This document shows, in pieces, positions 1 to 44,894 of a stretch of 44,894 nt of DNA (position 1 is its first letter; each line of letters starts with the position of its first letter). A model generated the notes under the pieces. That model saw only the letters and a program-made list of their open reading frames with translations, did no database searches and had not been told where the DNA came from. Origin of the DNA: a virus. The DNA lies in IMG/VR virus record IMGVR_UViG_3300025929_000005, positions 1 to 44,894 of that record; one strand, given 5' to 3'. Made by a program: the position numbers and the translations under genes.

Positions 1-127
1 GGAAATTGAACCTCAAATTCTTTGATGCGTCGTAATAGATGTACCAACCGGATTGCGTACTGAGTGACGGATCGCCATAACCAGCGATATATTGCAGCGT
101 CGTTGAAAGTCCTGCACCGGCTTTAAA
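1..127. repeat. Left copy of 127-bp terminal repeat
   Basis: Identical to bases 44768-44894. It lies inside a coding sequence that reads through the join, so it is most simply a circular-assembly overlap (127 is a common assembler k-mer) and not a physical terminal repeat. Confidence 0.97.
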
Positions 128-493
128 CCAAAAATCTACATAGAAGTCTGACGTCCCAGCGCCATACGCACCATTTTGGCTAGATTGGATTCGGGCGTTA
201 GAGGTCGCCGATCCTAGATACGACGCCGTGCCGAATTTAGGTGCTGTCGTGGACGTGGTGGCCGACGATGCGGTCCAGGTCGCAGCAATGCCGCCAGCAT
301 TGTTGTCAGCGAACGACGTGCCACCGTTCGCTCCATCCATATGAAGCAATGCAAGCGTGTTGTTGTTATTCCCCGGAGCGCATTGGCCACGAGGCTGTCC
401 TGATCCGCCGCCGGGGAAGCCCGCATAGGCTGGCGTCAGAAGCGCGAGCGCGAGAAGGCCAGCTAGGATGCGCCGGATCAATTGACGCTCCAT
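1..493 (-). CDS. Secreted LamG/concanavalin-like receptor-binding protein, N-terminal part (split by contig ends)
   Basis: This is the 5' part of a gene whose 3' part is at 44460-44767; joined, it gives 266 aa. The ATG at 493 overlaps the stop of the upstream fibre gene by 16 bases. The protein begins MERQLIRR, followed by a hydrophobic core and a TPAYA|G signal-peptidase site, so a Sec signal peptide of about 24 residues is clear. The mature part has the LALLHMDG start and DFWFKAG segment typical of LamG / laminin-G-like jelly-roll domains that bind carbohydrate. Position next to the tail fibre suggests a receptor-binding or depolymerising tail component. A TTG four codons downstream is an alternative start. 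The exact ligand is unknown. Confidence 0.8.
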   Translation of the reverse strand, partial: MERQLIRRILAGLLALALLTPAYAGFPGGGSGQPRGQCAPGNNNNTLALLHMDGANGGTSFADNNAGGIAATWTASSATTSTTAPKFGTASYLGSATSNARIQSSQNGAYGAGTSDFYVDFWFKAGAGLSTTLQYIAGYGDPSLSTQSGWYIYYDASKNLRFNF

Positions 494-1779
494 TCGGTGC
501 CGTTATAGGTCACCGATGCTGATTGCCGCGAGATGTTCATCACATAGGTGGCGGCGCCGTCGATGGTGCCGGCCGCTGGTGTTAGCGTGATGTTGTTCGA
601 CGAGGCGTCGCCCTTGCAGTCCTTAATGAGGTACGTCGACCATGTGGCTGGGCTGGCAGGCAGATTAACGGCGGTTGCGGCGCCAACAGTTTTGTTGATG
701 CATATGAAATAGTCGGTTGTCGCCGAGACTGTGACTGCACCTGCGGCAGTGACCACACGGCCGGGAATGCGCAGCGCGCCCGTCCATGTCGTGACGCCGG
801 AGAAGGTGTTGTTGCCGTTCTTCAGCGGGACATTAGAGGAAAGCCGTCCATCGGCCAGCGTGCCGGATGCAATGTTCGTCGCGTTGGTGGCGTCAGTTGC
901 GCAGGACGCCGAGGCGTTCGACAGGTCGGCGCACGCAGCTTGTGAGACTGTGCCGGTGCCGTTGGCCTTCAAAGCCCCCGTGACCGTACCAGCCCCGCCC
1001 CGCGCAGAGCCGAGGATGCCGGTCGATATGTTGCTGGCGTTGGTAGTGTCGGTGGTTGCCGATGCGGCCGGCAAACCGCCATCCCCGAGGACTGCGCCGG
1101 AGGTGTCGGTGAAGATCGCAAAATGTCCGGTGCCGGAAGTGCCGGGTCCGACCACGTTGCCGGAGCCGGGACCGCCGGTATTGCAGATCGGGTTGAGGCC
1201 GGTGGCGTCGAAGCTCAGGAACTTGCCGCTGCACAGCGACGGCAGAGGCAGCGGGCCGACGGTGTTGCCGGGCTGGCTGAAAAGCCCGCGCCCGGTCATG
1301 TCGTTGGTCTTGTCCCAAATCTCACGGTTCTGCGCGATGATGTCGGTCAGGACTTGGTTGAGGTCGCGAGCGGCGACGCCGCGGTTCTCGGTGAATTGCG
1401 AGACTCGCCGTGGACGGCGCGCGCCGACGATCTGGATCGTTCCGGTCTGCGCCTGATTGAAGGTCAGCACCGCATCGGTGACGGGACGCGCGATGGATGC
1501 CAACGGGCCGGTCGGACTGGTGATCGTCCAGCCGAAGGTCGAGTCATTATAATTGACCCGCACGCCATTGATGAAGACCTCGAGCCAGTTCTGGTAGTCG
1601 GTCGAATCCCCGTAAAGCGCGAAGTTGACGTTGCACTGGCAGGTGTTGGCGCTGATCGAATAGCTGGTTCGGCGCTCGGCATCTGGAAGCCCAGGCACTG
1701 GCGGCGGGGCCTGCGCGAAGGATGGCGCGATGCCAGCGAGGAAGCCAAGGGCGATCAGGGCGGCGCGGATGTGTTTCAT
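478..1779 (-). CDS. Tail fibre with T7 gp17-like N-terminal domain and signal peptide
   Basis: 433 aa. After a signal peptide (MKHIRAALIALGF to APSFA|Q) comes a segment, residues about 36-155, with the pattern of the T7 tail-fibre attachment domain: LEVFINGVRV near 66-75, a beta-rich FGWTITSP stretch, VLTFNQAQ near 104-111, and ARDLNQVLTDIIAQ near 137-150 leading into a helix. Residues about 160-340 are Gly/Ala/Thr-rich shaft with two TNA.NI.SGTL-type repeats, also found in the beta-helix protein at 12652-15522. The last 90 residues form a compact, probably receptor-binding, tip ending NGTEWSVN. An in-frame GTG at 1818 is possible, but the ATG at 1779 places the signal peptide at the N terminus. 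It is transcribed after the internal virion proteins. Confidence 0.82.
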   Translation of the reverse strand: MKHIRAALIALGFLAGIAPSFAQAPPPVPGLPDAERRTSYSISANTCQCNVNFALYGDSTDYQNWLEVFINGVRVNYNDSTFGWTITSPTGPLASIARPVTDAVLTFNQAQTGTIQIVGARRPRRVSQFTENRGVAARDLNQVLTDIIAQNREIWDKTNDMTGRGLFSQPGNTVGPLPLPSLCSGKFLSFDATGLNPICNTGGPGSGNVVGPGTSGTGHFAIFTDTSGAVLGDGGLPAASATTDTTNASNISTGILGSARGGAGTVTGALKANGTGTVSQAACADLSNASASCATDATNATNIASGTLADGRLSSNVPLKNGNNTFSGVTTWTGALRIPGRVVTAAGAVTVSATTDYFICINKTVGAATAVNLPASPATWSTYLIKDCKGDASSNNITLTPAAGTIDGAATYVMNISRQSASVTYNGTEWSVN

Positions 1780-1821
1780 GCCGGGAGCATGGCTGCATTG
1801 GCGATGGATGCACCGCACCCG

Positions 1822-4800
1822 TCAGCGGTTCTCGGGCTTGCCCTTCATCTCGATGCCGAACGAATTGTTGGCTGATGCCTCGACCTGATCGAACAGGCGG
1901 CGGACATAGAAGACGTTCTGACCGCCGACCAGCCGCCGGAGCGATTTACTGTCAGCCTCGTTCCATTCCGAGGGCTTCGACGCCGCGCTCACTGCGCCGA
2001 GAACCTGCTGGATTTTACCAGCGGTCGGGCCAAGAAGCTGGTCCATCGCGGAGCGTGAGGCATAGCGGGTCAGAGGCTTGCCCGATCCGACCAGCCGGTA
2101 CACGTCGACGCCCCCCCGGGTCGCCTTGGAAGCGAGCGCGTTGCCCTCCTCGAACCAGCCCAGCAGGTTGCCGCGCGAGATGGATTCCTTCACCCAGTCG
2201 CCCGCATTGTTGCTGACCGGCGAGCCGCCCGTCACGCTGTTGATCTTATAGGACAGCATCCCGAGGCCCATCGAGAACAGCATGCCCTGAAGCACCTGCG
2301 CGTCGCGGCGCTGAAGGTTGCTGATCAGCACGCGCTCGGTCGCGGCGGCGGTGAACGACTTGAACTGGCCCAGCACGGAGAGGATTCCATGGCTCATCCA
2401 CAGCGGCTTTTCCTGCCCCGGCGTGACCACGGCAATGTCGGCATCGCGCGCAACCGCACCCTCGAATACCCGGCGCGCTTCCTTGTCGGCCCAGTCCCCA
2501 GTGTTCGGCAGATGCACGCCATCGCGGACCTCACCGCCGGTCTTGAAGGCTTCATGGATGCGGGCGGCCATGTGCGGCTCGATGCCGCTTTCCCCCAGGT
2601 TGCGCAGTTGTCGAGCGGTGAGTTTCCCGTTCACCGACGCCTCGGCAGCCCGCAGAATCTCCGACGATGCCACGAGCGAGGCGCTGGTCTTCGCCCAGTC
2701 GGTCCACGGCGCCAGCATATTGACGAACTGAAACTTGTTCGTCGCCCATTGCAGCGTGCGCTCGACCCGCGACTGCGGATGGTAGGTATCCAGCGTGTCG
2801 GTCAGAGCGTGATGCCGGGAGGCCAAGGTCATTTCCACCGAGATGCCCATGGCGCGGAATTGCTTGTGCGCCTCGGAAAAGGCGTCGGACTGCCGTGTCA
2901 GGAATTTGAAGAACGGCGTCCATGCGTCGTTGAATGTGGTGGTCAGTCCGTGACGGATGACGGCCCCGGCCATATCCGGCAGCGAGGACAATGCAGCCGA
3001 TCCCATACTGGTGAGCACGTTGTAATTCTTCAGAACGCCGGCGGCGCGGGCGACGTTACGCAGTGGCGCGTCGGCCGAGATGCCGTAGGTGCCACGGATG
3101 CGGTCGCGGATCGCGGCAAGGTCGCTGTTGACCCGCTGCCGTTCTTTTTCCAGTGCCGTCCGCTCTTTCTCCGACTTGGCTGCTGCCACTTTGGCCGCGT
3201 ATTCATCGTTGATCTTGCGGAACGTCTCGGTCATCCGGGTATCGCCGAACTTCTCGGTCAGCAGCACGTCCGGCACCATGGTGCGCAGGTGCGATGACAC
3301 GATGTGCTCGGCGTCGTTCTCGAGAAAATCCTTGATCGTAGCGTCGGGTATATTGAACTCCCGCTGGGCCAGCGCGCCACGCGGCTGCTCGCCGCTGGAA
3401 ACCCCGCCTGCCCCGTGCTCCATGCCCAGATCGTAAGGCAACCGGCCATCAGGCGAGCCGAGGATGCGGTCGGTGATCTCGTCGGCCCGGCTTTGCAATT
3501 CGGCGCGCGACATCTCGCGGTCGGATTTGAGGATGCGCTTCACGGTCTTGTCGATGGTCTTGTCCGCCGAGGTCATGCGTTTGGCGTCAGGAGCGCGGCT
3601 TTCCTCAGCCTTCGCGCGCGTCTTCAGCGCCGACTTCGCCTCAGCCACGGACTTGCCCTGCCAGTCCGCCAGCTCTTTCTCGATCTGCTTGCGAGTGCGA
3701 TCGTGCGTCTCATTCGCCCGGATCAGGTCTTCCTCAAGCTGGCCCCGGAACAGGTCTTCATCTTTGGTCTTGGCGAGTTTCTTCGTGAGGTCGTCGATTG
3801 ATTCCTGCGCGCGGGAAAGTTGATCGGCCAAGCCGTCGATCCGGCTTTTCGCCTGCGCCTTCGATGCCTGATCGGATTCCAGCCAGTCGGTCACGCGGTT
3901 CACGAACTCGGGCCGCTTCGCCGCGATGGCCTGCTTGTTGTAAAGCCGCTGCACGTAGCTGTCGGCGGTCTTCACGTCCACGTCTTCCGGCAACAATCCG
4001 GCGTCGATGGCGCGCTTCTTCATGGGATCGAAGATGTTGTTGCGCAGGAATTGTGCGGCCTGCTGCACCTGAGGAATCTCATGCTGATCGCCGTTGCGCA
4101 GCGCTTCGGTGACCTCCTCCTTGAACTGATCGAAGGACATCTTTCCTTCTTCGGCGCGGCCGGTCAGGTCTTCAACCACGCCCCGCGCGCGAGGAAACGA
4201 CTTCTGCTCGCCGAACCGATAGTCGGAAAACAGGCTCGATAGTTCGTCGCCCGTGCGCACCTGCCCCTGATGGATCATCAGCCGGGCTTCCCGATCGAGC
4301 GCCGGGCCCGCCGTGGTGACGCCACCCTCAAGGTTCTCCTTGGTGAGAAGCGAGGTTTCGGCCAGATCGGCCGCCGCACGCCGGGCTGTCACGCTCTCGG
4401 CGCCGAACATGCGCTGCATCGGGGAAGTCTTCTCCACGACGTTGCGCAGGCCGGGCACCTGGTTCAGGCCGAAGTCGACCAGCTCGACCTTGCGCGTATC
4501 GGTCGCCGCTGCACCGACCGCCGCAGGATATGCGGTACCCGACGGTTCATTAACATTCGCCGGGGCTGGCGGCTCGGTCGGCTTGAACTCCGGGCTCGCC
4601 GGGTTCTCAGCGTGCGTGTTGATGTCCGCCCGGTCCTGCCACAGCTTCGTCTCGATGGCCGCGCGCTCGGGCGCGGAGAACACACGCGCCGCCCCGCCGC
4701 CGATCAGGGCCGTCAGCAGCGTGCCGCTCGCCACGTTGAGGGCCGATTCCGAAGCCGTGCGGGTTTCCTGCGTGCCTTGCAGCAATGCTTCCTGCGCGGT

Positions 4801-5298
4801 CGTCTGCATCAGGCCAGCCTTGCCGAGGTTGATGGCTGCCTTGGAGAAGGCGAGCCCGCCGCGCGCTGCGTCGACAGCCACACCACCGGGCAGCAGCAGT
4901 GTCGGATCGAGGATACCCGCAACCGTCTGCGCAATGAATCCGGTGCCACCGTTCGCTGCCAGCAATGACCGATCCTTGGTTTCCTGATCGATCTGCGCCT
5001 TGATCGACTGGCTTTCGGCCGGCGACTGGGAGCCCACGAATGCCGCGCCGTTGTTCAGCAGATAGTTCGGGTCTTTCCAAGCCTTCACGTCGTCGATGGG
5101 GTTGTAGCCCGGGGTGGGCGCGAAGCTGCCGGAGTTGCGCGCATACTGGATAGCGGACATCACGGTGTTGGTCTGGCGGAAGGCTGCAGCGAACAGCGCC
5201 TCGCCGCCGTCATTCGGCTGCGGCGCGTTCACCGGGGCCTGTCCCTGCCCGGTACGCTCGATCAATCCGCCGTCGTTCGCAACGTCGATCCCGGCCAT
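1822..5298 (-). CDS. Large internal virion protein (T7 gp16/gp15-like role)
   Basis: 1158 aa with no signal peptide. Ala/Gly-rich hydrophobic patches near residues 120-215 (IAQTVAGILDPTLLLPGGVAV, TLLTALIGGGAARV) are typical of ejection proteins that contact membranes. A long charged coiled-coil section (about 480-600) follows, with many Lys/Glu residues. The C-terminal third is helical. Length and position directly after the 1199-residue lysozyme-bearing protein match the third ejected core protein of podoviruses. Its start overlaps the preceding stop (TAATG), implying coupled translation. Function is inferred from size, order and composition; no enzymatic motif is seen. Confidence 0.8.
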   Translation of the reverse strand: MAGIDVANDGGLIERTGQGQAPVNAPQPNDGGEALFAAAFRQTNTVMSAIQYARNSGSFAPTPGYNPIDDVKAWKDPNYLLNNGAAFVGSQSPAESQSIKAQIDQETKDRSLLAANGGTGFIAQTVAGILDPTLLLPGGVAVDAARGGLAFSKAAINLGKAGLMQTTAQEALLQGTQETRTASESALNVASGTLLTALIGGGAARVFSAPERAAIETKLWQDRADINTHAENPASPEFKPTEPPAPANVNEPSGTAYPAAVGAAATDTRKVELVDFGLNQVPGLRNVVEKTSPMQRMFGAESVTARRAAADLAETSLLTKENLEGGVTTAGPALDREARLMIHQGQVRTGDELSSLFSDYRFGEQKSFPRARGVVEDLTGRAEEGKMSFDQFKEEVTEALRNGDQHEIPQVQQAAQFLRNNIFDPMKKRAIDAGLLPEDVDVKTADSYVQRLYNKQAIAAKRPEFVNRVTDWLESDQASKAQAKSRIDGLADQLSRAQESIDDLTKKLAKTKDEDLFRGQLEEDLIRANETHDRTRKQIEKELADWQGKSVAEAKSALKTRAKAEESRAPDAKRMTSADKTIDKTVKRILKSDREMSRAELQSRADEITDRILGSPDGRLPYDLGMEHGAGGVSSGEQPRGALAQREFNIPDATIKDFLENDAEHIVSSHLRTMVPDVLLTEKFGDTRMTETFRKINDEYAAKVAAAKSEKERTALEKERQRVNSDLAAIRDRIRGTYGISADAPLRNVARAAGVLKNYNVLTSMGSAALSSLPDMAGAVIRHGLTTTFNDAWTPFFKFLTRQSDAFSEAHKQFRAMGISVEMTLASRHHALTDTLDTYHPQSRVERTLQWATNKFQFVNMLAPWTDWAKTSASLVASSEILRAAEASVNGKLTARQLRNLGESGIEPHMAARIHEAFKTGGEVRDGVHLPNTGDWADKEARRVFEGAVARDADIAVVTPGQEKPLWMSHGILSVLGQFKSFTAAATERVLISNLQRRDAQVLQGMLFSMGLGMLSYKINSVTGGSPVSNNAGDWVKESISRGNLLGWFEEGNALASKATRGGVDVYRLVGSGKPLTRYASRSAMDQLLGPTAGKIQQVLGAVSAASKPSEWNEADSKSLRRLVGGQNVFYVRRLFDQVEASANNSFGIEMKGKPENR

Positions 5299-8200
5299 TA
5301 CGGTTGCGCTCCGCCGGACTGGAATTGAATTTCGCGCATGGCGTTCATGTCGTCCTGTCGACCTTGCAGCTTGGCGGTGTGCGCCGCGATGCGATCAGCC
5401 GGATCGAAGGCGATCCGCGACGGGATGATGTCGAGGGTGCCGTCTGCCCGCTTGATGGCGACTTGATAGGATGGCGGCTTGCCGTTGGCGATTTCGGCCT
5501 GCGTCTGTCCATCGGAGATGAGGCCCTGCACTTGCCAGTTACGGTCGCGCACGACACCTGCGATGCCCATTTCCAAGCTACTCATTCCCGAAGACTTTCG
5601 AGCGCTTAGAAAAGCCCCAGTGTCTTTGTCCATGAACGAATGCATCTGCTGATAGCGAGCCTCAGCTTCTGCCTCCGATTTGTACGAGGGGAATTTTTCC
5701 CAGCCGATCTTCTCCACCTTCGCGATAGCAGCGGCAGCAGGATCAGCAGCATTCTTGTCCCAGAGGATTTTGCCGTCGAAGACCGTCGGGATCGTATAGA
5801 ATTTCCCATCGTGCTCAGCGGTAGTTTGGAAAAGCGTCGAACGACTGCCCTGCGGATTCTCAGGCGTCGGAGCGTTATCCACACCGCCGGGGCCCATTAA
5901 GTTCGAAAGGTGCCGTTCGTACAGTGCCTTTTCCTGTGGAGTGAGGTTCAGCGCATTTTCCGCATCCGGCAAGTTAGATTTGATGTTGATGCCGAACTGT
6001 GGCCCGACCTTGCCGGCCACCCACGATTTCAGGTCGTCTGCGATCCAGTCGCTCTTGCCGCCGAGCTGCGGGTAAAGCCGCTCGGGCGGGTTCTTCATGA
6101 TCTGGTTTCCGGCGGCTTCCGAAGGCCCCCACGTCGTCGCCAGCCGCTTGACCGCCAGATCGTTGGCACGGTCGGCATCGACTCCATAGGCGCGCAGGGC
6201 CGTGTACGTAGCCTTGTAATCGGCAACGAGCTCACCACCCTTGATGCTGTCGAACGGCGCGCCCGGCGTCGACCCGGTAATCTGACCAATGACAGGCCAG
6301 CCGGAGCCGAGCTTGTAGGCCATGTCGGAAGCGGAGATCGATTTGACCTCTTTCTCGGCTGCCTCCTTGGCGACTTCCCGCGATTTCGCCGTCGCCGGGT
6401 CGTCCGACAGGTTCAGACGCTCGGCCAATTCCTGCGGCGCGAAGCTGTCCTTCAATGCCTGCCATGCCTGCAATCGCGTGATCGCGGCTGAGCCGAACTG
6501 CCCTTCCGCCTCCGCCGCGTTCTGCCGCCACCGCTGATCCACGAAGGCCATGGCGGCTGTCATGCGCGCCGGGTCCTTGCTCGACATCATGCCGCTCACG
6601 GCGCCGACGAAATCCTTTTGCCCGAGCAACGTCTTCATATCGTCGGGGTTGAGCGCGGTCGCGAGCCCGGTGAGCACCTGCGGCCCAGCCTGCCCCTGCA
6701 ATGCAACCTGCATTCGGCCCATGTCATCGCCGTCGAGCAGCGGCGGATTCGGTGACTGGTTCAATTGTCCGATGCGCTGGGACAACTGCGCGCGCTGCGC
6801 AACGGCCGCAACGATTCCGTCAGGTTTCGCAGGATCAATCTCCGCCGGCGGCGGCGTCCAGCCACGTCGCGCGGCCTCTTGATAGGGATGGTCCTGCATG
6901 TTCTTCTGGGAGTCCTGCTGCTGCTTCAGCGCAGCGGCAGCGACGTTCATGTGGTGCACGTCCGAGCCGTTGGCGGCGGCGCGATACTGCTCCTTGATCT
7001 GTTCCTGTTGCGGTTGCGGCAACTGTGCGATCTGCTGACCCTGCAGCCGACCGCGGATTTCATCGGCGACTGCCCCCAACTTCTCGGGATACAACTTCGC
7101 CGCCTGCTCCACCTCGGCATAGGCGCTAGGCGATGGGAGGATGCCGTTATCGAGCGCTTTGCCGATGGCGGTCGCCGTCTGCTTGGCCGACTGCACGCGC
7201 AATTCCGGGTCTTCCGCGAGCGTGCGCACATAGGCCGACAGCAGGAACGGGTTTTGCTTCACCTGCTCAGCCGTGAATCCGGTGCCGCCGTTCGCCGCCG
7301 GCGCACGGAACTGGCTCGCCGGTTGGCGGCCACCCGGCAGCGATGACCACTGGCCGGACAACACGGGCAGCACGCCGTTGATGGCTTCCTTATCGCCAGA
7401 TCGAAGCACGGTCAGAAGGTCCTGCCCGGTCTTCGCCTTGTATGTGGTCTGCGCCAAATCCCACGCGGCAGCATCCTGGCTGGCTGGCGAGAAGTCCTTC
7501 AGGCCGAGCTTCGCCTTCTGTGCATCCCATGTCGGTCCGATGAACTGGTAATAGCCCGCCGCGCTGCTGGTCTTGCCGACATCGGGACCGGACGTGATCG
7601 CCTCCGCTACGCGCGGATGGTCGCCGTAATCCGTGAACACGCGCGGGCCGGTGCCGGAATATCGCACGTCGTAGCGATTGTTGGATTCGGTCTGCCCGAT
7701 AATCTTCAGCAGGCCACGCCCCTCCGGCGGGATGCTGGTGTTGACGGGCTCGCCGCCGCCCTTCGGCACGCCGAGAACTTCGCCTTGGATCGCATCCGGC
7801 AGCGAACTGATGCCGCGAAACTGCTTTGCGACAGCCGCCGCCGCGGTGATCCGCTGGGCGCCCTCGGTGTCGCCGATGTCGCGCGCACGCTGGATCGCCT
7901 GACCGACCGCAGGGTCTTCCGGCTTCACGGTGCCCTTGCTCAGGCCCGTTTCAAACTGGGTGGTGATCTGCCGGTTGGCATCGATGGTAGCCTTGGCGTC
8001 GCCCGTGAGATACGCGAGCCGCGACAGGCCCTGCGTGTACAGGCGCGAGCGGTCGGATTCCTTCAGGTTGGGGTTTTGCAGGATGCCTTCCTGAAGCACC
8101 TTCTGCGCTTCGGCCTTACCCTTTTTGTTGAACGTTCCATCGACATGGGCAACCAGCGCCTCGCCTTGCAGTAGGCCCTGCACGTTCTTCTTCTCAAGCT

Positions 8201-8897
8201 CAATCTGATCGACCGGCATCTTGAAAAGAGGATTGGTCGCCAGCGCATCATAGGACGCCAGCAGCTTCTGGTTCGCCTGCGCAAACTCCGGCGTGTCGGT
8301 CCCGCCCTGCCGAGCAAGGGCAATCATCGTCCCCTTCTGATCCTCGATCTGGGCGGTGATCGATTTCTTCTGGTTATCGATATCGTTCGAGGCGGTCGTG
8401 CTGGTGATCGCGTTGTAGTGCTGCGTGAGAAGCTGGGAGCCCTGTTGCTGGATCGCCTCGCCCATCGGACCGGTGACGGTCTGCGCAGTCTTGTCGAGGT
8501 GCGCCTGCGCCGCCGCCTTGAAGCCAGCGGGATCGGTCGGGAATTTCGTGTGCAGTTCGGCGAAGTCCTGAGACAGCGAATTGCTGTGCTGCGCGATGGT
8601 GCCGACCTTCACCGCATCCGAGAATACCCGTCCCGCATCTCCGAAGATCAGCGGCGACGAAACCGGGTTCTCAACTGATACTGAGCCATCCGCATTGCGG
8701 ACGACCTTCTGGTTCATCAGTTCATCGGCCGCTTCTTTCTTCGCGCCCTGTTTCGCCACGTCCATCATGACGTCGGCGACATTGCCCGCTGCATCGGCCG
8801 CCTGATTGTACGAACGCCGAATGTCGTTTCCCGTCACCGACGATTGCGGCGCGCGGGAGGTGACGATACCGGTGTCTACCTTCGGAAGATCGACCAT
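5298..8897 (-). CDS. Internal virion protein with lysozyme-like (GH104 / lambda R-type) domain
   Basis: 1199 aa. Residues about 394-540 read as a lysozyme-fold muramidase/transglycosylase: GRGLLKIIGQTESNNRYDV, then FTDYGDHPRV, then SSAAGYYQFIGPTWDA and LGLKDFSPASQD. The Glu in QTESN (about 404) is the likely catalytic acid. The layout matches the lambda endolysin R / GH104 family inside a virion core protein, which would open peptidoglycan during DNA ejection. The rest is helical. Near the C terminus (about 1060-1140) is a small module with KFYTIPTVFDGKILWD, frequent in podovirus core proteins. It lies between the gp14-like and the 1158-aa core proteins. Confidence 0.87.
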   Translation of the reverse strand: MVDLPKVDTGIVTSRAPQSSVTGNDIRRSYNQAADAAGNVADVMMDVAKQGAKKEAADELMNQKVVRNADGSVSVENPVSSPLIFGDAGRVFSDAVKVGTIAQHSNSLSQDFAELHTKFPTDPAGFKAAAQAHLDKTAQTVTGPMGEAIQQQGSQLLTQHYNAITSTTASNDIDNQKKSITAQIEDQKGTMIALARQGGTDTPEFAQANQKLLASYDALATNPLFKMPVDQIELEKKNVQGLLQGEALVAHVDGTFNKKGKAEAQKVLQEGILQNPNLKESDRSRLYTQGLSRLAYLTGDAKATIDANRQITTQFETGLSKGTVKPEDPAVGQAIQRARDIGDTEGAQRITAAAAVAKQFRGISSLPDAIQGEVLGVPKGGGEPVNTSIPPEGRGLLKIIGQTESNNRYDVRYSGTGPRVFTDYGDHPRVAEAITSGPDVGKTSSAAGYYQFIGPTWDAQKAKLGLKDFSPASQDAAAWDLAQTTYKAKTGQDLLTVLRSGDKEAINGVLPVLSGQWSSLPGGRQPASQFRAPAANGGTGFTAEQVKQNPFLLSAYVRTLAEDPELRVQSAKQTATAIGKALDNGILPSPSAYAEVEQAAKLYPEKLGAVADEIRGRLQGQQIAQLPQPQQEQIKEQYRAAANGSDVHHMNVAAAALKQQQDSQKNMQDHPYQEAARRGWTPPPAEIDPAKPDGIVAAVAQRAQLSQRIGQLNQSPNPPLLDGDDMGRMQVALQGQAGPQVLTGLATALNPDDMKTLLGQKDFVGAVSGMMSSKDPARMTAAMAFVDQRWRQNAAEAEGQFGSAAITRLQAWQALKDSFAPQELAERLNLSDDPATAKSREVAKEAAEKEVKSISASDMAYKLGSGWPVIGQITGSTPGAPFDSIKGGELVADYKATYTALRAYGVDADRANDLAVKRLATTWGPSEAAGNQIMKNPPERLYPQLGGKSDWIADDLKSWVAGKVGPQFGINIKSNLPDAENALNLTPQEKALYERHLSNLMGPGGVDNAPTPENPQGSRSTLFQTTAEHDGKFYTIPTVFDGKILWDKNAADPAAAAIAKVEKIGWEKFPSYKSEAEAEARYQQMHSFMDKDTGAFLSARKSSGMSSLEMGIAGVVRDRNWQVQGLISDGQTQAEIANGKPPSYQVAIKRADGTLDIIPSRIAFDPADRIAAHTAKLQGRQDDMNAMREIQFQSGGAQP

Positions 8898-8901
8898 TTC
8901 T

Positions 8902-9384
8902 CTAACCCGCCATCATCGGCATGCCGCTAATGCCCTTCGCGACGCCTGCAGCGGCGTTCACGTAGCCGAGCGTCAATGCGTTCTTGGAAGCCGTCCGGTA
9001 GAACGCTGCGTCGGAGCGGTCCTGCGCAGCCTGCGCGCGGAGGCCACCGACCGCGATGCCGCGGTTCGTCTCGCCGATATCCTCTTGATTGTCGCGATAG
9101 GCCGCGCCGGTCGGAGAAGTTGGATCGGCATGTGCGGCCGAGCGCACGGCGTCGATATTGCCGAGCACCGTCGTCAGGTTGCGCGTCATCTGGGAATTGG
9201 TCTGCGTGGCTTTCAGGTCGCCGTATTGCGCGGCAATCTCAAGCCGCTGCGCCTGATACTTATCGGCTTCGGATTCGCCCTGCGATTTGAGCAGCGTCGC
9301 GAATGTCGACAAGCCGATGCTGGCAATTGACCCGCCAGATGCGGATGATCCACCCGATGCTCCTGAACCGCCTGCTTGTCCCAT
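8902..9384 (-). CDS. Small internal virion protein (T7 gp14-like position)
   Basis: 160 aa. It begins with a Gly/Ser-rich segment (MGQAGGSGASGGSSASGG), then a helical body with Ala/Gln-rich heptads (ESEADKYQAQRLEIAAQYGDL). The order tail tube B, then this gene, then the lysozyme-bearing core protein is the classic podovirus arrangement for internal virion protein A. The ATG at 9384 has a GAGGACAGGA ribosome-binding sequence just upstream. The longer frame starting at 9543 overlaps the tube B gene and lacks protein character. Confidence 0.78.
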   Translation of the reverse strand: MGQAGGSGASGGSSASGGSIASIGLSTFATLLKSQGESEADKYQAQRLEIAAQYGDLKATQTNSQMTRNLTTVLGNIDAVRSAAHADPTSPTGAAYRDNQEDIGETNRGIAVGGLRAQAAQDRSDAAFYRTASKNALTLGYVNAAAGVAKGISGMPMMAG

Positions 9385-9394
9385 AGTCCTGTCC

Positions 9395-11689
9395 TCAGAT
9401 CGTCGCTTCGATACCAAGCTCCTCAATGAGCAATGGTCCTGGTGTGTCCTTGATGATCGCCACGCGCGGATCGAACGAGCGCCCGAGCGGTCGCCATCGT
9501 TCTGCCGTCTCACGCAGCGGTGGCGGAGCCGTCGGATCGTCATCCTGATTCCACGTCGTGACGCGCCTGGTGTTCATTACGGTGCCGAGCGGCGGAGACG
9601 TGCGCGTGATCGGTCCTGAGAACAGTCGCGCCATCAGGAAGCCGGTCGAATTGACCACATAGGCGGCAAAACGCGAGATGCGGCGCTTGAACATGCGCTG
9701 GCCCACATCGCTGCCTGGATTGGCGTCCGGGCAGAATGGCTCTGCCACCATCGTCCATTGCTGGCCCGCGATGAGGCTTGCAGCGTTCAGGTCTTCGCCG
9801 CCGTTAAATTGTGGGACGATGAATCCGTTCGCGTCGATCTGGTATGTGCCCATCGAGCGCGTGACCTGATCCATCAGGTTCACGGTCTGAGACGGGATGA
9901 ACCATAGCGGACCCTTGCCGCCCGGTGGCGCGAACGCAGCAGGCGCGGAGTTCACCGGAAGCGAGGCGTCGAGATACTGATTGTCGTCGAGGATTTCGCA
10001 GATCGGTGTTCCGAAATAGCTAGTCGAGAACAGCACGTCTGACGCCCACGCAGCCACCCATGCGACTGCGCCGACACCGTTCCACGGTCCCCAACCGATG
10101 CCGCCCTTAATCTCGCCGCTCTGCGTCGTGTACTTGCCGACGATGAGCGAGCCGTCAGAGTTCAGCGCGTAGATGTAGCGTTCATTAAACGTGCCATCCG
10201 CCGTGGGCACCGCGAGCGCGACCACGTTGCTGAACAAGTCGGAGTGAAATTCTGTCAGGTTGTTCGTGTTGAACGGACGATTGTAGGCACCCGGTGCCGT
10301 GATCGCGACGACGCTATTCCGCCCAGCGTTGACATACACCAAGGCTTCCTGAGCGGCGCGCGGCTGCACCTGAGCGCAACCATCGCTCGACAGGATTTGA
10401 AAGCCGACGCTGCCGGGGACCAGAGGATTGGTCGCATTGATCAGGATGTAATAGAGCTTGCGGTCGCAGAAAACGAACTCCGAACTCTCCATGCCGGGGA
10501 CGACATAGAACACGCGGCTCTTGTCTGGAACGATTTCGAAGATCGCATTGCTGGGCGACGACGCATCGTTCGCATAGAGATCAGTCGGCGAGTTTATGGC
10601 GGACCAATTGATCCCGCCCGGCACCGATGGGAAATCGCAGAAACCGAGGCGGAATTGATCCGTGAAGCATGACGCGGGATAGCCCCGCAAATCGTTCATG
10701 ACTTCATCGTCCCATACGGTGACAGCGAGCGGCGCCTGAATGGCTGACTGAGTTTGCGACGCAAGAGAACCACCGGGTCCGACAATGTTCTCCGGCACGA
10801 ATGCGTAGACGCCGCTTCCCGCAGGCGATCCGTTTGGAAGTACAACGGTGTCGTTGGTGAGAAGCTGGACCTGCATCGTATTAGGGGAACCGTTCAGCGT
10901 GATGACGATACCCTTCGAATTCGACGTTGCCCCGATAACCTGATCCCCGATGCTGAAGAACAGCGCAGGATTGCTAGTGAACTGGATGGTCTGACTGCCG
11001 GGCAACGTTTCCTCGACCGTCGCGGTGACGTGCGTGGAATCCGTGAATGCTGTGATCAAAAGCTGCCGGCTGACATAACGAATGCGCGTGCCAACCAAAG
11101 CCGCGCTAAAGACAGGCGACGATGCAACAACAGTTACGCTGCCGGTCGTTGCAGATGGTGCAATCGTGATGCCTTGCGGGCTGATGCGATAGAACGTCGT
11201 GCGCTTCTGGTTGCCAGCAAGGAGTTCGGCGTAATCCGATATCGCCCATGTCGACACGCCGTCGAACGCAACGACCTGAGGTCGCATCCCTGCGAACGCG
11301 ATGTAGATGCTGGTGTTGAAGATCGCATAGACAATCGAGTTCAGATTGAACGCGGTCCACGGCAGTGCGGCACCATTGCCCTGCGTGGTGAACTGCTGAA
11401 CGACAGCGCCGACAGAATTGATGATCTGAATACGGCTAGGCCCAAAGGCGATTTTGAAAGTCTTGCCGACCGAGATCGTGAACTCCTCGATCCGCGCGCA
11501 GCTATTCGTGATCGGAAATAGCGCCGTCCGACCGGATCGGTTCTGGATCGATGTCGCATTCAGGATGCGGGCATTGACCATCTGCCGCAGGCCAGCTTTA
11601 CGAGCCGGATGATCGTCCTGCCGCTTCAATGAAACGTCGACCTGTCCGAAGGAAAAGTCGCGCTGGGCTCCGAGGATTTTCTGCACCAT
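9395..11689 (-). CDS. Tail tubular protein B (tail nozzle)
   Basis: 764 aa. The N terminus (QRDFSFGQVDVSLKRQDD, then GLRQMVNARILNATSIQNRSGR) and the long beta-rich body match podovirus nozzle proteins (T7 gp12 type), which form the distal tail tube. The stop of tail tube A overlaps its strong GAGGTGAT ribosome-binding sequence 4 bases before ATG. Neighbours are tube A upstream and the gp14-like core protein downstream. Length is normal for the family. Confidence 0.85.
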   Translation of the reverse strand: MVQKILGAQRDFSFGQVDVSLKRQDDHPARKAGLRQMVNARILNATSIQNRSGRTALFPITNSCARIEEFTISVGKTFKIAFGPSRIQIINSVGAVVQQFTTQGNGAALPWTAFNLNSIVYAIFNTSIYIAFAGMRPQVVAFDGVSTWAISDYAELLAGNQKRTTFYRISPQGITIAPSATTGSVTVVASSPVFSAALVGTRIRYVSRQLLITAFTDSTHVTATVEETLPGSQTIQFTSNPALFFSIGDQVIGATSNSKGIVITLNGSPNTMQVQLLTNDTVVLPNGSPAGSGVYAFVPENIVGPGGSLASQTQSAIQAPLAVTVWDDEVMNDLRGYPASCFTDQFRLGFCDFPSVPGGINWSAINSPTDLYANDASSPSNAIFEIVPDKSRVFYVVPGMESSEFVFCDRKLYYILINATNPLVPGSVGFQILSSDGCAQVQPRAAQEALVYVNAGRNSVVAITAPGAYNRPFNTNNLTEFHSDLFSNVVALAVPTADGTFNERYIYALNSDGSLIVGKYTTQSGEIKGGIGWGPWNGVGAVAWVAAWASDVLFSTSYFGTPICEILDDNQYLDASLPVNSAPAAFAPPGGKGPLWFIPSQTVNLMDQVTRSMGTYQIDANGFIVPQFNGGEDLNAASLIAGQQWTMVAEPFCPDANPGSDVGQRMFKRRISRFAAYVVNSTGFLMARLFSGPITRTSPPLGTVMNTRRVTTWNQDDDPTAPPPLRETAERWRPLGRSFDPRVAIIKDTPGPLLIEELGIEATI

Positions 11690-11700
11690 GGCTGATCACC

Positions 11701-12381
11701 TCAGCCAGGATTACCGTTGCCACCCCAGCCGCTCGGCACGGGAGGCCACGGGCGACGAATGAGCCGCGCCGCCGAGATGCGGGAATTGAACATGGCCCGC
11801 TTCGGCTTCTGCATGTCGTGGCGGGACCTCGCCTCCTCAAGCATCGCGCGCGCGGCATTGAGCATGTGCGCGGCCTCGCCAGCATCCTCATGCAGGCCAC
11901 GGTAGATGCCCGACATCACGAAAAACTGCATCGCCAGAATGACGGTCGGAGTGCCGTTCTGGACGTCTGAATTCGTCGAGAAGATGCCCTTGATCGTTAC
12001 CGGCAGGGCGGTCAAACCCTGCGCCTGCGGGGTGGGTCCGCCCATGGAATTGCAGACAAGCTGACCTGCCTGAAGGTCCCACAGGCATGGCCGGTCGTTC
12101 ACCCGCACAAGGATCAAGTGGACCAAATCGCTGGGGATATTGTAGGCGGTGTCGTAGGTGTCGTCGGCAGGCTTATTGGCGGCCGGTTGCAGCGCCCGGA
12201 AGGTCGTCACCCACGCCCACGGATGGGCCTCAGTGACATAGGCAAGCCCGCGCTCATAGGCCGGGGAGCAGGTATTCCACTCGTCAGAACCATCGTTTGC
12301 GGCATTGACGAGGTTATCCCCGGTCTGCGAGAGAGCAGAGTTGATCAATCCGAGCTTGTCTAGCGGCCATTCGAAGGACAT
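11701..12381 (-). CDS. Tail tubular protein A (adaptor)
   Basis: 226 aa beginning MSFEWPLDKLGLINSALSQTGDN. The opening helix, the AYERGLAYVTEAHPWAWVTTFRALQ segment (buried helix with aromatic cluster) and the later DLVHLILVRVNDRPCLWDLQAG strand region fit the T7 gp11 / tail-adaptor family, which joins the portal to the nozzle. The GTG-style longer start at 12420 is less likely, because family members start near this Met. It is followed 11 bases later by tube B. Confidence 0.82.
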   Translation of the reverse strand: MSFEWPLDKLGLINSALSQTGDNLVNAANDGSDEWNTCSPAYERGLAYVTEAHPWAWVTTFRALQPAANKPADDTYDTAYNIPSDLVHLILVRVNDRPCLWDLQAGQLVCNSMGGPTPQAQGLTALPVTIKGIFSTNSDVQNGTPTVILAMQFFVMSGIYRGLHEDAGEAAHMLNAARAMLEEARSRHDMQKPKRAMFNSRISAARLIRRPWPPVPSGWGGNGNPG

Positions 12382-12651
12382 GCTGGACCGTGAACCGGTC
12401 GGGATAACCGAACAACGCACCGCCCAGCCCTATCCGGTGTGCCAACATTGAATCGAAGTACAGGAAAAACCGCATGACCTCGCCAACGAAGAATAAAATT
12501 GAGCGTTTTATTGAGATTTTCAGGCGATCGCGAACGCACGTGCCGAGCAGTTCCGAAAAACTGACCGCTTGCAGCGAGAGTCCGCTTTATGATCACGACT
12601 GCAGAACATCATCGGATGTAATGATGTCGATGAGTTCCAGGCGAGATTAGA
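12382..12651. other. 270-bp intergenic gap between beta-helix protein and tail tube A
   Basis: No convincing gene. It is AT-richer than its surroundings. There is a 7-bp AT-only inverted repeat (12492-12498 with 12506-12512) with no good U-run, so it is not a convincing terminator. An untested promoter for the tail-tube/core genes could be here, but I see no clear -35/-10 pair. Confidence 0.5.
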
Positions 12652-15522
12652 TCATGGGGAAGTCGTCAGAAGTTTCAGACCAAAACTGGCTGACGTGATA
12701 GTGGCGGAGCCAGTGCTCGATACCACCTTGATTGAAAGAATCTGGCCTAGAGAAAACGAGTTCGTATGCGATGTATCACTACACCCCGAGTTTGCGGATG
12801 TGACGATGCAGGTTAGGGCTGTATCGGAAAAGCTGTTTCTTACGGTCACCGTATAGGTACCTGAGCCGCCCGGAGGCCCCTGAAACGCGGTAACGAGATT
12901 GCTCAACGTGCCGCTTGCGGGCAGAAGGAATGTGCATTCGCTCGCACACATCGATCCGAGGCTTATATAGCCGGTGGTGTTTGCCGCTATAGTACCGGTT
13001 GTGGCCGCCCCGATTATCATGTTGGTTGTCGGGATGTTCGTCAGGGTGTTGCTTGAACCGCTAATCGTCTTATTCGTCAGCGTCTGTGTTGCCGCGATAC
13101 CTGCGACGGTATCTGTGCCCGGGAAAAGGGTTGCCGTGCCACCGCCGGTCACAGGAGCATTTACGACCGTTGCTCCGCTTGTCGCGCCGAGCAGTTCAAA
13201 TTTGCTGGGTGACAGCACCATCAATCCCGCAGCATCGATGCGAACAGTTCCAGACGTGCCAAGATTAGTATTGCTACCGCTCGAGCCTACTGTGAGCGGA
13301 AGCGAAGAAGTCAACGATGCTGCCCCGCCTCCGGCGGTGCTGTTGGCCTGCATGAGGACAGAGCCCGCGTTGCTGGTCGCGGCGATCCCGGCAACTGCAC
13401 TACTGCCAGAGTTGGAATTTGTGGAAGTGATTAGTTGATTGCCGTTCGTCGACTTTGTGGCGGACACCGCGCCGTTTACATTCACAGCGCCGAACGTCGC
13501 AGTCTGAGATGCGGGATTCCCGCTACAGGTCGATGCGCCTTGCTTGAAGACGCAGTTCGAGCCCATGCTGGAATGGGTGCCCACTAAATTATATCGCCCA
13601 AGGGTTCCGTCAGTAGTGGCGTTGTCCCCTATGACGTTGTAGTCAGGAGCCGTCGACAGGCCATCGTTATATTCATTCACGGCCCATTGCATATTAGCGT
13701 TGGGATCGACGATTGTATTTCCGAACACGCTATTATTCTGCCCATTCCAAAGAATGATCGCCGCGTTGGCATTGCCAGCTGTCGATTTGCAGTTCGCTGC
13801 ATTGATGATCGTGTTTCCGGTGATCGTCACGCCACTGACGTTCTGATCAACAGCGATCCCTCCGGCGCAAGCATTTACAACTGTATTTCCTACAAATAGG
13901 CCATTCGAAGCAGTTTCTCCAACCGGGCCCCATACGTCGATTCCCTGATCGATTGGAGTACTCGTAATGAATTTCACGACGTTATTGGCGACGGTGAAAT
14001 TCTTTACGACGGCAAGATTTATTGACTCGACAGTTGTGTCTGTTACCTGATTGTCCGAGATCGTAACGCCATCGTAAAGAGCGGTACCATTTCCATTGAC
14101 GTTGATTCCGAACGAAGTTCCGCAACCCGTAATGATGTTTCCCGAAATAGTGATGTCACTTCCAGGCTGACCCACGCCAGAAATGCTAGCCTGAATGCAA
14201 TAGAATGGCGCAGTGTTTACCGTTCCTCCGACAACGTTACTTACGTTGTTGTGAAGAATTTTTGTTACGGTGCAATCGCTGCACGAGATTCCAATGTTTG
14301 AGTAAGTTGGGATAAGGTTTTTCTCAATAACTGTTCCGCTCGATGCGATGACATCAATTGCGTTCGCCCCATTCGCGGTGATGCTATCTATCGTGAGGTT
14401 CGTATTGTTTTTGAATCGAACGCCGTCGATTCCTAGAGGCGATCCATCAACGCTGATCTGACGAACTGTGAAATTTGCATTCCCGTCGCCATAAAGAACG
14501 CCGAGCGCAGGCGCAGAAGCTGACCCCGCCGCTACGAGATTGCATCCACCATAGATGACAGACGATCCACTTGTGGGCACCGTGATAGGTTGCGTGTAAA
14601 ATGTTTGGCCGGCCGGACAATAAACTGGCTTGCCGGTCGCTAGCGCGGCCTGAAATGCTGTTTGGTTGGTGACATATGCTCCCGAACTACTTGCTACGGC
14701 GCCGTAATCCAGCACATTCACTGCGGTATTATTCCCACCTCCCGTGCCGCACGTAGCACCAGCATCTGCTACATTTCCACTGGCATCCCACTGTGCACAA
14801 TTGCCGGACACGGGCGATCCAGCCACAGTCACGAACTTGCTCGTGTTTCCGGATGCAGAGCCGCTCGCAAATGGTGTTGGAAGTCGTGAAGTGTTCAGGG
14901 TTCCTGACGTGATGTTGCTCGCGTTCGTCTGGTCTACGTTCGCAACATTGCCGAGGCCGACATCGGCCTTCACGATTCCGGTAGGTGTAACGATATTTGG
15001 CGACGTGCCGAATACAAGCGAACCAGAACCGGTTTCATCCGACAGCACGCCCGCAAGCTGCGTGGACGTCGTGCTGGAGAATTGTGAAAGAGGATTCGCG
15101 GTCAGGCCGACTCCGGACAGGCGAGAATTCGAAAGTGTTCCGCTTGAGATGTTGGCGGCGTTCGTTGTGTCCGTTGTGGCCGACGGCGCGAACGCCACTC
15201 CGTTCGTCTTGACGCAGGTGTAGGTGAACACACCGCTCGACGAGAGTGAGGTGAGGCAGTCGCCCGCACCGGAGACAGCCTGCGCGGTCGCCACGTTCGA
15301 CGGCGAGCCGATGAAGATTTGACCGGACGGCAGCGACGGGACGCCCCCGCCCCCGCCCGCAAGAATCGCGGCCTGCACCATCGCCGTGGTGGCGATCCGA
15401 TCGCTGCTGTCAGCAGTCGGCGGGGTTGGCGCGACGCAGTTTCCGCCGCCGCACATCTGCGCAGCCGCCGGAACCGAAAGACCGATGACGATGAGAAGAC
15501 CGAGAGCGGCGCGGCGAAGCAT
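12652..15522 (-). CDS. Secreted pectate-lyase-like beta-helix tailspike / depolymerase
   Basis: 956 aa with a signal peptide (MLRRAALGLLIVIGLSVPAAA|Q). Residues about 115-215 hold two TNA.NI.SGTL..SRL repeats. A pectate-lyase-3 type start follows near 268 (NVLDYGAVAS, then NQTAFQAALATGKPVYCPAG). A right-handed parallel beta-helix with recurring Asn/Ile/Thr ladders (NVVGG, ISGNIITGC, ISDNQVTD, NVVKF, GNTVVNACAGG, GNTIINAAN) runs to about 650. The C-terminal part is Ser/Thr/Gly-rich. Such proteins degrade or bind surface polysaccharide. Start chosen at 15522 because GGGAG lies 8 bases upstream; a GTG at 15537 is in frame. Base composition of the helix part is visibly AT-richer than the neighbours, a sign of module exchange. 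Confidence 0.8.
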   Translation of the reverse strand: MLRRAALGLLIVIGLSVPAAAQMCGGGNCVAPTPPTADSSDRIATTAMVQAAILAGGGGGVPSLPSGQIFIGSPSNVATAQAVSGAGDCLTSLSSSGVFTYTCVKTNGVAFAPSATTDTTNAANISSGTLSNSRLSGVGLTANPLSQFSSTTSTQLAGVLSDETGSGSLVFGTSPNIVTPTGIVKADVGLGNVANVDQTNASNITSGTLNTSRLPTPFASGSASGNTSKFVTVAGSPVSGNCAQWDASGNVADAGATCGTGGGNNTAVNVLDYGAVASSSGAYVTNQTAFQAALATGKPVYCPAGQTFYTQPITVPTSGSSVIYGGCNLVAAGSASAPALGVLYGDGNANFTVRQISVDGSPLGIDGVRFKNNTNLTIDSITANGANAIDVIASSGTVIEKNLIPTYSNIGISCSDCTVTKILHNNVSNVVGGTVNTAPFYCIQASISGVGQPGSDITISGNIITGCGTSFGINVNGNGTALYDGVTISDNQVTDTTVESINLAVVKNFTVANNVVKFITSTPIDQGIDVWGPVGETASNGLFVGNTVVNACAGGIAVDQNVSGVTITGNTIINAANCKSTAGNANAAIILWNGQNNSVFGNTIVDPNANMQWAVNEYNDGLSTAPDYNVIGDNATTDGTLGRYNLVGTHSSMGSNCVFKQGASTCSGNPASQTATFGAVNVNGAVSATKSTNGNQLITSTNSNSGSSAVAGIAATSNAGSVLMQANSTAGGGAASLTSSLPLTVGSSGSNTNLGTSGTVRIDAAGLMVLSPSKFELLGATSGATVVNAPVTGGGTATLFPGTDTVAGIAATQTLTNKTISGSSNTLTNIPTTNMIIGAATTGTIAANTTGYISLGSMCASECTFLLPASGTLSNLVTAFQGPPGGSGTYTVTVRNSFSDTALTCIVTSANSGCSDTSHTNSFSLGQILSIKVVSSTGSATITSASFGLKLLTTSP

Positions 15523-15527
15523 GGCCG

Positions 15528-15902
15528 TCACTCCCACTCAAAGACCGTAAGGGCGGAACTGGCGGTGTTCGAGATTGCATTCCAAGCCGACGGCACCAGC
15601 GGATTGCCGCCGACGCCATCGAGCACCTGCGAGGCATACGGCAGCAGCGTGATCGAGCCCGCGCCGTTGACCGTGCAATTGATCGCCGCCGAGTTCGCGC
15701 GGCTGATGGAAGGGCATACCGCGATGATAGCGACGGGGTTGGGGTTCACAAACATGATCCGGCGGCGCGATGGGTTCAGCGCCATCACCGCGACCTGTGA
15801 GGTCCCCACGGTCACCGGATAGGCATATGGCATCTGCGGCGTCTGGGCGCGCGCAGGGATCGCGGCAAACAGCAGGGCAATGGCGAGAAGGATGCGGGTC
15901 AT
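15528..15902 (-). CDS. Small secreted beta-rich protein (virion-associated?)
   Basis: 124 aa. It has a signal peptide MTRILLAIALLFAAIPARA|Q and then about 105 residues of beta-rich sequence (YPVTVGTSQVAVMALNPSRRRIMFVNPNP). Two Cys in the mature part (CPSISR, INCTVN) could form a disulphide. GGAG sits 7 bases before the ATG. It is the first gene after the UUCG terminator and is followed within 5 bases by the beta-helix protein, so a role in host recognition is plausible. I do not recognise the family. The longer frame from 15953 has no ribosome-binding site and would bury the signal peptide. Confidence 0.72.
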   Translation of the reverse strand: MTRILLAIALLFAAIPARAQTPQMPYAYPVTVGTSQVAVMALNPSRRRIMFVNPNPVAIIAVCPSISRANSAAINCTVNGAGSITLLPYASQVLDGVGGNPLVPSAWNAISNTASSALTVFEWE

Positions 15903-15962
15903 GCGGCAACTCCGATATTGCCGCCAAGATGCGTCAGCCATGAAACCGGGCAACGCACCATG

Positions 15963-15990
15963 AAAAAAGCCGCCCCGAAGGGCGGCTTAA
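15963..15990 (-). terminator. Rho-independent terminator with UUCG tetraloop
   Basis: On the minus strand a perfect 9-bp stem starting AAGCCGCCC closes a UUCG loop and runs directly into a T run (six T including the stem end). It lies 24 bases after the stop of the 16014-16601 gene. It would end, or attenuate, transcription of the packaging/capsid part of the late operon before the receptor-binding genes. Confidence 0.93.
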
Positions 15991-16013
15991 GTTGTGAGGT
16001 ACGCGCCGGGAGA

Positions 16014-16601
16014 TCAGAAATAGCCGTAGATGATGCTGACCGTGAGGTTCGCCGTATTCGAGGAGGTCACCGGAGCAAGGTGCAACGGCGTTCCTGCGGT
16101 CGTAGAGAACACCCGCTTAAGCAAGGTGGCATCGGTGACGAACACGAGAGCATTCGCACCCACCGCCTGCGCAGCCACGATGTCGGTGCCGTTAGCCGTG
16201 GTGCCGAGCGACACGCCGCCGGTCACAGCATTGGCCGTGGTGTTCTGAACGATCACCTGCTGGATGTAGGCGCCAGCGGGGATCGCACCGATCACGATGT
16301 CACCCGTGCCGGATGCCGGAAGGGCACCGGTGGTGTAGATCAGCGTATTCAGGCTCGGGCCGGGCGTGTAGCCCTGCGAAAGCATGTAGCCGATGTCGCC
16401 CGAAGCGATGATCGCACAACCGCCGGAATTCAGCGAGTAGCGGACGTTCGTGTTCGGATTGACAACGACCTTGGGACCGGCAGCAGTGCCGGCCGCCTCG
16501 GGAGCGCAGAGAACCTGCGACGCCGCGAAAGCCTGCGGGGCCGCGAGGGTCGCCGCAAGAAGCGCCGCGGCGGCGAAGATGAGATGACGAGCGAACTTCA
16601 T
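16014..16601 (-). CDS. Secreted beta-rich protein downstream of capsid genes
   Basis: 195 aa. N terminus MKFARHLIFAAAALLAATLAAPQAFA|A is a clear Sec signal peptide. The mature protein is Gly/Thr/Asn-rich and beta-predicted (VVVNPNTNVRYSLNSGG, IPAGAYIQQVIVQNTT, LTVSIIYGYF), like head decoration or adhesion proteins. Two Cys (about 32 and 62) may pair. The start overlaps the previous stop (ATGA) and the gene ends just before the UUCG terminator, making it the last gene of the capsid transcript. I do not recognise a named family. A head-fibre or decoration role is an inference. Confidence 0.75.
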   Translation of the reverse strand: MKFARHLIFAAAALLAATLAAPQAFAASQVLCAPEAAGTAAGPKVVVNPNTNVRYSLNSGGCAIIASGDIGYMLSQGYTPGPSLNTLIYTTGALPASGTGDIVIGAIPAGAYIQQVIVQNTTANAVTGGVSLGTTANGTDIVAAQAVGANALVFVTDATLLKRVFSTTAGTPLHLAPVTSSNTANLTVSIIYGYF

Positions 16602-17047
16602 AGCCGCGTTCCTTTTCCAAATTGCGGGTCTTTGTCCCGCGCTTCCTGCAATTCTTGAGCGCTCATTTCGGCGATGCGGTCATTCTCGAGTTGCGCCGTT
16701 CCGGGCTTGAGGCCCTTCGGGAGTTCCAGGAAATACCGCTTCGGCTCAACGGTGAGGGCATGGACAGCATCGGTCGACCAGAGGTCGATCTTTACCGGTC
16801 CACCGTTTTCCTCGTGCCATCGCTTATGTTCTGTCTTGGCGGCACCATAGGAACGCAAATCGCGCCGATAATCTTCCAGCGCGTCTTCGTAGTGGATCTT
16901 CGCCAACTCGAAATCGGCGCCCTTCAGGTCCTTGCTTTCGACCGGAGGGGTTGGCGCGATAGGAGCACTGGGACGCAACGGCCCCAAGTCCCATAGGTCG
17001 ACGTGATCGTTGCGCTTCACATATCGCGGATGAATGAGCACGCTCAC
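16598..17047 (-). CDS. Hypothetical protein of the capsid operon
   Basis: 149 aa, GTG start in a GTGA overlap with the preceding stop; its own stop overlaps the next start (ATGA). It opens with MSVLIHPRYVKRNDHVDLW, then a Pro-rich linker (PSAPIAPTPPVESKD) and a highly charged helical region (ELAKIHYEDALEDYRRDLRSYGAAK). No signal peptide, membrane segment or enzyme motif. The position between cement-type protein and decoration-type protein suggests a minor structural or assembly role. Confidence 0.7.
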   Translation of the reverse strand: MSVLIHPRYVKRNDHVDLWDLGPLRPSAPIAPTPPVESKDLKGADFELAKIHYEDALEDYRRDLRSYGAAKTEHKRWHEENGGPVKIDLWSTDAVHALTVEPKRYFLELPKGLKPGTAQLENDRIAEMSAQELQEARDKDPQFGKGTRL

Positions 17048-17256
17048 TTGGCCTCCTCCGCCGGCTTGTCGGTTTCGGTGGCCTTCGCCTCGTCGACCTT
17101 GATCTCGTCGATCGGTGTCACGACCGACGGCGCAATGCTCGGATCGGTGTCAGACCAATGCTGCGGATCGACTTCCATTGCGTGGTTGGCGTCGACGTCA
17201 TGCAGCGAAACTTTTTCGACTTCGCCCTTTTCGTTCGTGAAAAACATCGTTTTCAT
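17044..17256 (-). CDS. Small acidic protein after cement protein
   Basis: 70 aa, starting MKTMFFTNEKGEVEKVSLHDVDANHAME. Its C terminus is strongly acidic and Ala/Lys-rich (DEAKATETDKPAEEAK), so it is probably flexible. The ATG at 17256 has GGAG 8 bases upstream; the upstream GTG at 17265 is less likely. It ends in a GTGA overlap with the next gene. Family not recognised. Confidence 0.68.
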   Translation of the reverse strand: MKTMFFTNEKGEVEKVSLHDVDANHAMEVDPQHWSDTDPSIAPSVVTPIDEIKVDEAKATETDKPAEEAK

Positions 17257-17258
17257 GT

Positions 17259-17741
17259 TCAGCACTCCGGAAGGACGGCGATGAATGCCGACGCGGTGAT
17301 GGACGGCGTGGTGCCGCCCGTGGTGATGTAGAGCGCGGCGTATTCGTAGAGAACGCCTGCGATCTGCGTGCAGAACGGCACTTCGTACCGGCCAACCACG
17401 CTGTCCTTCATGTTCACACCGTCGCGCGAACCGCCCTTACCGAGAGAGATTTCTGCGGCCATGTCCACGTTGCCGGCGCCGAATGCCGGATCGTTTGAAA
17501 CAAGGATGCTGAGACGGTAGGATTCATTGCTGGAGGAGATGTCCAGCGCGGTCACGTCGATTACGGCAACCGCGTCGATGCGCGCCTGCTGAACGGGCGA
17601 CGTGCCCTGATTGCCGCCCAGGTCGACGATGCCGTTGGCACCGTTTGCCTGCGCGAAGCCGGTGGCAGTCTGTGCCGCCGCGCCGTCCGCCAACACGAGG
17701 TTGACGTCGAAGGAATAAGTACGATCGCTCGGGAAGGCCAT
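17259..17741 (-). CDS. Capsid cement protein, Bbp16-like
   Basis: 160 aa. The pattern is like BPP-1 Bbp16-type cement proteins: a start with FDVNLVLADGAAAQTATGF, an inner IVDLGGNQGTSPVQQARIDAVAVIDVTALD strand pair, and a C-terminal VLYEYAALYITTGGTTPSITASAFIAVLPE strand. It directly follows the major capsid gene (11-base gap with AGGAATCG before ATG), which is the position of the cement gene in that family. It would bind outside or between capsomers to stabilise the shell. Assignment is from recalled pattern and gene order. Confidence 0.72.
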   Translation of the reverse strand: MAFPSDRTYSFDVNLVLADGAAAQTATGFAQANGANGIVDLGGNQGTSPVQQARIDAVAVIDVTALDISSSNESYRLSILVSNDPAFGAGNVDMAAEISLGKGGSRDGVNMKDSVVGRYEVPFCTQIAGVLYEYAALYITTGGTTPSITASAFIAVLPEC

Positions 17742-17752
17742 GTTTCGATTCC

Positions 17753-18712
17753 TTATGCAACGATTGGAGCGTTCGTCCAGCTATCCAGCCGGCTGAGGCA
17801 GTATTTGTGTTCGTCGACCAAACCGACATCCCACGACAGATGCGTGCGATAGGTCTTGCCGTCCTGCAGAAGGCCGATGTCGCGGGCTTCAATCGGGCGG
17901 ATTTGCAAGCCGCGAAGCTTGCCCTCGCCAACCGACATGACGTAGAGCGAGGCCGTGACAGCCGCGCCGCCACCGGATGCGATTTCATTGAAGTCCAGCA
18001 TCGGAGGATGGTCGTCCTTGGGATAACCCCACAGGAAACGGAGGCCGCCGTAGCTTTCGACCACGGCACCGACGCCACCCTCGGAGCCGCTTTCCATGGT
18101 CTTGATGACGAAGCCGGTAAGAGTGGTGTTTCGAGCGGCCTGAATCCACAGCGGGCGCGAGTTGTATGGCGCAACGATGTGGGTTGGCTTGTTGACCTGA
18201 TTGATCGCCTGATCGAGCTTCGCCAGCGAAAGTGCTGCGCCGCCGGAAGCGGCTGAGTTGGGAAGCTCGCGATTGTACTTGTTGCAGCGGACCTGAAGGC
18301 CGTTGAACACGCGCGGGTTGGTGGACTGATCGCCCTTGATGAAGGACGTGGACCAGAGCTGACCGAAGGCGGTGATGCCCATCTGCTCTTCGTAATTGCG
18401 ACGCTCGGGACCGTGGCGGTCGACGATGGCGCGATCCACGTCGATGTCATGGTCGATGATCGCGGTCGATTCCTGCAGCGGGGTGATCGTGCCGTGGCCG
18501 GACGACGAGCCCTCGTTGATACCGCGGAACTGCGGCGTCGGTAGAACCGCCTGCCGGTAATAGACGAAGACCGAGCCGACAAGGCCCTCGAACGGAAGGA
18601 CCTCAAAAACGTCCGTCGACTTGGCGAACATTTCGATGATCGGGCGGCGAATGTCTTCCTTGGCGAAAGACTTCGCATATTCCGCAACCGTAATCAGGTT
18701 GTTGGCAGCCAT
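17753..18712 (-). CDS. Major capsid protein (HK97-fold, BPP-1-like)
   Basis: 319 aa. N terminus MAANNLITVAEYAKSFAKED, then PIIEMFAKSTDVFEVLPFEGL and a VYYRQAVLPTPQFRGINEG stretch. This is the characteristic start of a large family of podo/siphovirus capsid proteins with an HK97 fold: an N-arm followed by the 'E-loop' segment with GIN.G. Length is right. A strong GAGGGGAA ribosome-binding sequence precedes the ATG, as expected for the most abundant structural protein. Scaffold is upstream, cement downstream. Confidence 0.88.
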   Translation of the reverse strand: MAANNLITVAEYAKSFAKEDIRRPIIEMFAKSTDVFEVLPFEGLVGSVFVYYRQAVLPTPQFRGINEGSSSGHGTITPLQESTAIIDHDIDVDRAIVDRHGPERRNYEEQMGITAFGQLWSTSFIKGDQSTNPRVFNGLQVRCNKYNRELPNSAASGGAALSLAKLDQAINQVNKPTHIVAPYNSRPLWIQAARNTTLTGFVIKTMESGSEGGVGAVVESYGGLRFLWGYPKDDHPPMLDFNEIASGGGAAVTASLYVMSVGEGKLRGLQIRPIEARDIGLLQDGKTYRTHLSWDVGLVDEHKYCLSRLDSWTNAPIVA

Positions 18713-18732
18713 AGCTCAGTTCCCCTCTTGCA

Positions 18733-19539
18733 TCAGGCCGCTTGGCCGGAATGTTTTGCCGAATATGCTTTGCGTTCGCTGTAGGACATGCGCGCCCACG
18801 TCGCGTCGTCCACCTTGCCGGTGTCCATGTCGCGGTGCTGCGGCGTGAATGTTCCGCTGCCCTGCGATGTGAGTTTGCTGATGATCTTCTCGAACATCGT
18901 GACGTGCGCCGTGGTCGCGAGTGTCGCGAGAACCGGCTTCACCGTCGCATCGTCGAAATTGGCGGCGAGCCAGCGTGTCACAGCGTCAATGCGCTGCGGG
19001 CCGGTGGTGCCGAGAGCTTTCAGATTTTCCGCCTTGGCCGTTTCGTAAACGGCCGCTTCCTGCACCTTGGCGCTGGCAAACAGGCCGAGCAGATCGGAGA
19101 AGTCGCCCTGCGACATGCCCTTGGCATGCGCGGCTTCCTTCGCCATCGCATAAAGCGGATCGTTCAGATCGAGCTTGAATTCAATACCGGCCGGAGGCGT
19201 GAAGTTTTCCGGCAGCTTGACCTCGTAGGCTTCCGCGGTCTGCGGGAGCGAAGCGCGGCGGGAATCCTCGGCCGCCTTGAAGGTCGAGAGTTCGTCGAAC
19301 TGCGCGCGCATGTCGGCGCCCTTCAGTTCGTTCTTCTCGGAATCCCACCAGCTATCGTGCGCCCACTCAGGACGAGCCGTCGTCGTCGTAACCGGGGACG
19401 TGGGTGTCGTGGGTGACGCGGCGACCGGCGCCTCGGGAGCCGGAGACGGCGCGGGGCTGGGGGGCGACGAAGACGATGGCGTGCTCGGCGTTGCCGGAGC
19501 CGCTGGTGCCGTCGGTGTTACTACTGGTTCGTCCGCCAC
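18733..19539 (-). CDS. Scaffolding / head assembly protein
   Basis: 268 aa. The first 55 residues are an extreme Pro/Ala/Ser/Thr linker, followed by EWAHDSWWDSEKNELKGADMRAQFDELSTFKA and a helical acidic body ending with the basic SYSERKAYSAKHSGQAA helix. A disordered start, a helical body and a short basic C-terminal helix are typical of scaffolds, whose basic tail docks on capsid. It sits directly before the capsid gene. The start is GTG, with AAGGGA 9 bases upstream. The first 173 bases overlap the preceding gene in another frame. Confidence 0.82.
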   Translation of the reverse strand: MADEPVVTPTAPAAPATPSTPSSSSPPSPAPSPAPEAPVAASPTTPTSPVTTTTARPEWAHDSWWDSEKNELKGADMRAQFDELSTFKAAEDSRRASLPQTAEAYEVKLPENFTPPAGIEFKLDLNDPLYAMAKEAAHAKGMSQGDFSDLLGLFASAKVQEAAVYETAKAENLKALGTTGPQRIDAVTRWLAANFDDATVKPVLATLATTAHVTMFEKIISKLTSQGSGTFTPQHRDMDTGKVDDATWARMSYSERKAYSAKHSGQAA

Positions 19540-19738
19540 TTTCCGCGATCCCTTTGCCCATCAGGCCGATCAATTTCGCGGCGAAAGTGCGCTGACCCTC
19601 ATTTTTCAACAACGCACCGGATTCCGTGGTGGTGGTCACGGCCATCAGTTGCTTCTGCAGGAACAGGTAGAGAATGCGCCCGTCTTCGGTGTGTGCGATG
19701 CGGTCGATCGCTTCATGGAGTTGCTTGTTTTCGATCAT
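19367..19738 (-). CDS. Bbp19-like small protein between portal and scaffold
   Basis: 123 aa. Residues 1-60 (HEAIDRIAHTEDGRILYLFL, then ALLKNEGQRTFAAKLIGLM) match my memory of the BPP-1 Bbp19 family, always coded between portal and scaffold. The start overlaps the portal stop (ATGA). The second half, from about residue 66, is read from the same DNA as the Pro-rich start of the scaffold and is low-complexity Ser/Gly. The reading frame there is probably tolerated by, and not required for, function. Role in assembly unknown. Confidence 0.72.
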   Translation of the reverse strand: MIENKQLHEAIDRIAHTEDGRILYLFLQKQLMAVTTTTESGALLKNEGQRTFAAKLIGLMGKGIAESGGRTSSNTDGTSGSGNAEHAIVFVAPQPRAVSGSRGAGRRVTHDTHVPGYDDDGSS

Positions 19739-21336
19739 TGCTGGCCCGGGCCAGGCGCGGATGCCGGTGCATTTGGCGTCGCACCGCCGGAGAGTTTCTG
19801 AATCTGCTCAAGCGCGCCATTCACCTTGTCATCAGGTCGGAAGATGACCAGAGAGGCGCGCATCTTGTCCTTCAGCTTCTGCATCGTCTCGTTGCCGTCG
19901 ACGCGCAGTTTGAATTCCTCGGGGAATGCCTGCCCGGCAATCGAGATGAATTTCACGGTGGTGGCTACTTCCTGCAATTCAGCGGCCGCCTGCGCCGGGT
20001 TGCGCGGCAACGTCGATACCGCGCGGCCGTCGACCTGAATCGGCTTAACGAGGCCCGCCTGCTCGAGCAGGTGCTGGAAGCGCAGGAAGATTTTCGAGGG
20101 GCCTTCACGCCAGAACGACAGGCCGGGAACGCCGATGCGGCGCTGTGCGCGCGCCATCTCGTCATACCATTGCGCGGCGGTCGGCGGGGTATCTCCGGTC
20201 TGCTCGGGCAGATCGACGAAGAACAGCTTGCGCAGCTTCTTCAGCCGATCCTCGTAGGCATAGTTCGCCGGGTTGGCCGGCGGCACGTCGTAGATTTTCT
20301 TGACGGCACCTTCGTGGCCGGGCGTGATCGGATAGGCCATGCCCTCCTCAAGCCCCTGCTCCACGTTGGTGAAGCTGTCGCTCGGGAATGTGATCGGCGG
20401 GCGCAACGACAGCGATGCGTTTTCCATCAGCGCCATCTCGAGTTCGTCGATCTGCCGGAATGACGGCAGGCCCTGGATCATCGGACCCAAGCCCCACGGC
20501 CAATCGCTCGAGGGATTGAACCGGAAAACGAGCATCGGGCACGAGCCCTCGCCCTTGATGATCGAATCGTGAATGCACTCTTTGCCGACGAGAATGACGT
20601 GCTGCCAAACCTCGTCGCCTTTGTCTTCCCAGTTTCGCCAGAAGCCCCAGATCACCTGCGTGCGGACGGTCGGCTTGTCGCCGATTTCCTTCTTCATCTT
20701 CGCGGGGATTTGTCCCCACACTTCCTCGCCGACGAGCTCACGCACATAGCAATTCCGGGTGTAGCGGACGGCAAAGCGGTCATCGATCTCGCCGTATGGC
20801 CCGAGGTTGCATTCCAGTTCTCGGAGCGGAATCGCGGCGGTGTTGATCGCGGCAGCCGGATGCGGCCGATCGATCCACAGCGCGACTGTGCCGATGGCGA
20901 GGTCCGGGTAGAACGCCTTGGCGATTTCCGGATAGAGGTTCGACGCCTTCATGGCCTCGAAGATTTTCTGATCGTCCTTCTCGACCTGAACCTTCACCTT
21001 GTCCCAGGCGCCGGGAGGCAGGTCCATGCCGGGCCCGCGCTCGCACCACTTCTGCGCTTCCGGCATGAAGGTGTTGACGACCTCGGTGACGAAATCCTGC
21101 GCGAGCAGGAATGCCTCGTCGGTATTGAGCTCCGGCGCGTCGAGCATCCGCTGCTGCGCGGGCTCCGTCATCGACGAGATGGTGCGCTGGCGGTGGGGAG
21201 AGCAGAAGAAATAGCACTCCTTGAAATCCAGTTCCCAATACGATTTCCACGTCCGGCACGCGGCCAGACGCTTCTGCGCTTCCTTGTTCAGGTCGTCGCG
21301 CGGCGAATCTTTCGGTGGTTGCGGCTTCTTTGCCAT
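19735..21336 (-). CDS. Portal (head-tail connector, T7 gp8 family)
   Basis: 533 aa. It has the podovirus connector pattern: an N-terminal RTWKSYWELDFKECYFFCSPHRQR helix, then FLLAQDFVTEVVNTFMPEA, a central wing with VRTQVIWGFWRNW, and WPWGLGPMIQGLPSFRQIDELEMALMENASLSLRPPI (the stem/crown helix region of Head-tail_con family proteins). The C terminus is Ala/Pro/Gly-rich. It forms the dodecameric DNA gate and binds TerL. The start A is shared with the stop of the small upstream gene, and the end overlaps the Bbp19-like gene. Confidence 0.92.
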   Translation of the reverse strand: MAKKPQPPKDSPRDDLNKEAQKRLAACRTWKSYWELDFKECYFFCSPHRQRTISSMTEPAQQRMLDAPELNTDEAFLLAQDFVTEVVNTFMPEAQKWCERGPGMDLPPGAWDKVKVQVEKDDQKIFEAMKASNLYPEIAKAFYPDLAIGTVALWIDRPHPAAAINTAAIPLRELECNLGPYGEIDDRFAVRYTRNCYVRELVGEEVWGQIPAKMKKEIGDKPTVRTQVIWGFWRNWEDKGDEVWQHVILVGKECIHDSIIKGEGSCPMLVFRFNPSSDWPWGLGPMIQGLPSFRQIDELEMALMENASLSLRPPITFPSDSFTNVEQGLEEGMAYPITPGHEGAVKKIYDVPPANPANYAYEDRLKKLRKLFFVDLPEQTGDTPPTAAQWYDEMARAQRRIGVPGLSFWREGPSKIFLRFQHLLEQAGLVKPIQVDGRAVSTLPRNPAQAAAELQEVATTVKFISIAGQAFPEEFKLRVDGNETMQKLKDKMRASLVIFRPDDKVNGALEQIQKLSGGATPNAPASAPGPGQQ

Positions 21337-21530
21337 CAGACGGCACCGGTCGCGGGAGCGGCGGGCGGCTGCGGGACGTTCGTCAGCGCAAGGCGCGTGC
21401 CGTATCGCGCCATGAGCGCGGCAGTGTCCTGCCCGGCCTGAAGCTGCAGGCTGTTAATCTGATCCTGCTCGGCCTTCTTCTGCTGCTGTTGCAACATCGG
21501 ATCGACCTGCGGTGCCGGGGCTGATTGCAT
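21336..21530 (-). CDS. Small Gln-rich protein before portal
   Basis: 64 aa: MQSAPAPQVDPMLQQQQKK, then a short Gln/Glu helix with a coiled-coil look, then a Pro/Ala tail. Small Gln-rich proteins at this place precede the portal in many podoviruses, where they are annotated as hypothetical. Start chosen at 21530, because the upstream 49 residues of the same frame are Cys/Ser-rich shadow of the overlapping gene. It overlaps that gene by 77 bases and shares one base with the portal start. Confidence 0.62.
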   Translation of the reverse strand: MQSAPAPQVDPMLQQQQKKAEQDQINSLQLQAGQDTAALMARYGTRLALTNVPQPPAAPATGAV

Positions 21531-21939
21531 CGTCGGAAACTTCTCCGCCTTCCCGCACACATAGGCGGAACAAGGCATCCGGTCGCAACGCACCACCGCG
21601 CAGCCCGAGGAGATGCTTGATCGCGCTGGTGCAGAAGAACCCGAACCGCCACAGCGGAAAGCCGCCGGGCATGGCATTGAGCGTGACGATGCAGTTGCCG
21701 GTGATCACCGCCCGCAATCGTGCCTTGGATTCCTCGGTGTCGGGCAACAGAACGATGCGGGAGCGGCGGAAGCCGACGTCGTAAACGATCCAGACCCGCA
21801 GGTCCGGCACCCACGCGAACGCGCTGACATGCTTGAAACGCCCCATCGCGATCAGGGAGAAAATCCAGTTCGCCGCGGTCCGGTGGAAAACGACCGTCCA
21901 CCGCTGCACCTCGCAGTCGTGGAGTTCGACCGTTTCCAT
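21454..21939 (-). CDS. Conserved hypothetical protein after large terminase
   Basis: 161 aa, starting METVELHDCEVQRWTVVFHR at the ATG that shares its A with the terminase stop. The body TAANWIFSLIAMGRFKHVSAFAWVPDLRVWIVYDVGFR alternates Trp/Val/Phe strands. It resembles small podovirus proteins found between TerL and portal, possibly with a cysteine-protease-like or NlpC-like outline (Cys near the start, H in KHVSAF); this is only a suggestion. The Cys- and Gly-rich C terminus overlaps the next gene. Confidence 0.65.
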   Translation of the reverse strand: METVELHDCEVQRWTVVFHRTAANWIFSLIAMGRFKHVSAFAWVPDLRVWIVYDVGFRRSRIVLLPDTEESKARLRAVITGNCIVTLNAMPGGFPLWRFGFFCTSAIKHLLGLRGGALRPDALFRLCVREGGEVSDDAISPGTAGRSDVATAAEEGRAGSD

Positions 21940-23426
21940 CACATCACCTGTCGTCGCATCGACTTGCGGCCGGTTCGGACCTTCATCGGATGCAGTTCGC
22001 CGATCGGAGCTTGGCTGAGCATCCGTCGCCCCTCGCCGAGCCCGATCATGCCGTATTGCCATGCGTCGCAGATATGGGACGACCGGCCCTTGTTCGGCTT
22101 GAGCTCGCCGGTATCGTCGCGCTCGTTGAAATATCGACCGGCCGCGCCGACGATGAGCGAACGGCACACCGGGGAAATCCGCACGCGGGGCGATCCGTCG
22201 TACATCTGGTTGAGGGCATGCGCGACGGTATCCACGCGCATCGTGATGTTGTTGTTCTTCAGGCCGGGCGGCGCGCTCACCGGCAGGCCGTGCGAGCGGA
22301 ACACGTCGTAGGCGGTGCGCTCGTCGGTCTGGCCTTTGTCGGCACCTTTTGGATCGCCGTAAAGCCGCACCGGGCAATCCGGGTATTTTTCCATGAGCAG
22401 GCGCTGGACCTTGGGTGCGAACGTCACCGCGCCCTCGTTCTCGCCGAGCAGTTCGTGCTGGATCAGGATGCGGTTGTTCACCGCCTGCATGAAGATCGCC
22501 GCAGGCGACCGGCCGAAATCCATTCCGACCACCACCTCCTGCCCCGGAATCGGCCGCAACACGTCGTGCGTGACGTGCGTCTCGCGTCGGAACATCGGCC
22601 ACACCGGTGAGCCCTCGACCACCAGCACCACCCGCACCATCAGGCGGGAATCGATCCAGTCTTTCCGCTTGCCCTTGATCTGCTTCTGGTAGTAGTCGGC
22701 CGGCAGGTTCGTCAGGTTGTCGGCCTCGGGATTGACCGAATAGCCGGTGACGTGGCCGCGCTCGTCGAGGTGTTCGACCAGTGCGGGCGGCTGCAGGAAA
22801 TATCCCCAGCCATCCGGCCACTCGTACTCGACCCGCTCCTCCTGCGACAAACCCGACGGCATGTCGACGCGACCGGTGATCTTCGCCGTCCAATGGTCCT
22901 CGTCCGGCGCGTTCATGTCCGCGATCACGCCGCGCCATGTCGGCCCGCCATCCTCCTGCTTCGGATAGCGCAGGCGGGATGTGGCCTCGTCCACCAGGGT
23001 TTTGATGATGTACTGAAGCTCGTTGAAGTAGATGCCGGTGTATTCGCCAGACCGAAGGCGCCGAACGTCTTCCTCGCGATCCAGCGCCATGAAGTCGATT
23101 TCGCAGCGCACATCATTGAACGCGATCTTGTGCGTCAGCGCCTGCCCCCAGTTGAACCGGCCATGCAGGTTTTCGGGGAAACAATCCAGCCATGTGCGGA
23201 TCGTGGTGCGCTTCAGGTCGGGATGGGTGTTGCGGACCACCGCAAACCGGGTTTTTCGGAAGCCGTCGATCGGGGACTTCTGCTGCTCCATCGCATGCCG
23301 CATGATCCGCGTGCACGCGCCGACGGTCTTGCCGGAACCCAGCGGCCCCTCGATGACGTCGAAATCATTGTTCGAGGTCACGAACTCCGCGAGCTTGGTG
23401 CCACCGACGAATTTGAACGTCGCCAT
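21939..23426 (-). CDS. Terminase large subunit (TerL)
   Basis: 495 aa. A Walker A motif GPLGSGKT is at residues 27-34, followed by a RecA-like ATPase core (RKTRFAVVRNTHPDLKRTTIRTWLD and the strand leading to YTGIYFNELQYI, the Walker B/adaptor region). The nuclease half starts with VVGMDFGRSPAAIFMQ, an RNase-H-type first catalytic Asp. It pumps DNA into the prohead and cuts it. Its ATG directly follows the previous TAA, and its TGA is joined to the next ATG. Confidence 0.94.
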   Translation of the reverse strand: MATFKFVGGTKLAEFVTSNNDFDVIEGPLGSGKTVGACTRIMRHAMEQQKSPIDGFRKTRFAVVRNTHPDLKRTTIRTWLDCFPENLHGRFNWGQALTHKIAFNDVRCEIDFMALDREEDVRRLRSGEYTGIYFNELQYIIKTLVDEATSRLRYPKQEDGGPTWRGVIADMNAPDEDHWTAKITGRVDMPSGLSQEERVEYEWPDGWGYFLQPPALVEHLDERGHVTGYSVNPEADNLTNLPADYYQKQIKGKRKDWIDSRLMVRVVLVVEGSPVWPMFRRETHVTHDVLRPIPGQEVVVGMDFGRSPAAIFMQAVNNRILIQHELLGENEGAVTFAPKVQRLLMEKYPDCPVRLYGDPKGADKGQTDERTAYDVFRSHGLPVSAPPGLKNNNITMRVDTVAHALNQMYDGSPRVRISPVCRSLIVGAAGRYFNERDDTGELKPNKGRSSHICDAWQYGMIGLGEGRRMLSQAPIGELHPMKVRTGRKSMRRQVM

Positions 23427-23735
23427 TTAGCACACCCAGTGGCGGGCCATCTCGCGGGTGTGCTTCTCAATCGCCTGCTCCGCCTCGGCGTCCACAGGCC
23501 TGATGACGATCCGCGGATTTTCAGGGTTGCTGCGGTCGATTTCCGCCTCAAGCCACGCGCCATCCATCACGGCAGGCAGGCCATCGGCACCCAGAATGCG
23601 CGGCGTGCCCGGCGGACGATCAAACGGGATCGCACACCGAGGACCGCGCTGCCGGAACTCCCGCGCCCACGTCTTGAACGAAACATCGTAGTGGCTGACG
23701 AACAGTTCCGGGATGCGCTTGAATTCTGTGATCAT
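23427..23735 (-). CDS. Hypothetical protein between TerS and TerL
   Basis: 102 aa: MITEFKRIPELFVSHYDVSFKTWAREFRQRG with a basic helix, then PPGTPRILGADGLPAVMDGAWLEAEIDRSN and a C-terminal helix. The PR.LG.DGLP...DGAW segment looks like a small DNA- or partner-binding domain with excisionase/HTH-like style, but no motif is decisive. It overlaps the upstream stop by one base and ends one base before TerL. Confidence 0.68.
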   Translation of the reverse strand: MITEFKRIPELFVSHYDVSFKTWAREFRQRGPRCAIPFDRPPGTPRILGADGLPAVMDGAWLEAEIDRSNPENPRIVIRPVDAEAEQAIEKHTREMARHWVC

Positions 23736-23941
23736 CAGTAATCCCCATCCTGCAGAATGATTGCCGCGGAGCGGTCGAGCGAAATTTCTTGGAAGGTGGA
23801 AATCACCTTTGGCCGAAGCCCGTGCTTCACGAGTTCTTTGTCCAACAAGGTTCGCGCCTCCATCGCGTCGGAGGCGACAATCACCGCAGAGACACCAACG
23901 GGGTAATGCCCCTCAAAATCAGTGCAGGTGAAAACCTTCAT
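23735..23941 (-). CDS. Small conserved phage protein
   Basis: 68 aa: MKVFTCTDFEGHYPVGVSAVIVASDAMEARTLLDKELVKHGL, an alpha/beta fold beginning with a beta strand, ending ISLDRSAAIILQDGDY. This pattern (MKVF..TDFEGHYPVG.. followed by A..LL...L...GL) is frequent in small phage proteins near terminase genes. No function is known to me. Confidence 0.68.
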   Translation of the reverse strand: MKVFTCTDFEGHYPVGVSAVIVASDAMEARTLLDKELVKHGLRPKVISTFQEISLDRSAAIILQDGDY

Positions 23942-24129
23942 GATCGATCCCCAGAGGTTTTCAGGGGCAGAAATTCTGACGGACGACGCCCCGACGGTTT
24001 CGAGGGAAATCGTGTGGGGGGATGACTAGCGTCCTCAGCCCGACGCGAATTTTCCCCCCGGCCTTCGATCTGGCGGGTCCTCTGAATGCAGGGCCACCCC
24101 TGCCGGCGGATGTGTTCGTCACTCACCAT
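23938..24129 (-). CDS. Possible 63-aa gene bridging TerS and the next gene
   Basis: The frame starts at an ATG overlapping the TerS stop and ends in a 4-base ATGA overlap with the next start. This is the same coupling seen elsewhere in this operon, and it is the only argument for expression. The protein is Arg/Ser/Pro-rich with no recognisable fold, and there is no clear ribosome-binding site. The 190-bp stretch could equally be an untranslated packaging-site region. Confidence 0.35.
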   Translation of the reverse strand: MVSDEHIRRQGWPCIQRTRQIEGRGENSRRAEDASHPPTRFPSKPSGRRPSEFLPLKTSGDRS

Positions 24130-24631
24130 CGTGAACACCGTCAAACGTTATCAACGGCTTGGCGTCGATATGTCGGTCATGCTGTATGACTGGTCCGCCT
24201 GTGATGATCTGCACGACCACGCCAGGAGACTGCGAAGCGCTTGATCCAGCAGTTGAATTGCGTTCGTCAGCTTCGAGCTGCTTGATTGCACCAAGCTGAG
24301 CCATCGCGTTGCCGCTCTTGTCCCGTATCTTGGCGAGGTGGTGAATGTTTGCGGCCGATATGCGTGCTCTGAACACGTCCTTCGCCGCTTTGAGATACGC
24401 AACGACGTGCGGTCGTTCCAAAGCCAATCGCATTGATCGGACAGTCAAACCTGCTTGTACGGCTGCCTTATCCCAGTCGAGCGCTTCCTCGATCATGAGG
24501 TCGATTGCGACCTTGAGATTGCCGGTGACTTTACCGGCCTTTGATGCGGTTTTGGCTTGAACGGCTTGGCGTGATGGTGCGACTGCGGGTCGTTCTGAGA
24601 CTGTCACGGCGATCTGTTGTTCGGATAGCAT
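24119..24631 (-). CDS. Terminase small subunit (TerS)
   Basis: 170 aa. A basic, Ala-rich lead is followed by a helix-turn-helix at about 40-85 (NLKVAIDLMIEEALDWDKAAVQAGLTVRSMRLALERPHVVAYLKAAK), the typical DNA-recognition part of small terminases, then a helical oligomerisation segment and a flexible tail that would meet TerL. It is the first gene of the leftward late operon, diverging from the rightward island at 24861. Confidence 0.75.
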   Translation of the reverse strand: MLSEQQIAVTVSERPAVAPSRQAVQAKTASKAGKVTGNLKVAIDLMIEEALDWDKAAVQAGLTVRSMRLALERPHVVAYLKAAKDVFRARISAANIHHLAKIRDKSGNAMAQLGAIKQLEADERNSTAGSSASQSPGVVVQIITGGPVIQHDRHIDAKPLITFDGVHDGE

Positions 24632-24860
24632 GTCGCTCGGCCTTGCCTTCGCTCATGGTCCTCGCTCGCAGTGCTCGCTGTGGAAGGAAGCAGGCGCACG
24701 CGGGGCCAACGCGCGAGACGATGCGCTGGGTGATGCCGAAGTCACAACGCACCGTTGCTATGTTGTTGATTGGATTGATGCGACGAGTGATGCCAATTGG
24801 GGTGATGCGTTCGTCAGTACGTTGCGGCGCGAATATGAACGTTTACACCTTGTGTCACCC
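24632..24860. promoter_or_regulatory. Divergent control region with four TGATGC repeats
   Basis: The gap lies between the late operon start (TerS) and the rightward island. TGATGC occurs at 24731, 24776, 24788 and 24803 (starts), in contexts like GGGTGATGCC and GAGTGATGCC, with spacings of 45, 12 and 15 bp. This looks like an activator or repressor array for the late promoter. I could not pick a convincing -35/-10 pair. The 24630 frame runs through it on the plus strand, but its protein has no coding look here. Confidence 0.45.
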
Positions 24861-25157
24861 ATGCCAGCGCGTCGTCACCCTCTCCGATCGTACATCGTCG
24901 CGCTGTTCAAGCGCGGTGAACTGGTGTCGGTGAAGGAGGCTGAACTGATCTGCGATGCGTCGCGTCAGGTCATCCATCGCTGGTTGAAACTCGAAGGCAT
25001 CAACATCGAGGCTCGACGCCTGTCGAAGCTGGGTCGGTTTCGCACCCAGGCGATGACCGATCTCGATGACATGCCGGCGAAACGGATAAGCAAGGCGGAA
25101 CTGCGGAAACAGACCGAAAAGGCCGTTGCGGAGTTCAATCGCCGGAATCGGGGCTAA
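24861..25157 (+). CDS. Small helix-turn-helix protein, possible late regulator
   Basis: 98 aa: RSYIVALFKRGELVSVKEAELICDASRQVIHRWLKLEGINIEARRLSKLGRF. An HTH (KEAELICDASRQVIHRWLKLEGI, residues about 21-43) of the homeodomain/MerR-like helix style, with a basic C-terminal tail. It is the first gene of a three-gene rightward island diverging from TerS, a usual place for a late-gene activator, and it faces the TGATGC repeats. Start uncertain: no Shine-Dalgarno is visible before 24861. An in-frame GTG (24852) or ATG (24630) is possible. Confidence 0.65.
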   Translation: MPARRHPLRSYIVALFKRGELVSVKEAELICDASRQVIHRWLKLEGINIEARRLSKLGRFRTQAMTDLDDMPAKRISKAELRKQTEKAVAEFNRRNRG

Positions 25158-25234
25158 TAGGAAAGCCCGTGGTTCGATATTCCGACTCGCCCGCTACCTC
25201 GGTATCCCCTATTTTTGGTCGCGGAGGGCATTTC

Positions 25235-25591
25235 ATGAATGATGCAGATTTGGCGCTCGGCGATGCGCTCGCTGAGATTTTCAGCGCGATAGAGGCGCAC
25301 TCGGAGAGCCGTCCCAAGCGGGCCGGAACAATGCGGCTGTGGAAGATGAGCGAGCTCGCCGACTTCGATGAGAAAGGCGGCCGCTGGATGGATGATCCCG
25401 TAGGCCTCGCGCTCCGACACGGCGTTAAAGGAATCGGCGAGACGATGGCCGAAACACGCTCCACCGACACGATGCGGGAGATCGCCGAATATGCAGCGCG
25501 ACGCGGTGGTCACTACGGAACACGCATCAATCTGGCGGATAAATGGTGGAATGGCATCAAGGATGTGAACGGAGATACGTGGATAGCATGA
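25235..25591 (+). CDS. Hypothetical protein of rightward island
   Basis: 118 aa: MNDADLALGDALAEIFSAIEAHSE, then RLWKMSELADFDEKGGRWMDDPVGLALRHGVKGIGETMAE, and a C-terminal helix ending DVNGDTWIA. GGAGG lies 8 bases before the ATG, so this start is preferred over the GTG at 25169. The next gene overlaps by ATGA. Acidic start and amphipathic helices; no family recognised. Confidence 0.68.
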   Translation: MNDADLALGDALAEIFSAIEAHSESRPKRAGTMRLWKMSELADFDEKGGRWMDDPVGLALRHGVKGIGETMAETRSTDTMREIAEYAARRGGHYGTRINLADKWWNGIKDVNGDTWIA

Positions 25592-25989
25592 CCACCAACC
25601 AGCCCCTCCGTTTCATCGGCCGCCAGTCCTTCGTCCGCATGCCGATTCTGTCGCTCGAATACCTGCAGGCGCAGATTGCATTCTCGATGGAGCGCGACCT
25701 GTCGAAGGCGCCGACGCCTATCTCCGGCGGGATGAGGAAAGCCCTGCACAAGGAGCAGCAGGCGCAGTCATGGGCCCTTCGATCGGTACCCAAGCGCGTT
25801 GAGGTGATCGACGAGGAATCACACGGCATCGCGTTTCACTGCCGCCGCTATTGGTGCAACCACATGATGCTGTTCGACATGACGTGTGAGGAAGCCGCGG
25901 CTACCGATTGGGATCAGGTCAAATGCGACAAATGCGGCGCAGTGAACGGGAAGCTGCCGCCGTCATCGTGGGAGCGTGAGTTGGGCTGA
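25588..25989 (+). CDS. Hypothetical protein with Cys/His metal-binding pattern
   Basis: 133 aa. The second half holds FHCRRYWCNHMMLFD (residues about 84-98) and VKCDKCGAVNGKLPP (about 111-125), four Cys and two His that could bind zinc as a treble-clef-like pair. The N-terminal half has MPILSLEYLQAQIAFSMERDL helices. It overlaps the previous gene by ATGA and ends 27 bases into a convergent minus-strand gene. Function unknown; possibly DNA/RNA binding. Confidence 0.65.
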   Translation: MTTNQPLRFIGRQSFVRMPILSLEYLQAQIAFSMERDLSKAPTPISGGMRKALHKEQQAQSWALRSVPKRVEVIDEESHGIAFHCRRYWCNHMMLFDMTCEEAAATDWDQVKCDKCGAVNGKLPPSSWERELG

Positions 25990-26181
25990 TCTGCGTTTGG
26001 CGCGCAGTTTTCGCATGCGCCTCTTGACCGCCTTACGCTCTCGTTCTCGCATATCCGGATCAGCAGCGCGCTTCGCGGCCATCAAGGCCACGCTGTGCCC
26101 CGTATGATAGCCCCGGTGATATTCGCAGAACACCTTCGACGTCGGACCCGCCGGCCTGTCGCAATGACAGCACAGCTTCAT
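25963..26181 (-). CDS. Small zinc-ribbon-like protein with basic tail
   Basis: 72 aa: MKLCCHCDRPAGPTSKVFCEYHRGYHTGHS, with Cys 4, 5, 7 and 19 plus three His, then a strongly Arg/Lys-rich helix (RERERKAVKRRMRKLRAKRR). Likely a nucleic-acid-binding zinc protein. ATG at 26181 shares its base with the previous stop. It is the last gene of the early leftward block and converges with the rightward island. Confidence 0.66.
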   Translation of the reverse strand: MKLCCHCDRPAGPTSKVFCEYHRGYHTGHSVALMAAKRAADPDMRERERKAVKRRMRKLRAKRRSAQLTLPR

Positions 26182-26711
26182 CACGCCATCTCCGGCTGCG
26201 GCGCCGTCTTGCGCTCGCGTTCTCGCTGCCACCTGATTCGAGCGGCGCGCTTTGCGATCCGCGCTCGTTTGAACGGCGACAGCTTTATAGCACGCGACTT
26301 TCCGCCCGAGACAGCGATCTGTTTCATGAATTCAGGATTGCAAATAAGCCGCTTGATTGCTGGTGTAACTGGCAACTGCAACGGCACTTCCGCCTCGATG
26401 CTTGCCGATATGCTTGCCGTCAGTAATTTCGGCTGTCGCAACGGCCTTTCGCGCTTGGTCCACCGGCCCTCGACACGCTTGATCTGCTCCGGGTCCTCAA
26501 CCACCACCACCGCGACACCGAGCGCACCGAGCAGCGCCTCGAACGACACCGGCCCCAGGTTCTTGATCGGCTTTGGCGCCAATAGCTTCGACGTGTAGCC
26601 ATCCTGCAATCCCGCAATGCCGTCCACGGTCGAATGCGTGAGCTGCAACTCGATCAACCGAGCCCGCAACGCTGCGATCAGTTCGTCCATGGAGCGGATC
26701 GGCGTGGTCAT
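26181..26711 (-). CDS. DNA-binding-like regulator with basic C-terminal tail
   Basis: 176 aa. Residues 1-75: MDELIAALRARLIELQLTHSTVDGIAGLQDGYTSKLL..KPIKNLGPVSFEALLGALGVAVVVVEDPEQ, an XRE-like HTH pattern (STVDGIAGLQDGYTSKLL) found in many alphaproteobacterial regulators. The C-terminal half is Lys/Arg-rich (KSRAIKLSPFKRARIAKRAARIRWQRERE). ATGA overlap with the upstream gene. Likely a repressor or anti-repressor; ligand unknown. Confidence 0.65.
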   Translation of the reverse strand: MTTPIRSMDELIAALRARLIELQLTHSTVDGIAGLQDGYTSKLLAPKPIKNLGPVSFEALLGALGVAVVVVEDPEQIKRVEGRWTKRERPLRQPKLLTASISASIEAEVPLQLPVTPAIKRLICNPEFMKQIAVSGGKSRAIKLSPFKRARIAKRAARIRWQRERERKTAPQPEMA

Positions 26712-26965
26712 GCTGGTATGCTCGCTTTCTTTGAAGTAAGCATCTCGGTGAACACGCTGATGTCGGTCTTGCGTTCGACGACGGGCCGAAAGCGCGTTGC
26801 GCGCATGCCTTGCTTAACCGTCGGAGGTGTCACCCCGTCATAAACACCTTCCAGCCGCAAGTATGGCATATAGACATCCGCTACAATGTAGATTGCGCCC
26901 TTGCGGACCATGATGGTCCCAGAATCATCCACGCAGACGACCTCTTGGCCTACTCTGAAGCTCAC
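26708..26965 (-). CDS. Small SH3-like phage protein
   Basis: 85 aa from a GTG start at 26965 in a GTGA overlap, with GGGAG 8 bases upstream. The sequence SFRVGQEVVCVDDSGTIMVRKGAIYIVADVYMPYLRLEG has the F..G..VVCVDDS..... KG..Y.V.DV....L.L.G pattern of a common small phage protein with SH3-type barrel. No function is assigned to that family as far as I know. Confidence 0.68.
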   Translation of the reverse strand: MSFRVGQEVVCVDDSGTIMVRKGAIYIVADVYMPYLRLEGVYDGVTPPTVKQGMRATRFRPVVERKTDISVFTEMLTSKKASIPA

Positions 26966-27132
26966 GCTGCATTCTCCCGCGGTGCCTGCGACGTCTTCAC
27001 GTCTGGATGCTTGTGGCGGAACACCACGCCGGACACGGCATTGCGCGTCATACCCATGCGCTCGGCGATGGCTGAATACGCATAGCCCTCCGCGACCAGC
27101 TTCATGATCTTCGCGTTTCGCTCGACGTTCAT
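26962..27132 (-). CDS. Small GcrA-like helix-turn-helix protein
   Basis: 56 aa, not obvious from length alone. MNVERNAKIMKLVAEGYAYS, then AIAERMGMTRNAVSGVVFRH matches the N-terminal HTH of GcrA (W/R..L..EG.SA..IA..LG.TRNAV.G.V.R), the alphaproteobacterial cell-cycle regulator that contacts RNA polymerase and methylated DNA. Only the HTH is present (no C-terminal sigma-binding domain). Overlaps by 4 bases at both ends, so it is coupled. It supports an alphaproteobacterial host, and may hijack GcrA-type promoters, which is speculative. Confidence 0.78.
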   Translation of the reverse strand: MNVERNAKIMKLVAEGYAYSAIAERMGMTRNAVSGVVFRHKHPDVKTSQAPRENAA

Positions 27133-27848
27133 GCCACCTGCTCCTGCTCTGATTGTGGTTCTGGCTCGACAACTGGCTGCTGTGTCAATGGCGGAGCGGT
27201 GTTGGTCTTCTTCGGCGCAGCATCGCGGATGACGGCGTGCACACGCTTCAGCATCTCAGCGCGATGTTCTTCGCTGAACTCCACCAGCGGTACGGCTTTC
27301 AGAATCCGCTCGAGCAACACGATGCGGCCGCGCACGCGGTATTCCTCGCACCGTGCAAGGGCCCTCAGATCGGCCGGCACTGGCGACCAGCGATAATCGT
27401 ACTTTGAGCCGTGCTCGCCGCGGTACCATTTGCGCACCGCCTCCTGGACTGCCCACGGAGCCACATCGTCAAGCGCAGCAAGATATGCCTCTCCCTTGGC
27501 CTCGTTGCCGGTTTCCGTCGATCGTTGTCCCGGCAGGGCCAGCAACATCTTCGTGACGATCACCAGCGTCTCGGCCTCGGCATCGGCGCTCGTCTGCGGT
27601 GTCGCCGAAACCAGAGTTCCAAGCTCGCGCGCATGCGCCTGGATCATCTGCCGCTCAGTGCCGACGGGAATCATCTTCTCCGGCAAGGTCAAAGCCATGC
27701 TGCCCTGCCCCGTCACCGGATCGCTCTGCCAATTGTCTTTCAGCGACTCGAGCCGCGAGACGACCCATTCCGGCAAGGACGGCATCTGCGCCGGTCTGCG
27801 GCGGTCCGGAAGCCTGAGAGGTTCGATTACCGCCAGATCGGTTCCCAT
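27129..27848 (-). CDS. Hypothetical replication-linked protein
   Basis: 239 aa. GGAG lies 8 bases before the ATG. Body: WVVSRLESLKDNWQSDPVTGQGSMALTLP, a central helical part ETLVIVTKMLLALPGQRSTE, then AYLAALDDVAPWAVQEAVRKWYRGEH. The last motif resembles the AV..W..G.HG segment of lambda-type helicase-loading or primosome proteins placed right after the initiator. It may be the partner (loader) of the initiator at 27655-28353, whose last 194 bases overlap this gene. Inference from order. Confidence 0.65.
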   Translation of the reverse strand: MGTDLAVIEPLRLPDRRRPAQMPSLPEWVVSRLESLKDNWQSDPVTGQGSMALTLPEKMIPVGTERQMIQAHARELGTLVSATPQTSADAEAETLVIVTKMLLALPGQRSTETGNEAKGEAYLAALDDVAPWAVQEAVRKWYRGEHGSKYDYRWSPVPADLRALARCEEYRVRGRIVLLERILKAVPLVEFSEEHRAEMLKRVHAVIRDAAPKKTNTAPPLTQQPVVEPEPQSEQEQVA

Positions 27849-28353
27849 TTCTCTGCTCCTGTTTCAGCCACGCGCCCATGAAGGCCGCATCCCAATTTGC
27901 TTTTGTTGTGATCGATCGGTTTGAGTTGGCGTCGCACCATTCGCGCATGCGCACAGCGCGCTCGTCGACATCGGCACGCGACATGCCGCGCTTATCGCCC
28001 TCGACGTAGTGCGATTCTTTCGGTTTCCAGTCGGGTGGAAGTTTCGTGCCGCGCTCTTTCTTCTCTTTCTTGTTACTTACTTCTGAATGCACCTTTTCTT
28101 TCTCTAAGTAAGAAAGAGCACCATTGCCGACATCGGGTGTTTTCGGGTGGATATCGGGTGGATCGGCCGACATTACACGCTTCCGTCGCCGGTATTCCCG
28201 GTCCCATGCGCGCCGCTTTTCCGCCGCTCCGTCCACTCCATGTCGGGTGGACACCGCACGCTCCATTGCGCGCACGGCCAGGATGATCGTCTCCCACGGA
28301 ATGCAGTTTTTCAGCATCTCCGCGATCATGTCTGCGATCGGCGTAAGGCTCAT
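27655..28353 (-). CDS. Replication initiator-like protein (lambda O position)
   Basis: 232 aa. N-terminal helices with MSLTPIADMIAEMLKN and WETIILAVRAMERAV, then a basic AAEKRRAWDREYRRRKR stretch, a low-complexity Lys/Glu linker (KEKVHSEVSNKKEKKERG), and a C-terminal PPDWKPKESHYVEG...VDERAVRMREWCDANSNRSITTKANWDAAFMGAWLKQEQ segment. The latter has the W.P....A...G pattern seen at the ends of phage replication proteins. The linker is coded by an AT-rich purine tract flanked by iterons, as in lambda O. ATGA overlap with the upstream nuclease gene. Confidence 0.7.
   Translation of the reverse strand: MSLTPIADMIAEMLKNCIPWETIILAVRAMERAVSTRHGVDGAAEKRRAWDREYRRRKRVMSADPPDIHPKTPDVGNGALSYLEKEKVHSEVSNKKEKKERGTKLPPDWKPKESHYVEGDKRGMSRADVDERAVRMREWCDANSNRSITTKANWDAAFMGAWLKQEQRNGNRSGGNRTSQASGPPQTGADAVLAGMGRLAARVAERQLAERSGDGAGQHGFDLAGEDDSRRH
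28031..28251. other. Candidate origin of replication inside initiator gene
   Basis: Five TCGGGTG iterons start at 28031, 28133, 28143, 28154 and 28243; four continue as TCGGGTGGA. The three central ones are 10 and 11 bp apart (one helical turn). Between the first and the second lies a strongly one-sided, AT-rich tract (about 28055-28117; pyrimidines on plus, purines on minus). Iterons in different reading frames cannot be explained by codon use. Layout matches the lambda ori within the O gene. Confidence 0.62.
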
Positions 28354-28853
28354 CGTGCCCCCTTCATCGCGTTGAACAGCACGCGCTGGGCACAGAACCG
28401 GGCTTCGTTGTGGATCTTCGATCCAGTGAATCTCAGGGTGGTCATCGCCAATGCGGCGGCCGCTTCGTCCTTTCGAATATCGTGCTGCTTTTGATCTTCA
28501 GATGAGTGAAATTCCTGCCCGTCGCATTCGACCAGCACGGTCAGACCAGTTCGGACGTCCACAAGCGCGAAATCGGATCGGTAGAAGCCCCATTTGAATT
28601 GCGGGATGAGAAGAAAATCTGTTTCGGCTTCTTCAATCTCGCCGTTGGGCGAAACACTGACCGTGAATCGATGCTCGACAATCACTTGAGCCATCGCGAC
28701 GGCGAACTGTTCCTCAATCGGGCTTTCGCACAATCCGTCGAAATGGCGCGCCCACTGCCGATAAACCTCAGCGACCTTGCACACCTCAAGGCATGCCGAC
28801 CCGATCTTTACCGGCGCGAATGTCTCGTCCACCTGCTCGTCGGCGTATCTCAT
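28350..28853 (-). CDS. DUF559/Vsr-like nuclease-fold protein
   Basis: 167 aa. CESPIEEQFAVAM (Glu), FYRSDFALVDVRTG (Asp), LTVLVECDGQEFHSSEDQKQHDIRKDE (Glu-x-Asp-x-x then Asp) and TLRFTGSKIHN give the DUF559 / PD-(D/E)XK very-short-patch-like fold, with the SPIE..F, R.DF and VE.DG.EFH motifs. Likely a DNA endonuclease. ATG at 28853 chosen because upstream codons belong to the overlapping gene's shadow. ATGA overlap at both ends. Confidence 0.78.
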   Translation of the reverse strand: MRYADEQVDETFAPVKIGSACLEVCKVAEVYRQWARHFDGLCESPIEEQFAVAMAQVIVEHRFTVSVSPNGEIEEAETDFLLIPQFKWGFYRSDFALVDVRTGLTVLVECDGQEFHSSEDQKQHDIRKDEAAAALAMTTLRFTGSKIHNEARFCAQRVLFNAMKGAR

Positions 28854-29023
28854 GCATCCACCCCCAGGTACGGGCGCAGCGCCTCGGCGATGATTGTTTC
28901 CGGCTTCTGGTCCTGTTGTGCGGCGTATCGTTCGAGCGCCACGGCGATCTCGCGCGCAAGCTCCACGCGATAAGCGATCGGCCGGCTTGCGAGGTGCGCG
29001 ACGGTCGCGGTGTTCTGCTTCAC
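28850..29023 (-). CDS. Small ribbon-helix-helix-like protein
   Basis: 57 aa from GTG (29023) with GGAGG 5 bases upstream, in a GTGA overlap. RPIAYRVELAREIAVALERYAAQQDQKPETIIAEALRPYLG has the strand-helix-helix pattern of CopG/MetJ-like regulators. Likely a DNA-binding regulator. It is too short for a second domain. Confidence 0.65.
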   Translation of the reverse strand: MKQNTATVAHLASRPIAYRVELAREIAVALERYAAQQDQKPETIIAEALRPYLGVDA

Positions 29024-29223
29024 GCGTCCCTCCAATACAGCCATGCGAAATTGTTCGAGCACCGAAGCTGCTGCTTGCGGCGCTTGACCGACCCAGCCTC
29101 GGCCATCTCATTGAGGTGACGCGAGACGTATGTCGGCCCGTACATGCCGAATGACTTCCAGATCGCCCGATAAGGCTTTGCGTTCTGCGATCCGACGGGA
29201 ACGTGCTGCAGGAGGTCGCTCAT
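29020..29223 (-). CDS. Small winged-helix-like protein
   Basis: 67 aa: MSDLLQHVPVGSQNAKPYRAIWKSFGMYGPTYVSRHLNEMAEAGSVKRRKQQLRCSNN. The helix followed by VSRHLNEMAEAG resembles a winged-helix recognition helix and wing. It is placed between a methyltransferase and the RHH-like gene. Function unknown; DNA-binding is likely. Confidence 0.64.
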   Translation of the reverse strand: MSDLLQHVPVGSQNAKPYRAIWKSFGMYGPTYVSRHLNEMAEAGSVKRRKQQLRCSNNFAWLYWRDA

Positions 29224-29789
29224 CAGCCGTCCCTCCGCAGCCAGCGGACGTCAGCAGGGCCGATACGGCCACGCGACCAGACGAGCCAGCAGAAATCCAT
29301 CTTGCCGCCCTGCGGCTTCTCTCCGCGCGCAATCGTGTGTCCCGGCGGCATCGATGGGCGCGGCGTCATCAGCCAGATGCGCGAGAGCGGCGTCTGTTCG
29401 AGCCAGCGGGCGGCGTTGAGGCGCGCAGTCGGAAAGACCATCGCGATCTTCGACCATTCCTGCGGGAAGCACAGCGCCCACTCGGCGAACTCTTGAGCGA
29501 TGTTGAACGGCGGGTTGCAGACGATGTTCGGCGCCCTGCTACGGCTGGTCGCGAGAAAATCCATCTGCTGGTGCAGCCCGGCATAACCACGGTCGACCAG
29601 ATCGGTGGCGATAGCATCGACGCCGGCACGTTTCGCGGCCTCGGGAATCCGGCCAAACCCGCAGCATGGGTCCCAGATCGTCCCCTCGAATTTTTCCTCG
29701 GCGAATAGGCGCTCGCTGCACCAATGAGGTTCAACGTAGTGCTCGTTGGCTTCGCGTTCCCATGTGTGGGCGGCGACCGGCTTGTTCAT
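29223..29789 (-). CDS. SAM-dependent DNA adenine methyltransferase-like protein
   Basis: 188 aa. DPCCGFGRI at residues 40-48 is the SAM-binding motif I (DPxxGxG), and NIVCNPPFN at about 88-96 is the NPPF catalytic motif IV of N6-adenine/N4-cytosine methylases. Length is short, so the target-recognition domain may be small or absent. It may modify phage DNA against host restriction. Start at 29789 chosen because MNKPVAAHTWERE follows an ATGA overlap with RusA. Confidence 0.85.
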   Translation of the reverse strand: MNKPVAAHTWEREANEHYVEPHWCSERLFAEEKFEGTIWDPCCGFGRIPEAAKRAGVDAIATDLVDRGYAGLHQQMDFLATSRSRAPNIVCNPPFNIAQEFAEWALCFPQEWSKIAMVFPTARLNAARWLEQTPLSRIWLMTPRPSMPPGHTIARGEKPQGGKMDFCWLVWSRGRIGPADVRWLRRDG

Positions 29790-30157
29790 TGCAACGGCCT
29801 CACGGTCACGCGACAGCCGTGCGGAGCATTGCCCCACTCAACGGTCAGCCGGCGCATATGTTCTGGGGAATCGTCTTCGATCAATTCGATCTTGCGCAGA
29901 TAGTCGATGAGCGCCTTCAAACCATTATCGAGGTCGATCTTGGTGTGCTGCTCCGACATCGTGATCAGCAGCTCGAAGCGCGGTGTTTTCGTGAGGCGCA
30001 GCGGGCGATCCGCCCGGCCTTTTGCCGCCAACACATAGGCATTGGCGACGTTTTTCCATGCGTTCACGATGCGCATGGAGGAAAAGTCCATCCGCCGCGT
30101 CCGGTTGACGGACGGCGGCGGTGGCAAATCGAGGATGATGTCCCCCGCGAGCACCAT
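29786..30157 (-). CDS. rusA: RusA-family Holliday junction resolvase
   Basis: 123 aa. PPPPSVN..R near the start and KIDLDNGLKALIDYL at 73-87, then IELIEDDS at 90-97 show the RusA active-site residues (D75/D77, N78, K81, D85, D96/D97). The enzyme resolves four-way junctions during replication or recombination. Its start shares a base with the preceding stop, and its end overlaps the methyltransferase by 4 bases. Confidence 0.92.
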   Translation of the reverse strand: MVLAGDIILDLPPPPSVNRTRRMDFSSMRIVNAWKNVANAYVLAAKGRADRPLRLTKTPRFELLITMSEQHTKIDLDNGLKALIDYLRKIELIEDDSPEHMRRLTVEWGNAPHGCRVTVRPLQ

Positions 30158-30672
30158 TACGCGGCTTCTGCCGTGGGTTCGCCCTCGGGGGCTTCCACCG
30201 GACGCTTCTTCTTAAAGGCCGACATGAGAACCGTCTGACCTTCATGCCAACCTGCGATCCAGTTTTGAGAAGCGTCCACCGCAATGTTCTTCGGCGGCTC
30301 ACAAGACTGGCCTTCCATCCCGGCCGTTTTGCCATCCTCAAAATGGTTTACCGCGATGGGCTCGAAAAGCTGTGGTGCAGAACCGACCGCCAGCCCAGCC
30401 CAGCGAGCCAGACGCTGTGCGCGTTCAAGGACTGCCTTCATCTTCTTCGAGTTGTTCGCAAGGATCATATCCTTGATATCGGCGAGCGCCCCTTTGCCGA
30501 GGTCTGATTTCGCCAGATCGGCAACCGCAGTTCGGTCAGACTTGGCCTTCTCAACCAGTGCGTCGGCGGCTTCGTACAAACGCTTGTGATGAAGCGTGAG
30601 CGCGCGCTTTTCGTCATCGGTCAGTTGGCTGTTGTGTCCTGGACCGGCATTTCCATCCTTATTCTTAGGCAT
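30157..30672 (-). CDS. Rmf/CrpP-like fold protein with GPGHNS start
   Basis: 171 aa. Residues 9-14 are GPGHNS, a signature of rhizobial phage proteins, then a helical TDDEKRALTLHHKRLYEAADALVEKAKSDRTA stretch. The C-terminal part AVNHFEDGKTAGMEGQSCEPPKNIAVDASQNWIAGWHEGQ has the A...G..AG..G....PP.......W..GW.EGQ pattern of the RMF/CrpP small domain. Possibly ribosome-binding or DNA-related; function is unproven for phage versions. Confidence 0.75.
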   Translation of the reverse strand: MPKNKDGNAGPGHNSQLTDDEKRALTLHHKRLYEAADALVEKAKSDRTAVADLAKSDLGKGALADIKDMILANNSKKMKAVLERAQRLARWAGLAVGSAPQLFEPIAVNHFEDGKTAGMEGQSCEPPKNIAVDASQNWIAGWHEGQTVLMSAFKKKRPVEAPEGEPTAEAA

Positions 30673-30934
30673 GTTCGACCTCTCTGGTTTTGCGATGGGT
30701 GGTGAGTTTCTCGATGTCGTTCAACGACACATTCGCTTTCTTGCAGGCCCGCCCCAATTCGATGATTGTTCCGAACGAACTCCGCGCGCGCCGCTTCTTC
30801 GGCAGAGACAGCCGCTTGCGAAACGCCACCACGCCGACCTGACAGGTTCTACAATTCAGATGCGTCGCGATCTGAGATGCGGACCACGTTGGATTCTTCC
30901 GGTGAACTTCCACCACCTGCTCCTGCGTGATCAT
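30665..30934 (-). CDS. Small helix-turn-helix protein
   Basis: 89 aa: MITQEQVVEVHRKNPTWSASQIATHLNCRTCQVGVVAFRKRLSLPKKRRARSSFGTIIELGRAC. HTH at about 16-40 (WSASQIATHLNCRTCQVGVVAFRKRL), with a basic patch. It overlaps by 8 bases downstream and by ATGA upstream. Probably regulates the early leftward operon, as its second gene; inference from position. Confidence 0.67.
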   Translation of the reverse strand: MITQEQVVEVHRKNPTWSASQIATHLNCRTCQVGVVAFRKRLSLPKKRRARSSFGTIIELGRACKKANVSLNDIEKLTTHRKTREVEHA

Positions 30935-31491
30935 CGGCGCGGCCTCGCGGCTTGAGCCACGGTGCGATGAACAGCGCGAGTATCGTCCGCCACCAGAAGC
31001 CCCGCGGCGGTTTCCGCCCGGGCGGCAGAAACATTGAGACGTCGGTCGGCATCTGAGAACCTCTTGACTTGGCGACGAGAGCGAACGTCGAGGTCATCAA
31101 CCTCCATCGACATCACGAGTTGCCGTGCGCGATCCTGATGAGCGCGCGCCTTGCACAGCGCGATTTCCTTTTGCAGCGCGGTCCACCACCGGGGAGCGCT
31201 GTCCGCCATCATGGCCTCAAGGTAAGCCAGCCCGTTTTCGCCTTGGAAAAGCGTCTGCAGTTCTTCGATGGAATAGCTGGCTGTGTTCGCCAGCCGATAC
31301 TTGGCGGCGCGCTCTCGCAGGCCGAACAGATCAGCGACAAAAGCCCATGTTTTGTTGGGGTTTTGAGCCTTAATCAGATCGGAAATCGCAGCTTGCAGGC
31401 GAGAAACAGTGCATGTTTTCGTCCGATTGGTGCAGTTTTTCGCACCCCCCAGATTTGCGTTTCCGCGGCCGATGGTCGACGCTGAACTCAT
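30931..31491 (-). CDS. Early leftward operon first gene, regulatory protein-like
   Basis: 186 aa. The ATG at 31491 begins MSSASTIGRGNANLGG. Core: VSRLQAAISDLIKAQNPNKTWAFVADLFGLRERAAKYRLANTASYSIEELQTLFQGENGLAYLEAMM, an HTH-like pattern (WAFVADLFGLRERAAKYRLA) followed by an XRE-regulator style helix. The C-terminal half is charged and helical. Probably a DNA-binding protein; whether activator or repressor is not known. Diverges from 31510 with an 18-base gap. Confidence 0.68.
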   Translation of the reverse strand: MSSASTIGRGNANLGGAKNCTNRTKTCTVSRLQAAISDLIKAQNPNKTWAFVADLFGLRERAAKYRLANTASYSIEELQTLFQGENGLAYLEAMMADSAPRWWTALQKEIALCKARAHQDRARQLVMSMEVDDLDVRSRRQVKRFSDADRRLNVSAARAETAAGLLVADDTRAVHRTVAQAARPRR

Positions 31492-31509
31492 GAGAACACC
31501 GAGGCTGGG

Positions 31510-31773
31510 ATGACGGACGAAATCGACTTGGAAACTGAATTGGAAAGGCTGCACGCGCGGCTAGACGCGCATCGGGCGATCTTCACGGTGCTGATCACTG
31601 CGATTGGCGATACGAAGCCCGGCGCGCTCAAGCACATCATCGCGGGCCTCGCGTCTTTCGAGCACGCTTTGCGGATGTCGAACGAACGGGGCGTGGTTTT
31701 GCAAGAGTTGCGCGACGTCCGCGAGATTGCAGAGCGGGTTGGAAAGCCCGCAGGCCCGGAGGCAGCGAAGTGA
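31510..31773 (+). CDS. Hypothetical small helical protein
   Basis: 87 aa: MTDEIDLETELERLHARLDAHRAIFTVLITAIGDTKPGALKHIIAGL, amphipathic helices. GAGG lies 5 bases before the ATG. It sits alone on the plus strand between two leftward genes. No family recognised. Confidence 0.58.
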   Translation: MTDEIDLETELERLHARLDAHRAIFTVLITAIGDTKPGALKHIIAGLASFEHALRMSNERGVVLQELRDVREIAERVGKPAGPEAAK

Positions 31774-31964
31774 ACCGGCGCGCTATATCGTCCCACGACT
31801 TCATGAGCACACCTGTTTCATTTTCGAACATGGCGCGGCGCGGAATCGAAAGTTTCGCGTGGCGAAAGATAGATATACTCCCGATGCCACATTCATGGTT
31901 TGATGCGCCCCAACGAAAAGCTGGGAAAAACCATCATGGGCACGGTGATCTGCTTCTCGGTTCG
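31774..31964. other. 191-bp gap before Cro-like gene
   Basis: No clear gene. A 6-bp inverted repeat (31853-31858 with 31862-31867) and ATGGTTT ... AAACCAT (about 31893-31936) are seen. TATACT at about 31881 could be a -10 box, without a good -35. The plus-strand frame 31770-32162 reads through it and looks like a shadow. Confidence 0.4.
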
Positions 31965-32216
31965 TCATGCACGGTCCTCCACATCCGCGACCGGCTCACG
32001 CGCAGCCAAGCGCGTCAAAAGGTCGGACGTAGCGCCACCCGCGCTTGCACGATCACTGGAAAGGATTGCAGACCACCACTCGGCGGGAATGCTGTCGCGC
32101 TGCCACCATTTGGAGACGGCGGACGGATTGGCACGGAGATCGGCGCCCATGGCTTCTTTTGAAGGCCAAAGCTCGATCACGTCGCGGAAGGATCGCAGTT
32201 CGGGCAAATCGCTCAT
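31965..32216 (-). CDS. Cro-like / YdaS-type DNA-binding protein
   Basis: 83 aa. RSFRDVIELWPSKEAMGADLRANPSAVSKWWQRDSIPAEWWSAILSS is the YdaS/Cro-like pattern (..AI..WPS..AMA.DL....AV..WW.RDSIPA.WW). It lies immediately left of the operator array and reads leftward, so it is the likely Cro counterpart of the CI-like repressor. The ATG at 32216 starts about 25 nt after the proposed leftward start site. The opposite strand has a long open frame, which I take as a shadow. Confidence 0.8.
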   Translation of the reverse strand: MSDLPELRSFRDVIELWPSKEAMGADLRANPSAVSKWWQRDSIPAEWWSAILSSDRASAGGATSDLLTRLAAREPVADVEDRA

Positions 32217-32228
32217 GTCAAATCACTT

Positions 32229-32300
32229 AGGACAATCCGTCCTTAATTACAAGGACAAATTGGCCTATGACTGTGGATTGGCTTTAGGACATAATGTCCG
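32229..32300. promoter_or_regulatory. Operator cluster O1-O3 between Cro-like and CI-like genes
   Basis: Three copies of the palindrome AGGAC-N5-GTCCT: O1 32229-32243 (perfect), O2 32252-32266 (one mismatch in the right half), O3 32286-32300 (last base G instead of T). O1 to O2 is 23 bp centre to centre. A possible leftward -10 box (TGTAAT on minus; plus 32246-32251) lies between O1 and O2, with a weak -35. O3 touches the CI start. Same site as O4-O5 at 32858-32895. Confidence 0.85.
32267..32295 (+). promoter_or_regulatory. Candidate leaderless promoter for the CI-like repressor
   Basis: -35 ATGACT (32267-32272), 17-bp spacer, -10 CATAAT (32290-32295). Transcription from this box would begin at about 32302, which is the A of the repressor ATG, as in lambda PRM. 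O3 covers the -10 and start. Confidence 0.5.
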
Positions 32301-32301
32301 C

Positions 32302-32622
32302 ATGGTCGAGCAAGAGACTGAAGCCCAATTCAAACAACGGTTTACCAAGCGCGTGAAGGATGCGCGGGCGGCCCTTGGCTGGAAACAGTGGCAGATGGCT
32401 GAAGCGCTCGACATGCCGCAGGACAAGTACAAGCAGTACGAGGGCCGCAGCCTGCTCCCGCACCACCTGATCGGCCGATTCTGTCTTATCACCCGCGTCG
32501 ATCCCGAATGGCTCATGACCGGGCACGGCAAGAAGCCGCTTAAACCGATACAGAGCGTCCCTACAGCGCCAGAAGCCCCCGCCAAGGCCGTGGCGAAGGC
32601 AAAGGGCAGGAAGGTCGCCTAA
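32302..32622 (+). CDS. CI-like repressor (XRE HTH, no cleavage domain)
   Basis: 106 aa: MVEQETEAQFKQRFTKRV, then ARAALGWKQWQMAEALDMPQDKYKQYEGRSLLPHHLIGRFCLITRVDPEWLMTGHGKK. This is an XRE/lambda-repressor HTH at about 20-70 with the PEWLMTG.G pattern of phage repressors, and a Lys/Ala tail. There is no LexA-like peptidase domain, so induction would not be by RecA-stimulated self-cleavage. Start at 32302: an upstream in-frame ATG at 32215 would translate the operators. No Shine-Dalgarno; likely leaderless. Confidence 0.85.
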   Translation: MVEQETEAQFKQRFTKRVKDARAALGWKQWQMAEALDMPQDKYKQYEGRSLLPHHLIGRFCLITRVDPEWLMTGHGKKPLKPIQSVPTAPEAPAKAVAKAKGRKVA

Positions 32623-32852
32623 TGCGATCCCTGCGCCCCAGCATCACGCGGGGCATCCATGGCGCATTCTGGCTCGTGATCGCCGTCCAGGTTCTGGGCG
32701 GTTTTTTTCTGTGGGTCACCGGCCGCTCCGAACCATCTATCCGTGAAGGACAGCCGTGCGGGCCCGGCTTTGCATGGACGACTCAACAGGCTGGCGTGTC
32801 CCTGCCTGATCTATCGTGTGAACCAGCCAAAGGGCTGAAAATTCAACGATAA
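32622..32852 (+). CDS. Small membrane protein with repressor, possible superinfection exclusion
   Basis: 76 aa. Its ATG overlaps the repressor stop (TAATG), so it is co-expressed in the lysogen. A membrane helix (GAFWLVIAVQVLGGFFLWV, about 13-31) precedes a 45-residue outside part with two Cys (PCGPGF, LSCEP) that may pair in the periplasm. A small membrane gene coupled to the repressor suggests superinfection exclusion. Not tested. Confidence 0.6.
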   Translation: MRSLRPSITRGIHGAFWLVIAVQVLGGFFLWVTGRSEPSIREGQPCGPGFAWTTQQAGVSLPDLSCEPAKGLKIQR

Positions 32853-32857
32853 TGCTT

Positions 32858-32900
32858 AGGACGTTTTGTCCTTGACAACGAGGACAGATTGTCCTTATAT
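32858..32900 (+). promoter_or_regulatory. Early rightward promoter with operators O4 and O5
   Basis: TTGACA (32872-32877), exactly 17 bp, TTATAT (32895-32900). Operator O4 (32858-32872) runs into the -35 and O5 (32881-32895) fills the spacer and touches the -10. Both are perfect AGGAC-N5-GTCCT, 23 bp apart. The repressor would block RNA polymerase directly. It drives the operon from 32925. Confidence 0.92.
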
Positions 32901-32924
32901 CGCTCCCAACAAAGGAGCGATCCC

Positions 32925-33188
32925 ATGTCCTCACCCGCGAACGACAACCGCCAAATCCTCCTCCCCACAATCGATCGGGCTATTCCCGGTCAAGCCCTGA
33001 CGATCACCCAGCCCCATCGCCGGTTCGGCCGCTCCTACGCTGAATTCGTGCGCCACGCCGGTGACGGCAAGCACGTCTATGTGCGCAAGCTCATCAGCAG
33101 CATGTGGAAGGGTCGGTGGACCAAGCCGCTCAAGATCGAGCGCTCAATCATCATCGCGGTTCACACCAACATCGCGAGGGCCGCATGA
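32925..33188 (+). CDS. First gene of early rightward operon, hypothetical
   Basis: 87 aa with AAAGGAG before the ATG. MSSPANDNRQILLPTIDRAIPGQALTITQPHRRFGRSYAEFVRHAG, then KHVYVRKLISSMWKGRWTKPLKIERSIIIAVHTNIAR, basic. It sits directly under CI control, so it is an early regulator or host-takeover candidate. No family recognised. Confidence 0.68.
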   Translation: MSSPANDNRQILLPTIDRAIPGQALTITQPHRRFGRSYAEFVRHAGDGKHVYVRKLISSMWKGRWTKPLKIERSIIIAVHTNIARAA

Positions 33189-33451
33189 CCCTCCCAACCG
33201 CCTCCGAATACTTCGCCCGCCGTTTGGACGGCCATCTCCGCACCCTAAACTCGGACGCCGCCAAGCGCCTTTTCCTGACCGCTGAGGCCGCCAAATGGCA
33301 GCAGCGCTACCGGGAGTTCGTCGCGACCGAGGGCGAGCGCCACGGCCTCCCCAGCCCGCATTACAGCCAGCCGCAGGCCGCCGACTTCCTGATCGTGCAA
33401 GGCGACATCACCGCGCGGCTTTCCGCTCTTCAAGCGATGGAGGCGGCGTGA
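33185..33451 (+). CDS. Hypothetical early protein
   Basis: 88 aa from the ATG at 33185 (ATGA overlap, GAGGG 4 bases upstream): MTLPTASEYFARRLDGHLRTLNSDAAKRLFLTAEAAKWQQRYREFVATEG, helical, then a GDITARLSALQAMEAA tail. Function unknown; the pattern is common in phage early genes. Confidence 0.68.
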   Translation: MTLPTASEYFARRLDGHLRTLNSDAAKRLFLTAEAAKWQQRYREFVATEGERHGLPSPHYSQPQAADFLIVQGDITARLSALQAMEAA

Positions 33452-33645
33452 TGATGAGCAGCACAGCAGCAGGCGCTCATTCTGTTGAAGTCGGCGCAAA
33501 AGCGCTCCGTGAGCACGTCATGAAAAAATGGCGGTTTTTACGTCCGCTTCCATGGGACCGATTGCCAGAAATTGTTCGCGATAATTGGCGCAAACAAGCG
33601 CGTATTGTTTTGCGCGCCGCGCTCGCGAATGGCGGTGCAGCGTGA
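33451..33645 (+). CDS. Hypothetical small early protein
   Basis: 64 aa. ATG at 33451 with GGAGG upstream; a GTG at 33448 is also possible. MMSSTAAGAHSVEVGAKALREHVMKKWRFLRPLPWDRLPEIVRDNWRKQARIVLRAAL, a basic helical protein with Trp. Unknown function; a possible inhibitor or DNA-binding protein. Confidence 0.64.
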   Translation: MMSSTAAGAHSVEVGAKALREHVMKKWRFLRPLPWDRLPEIVRDNWRKQARIVLRAALANGGAA

Positions 33646-33971
33646 CCATCAACATCATCGAGATTGACGGTTTCCGCCGCGCCCGCCCATCCGAGCGCAA
33701 AGCCCTGCCGATGGACGAGACGTTTCTCAACGTGATGGCGCAGCAGGAATACAGCTTCGCCACCAATCAGGCCAAGGCGTTGTTCGACTTCACCGTCGGC
33801 ATGGCGGCTGACATCTACGGCCACGGATCGAGGCAGCATTGCGCGGCCATTGATGCGGCTCGCGCCAAGTACACCCGCGACATGGATATCGCCTTCCACG
33901 CGCGGACCCTCCGCGTGGCGCAACTCCGGTCCGTCATTGCCGATGCGCAGCGCGTCGAGGTGACGGCATGA
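33642..33971 (+). CDS. Hypothetical early protein
   Basis: 109 aa, GTG start in a GTGA overlap. TINIIEIDGFRRARPSERKALPMDETFLNVMAQQEYSFATNQAKALFDFTVGMAADIYG, then a helix rich in Ala and Arg. Unknown function. It precedes the recombination nuclease and overlaps it by ATGA. Confidence 0.66.
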   Translation: MTINIIEIDGFRRARPSERKALPMDETFLNVMAQQEYSFATNQAKALFDFTVGMAADIYGHGSRQHCAAIDAARAKYTRDMDIAFHARTLRVAQLRSVIADAQRVEVTA

Positions 33972-34903
33972 AGCAAGGCATCCATCGAGACATCGACAGC
34001 GCTACGTACTACGCCGATCCATGTGACGGCCCGAGTTTTACACAGTCGCTTGCGAAGGTGCTGATCGAGCAGTCTCCACTCCATGCACGAGAGGTAAGCC
34101 CTCGCCTCGCCTCGCCTACCGACGAAGACGATGAGGTCGAGAAGTATGTGAAGGCGCAAGCCATCGGCAACGCCGCACATAAGATGATCTTGCAGCGCGG
34201 CAAGGATGTCGAAGTCATTGACGCCAAGGATTTCAAAGGCGGAGACGCGAAGAAGGCGCGCGATGTGGCGAATGCCGCTGGTCGCGTGCCGATCCTCAAG
34301 AAACACATGGCAGCAGCCGACCGCATGGTCCAGCGCGCCTATGAGCAGTTGCTTGTTCACGACGACAAGGACGCGTTCACCAACGGCAGTGGTGAAGTCA
34401 TGATCTGCTGGCAAGAGGATGGCGTGTGGCTTCGCTCGCTGGTCGATTGGCTAAGTCACGATCTGAGAACCGTGGATGATTACAAATCGTCTGGCATGTC
34501 GATGGCGGCGCATGTTCTTGGCAAGCGCGCAGAATCTGCGGGTTGGCACGTTCAGGCCGCCATGATCGAGCGAGGATTAGACGTTCTGGACCCCGACGGC
34601 GCGGGCCGTCGACGCTTCCGCTTCATCGCGCAGGAGCAAGCTGGATATCCGTTCGGACTCAACGTCATGCACATGAACGAATACTGGCTGACGATGGGGC
34701 GTAAGCAGCTCGGTCACGCGATCGACCAATGGAAGCAGGCGATCTTATCCGGACAATGGGAGTGCTACTCGCCGCACGGCATCACCCCAGAATTCCCAGG
34801 TTACAAAGAGACATCCTGGTTGAACCGAGAAATCCAATACCTCGAAGAAAACGAACGGCGCGCAACGCAGCCGAAGATGCTCACCAGCTTGGCCGGAGGC
34901 TAA
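33968..34903 (+). CDS. PD-(D/E)XK exonuclease, RecE/Exo8-like (DUF3799)
   Basis: 311 aa. FTQSLAKVLIEQSPLHA near 24-40 matches the S..L..L..SP.HA start of Exo8-like PDDEXK domains. AIGNAAHKMIL near 65-75 is the G...H motif. The active site is E143 in GEVMICW, D160 in SLVDW, and D170/D171 with K173 in DDYKSS. It degrades one strand for annealing; the partner is likely the RecA-fold ATPase next door. Operon order is like RecE-RecT / Sak4 systems. Confidence 0.85.
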   Translation: MKQGIHRDIDSATYYADPCDGPSFTQSLAKVLIEQSPLHAREVSPRLASPTDEDDEVEKYVKAQAIGNAAHKMILQRGKDVEVIDAKDFKGGDAKKARDVANAAGRVPILKKHMAAADRMVQRAYEQLLVHDDKDAFTNGSGEVMICWQEDGVWLRSLVDWLSHDLRTVDDYKSSGMSMAAHVLGKRAESAGWHVQAAMIERGLDVLDPDGAGRRRFRFIAQEQAGYPFGLNVMHMNEYWLTMGRKQLGHAIDQWKQAILSGQWECYSPHGITPEFPGYKETSWLNREIQYLEENERRATQPKMLTSLAGG

Positions 34904-35863
34904 ATGACCCGCACGTTCGAAGCTAAACCAACCGACCTTGGTCCAGAGCCTATATCGATCGGTCTAATCGGCCCTCCGGGTGGCGGAAAGACAAAATCTG
35001 CCCTCCGTCTCGCTGATGGGATGCGGCGAGTTCGACATGGTGAGGTCGTTGTCATCGACACCGAAAACCGCGCTAAAAAATATCGCGGTGACCATAAGTT
35101 CACCTGGGTGCCGTTCGGGGCGCCGTTTCGCTCCGAAGATTTTCTTGCCGCTATTCAGCAGTATGACAAGCCCACCACAGCCGCCATCATCATTGACAGT
35201 ATGAGCGATGAACATGAGGGCGAAGGCGGTCATCTTGCGTGGCACGATGCGGAAGTGACTCGCATGGGCGGTAATGACTGGGCCGCATGGTCAAAACCAT
35301 CGGCGAGTCGGCGTGCTTTCAAGAGTGGATTCTTGCGCGTGATGACGCCGCTAATCTTCACGTTTCGGGCGCGCGAGAAGACAAAGCAAATTCAGGATGG
35401 CGCGAAAAAGAAGGTCGTCAATATTGGATTCCAGCCAGTTGCGCCGCTTGAAATCGTCCACTCTCTCGATTTGACATGCATTCTTCCGTCCAACGCCGAC
35501 GGTATCCCGCAGTGGAAGTCTGACAAGGCGGGTGAGGATTTTATCATCAAGCTGCCTGATTATCTCAAACCATTCGTTCGCGATGGGCAACTCAACGAGG
35601 ATATGGGCGAGGCTTTTGCGCGGTGGGCGGCCGGCGGAAATCCGGCACCGTCAACCGACCAGCAGGACGATAAGACCGCCGCCGAGTGGGACGTCGAACT
35701 TGGCGAGGCGGCGAAGAACGGAACGAAAGCACTGCAAGCCTTGTGGATCACGATCCCGCGCGAACACAAGGAAATCCTCGAAGCTGCAAAAAACAATCGT
35801 CACAAGCCGACCGCGCAAGAGGCAGACGAGTCATTCCGCGCTTCTGTGGAGGTGCCGCAATGA
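34904..35863 (+). CDS. Sak4-like RecA-fold ATPase
   Basis: 319 aa. Walker A GPPGGGKT at 23-30, EVVVIDTENRAKKY near 47-60, and a Walker B-like AAIIIDSM with D98. This is the single-domain RecA-like fold of Sak4 ssDNA-annealing recombinases. The C-terminal part is helical (TKALQALWITIPREHKEILEA). It acts with the PD-(D/E)XK nuclease immediately upstream (stop TAA followed directly by ATG). No SSB gene is visible here. Confidence 0.85.
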   Translation: MTRTFEAKPTDLGPEPISIGLIGPPGGGKTKSALRLADGMRRVRHGEVVVIDTENRAKKYRGDHKFTWVPFGAPFRSEDFLAAIQQYDKPTTAAIIIDSMSDEHEGEGGHLAWHDAEVTRMGGNDWAAWSKPSASRRAFKSGFLRVMTPLIFTFRAREKTKQIQDGAKKKVVNIGFQPVAPLEIVHSLDLTCILPSNADGIPQWKSDKAGEDFIIKLPDYLKPFVRDGQLNEDMGEAFARWAAGGNPAPSTDQQDDKTAAEWDVELGEAAKNGTKALQALWITIPREHKEILEAAKNNRHKPTAQEADESFRASVEVPQ

Positions 35864-36105
35864 GCGGGACCACAGCAGCAGGCGCGCGGACGGCGGGACC
35901 GTGGAAAGCCACCAAGGCGCGCACGCTCATTCATATTTCGTGCGACGGCCACCCGGTATGTGAGGTCAGCGTATCGACTGGACACGTCCACGAGGATTAT
36001 CCGGGCTGCAAGCGTGACTATGCAGCCAAGCAGGAAGCCGCGGCGGCATTCATTGTCGAAGCCTGCAACCGCGCAGCCCTCGCCAAGACAGGCGGTGCCG
36101 TATGA
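35860..36105 (+). CDS. Hypothetical accessory protein
   Basis: 81 aa: MSGTTAAGARTAGPWKATKARTLIHISCDGHPVCEVSV, then Cys-containing HEDYPGCKRDYAAKQEAAAAFIVEACNRAAL. ATGA overlap both ways. Resembles small 'GPW...' phage proteins. Function unknown. Confidence 0.66.
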   Translation: MSGTTAAGARTAGPWKATKARTLIHISCDGHPVCEVSVSTGHVHEDYPGCKRDYAAKQEAAAAFIVEACNRAALAKTGGAV

Positions 36106-36425
36106 CCCTCCCCGTACAGGAGACAGAGAGCAAGGTGGCGCGGGCGGCGACCCCGCAGAAAAAATATCGCGTGAGCGGCACCTGGAGAACCGGAATTCCG
36201 CAGCGGATGCGCCAAAATAATCCCACCATTACGGAACCGCAGCGCCGCTGGATCGGCAATCCGTCGCAGCATATTTACTGCTTCGAACATGACCCGATGG
36301 CGATCAAGTTGGTTGCAAAGGGTATCATTGAATTTCAAAACGATTATTGCGCATCTCGTCGAGGATTTCGTCTCACTGATACAGGCCGCATCGCCTTTTC
36401 AAAAGTGAATGGCGGGCGACCATGA
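36102..36425 (+). CDS. Hypothetical accessory protein
   Basis: 107 aa with an ATGA overlap. KYRVSGTWRTGIPQRMRQNNPTITEPQRRWIGNPSQHIYCFEHDPMAIKLVAKGIIEFQNDYCASRRGFRLTDTGRIAF. The last part looks like a winged-helix-like ending (FRLTDTGR..F). Unknown function. Confidence 0.62.
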   Translation: MTLPVQETESKVARAATPQKKYRVSGTWRTGIPQRMRQNNPTITEPQRRWIGNPSQHIYCFEHDPMAIKLVAKGIIEFQNDYCASRRGFRLTDTGRIAFSKVNGGRP

Positions 36426-36433
36426 CAATATAT

Positions 36434-36610
36434 TCAGTTCTTCGTCGCACCTCCCGCTTCTCGATCAAGACGATTGAGAAGATCGGTCAGATCGTCCGCA
36501 TCTTCCATGTCGAGATCGGTCTGCCAGCATCCTTCGACAACGGCGGGCGTATTCGTCGTCGTGTCCCAAACGCACCAACCGTTTTCAACTTTCCGAAGCT
36601 CAAATCTCAT
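36434..36610 (-). CDS. Embedded antisense gene: small DADDL..LLN protein
   Basis: 58 aa on the minus strand inside the rightward operon: MRFELRKVENGWCVWDTTTNTPAVVEGCWQTDLDMEDADDLTDLLNRL. It has the pattern of a small phage/rhizobial protein (W.V.DT..N.PAV..G.....L...DADDL.DLLN.L). There is an extended -10 TGGTATCAT (plus 36617-36625) whose box ends 6 nt before ATG, hence a leaderless start like the repressor. The plus strand keeps an open frame (36422-36646) with ATGA at both ends, so either or both could be translated. Confidence 0.52.
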   Translation of the reverse strand: MRFELRKVENGWCVWDTTTNTPAVVEGCWQTDLDMEDADDLTDLLNRLDREAGGATKN

Positions 36611-36642
36611 AAGCCGATGATACCACACATGGGTGCGAGCCT

Positions 36643-36840
36643 ATGAGTGATATTTTTCTCGATCCAGAAATCCTGGCCGATCTTCGTTCCATCGAAGCCG
36701 ACAAAAACTACGCGGTTAAATGCGGGCACGAACTTATGTCGAACGATCTCGCTTACTGGAGACAAACAGGCGAAATCGGCTGGCACCTAACTGACAAAGG
36801 CTGCGCAGCACTTCTCAAGGCAGAAGGGACCTCAGCATGA
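36643..36840 (+). CDS. Hypothetical small accessory protein
   Basis: 65 aa: MSDIFLDPEILADLRSIEADKNYAVKCGHELMSNDLAYWRQTGEIGWHLTDKGCAALLKAEG, a helical protein with a winged-helix-like ending (GWHLTDKGCAALL). Overlaps its neighbours by ATGA. Unknown. Confidence 0.64.
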   Translation: MSDIFLDPEILADLRSIEADKNYAVKCGHELMSNDLAYWRQTGEIGWHLTDKGCAALLKAEGTSA

Positions 36841-37862
36841 CGGCCCCGACGAACGAGATGGCCGGAAAGTGGGCAGATTATTTTGCTGACGCGCCGGATA
36901 CGCACGCCGCCGTAGCAATCAATGTCCCGAAACAGCGAGCCGAAATAGTCGCGTGCCTCCGCCTCGCCGCGTCTCCATCAGCGATGAAGGAAGCGTTGGA
37001 GGCGATCATCTCTGTGATCGACAATCTGCTTGGCGATACTGACCCTTCCATCCCAGATGATTACGACGACGATGATATTAAGCGCGAATACCCACTGTTT
37101 TGGGTATGTCAGCAGCTTTCCGCCCTCGCTCTCGACGCACCGGCAAAAGAAGCGGCTGCACCGGCAGCGGAAACGCCGACAGACAGCGCGCTTTGCAAAG
37201 CATGGTGCGACGCGGGCGGCGGCTTTTATGGGCCGAGCCGAAACGGTGTAATGTCAGAAGCCAAACTCCTGCCGTTTCTTCGGTCGTTATCCGCCCCACC
37301 CCTACAGGCCCCGGCAGATAGCGATGCTGTGCGGGATGCGGTCGAACGGGCGGCGGAATGTTTTAAGACCGCCAAAGAACTGCGCGACAATTCGCGCGGA
37401 AACTGCAACGCAATCGAACAAGCCCTCATGTGGGAAAGGAAGGCCGTTAACGCCATTCGTGCCGCCCTCACCGCCCCGGCAGCTAAGGCCCCAGCAGTCA
37501 GCGAGGCAGACGTGGGGCGGGAAGATCGCCGCGCGCAACGCATCCAAGAGCTTCATGAAATCGCAGACGGCGCGACAGGCGAAGGGCTATATCGGCGCGG
37601 GCTGGCGCGACAAGAACTTAACCGCATGTTGGCCGAGGACGCCATCCAATCCGCAGCCCAAGGCGACGGGACGGACGCACCCGCAGCGGATCGTGAGGCT
37701 GTGGCGCGGGCATTACCGCGATGGCTTTATGCGACCGCCGACGAATTTGAGCCTGACGAATTTGACAAGCTATCGGAAGAAAACAAAAAAGCCTTCCGGT
37801 ACGCAGCCGACGCCGCCATCCTCGCCCTCCATGCATCCACAAGCGCAGCGGAGAGGAAGTAG
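36837..37862 (+). CDS. Long Ala/Pro-rich accessory protein (Ead/Ea22-like style)
   Basis: 341 aa. MTAPTNEMAGKWADYF, then repeated Ala/Pro/Glu linkers (PAKEAAAPAAETPTDS, APAAKAPAVSEAD) between helical blocks such as ALCKAWCDAGGGFYGPSRNGVMSEAKLLPFLRSL and AVRDAVERAAECFKTAKELRDN. It has the modular look of lambda Ead/Ea22-type accessory genes. Function unknown. Confidence 0.66.
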   Translation: MTAPTNEMAGKWADYFADAPDTHAAVAINVPKQRAEIVACLRLAASPSAMKEALEAIISVIDNLLGDTDPSIPDDYDDDDIKREYPLFWVCQQLSALALDAPAKEAAAPAAETPTDSALCKAWCDAGGGFYGPSRNGVMSEAKLLPFLRSLSAPPLQAPADSDAVRDAVERAAECFKTAKELRDNSRGNCNAIEQALMWERKAVNAIRAALTAPAAKAPAVSEADVGREDRRAQRIQELHEIADGATGEGLYRRGLARQELNRMLAEDAIQSAAQGDGTDAPAADREAVARALPRWLYATADEFEPDEFDKLSEENKKAFRYAADAAILALHASTSAAERK

Positions 37863-37864
37863 AT

Positions 37865-38287
37865 ATGGCCGATAGCAAGGTGTGTACACACGAAAGCTTC
37901 ATCTCGGATGTTACGGCGCATCGCCAGATTATGGGCGAGGTCATTAAACCGCCTCGCCTTTACCTTGATAACGCGGATGCGGGTTCCCGCGCGGTTATCA
38001 GCGCGGCTGATGCTTCGCATGATGATTTTCAGTTTCTCGGCGTTGGCACAATCAAGCGTCAAAACGAAATAGGAAAACTCATCGTCGCCACCGTCAACGC
38101 CTATCCAGCAGTGCTGAAGTTGATGCGGGCTTTGGAGTTCTACGCCGATCCGTCCGCGTGGAAGAAGAAAAATGATCCAGAGAACTTGGTCGCAATTCCT
38201 GATTTCTATTGTGAACTAGATTTTGGGATGGAGGCTAAAGACGCCATCGCCCGTTTCCGCGAGTTGTCGAACGGATGCAAGCCATGA
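37865..38287 (+). CDS. Hypothetical accessory protein
   Basis: 140 aa with AGGA 7 bases before the ATG. MADSKVCTHESFISDVTAHRQIMGEVIKPPRLYLDNADAGSRAVI, then a helical LIVATVNAYPAVLKLMRALEFYADPSAW and DAIARFRELSNG. Unknown; ends in ATGA overlap with the next gene. Confidence 0.66.
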   Translation: MADSKVCTHESFISDVTAHRQIMGEVIKPPRLYLDNADAGSRAVISAADASHDDFQFLGVGTIKRQNEIGKLIVATVNAYPAVLKLMRALEFYADPSAWKKKNDPENLVAIPDFYCELDFGMEAKDAIARFRELSNGCKP

Positions 38288-39210
38288 CCTCAACAAGATC
38301 AGACGCGGCGGCGGAAGCGATGCGGGAGGCGTGTATGAACGCCCTAAACGATCTCAGGATGAGCGAAGCCAAGAAGCTTGATGCCGCCAATTCAGGCCAG
38401 CGCGGGCAAGATCGATCTGACGCACTTTACGATGCGTTTCAATTAATCCGCGCCCTCCCGGTGCCATGTACGGTTGAGAGTGGAGAGAAATCTGACGGCG
38501 GTGTGAATCAACACGCAAGGAACCCGGTAGGACTCCCTGATAGCAGCGGCGATCTGGCTTCGGCTGGCGAAATCGCAGGCGTCGATATCAAAGATCACCA
38601 TCGGCAGGTTGGCAGCGATGCCCCGTCAGACGTTAAATGCGTGAAGTGTTTTGATACAGGTAGAGTGGCGCTGAACTACGAAGAAGATGTCCCATGCTTA
38701 TGCATGTCCGGCCCGTCAGATACACCAGCGCAAGATCAAGCCGAGCCGGTAGCGCATTGGGCTGTTTCTGTGTCTGAAAACGGCACGGGCATTCTGACAA
38801 TCGAGAGCAACTTCCTATCCGGCATTCCAGACATCGACAAGCACCACGACACGATAAAAAGATGCGCTGAACATCTGCTGTCCTTCATTGGTGAACCCTA
38901 CAGTACCTATTCAGGTTGCGGCTTCGATGCAGTCGGATTTATGTTCTGGAATGAACCAGACACGCAGCGGCACCTTACTACGATGCGCGAGTCAATCGGC
39001 TCCCATTGGAGAAATATCGTCCCGCTCTACGCCCATCCGCAAGCAGTAGATGCCGAGGCGATCAGGGCGGACGAACGGTTGAAGTGTGCAAAATTAATTT
39101 GCAGCGGTTGCGCGTCTGGCGTTGGATTCTATAACGCCGAGTTTCACCGGCACAACTCGTACACTTTCAAGTGCGATGCCGCCCGCCTTCTAGCAGGAGG
39201 CGCGAGGTGA
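38284..39210 (+). CDS. Accessory protein with Cys cluster and Ea22-like tail
   Basis: 308 aa. A helical start (AAAEAMREACMNALNDLRMSEAKKL), CVKCFDTGRVALNYEEDVPCLC (four Cys, zinc-knuckle-like, about 119-140), PVAHWAVSVSENGTG, a helix, then IVPLYAHPQA typical of Ea22-type accessory proteins, and a second Cys set near the end (CAKLICSGCASGVG). Metal binding likely; role unknown. Start is the ATG overlapping the previous stop. Confidence 0.64.
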   Translation: MTSTRSDAAAEAMREACMNALNDLRMSEAKKLDAANSGQRGQDRSDALYDAFQLIRALPVPCTVESGEKSDGGVNQHARNPVGLPDSSGDLASAGEIAGVDIKDHHRQVGSDAPSDVKCVKCFDTGRVALNYEEDVPCLCMSGPSDTPAQDQAEPVAHWAVSVSENGTGILTIESNFLSGIPDIDKHHDTIKRCAEHLLSFIGEPYSTYSGCGFDAVGFMFWNEPDTQRHLTTMRESIGSHWRNIVPLYAHPQAVDAEAIRADERLKCAKLICSGCASGVGFYNAEFHRHNSYTFKCDAARLLAGGAR

Positions 39211-39413
39211 GAGGCGCATATTTCCTTTGGATGTGGTGCTGGTGCTGGCTGTGCTTCAAAGCCTACATGATGCTGCCCGCATCCCGGTCACATGACACCG
39301 CATACGGCAGACTGAAGCTTTGGCTGTCTGGCTTTGCTGGAATGTATGCATGCAGCCCTACCTATGAGCATTTCACCAACTGCAATTATTTCACAGATCG
39401 GATCGGCCTATGA
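39207..39413 (+). CDS. Small Trp/Cys-rich membrane protein
   Basis: 68 aa, GTG start in a GTGA overlap. RGAYFLWMWCWCWLCFKAYMMLPASR is a membrane helix with six Trp/Cys, then a second weaker hydrophobic piece (LKLWLSGFAGMYACS). Localised to the membrane; function unknown. Confidence 0.6.
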   Translation: MRGAYFLWMWCWCWLCFKAYMMLPASRSHDTAYGRLKLWLSGFAGMYACSPTYEHFTNCNYFTDRIGL

Positions 39414-39469
39414 CGGACGCGCACCAGGACGTGGCCGGGGTGGTGGCGAAATCGGAGTGCCGTTCATGA
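39410..39469 (+). CDS. 19-aa micro-ORF bridging two genes
   Basis: ATG overlaps the previous stop (ATGA) and its own TGA overlaps the next ATG (ATGA). Without it, the next gene would be 53 bases from the previous stop and uncoupled. Likely a coupling relay or a remnant; no protein function is expected. Confidence 0.4.
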   Translation: MTDAHQDVAGVVAKSECRS

Positions 39470-39855
39470 CGAGGCGTGACGTTGTGGGCAGAACAATAAA
39501 AGCTATCGACAACGCCGCCTCCGCCATCGAAGCGAAGGAGGCGGAGATTGCGCGTCTATCCAAGGCCCTGAGCGAGTCGGAGGCGGAACGCGCGGAAGAC
39601 AGCGCGCGCCTCAAGGTTCAGCGCGACAACGCCTTGCTCGACATGGAAGAGTTCATGAAGCGAACAGAAGCCACCGAATCCCGCCTTTCAGAGGCGATGA
39701 AGGTGATCGAGCCGTTTACTCGCATCCCACTCGCTTTCACCGATGACATTGATGACAGTGCCACTGTTTTCGAGTTTGAAGGCGGAGCAATCACGCTTGG
39801 CGATTTACGCCGAGTTCACGCCGCCCGAGTTTTTCTAAATGCAGGGAAGGAATAA
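39466..39855 (+). CDS. Coiled-coil accessory protein
   Basis: 129 aa: MTRRDVVGRTIKAIDNAASAIEAKEAEIARLSKALSESEAERAEDSARLKVQRDNALLDMEEFMKRTEATESRLSEAMKVI, a long coiled coil at about 12-85, then a small beta part with FEFEGGAITLGDLRR. Acidic. Function unknown; start is coupled to the micro-ORF at 39410. Confidence 0.66.
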   Translation: MTRRDVVGRTIKAIDNAASAIEAKEAEIARLSKALSESEAERAEDSARLKVQRDNALLDMEEFMKRTEATESRLSEAMKVIEPFTRIPLAFTDDIDDSATVFEFEGGAITLGDLRRVHAARVFLNAGKE

Positions 39856-39859
39856 GAGG

Positions 39860-40279
39860 ATGAGTGATGTAATCGAAATTCGCGGGATGCGTCACACCGT
39901 CTGGACTTGCCGATCCTGTGGCTGCGTGGCGACGTGCCCAGAACCTTTGGAACAGGAATTTCGAAAAGTTGGTGGATTCCGGCATTGCCCGAACGGTCAC
40001 CAGTGGGGATGGACGAAGCAAAATTCAGAGGACGAAAAACTTCGGCGCGAACGCGACAGGTTAGCGCAACGCTTGGCCGAGAAGGAAGATGAAATAAGCC
40101 GCCAGCGAGAGCGCGCCGAGGCCGCAGAACGGCGCGGCGCGGCTGCTAGAGGTCAAGTCACAAGGATCAAGAACCGCGTCGGCAAAGGCGTCTGCCCTTG
40201 TTGCAATCGATCTTTCACCAACCTGCACCGTCACATGACGACTGAGCATCCGACCTTCGCGGCGGAGGCGGCAGAATGA
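39860..40279 (+). CDS. Zinc-finger protein with coiled coil (C4/H and C2H2)
   Basis: 139 aa. N-terminal cluster C17, C20, C22, C26 then H42, C43, H47. Coiled coil about 55-95. C-terminal CPCCNRSFTNLHRHM, with C112-x2-C115 and H125-x4-H130, is a C2H2-like finger. This combination is widespread in proteobacterial temperate phages. Likely DNA binding. Ribosome-binding site GAATAAGAGG before the ATG. Confidence 0.8.
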   Translation: MSDVIEIRGMRHTVWTCRSCGCVATCPEPLEQEFRKVGGFRHCPNGHQWGWTKQNSEDEKLRRERDRLAQRLAEKEDEISRQRERAEAAERRGAAARGQVTRIKNRVGKGVCPCCNRSFTNLHRHMTTEHPTFAAEAAE

Positions 40280-40311
40280 GCCTCGCCAATTCTGAGGACG
40301 CGGGCGCATGA
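40276..40311 (+). CDS. 11-aa micro-ORF bridging two genes
   Basis: 12 codons including stop, with ATGA overlaps at both ends: ATG inside the previous stop, TGA over the next ATG. Codes MSLANSEDAGA. As for 39410-39469, the likely role is translational coupling only. Confidence 0.4.
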   Translation: MSLANSEDAGA

Positions 40312-40604
40312 CGCGGGCGCTGGAAGTCGAGCACCTGTACGTGTCGGACGATGAGATTCGGCAACGTCTCGGCGTGGGTGAGGACACGTTGCGCGTCGCG
40401 ATCAAGCAGCTTGAGCGCAATGGCTTCCCGAAGAAGGACCCGCTGTTCGGAAAAAAGCGCTACTGGCCGGCCGTGCAGGCTTTCCTCGATCGCCGCAGCG
40501 GACTTAGCATGAAGTCGCCGTCCGTGGTGGACGGACAGGAGAACGTGAATGGATCGTCCAAAGATCGACAGCGCACCGGGGCTCGCGTGGCGTCCGCGCG
40601 CTAA
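40308..40604 (+). CDS. Small winged-helix protein before integrase (possible excisionase)
   Basis: 98 aa. VSDDEIRQRLGVGEDTLRVAIKQLERNGFPKKDPLFGKKRYWPAVQAFLDRRSG is a MerR/excisionase-like winged helix (RLG...TLR.A...LE..GFP..D...GKKRYWP.A...FLD). Position directly before int, overlapping it by 56 bases, suggests an Xis or int regulator. The C-terminal tail is in the overlap. Confidence 0.72.
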   Translation: MTRALEVEHLYVSDDEIRQRLGVGEDTLRVAIKQLERNGFPKKDPLFGKKRYWPAVQAFLDRRSGLSMKSPSVVDGQENVNGSSKDRQRTGARVASAR

Positions 40605-41817
40605 TGGATGGGTGGCCGTGTGGGTCGCTCGACCGGATATCGTAACCAAAGGATATTCACCCTCCACGCAACGGCTTCGGTTGTTCACGGAGCCGCCGAC
40701 TGACGATGATGCCAACTACATCCGGAGCGAATGTCAACGCCTGCAGGATGAGATGCTGGCGTTTGGACGTGACGGCGATGGGATGGCTCCGGCTTTCACC
40801 GGTACCGTGCAGAGTTTGATCGACACCTATTTGCGCGATCCGGATTCCGGGTATCACAGCGCCAGGTATACGACGCGGCAAAATTACGACAGGGCACTGA
40901 AGTTGCTCTCCCGAGACAAGGGCGAGAGAGCCCTTCATGCCCTCAAGGGGCGCGACTTCAAACGCTGGTACGAAGAATGGCGCTGGCCGGACGGCAAGGA
41001 TGGTGTCGACAAGGTGTACACAGCCTACGGCCAAATCCAGATCATTCGCGTGCTGCTCAGCTACGGCGTGGCATTCGAGATTGAAGACATAGGTCCGAAC
41101 GAAATCTCCCACTGCATGCGTCTGAAAACCGCGCTCCACGAACAAACTTTCGAGAACGGCAATCCGCGCACCGAGGAACTGACGCACAAGCAATGCGCCG
41201 ATTTTATCCGCGCGGCGAACGATCGCGGTGATGATTGGATGGCCCTCGCTCAGGCGCTGCAGTTCGAGCTATCGCTCCGGCAGAAAGACGTCATCGGCCA
41301 GTGGGTGCCCGTTTCAGAGCCGGGCCTGTCGGACCTCACCCGCGGCGGGAAAAAATGGCTGTACGGGCTCCGCTGGGAGGAGATCGACCAGAACCTGAAC
41401 CTCACCCATCAGATGACCAAATCCAGGAAGCGGAAAATCCTCGAATTCGACCTCAAGCTCTATCCCATGGTCATGGCCGAGATCGCCAAGGTTCCGGCTG
41501 AGAAGCGCACGGGGCCGGTGATCCTCAATCCGAAGACCGGCCAGCCACCCGCGGCCGTGGCCTTCCGTTTTACATGGCGGAAGATCGCCACCAAGGCGGG
41601 CATCCCGCCGGAGGTGAAGAACATGGACAGCCGCGCCGGGGCCATCACAGAGACGCTGGAAGCCACTGGGGACAATATCGAGGCGGCACGCAGGCAGGCT
41701 GGTCACAGCAACACCCAGACCACCCAGCGCTACAGCCGCGGGCTACAGCGCAGCAACAGCAAGGTGGCGATTCTCCGGGCCGCCTCCCGGACGAAAACGA
41801 AGCCTGAACAGGCATAG
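40549..41817 (+). CDS. int: Tyrosine recombinase integrase
   Basis: 422 aa. Catalytic domain: R244 in LSLRQKDVIG (box I), R362 in MDSRAGAITE (box II), H386 in QAGHSNTQ and nucleophile Y395 in TQRYSR. Box II has Met359 where His is usual (M-D-S-R), as in many rhizobial phage integrases. N-terminal core-binding part about 85-195. It cuts and joins attP and attB. It is the last gene of the rightward operon and converges with the lysis cassette. Confidence 0.93.
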   Translation: MDRPKIDSAPGLAWRPRANGWVAVWVARPDIVTKGYSPSTQRLRLFTEPPTDDDANYIRSECQRLQDEMLAFGRDGDGMAPAFTGTVQSLIDTYLRDPDSGYHSARYTTRQNYDRALKLLSRDKGERALHALKGRDFKRWYEEWRWPDGKDGVDKVYTAYGQIQIIRVLLSYGVAFEIEDIGPNEISHCMRLKTALHEQTFENGNPRTEELTHKQCADFIRAANDRGDDWMALAQALQFELSLRQKDVIGQWVPVSEPGLSDLTRGGKKWLYGLRWEEIDQNLNLTHQMTKSRKRKILEFDLKLYPMVMAEIAKVPAEKRTGPVILNPKTGQPPAAVAFRFTWRKIATKAGIPPEVKNMDSRAGAITETLEATGDNIEAARRQAGHSNTQTTQRYSRGLQRSNSKVAILRAASRTKTKPEQA

Positions 41818-41922
41818 TGAACGATAGTAAACTGACCCCAACGATATCAGCCGCTTAGGTGGCAAAAACGCTCCTATAGAATCAGCACCGGAGCGTTGAT
41901 ATCATTGGTGGACGTTCACTAT
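41814..41922. other. Candidate attP with inverted arm-type sites
   Basis: ATAGTGAACG at 41814-41823 and its exact inverse at 41913-41922 flank 89 bp. A related GATAGTAAAC follows the left copy at 41823. Both copies include the stop of the flanking genes (int and the small membrane gene). GATATCA occurs twice inside (41843, 41898). The arrangement is like integrase arm sites around a core. The core is not identified and there is no tRNA-like piece. Confidence 0.5.
41867..41897. terminator. Hairpin between convergent int and lysis genes
   Basis: AACGCTCC (41867-41874) pairs with GGAGCGTT (41890-41897) over a 15-base loop. It lies between two convergent operons, so a bidirectional terminator is possible. 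No long U-run on either side, so it may instead be part of attP. Confidence 0.45.
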
Positions 41923-42044
41923 CGCAGCCGGGATTTCCCGGTCGTATCCGCGTTTCGGCTGGCTGTGTTCATGGGCCAGCCGAGCAGCGCAATGGCGACC
42001 AAAGCACCGCCAGCAGCGAGCAGGCATTGCGCCAGATCGCTCAC
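41919..42044 (-). CDS. 41-aa membrane protein at end of lysis cassette
   Basis: GTG start in a GTGA overlap with the endolysin-like gene. MSDLAQCLLAAGGALVAIALLGWPMN, a single membrane helix (about 6-24), then a charged tail RNADTTGKSRLR. It is the last gene of the leftward late operon. Possible small lysis or spanin-like accessory; unproven. Confidence 0.6.
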   Translation of the reverse strand: MSDLAQCLLAAGGALVAIALLGWPMNTASRNADTTGKSRLR

Positions 42045-42616
42045 GACGCGCTCACATAGGCGATGACGCGATGGGCGGAATAGACGCCCTCACCGACGCG
42101 CCGGCCGTGGTTGCCGCTGACGAGGATCGGGTTGCCGCGCGCATCGAAGCCCGAGACGATTCCGACATGGTGCCGCATCACGGCGATGGCGCCGACACGG
42201 GCTGTCGTCCGCGGCTGGCTCAGCCATGAGATGGCGCGATCATCCACCCCGCGAGCGTGCGTCAGGTGGCGCAGGAAGGCCGAGCACCACAGCGTCCGCC
42301 GAACACCCACCTGTGCGGCTGTCTGGCCCATGTAGGAGCGCGCGCGATCAACGAGCCCGGATGATCCGGCCCATTGCACCGGACGCTCCACGGCCCGCCG
42401 GTAGGTCTTCTGGGCCTTGCCGAATGGCATAGCATGTTCGATCTGCTGACCGCGCTGGCTGACGGTCACGCCCTCGCACGGAAACAGGATATTGCAGCCG
42501 GGATCGGCGACGCTGGTGACGACATGCCGGTGTTGGTGGTGGTGATGCCGTGGGCGGGCCTGCGCCGCGGTGATGCTGAGAACCAGAGCGGCCAGAATTG
42601 CGATGAACCGAACCAT
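42041..42616 (-). CDS. Secreted CHAP/NlpC-like peptidoglycan hydrolase (TIGR02594-type)
   Basis: 191 aa. Signal peptide MVRFIAILAALVLSITAAQA|R, then RPRHHHHQHRH (six His in 24-31). The catalytic part has LWCSAFLRHL (Cys 111) and RHHVGIVSGFDARGNPILVSGNHGRRVG (His 149/150), matching TIGR02594-family CHAP-like enzymes. Would cleave peptidoglycan peptides in the periplasm, exported by Sec without the holin. Its ribosome-binding site is in the hairpin at 42620-42642. Confidence 0.8.
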   Translation of the reverse strand: MVRFIAILAALVLSITAAQARPRHHHHQHRHVVTSVADPGCNILFPCEGVTVSQRGQQIEHAMPFGKAQKTYRRAVERPVQWAGSSGLVDRARSYMGQTAAQVGVRRTLWCSAFLRHLTHARGVDDRAISWLSQPRTTARVGAIAVMRHHVGIVSGFDARGNPILVSGNHGRRVGEGVYSAHRVIAYVSAS

Positions 42617-42619
42617 GGA

Positions 42620-42642
42620 TTGTCCCCCAATGATGGGGACAA
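42620..42642 (-). promoter_or_regulatory. Hairpin sequestering the ribosome-binding site of the secreted hydrolase
   Basis: TTGTCCCC (42620-42627 on plus) and GGGGACAA (42635-42642) form a perfect 8-bp stem with a 7-base loop. The minus-strand Shine-Dalgarno (GGGGGAC, 42622-42628) is in the stem, and the ATG (42616) is 3 bases beyond it. Translation should be low until the stem is opened, for example by ribosomes or an anti-structure. Confidence 0.7.
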
Positions 42643-42674
42643 AAGACCGGTCGGAGGCTATCGGAACAACGCAC

Positions 42675-42989
42675 TCAGCGGTGTAGCGGAACGTGCTTCG
42701 TAAGCCAGTCCCAAATCTGGGTTACTCCGACGAAGGCTCCGAACAGGGTCGCTCCGCCCACCCAGAGGAATTTCCAGATCACCTTGGCGTTGTTGAAAAA
42801 GACGATGTGCCGTTCAAGGTCTTCGATCTTCGTCTCGTCGGCCTTCCGCAACCAATCGCGGGCGGCCGGTGTCAGGTCGGCAATGAAGTCTGCAGCGTCC
42901 CACATATTGGCGACGCGCTGATCCGTCATCCCCTTCCAGAACGCCACCTGAGCGGCAGTTGCGTCGTGCGGCGGCTGCGCTGGAGACAT
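42675..42989 (-). CDS. Lysis-cassette membrane protein, spanin/holin-like candidate
   Basis: 104 aa. Helical soluble part (AQVAFWKGMTDQRVANMWDAADFIADLTPAARDWLRKADETKIEDLERH), then one membrane helix near the C terminus (about 71-95, VIWKFLWVGGATLFGAFVGVTQIWDWL). Tail-anchored topology. A regulator of holin or an inner-membrane spanin is possible; no family recognised. Confidence 0.62.
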   Translation of the reverse strand: MSPAQPPHDATAAQVAFWKGMTDQRVANMWDAADFIADLTPAARDWLRKADETKIEDLERHIVFFNNAKVIWKFLWVGGATLFGAFVGVTQIWDWLTKHVPLHR

Positions 42990-43006
42990 TCCATCACGAC
43001 CTTGGC

Positions 43007-43234
43007 TTAGATCGTCGCAGCGTCGTCGGCGGCGATCTGCGCGTCGATGTCCGCCCGGAATTGTGCCTCTTGCGCCTTCATCGCTGCCCGCTCGTCGTCG
43101 GTGAGCGCCTTGTCGTTGAAGGCGATGTTGTAGGCCGTGATGAGGAAAGGAGCCGCGTCTTTGCCGAGCTCGACGGCGAGCTTGCCGACCGAAAGGGCGA
43201 TCTGAATGTCTGCGAGAATCGTTGCCGGGTCCAT
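43007..43234 (-). CDS. Small helical protein of lysis cassette
   Basis: 75 aa: MDPATILADIQIALSVGKLAVELGKDAAPFLITAYNIAFNDKALTDDERAAMKAQEAQFRADIDAQIAADDA. One weakly hydrophobic segment (about 9-40) and an acidic helical tail. Ribosome-binding site GGGAAG. Possible holin accessory; unknown. Confidence 0.6.
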   Translation of the reverse strand: MDPATILADIQIALSVGKLAVELGKDAAPFLITAYNIAFNDKALTDDERAAMKAQEAQFRADIDAQIAADDAATI

Positions 43235-43249
43235 GATCGTCTTCCCTAT

Positions 43250-43255
43250 ATTATA
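43250..43255 (-). promoter_or_regulatory. Possible internal -10 box in lysis cassette
   Basis: The minus strand reads TATAATATA at the end of the lipoprotein gene, a perfect TATAAT, but the -35 region is poor (CAGTCC at 17 bp). Start would be near 43243, a few bases before the 43234 ATG. Low confidence. Confidence 0.3.
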
Positions 43256-43658
43256 TGATCGACTTGATGCCGGACTGCTCGGCGATGGAGGCCGCAGTTG
43301 TCAGCGCTTGGTTGAGCAAGTTCCACGCGGCGACGGCGCCGGTGTTATTGCCCGAGGTGATGGCCTGCTGCGTCTTGTCGAAGTTGGTGGCGATCGTGAT
43401 GTCCACGGCCCGCCAACTCTTGAGAAGCGCCGCGTTGTGGCATGGCGCGGGAACGGTAAACTTCTGCCCGGCGGCGCAGCGCGGCAGCATGGCGTAGCGA
43501 TGGAGCGCGACCAGCGAGGTGCCGTCGTAGGAGTTCTGGGCGATATCAAGCTGGCTCTGCGTGACCGCGAACCCGCTGATCGCCGCGATCTTCTCGTTGA
43601 AGCTGGCACAGCCGCCGAGGCTGAGCGCGAGCAGTCCGATTGCGAGGATGCGGTTCAT
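43251..43658 (-). CDS. Lipoprotein of lysis cassette (o-spanin candidate)
   Basis: 135 aa. MNRILAIGLLALSLGGC has a type II signal peptide with lipobox LSLGGC at about 12-17, so Cys 17 would be lipidated. The mature part is helical with two further Cys (RCAAGQKFTVPAPC). Directly after the holin gene (ATGA overlap). An outer-membrane spanin component or a lysis lipoprotein is plausible; inference. Confidence 0.65.
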   Translation of the reverse strand: MNRILAIGLLALSLGGCASFNEKIAAISGFAVTQSQLDIAQNSYDGTSLVALHRYAMLPRCAAGQKFTVPAPCHNAALLKSWRAVDITIATNFDKTQQAITSGNNTGAVAAWNLLNQALTTAASIAEQSGIKSII

Positions 43659-43927
43659 TGTGACACCACCTTGGTGCTGGTTACGGCGTTTGCCACCGCT
43701 GGCGTGGTGACAATGATGTTCGTCACTTCACCGAGCTTGGCGAGTTCGTTGATCTTTGCGACAAGGCGATTGCCCCACAGCGTCCAGCAGAAGTTGATGG
43801 CAGTGAGGATTGCGCCAGCGATTGCCGTGCTGCGATCCGAGGTGATCCAGCCATAATTGACGGCGAACCCCGCGGCCCAATAGATCGCGATGCGGATGTA
43901 GCTCTGAATCTGTTCGGACGTGAACAT
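43655..43927 (-). CDS. Holin, Pam3-gp28-like family
   Basis: 90 aa. The start at 43927 has AAGGGGAAGG upstream. MFTSEQIQSYIRIAIYWAAGFAVNYGWI and STAIAGAILTAINFCWTLWGNRLVAKI are two membrane helices with a short basic link and a soluble tail. The pattern (Q.QSY.R......G.....G.I, then ...A.I.....W..W....) matches the Pam3-gp28 holin family. Forms membrane holes to release the endolysin. 10 bases after the endolysin stop. Confidence 0.8.
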   Translation of the reverse strand: MFTSEQIQSYIRIAIYWAAGFAVNYGWITSDRSTAIAGAILTAINFCWTLWGNRLVAKINELAKLGEVTNIIVTTPAVANAVTSTKVVSQ

Positions 43928-43937
43928 GACCTTCCCC

Positions 43938-44417
43938 TTATGCCGGTGAGACGAATTCGAAGTGCATCGGGTCCTTGCGGCCCTTGTAGTCGCCGCCCCA
44001 GCGCGCGGCTTGCCCCTTGAAGGCATCGACGACAATGTTGCTGAGGGTCGTGGTCTTGGTGGTGCGGAATCCGTTCGTGCCGGGCGAAAGATCGATCGCG
44101 CACGCCCACGAATGGTTGGAATAGTTGTTCGTGCCCGCGATCCTGCGGACGTTGAAGCAGCCGCCGAAGTCGCTGGCGCCGGTGCCGTCGACCTTCAACG
44201 GGTCGTGGCCGCACTTCTCGAAAATGTCGGTGAATGCCGTCAGCATTGCCGACGCACAACCCTTGTTGACCAGCAGCGAGGAAATGGGGTGCTTGTCGTA
44301 ATACATCTGGAACGGCGGCATGATCCGCGTCAGATGGACGGCCTGAAAGTCAGCCTTCCGGAAATCCCCGTAGAAGGCCATCTTCGCAGCGGTTGTGTCT
44401 TTGGGCCATACGATCAT
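43938..44417 (-). CDS. Endolysin, M15 peptidase (VanY/D-Ala-D-Ala type)
   Basis: 159 aa. Zinc ligands H102 in NHSWACAIDL with D109, and H152 in PMHFEF; RWGGDY just before it at about 139-144. These are the SxHxxGxAxD and HxH-type M15 motifs. It cuts peptide cross-links. No signal peptide, so the adjacent holin must release it. Start codon ATG (44417) shortly after GGGGG. Confidence 0.9.
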   Translation of the reverse strand: MIVWPKDTTAAKMAFYGDFRKADFQAVHLTRIMPPFQMYYDKHPISSLLVNKGCASAMLTAFTDIFEKCGHDPLKVDGTGASDFGGCFNVRRIAGTNNYSNHSWACAIDLSPGTNGFRTTKTTTLSNIVVDAFKGQAARWGGDYKGRKDPMHFEFVSPA

Positions 44418-44459
44418 CCCCCATGTCTAGGGCGGCCACCCGGCGGCTGCACCGCACCG

Positions 44460-44894
44460 TCAGTTGCAGTAAGGGACCGAGTTTGGAACAATGCTTAGCG
44501 GCGCACCGAGTTGGTAGTGAAACTCGTCTACGTTGCCTTGGAGTGGGTTTGCTGTACCGAAAGTCTGCGGCACCGATCCAATACGCAATTGCATGGTACC
44601 GGCAGTTTGCATGGAGCCTGATACGCCTGTCGGAGTTCCGGTAGCCACACCGTCTATGTACAGTTGTACATTAGAAGAATTTTTTACCGCCATGATGTAA
44701 TGCCAGTTACCGTCAACAATAGTAGTAACTCCAGTGGTAGTTTGGGCATTCGCATTTGACGTATTCTGGAAATTGAACCTCAAATTCTTTGATGCGTCGT
44801 AATAGATGTACCAACCGGATTGCGTACTGAGTGACGGATCGCCATAACCAGCGATATATTGCAGCGTCGTTGAAAGTCCTGCACCGGCTTTAAA
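44460..44894 (-). CDS. LamG protein, C-terminal part (continues at 1-493)
   Basis: 145 in-frame codons; those from 44894 to 44768 duplicate the left-end copy. NLRFNFQNTS...VDGNWHYIMAVKNSSNVQLYIDGVATGTPTGVSGSM and LRIGSVPQTFGTANPLQGNVDEFHYQLGAPLSI are the last strands of the LamG jelly roll (GNWHYI, LYIDG, G.VDEF). AT-richer than neighbours. It ends 42 bases before the endolysin start. Confidence 0.8.
   Translation of the reverse strand, partial: FKAGAGLSTTLQYIAGYGDPSLSTQSGWYIYYDASKNLRFNFQNTSNANAQTTTGVTTIVDGNWHYIMAVKNSSNVQLYIDGVATGTPTGVSGSMQTAGTMQLRIGSVPQTFGTANPLQGNVDEFHYQLGAPLSIVPNSVPYCN
44768..44894. repeat. Right copy of 127-bp terminal repeat
   Basis: Exact copy of bases 1-127. Joining the copies gives one intact LamG reading frame across the junction. 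Confidence 0.97.

Follow-up and report, generated by a model that had tools for sequence, protein, structure and literature searches.

Signal peptides and paired cysteines on late-operon surface proteins of an IMG/VR virus suggest a particle completed at lysis

The genome and its late operon

We analysed the whole of the 44,894-nucleotide stretch given by IMG/VR record IMGVR_UViG_3300025929_000005 (hereafter the window). Its ends form an exact terminal repeat of 127 bp (positions 44768-44894 duplicate 1-127), leaving 44,767 unique bases, which marks the genome as circularly closed (or circularly permuted) with a length of 44,767 bp. The virus is probably temperate, as indicated by an integrase gene. 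Its MCP is of the epsilon15 gp7 type, and the relatives of its TerL, all at 46% identity or less, include those of Mwe-JY08, EXVC031P and BcepC6B; the virus appears to be a temperate epsilon15/BcepC6B-like podovirus from soil. Copies in Bradyrhizobium genomes (L016 in B. manausense, and L053, of the same family) are among the close relatives of its tail fibre, which makes a Bradyrhizobium-like alphaproteobacterium the probable host. The copy in B. manausense (L016:9917-11776), which carries a signal peptide, has neighbours mostly unlike a phage late operon and is perhaps a prophage remnant.

The late operon runs leftward from TerL (23426) through the head, tail and internal protein genes to the fibre (478), then across the record junction to a LamG gene and the lysis genes; all features described below lie on the minus strand. 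The head and packaging genes (17259..23426) encode a putative cement protein, the epsilon15-type MCP, the scaffold, the portal and TerL. They are devoid of signal peptides, as are tail tubular protein A (11701..12420, a profile match to phrog_394) and the genes between 1822 and 11689 for the core tail and internal virion proteins, namely int2, int1, a small internal protein and tail protein B. A transglycosylase-like region is present in int1, and both the int1 and int2 families are nearly free of cysteine.

Interspersed in this structural operon, with short gaps or overlaps between neighbours, are genes whose products begin with a Sec signal peptide. One encodes the tail fibre (478..1779; ATG at 1779, stop at 478). 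A LamG/concanavalin-like lectin (PF13385, E 8.9e-15) wraps around the ends of the record because the 127-bp repeat makes the genome circular: its N-terminal part, with the signal peptide, lies at 1..493 (ATG at 493) and its C-terminal part past the junction at 44460..44767, and the joined gene encodes 266 aa. A right-handed beta-helix protein (ATG at 15522, stop at 12652; PF13229, E 7.3e-8) is followed upstream by small beta-rich protein 1 (ATG at 15902, stop at 15528) and by small protein 2 (ATG at 16601, stop at 16014), which is predicted to adopt a jelly roll. The last late gene (ATG at 42616, stop at 42041) combines a Sec signal peptide with a CHAP/TIGR02594-like hydrolase domain, a match below the curated cut-off. 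A seventh exported protein, a lipoprotein with the lipobox LGGC (43251..43658), is encoded in the lysis region beside the holin and endolysin genes and is possibly an outer spanin. The holin (43655..43927, approximate because an internal ATG was taken as start; Phage_holin_10, Pam3 gp28 family, E 6.7e-12) lies next to an endolysin of the Peptidase_M15_4 type (43938..44417) that is without a signal peptide, which implies holin-dependent lysis. The two wall enzymes, the hydrolase at 42041-42616 and the M15 endolysin, differ in their export routes.

Signal peptides and the tail fibre

Signal peptides were scored with a home-made n-h-c/AxA scorer rather than SignalP; known E. coli signal peptides obtained 6.1-10.7, M13 g3 4.0, and four negative controls either nothing or -0.55. 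The sequence-only reading had placed Sec signal peptides on five proteins of the virion operon and on an enzyme of the lysis region, and all six hold up at unchanged coordinates, with scores of 6.7-11.2 and with n-h-c regions and an AxA site at the N terminus, as in substrates of Sec and signal peptidase I. Over the window and its relatives, where gene calling was crude and the sequence sets rest on whichever relatives could be found, a score of at least 7 was reached by 75 of 431 sense genes versus 1 of 223 antisense ORFs, and by none of the core genes (TerL, portal, scaffold, MCP, tail A, tail B and internal protein homologues). These antisense and core-gene controls rule out chance hydrophobic N termini. 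Export via Tat was also rejected, as the twin arginine is not conserved and is missing from the window fibre and many of its homologues. The signal peptides thus follow assembly class: the fibre, lectin, beta-helix and small jelly-roll proteins have them, and the capsid, portal, tail tube and internal core do not.

The window fibre consists of a 22-residue signal peptide, cut between SFA and QAPPPV, a linker of the form QAPPPVPxLPD, an attachment domain and a variable distal part. Alignment-based scanning yielded 38 IMG/VR fibre loci. Counting the Bradyrhizobium genomic copies as well, there are about 40 homologues of the fibre, and all but two keep a cleavable signal peptide; this frequency may be biased upward because the search pattern PxPVP[AG]LPD adjoins the signal peptide. 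Alanine occupies position -1 of the signal-peptidase site in 37 of 37 homologues and is followed by the conserved linker Q-x-P-P-P-V-P-A-L-P-D. Identity to the signal peptide of the window averages 34%, yet all of these sequences still parse as signal peptides, whereas in a neutral-drift simulation a score of at least 7 was retained in only 1.5-4% of cases at 34-50% identity. The sequences thus argue that the fibre signal is under purifying selection.

Homologues without the segment had been named beforehand as an observation that would count against a role for it. Two distant ones were found, in L050 and in Mwe-JY08 (L017), a cultured phage. As they are devoid of rich cysteine pairing as well as of the signal peptide, they support a lineage-specific export innovation, and on this comparison they do not seem to make the segment irrelevant.

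The sequence-only reading had also assigned the fibre a gp17-like tail-attachment domain. HHalign and Pfam gave no significant link between this domain and T7 gp17, so fold comparison was used, and it bore the assignment out: an AF2 model of the N-terminal domain, of moderate confidence (pLDDT 69), matched 9efk (LME-1) with a Foldseek E value of 1.9e-5 and 7ey9 (T7) with 6e-4. The first 20 PDB matches are all phage tail-complex or fibre chains, mostly T7-type attachment domains, and include solved tails of LME-1, T7, HRP29, Kp7, Kp9, PhiM1 and others. Among homologues the domain is conserved at roughly 55-75% identity and the distal domains are highly mosaic. Similarly, T7 gp17-type fibres of Autographiviridae and other short-tailed phages join an N-terminal attachment-domain fold to a variable distal part, and the gene for T7 gp17 follows the internal virion protein genes; the fibre gene is likewise directly downstream of these genes in the window, in L012-L015 and in Mwe-JY08. 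What sets the window fibre apart is its added signal peptide, its paired cysteines and the conserved QAPPPVPALPD linker; T7 gp17 and the further signal-less fibres examined have no export signal and few, unpaired cysteines. No other fibre or spike candidate, with or without a signal peptide, was recognised in the window, which leaves two possibilities: the virion receives the exported fibre, or a receptor-binding protein went unrecognised.

The small proteins had no relatives in single-sequence scans, and tblastn in cultured phages found none for small protein 2 or the beta-helix protein; relatives of both small proteins turned up inside the loci already collected. The three homologues found for small protein 1 all carry a signal peptide, and the three found for small protein 2 all have a hydrophobic N-terminal signal, one of them below the score cut-off. 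The AF2 model of small protein 2 (pLDDT 65, moderate confidence) resembles phage cement proteins (Pam1, E 1.7e-4) and the tail fibre of Agrobacterium phage 7-7-1, and the protein may, on this predicted fold, be a surface decoration. Its likeness to the cement proteins of Pam1, KHP30 and KHP40 lies in the jelly roll, a moderate-confidence match; it differs from them in its signal peptide and cysteine pair, and is distinct from the signal-less gene adjacent to the MCP gene (17259-17741).

Cysteine parity as a test of export

Disulfide-forming periplasmic proteins tend to have even numbers of cysteines, and cytoplasmic proteins do not. We counted cysteines after removal of the signal peptide, using non-redundant fibres and only proteins with any cysteine. 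Even counts were found in 65 of 69 signal-peptide proteins (27/28 fibres and 38/41 others), versus 31 of 62 core proteins and 76 of 166 other signal-less sense genes, both at chance level (Fisher p 6e-9 and 2e-13, respectively). With one representative per homology cluster, 27 of 31 remained even (p 1.7e-5). The bias of the fibre search pattern leaves this test unaffected. The sole true exception, and the only fibre with an odd count, is L005:10725-12788, with 15 cysteines; of the other odd counts, that of L021_12102 came from a misplaced cleavage site and is truly 2, and L016_11676 looks like a spurious overlapping ORF.

In the window, the mature fibre has 8 cysteines, the LamG protein and the two small proteins have 2 each, and the beta-helix protein has 20, arranged in successive local pairs. 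The hydrolase (42041-42616) has 3, of which two make up a pair and the third is presumably catalytic. In homologues of small protein 1 the second cysteine is shifted, and the mature count stays at two. The two fibre homologues without a signal peptide contain 2 cysteines in 705 residues and 3 in 980, versus 6-20 in signal-peptide fibres, and even counts occur in 2 of 9 signal-less fibres or spikes (T7, Peat1, KpV74, BcepC6B gp18, MEP301 and others).

The attachment domain itself holds either 0 or 2 cysteines, never 1, in 34 of 34 sequences. The two form a CxC motif (mature residues 25 and 27 of the window fibre) that is present as a pair in 25 sequences and wholly absent from 9, and that is seen only together with a signal peptide. 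It stands where the signal-less homologues have a TGPF turn, and the tree is consistent with the motif having arisen once, within the signal-bearing fibres; it could be a disulfide-locked turn or an inter-chain link in the attachment domain. Taken from sequence, the pairing of cysteines speaks for folding in the periplasm, an oxidising compartment. Export of the signal-peptide proteins appears well supported; the actual translocation we infer.

A second fibre family shows the same combination. The cultured phages BcepC6B and PBR31 encode gp19 ('tail fiber protein', L060:20959-22032) and orf35 ('putative structural protein', L064:2932-3741), respectively, both with a signal peptide and an even number of cysteines. 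Scanning for this family gave 19 IMG/VR loci, one of them BcepC6B itself; a signal-peptide-like start is present in 19/19, a frequency that may be inflated because the search pattern MKKLIA lies inside the signal peptide, and some of these signals score below 6 with our scorer. Cysteine counts, to which this bias does not extend, are even in all complete members. Like the window fibre, gp19 and orf35 are late-operon tail-fibre proteins with an N-terminal signal peptide, and BcepC6B shares a related TerL with the window virus; unlike it, they belong to an unrelated family and are located after a signal-less first fibre or spike. The C-terminal tip of gp19 is homologous to the tips of the signal-less KpV74 and Peat1 fibres. 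In the PBR31 paper the signal peptide of orf35 goes unremarked (PMC10975493).

Where the particle could be completed

In the textbook account, particles of tailed phages are completed in the cytoplasm. The sequence-only reading had offered three ways of accommodating signal peptides on virion proteins: assembly from the periplasm at or after lysis, uncleaved structural anchors, or action on the envelope of the producing cell. The first is the best supported here, and we think it probable that the particle is built in two compartments, its surface parts being periplasmic and joined to finished particles at lysis. The capsid, portal, tail tube and internal proteins would be made and assembled in the cytoplasm, giving fibreless, DNA-filled particles, while late translation would send the fibre, beta-helix protein, lectin and small jelly-roll proteins out through Sec. 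Signal peptidase I would cut the fibre after AxA and before Q, and the exported surface proteins would undergo oxidative folding, disulfide formation and trimerisation in the periplasm. The holin would then open the inner membrane, the signal-less M15 endolysin would reach the wall, and cytoplasmic particles and periplasmic fibres would mix and join.

That the exported fibre joins the particle is the step we infer: if the outer parts are exported and the remainder is made in the cytoplasm, contact between the two would have to come as the cell bursts. In T4 and P22, the addition of tail fibres and tailspikes to finished particles works in mixed extracts, which makes late joining seem physically reasonable. 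Two counterpoints are that joining after lysis would face dilution, and that two distant fibre homologues work without a signal peptide.

Among other explanations, the strongest, though we hold it unlikely, is that the exported proteins are not virion parts and instead coat the producing cell or the lysate and mask receptors, giving superinfection exclusion or keeping progeny off debris. The lectin and beta-helix domains might attach to surface glycans, and lambda Lom is a known example of a surface protein that a phage encodes and exports (PMC12309495). A masking protein is expected to be without a tail-attachment domain, yet the window fibre has a T7-type one, conserved to a degree that a free blocker does not need; the genes sit inside the structural operon, and no further candidate for receptor binding came to light in the window. 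Rather less probable is a dual use, with one fraction exported for a surface role and another escaping export, or starting internally, and assembling in the cytoplasm. This would explain an attachment domain behind a signal peptide without any joining at lysis, and the linker valine codon is GTG, a potential start, in 20 of 37 homologues. It is another codon in the remaining 17, so the internal start is not conserved and was rejected as an explanation of the segment; moreover, the attachment domain has paired cysteines of its own.

We regard it as improbable that the signal remains uncleaved and the proteins unexported, with the segment built into the virion as a hydrophobic plug or anchor for use during infection. 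The segment does directly precede the attachment domain, but the invariant signal-peptidase site and the pairing of cysteines in the mature parts, typical of periplasmic folding, disfavour such an anchor, and signal peptides also occur on many unrelated proteins without attachment domains. That the signal peptides are functionless leftovers of adhesin genes once acquired from the host's secreted proteins would suit the mosaic distal domains and is very hard to credit, as neutral drift would have destroyed signal peptides that nearly all the fibre homologues retain despite extensive divergence.

The exported proteins so far known from phages act in lysis, as antiholins or in exclusion, or form the coat of phages extruded through the membrane. 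Signal-peptide endolysins, spanins, antiholin RI and Lom are, like the window proteins, phage-encoded Sec substrates, but they are non-virion proteins without a tail-attachment domain. The filamentous g3p and g8p of M13 are virion proteins that use Sec, as proposed here, but are membrane-anchored and extruded without lysis; the terminase, portal, tail, holin and endolysin of the window set it apart, and the holin, endolysin, terminase and portal rule out assembly by extrusion of the filamentous type. We found no report of signal-bearing or Sec-exported tail fibres in tailed phages in the open literature, and the target proteins of phage DGRs are stated outright to have no signal peptides (PMC6199706). 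A route of export followed by joining thus seems undescribed for tailed phages. On balance, and with slightly less confidence than in the two compartments themselves, we favour a new assembly route with lysis as its last step and a disulfide-bonded, periplasmic surface, which would have arisen at least twice, in alphaproteobacterial phages and in the BcepC6B/PBR31 family.

If assembly in two compartments is correct, the virion would be non-infectious before lysis and the timing of lysis would become a step of assembly. The host Sec and Dsb systems would be host factors for phage infectivity, and fibres would gain disulfide-stabilised folds that are barred in the cytoplasm. The combination of a signal peptide and an even number of cysteines in a late operon would also serve as a genomic rule by which receptor-binding proteins of uncultured phages could be located, and with BcepC6B and PBR31 in culture the idea is testable at once.
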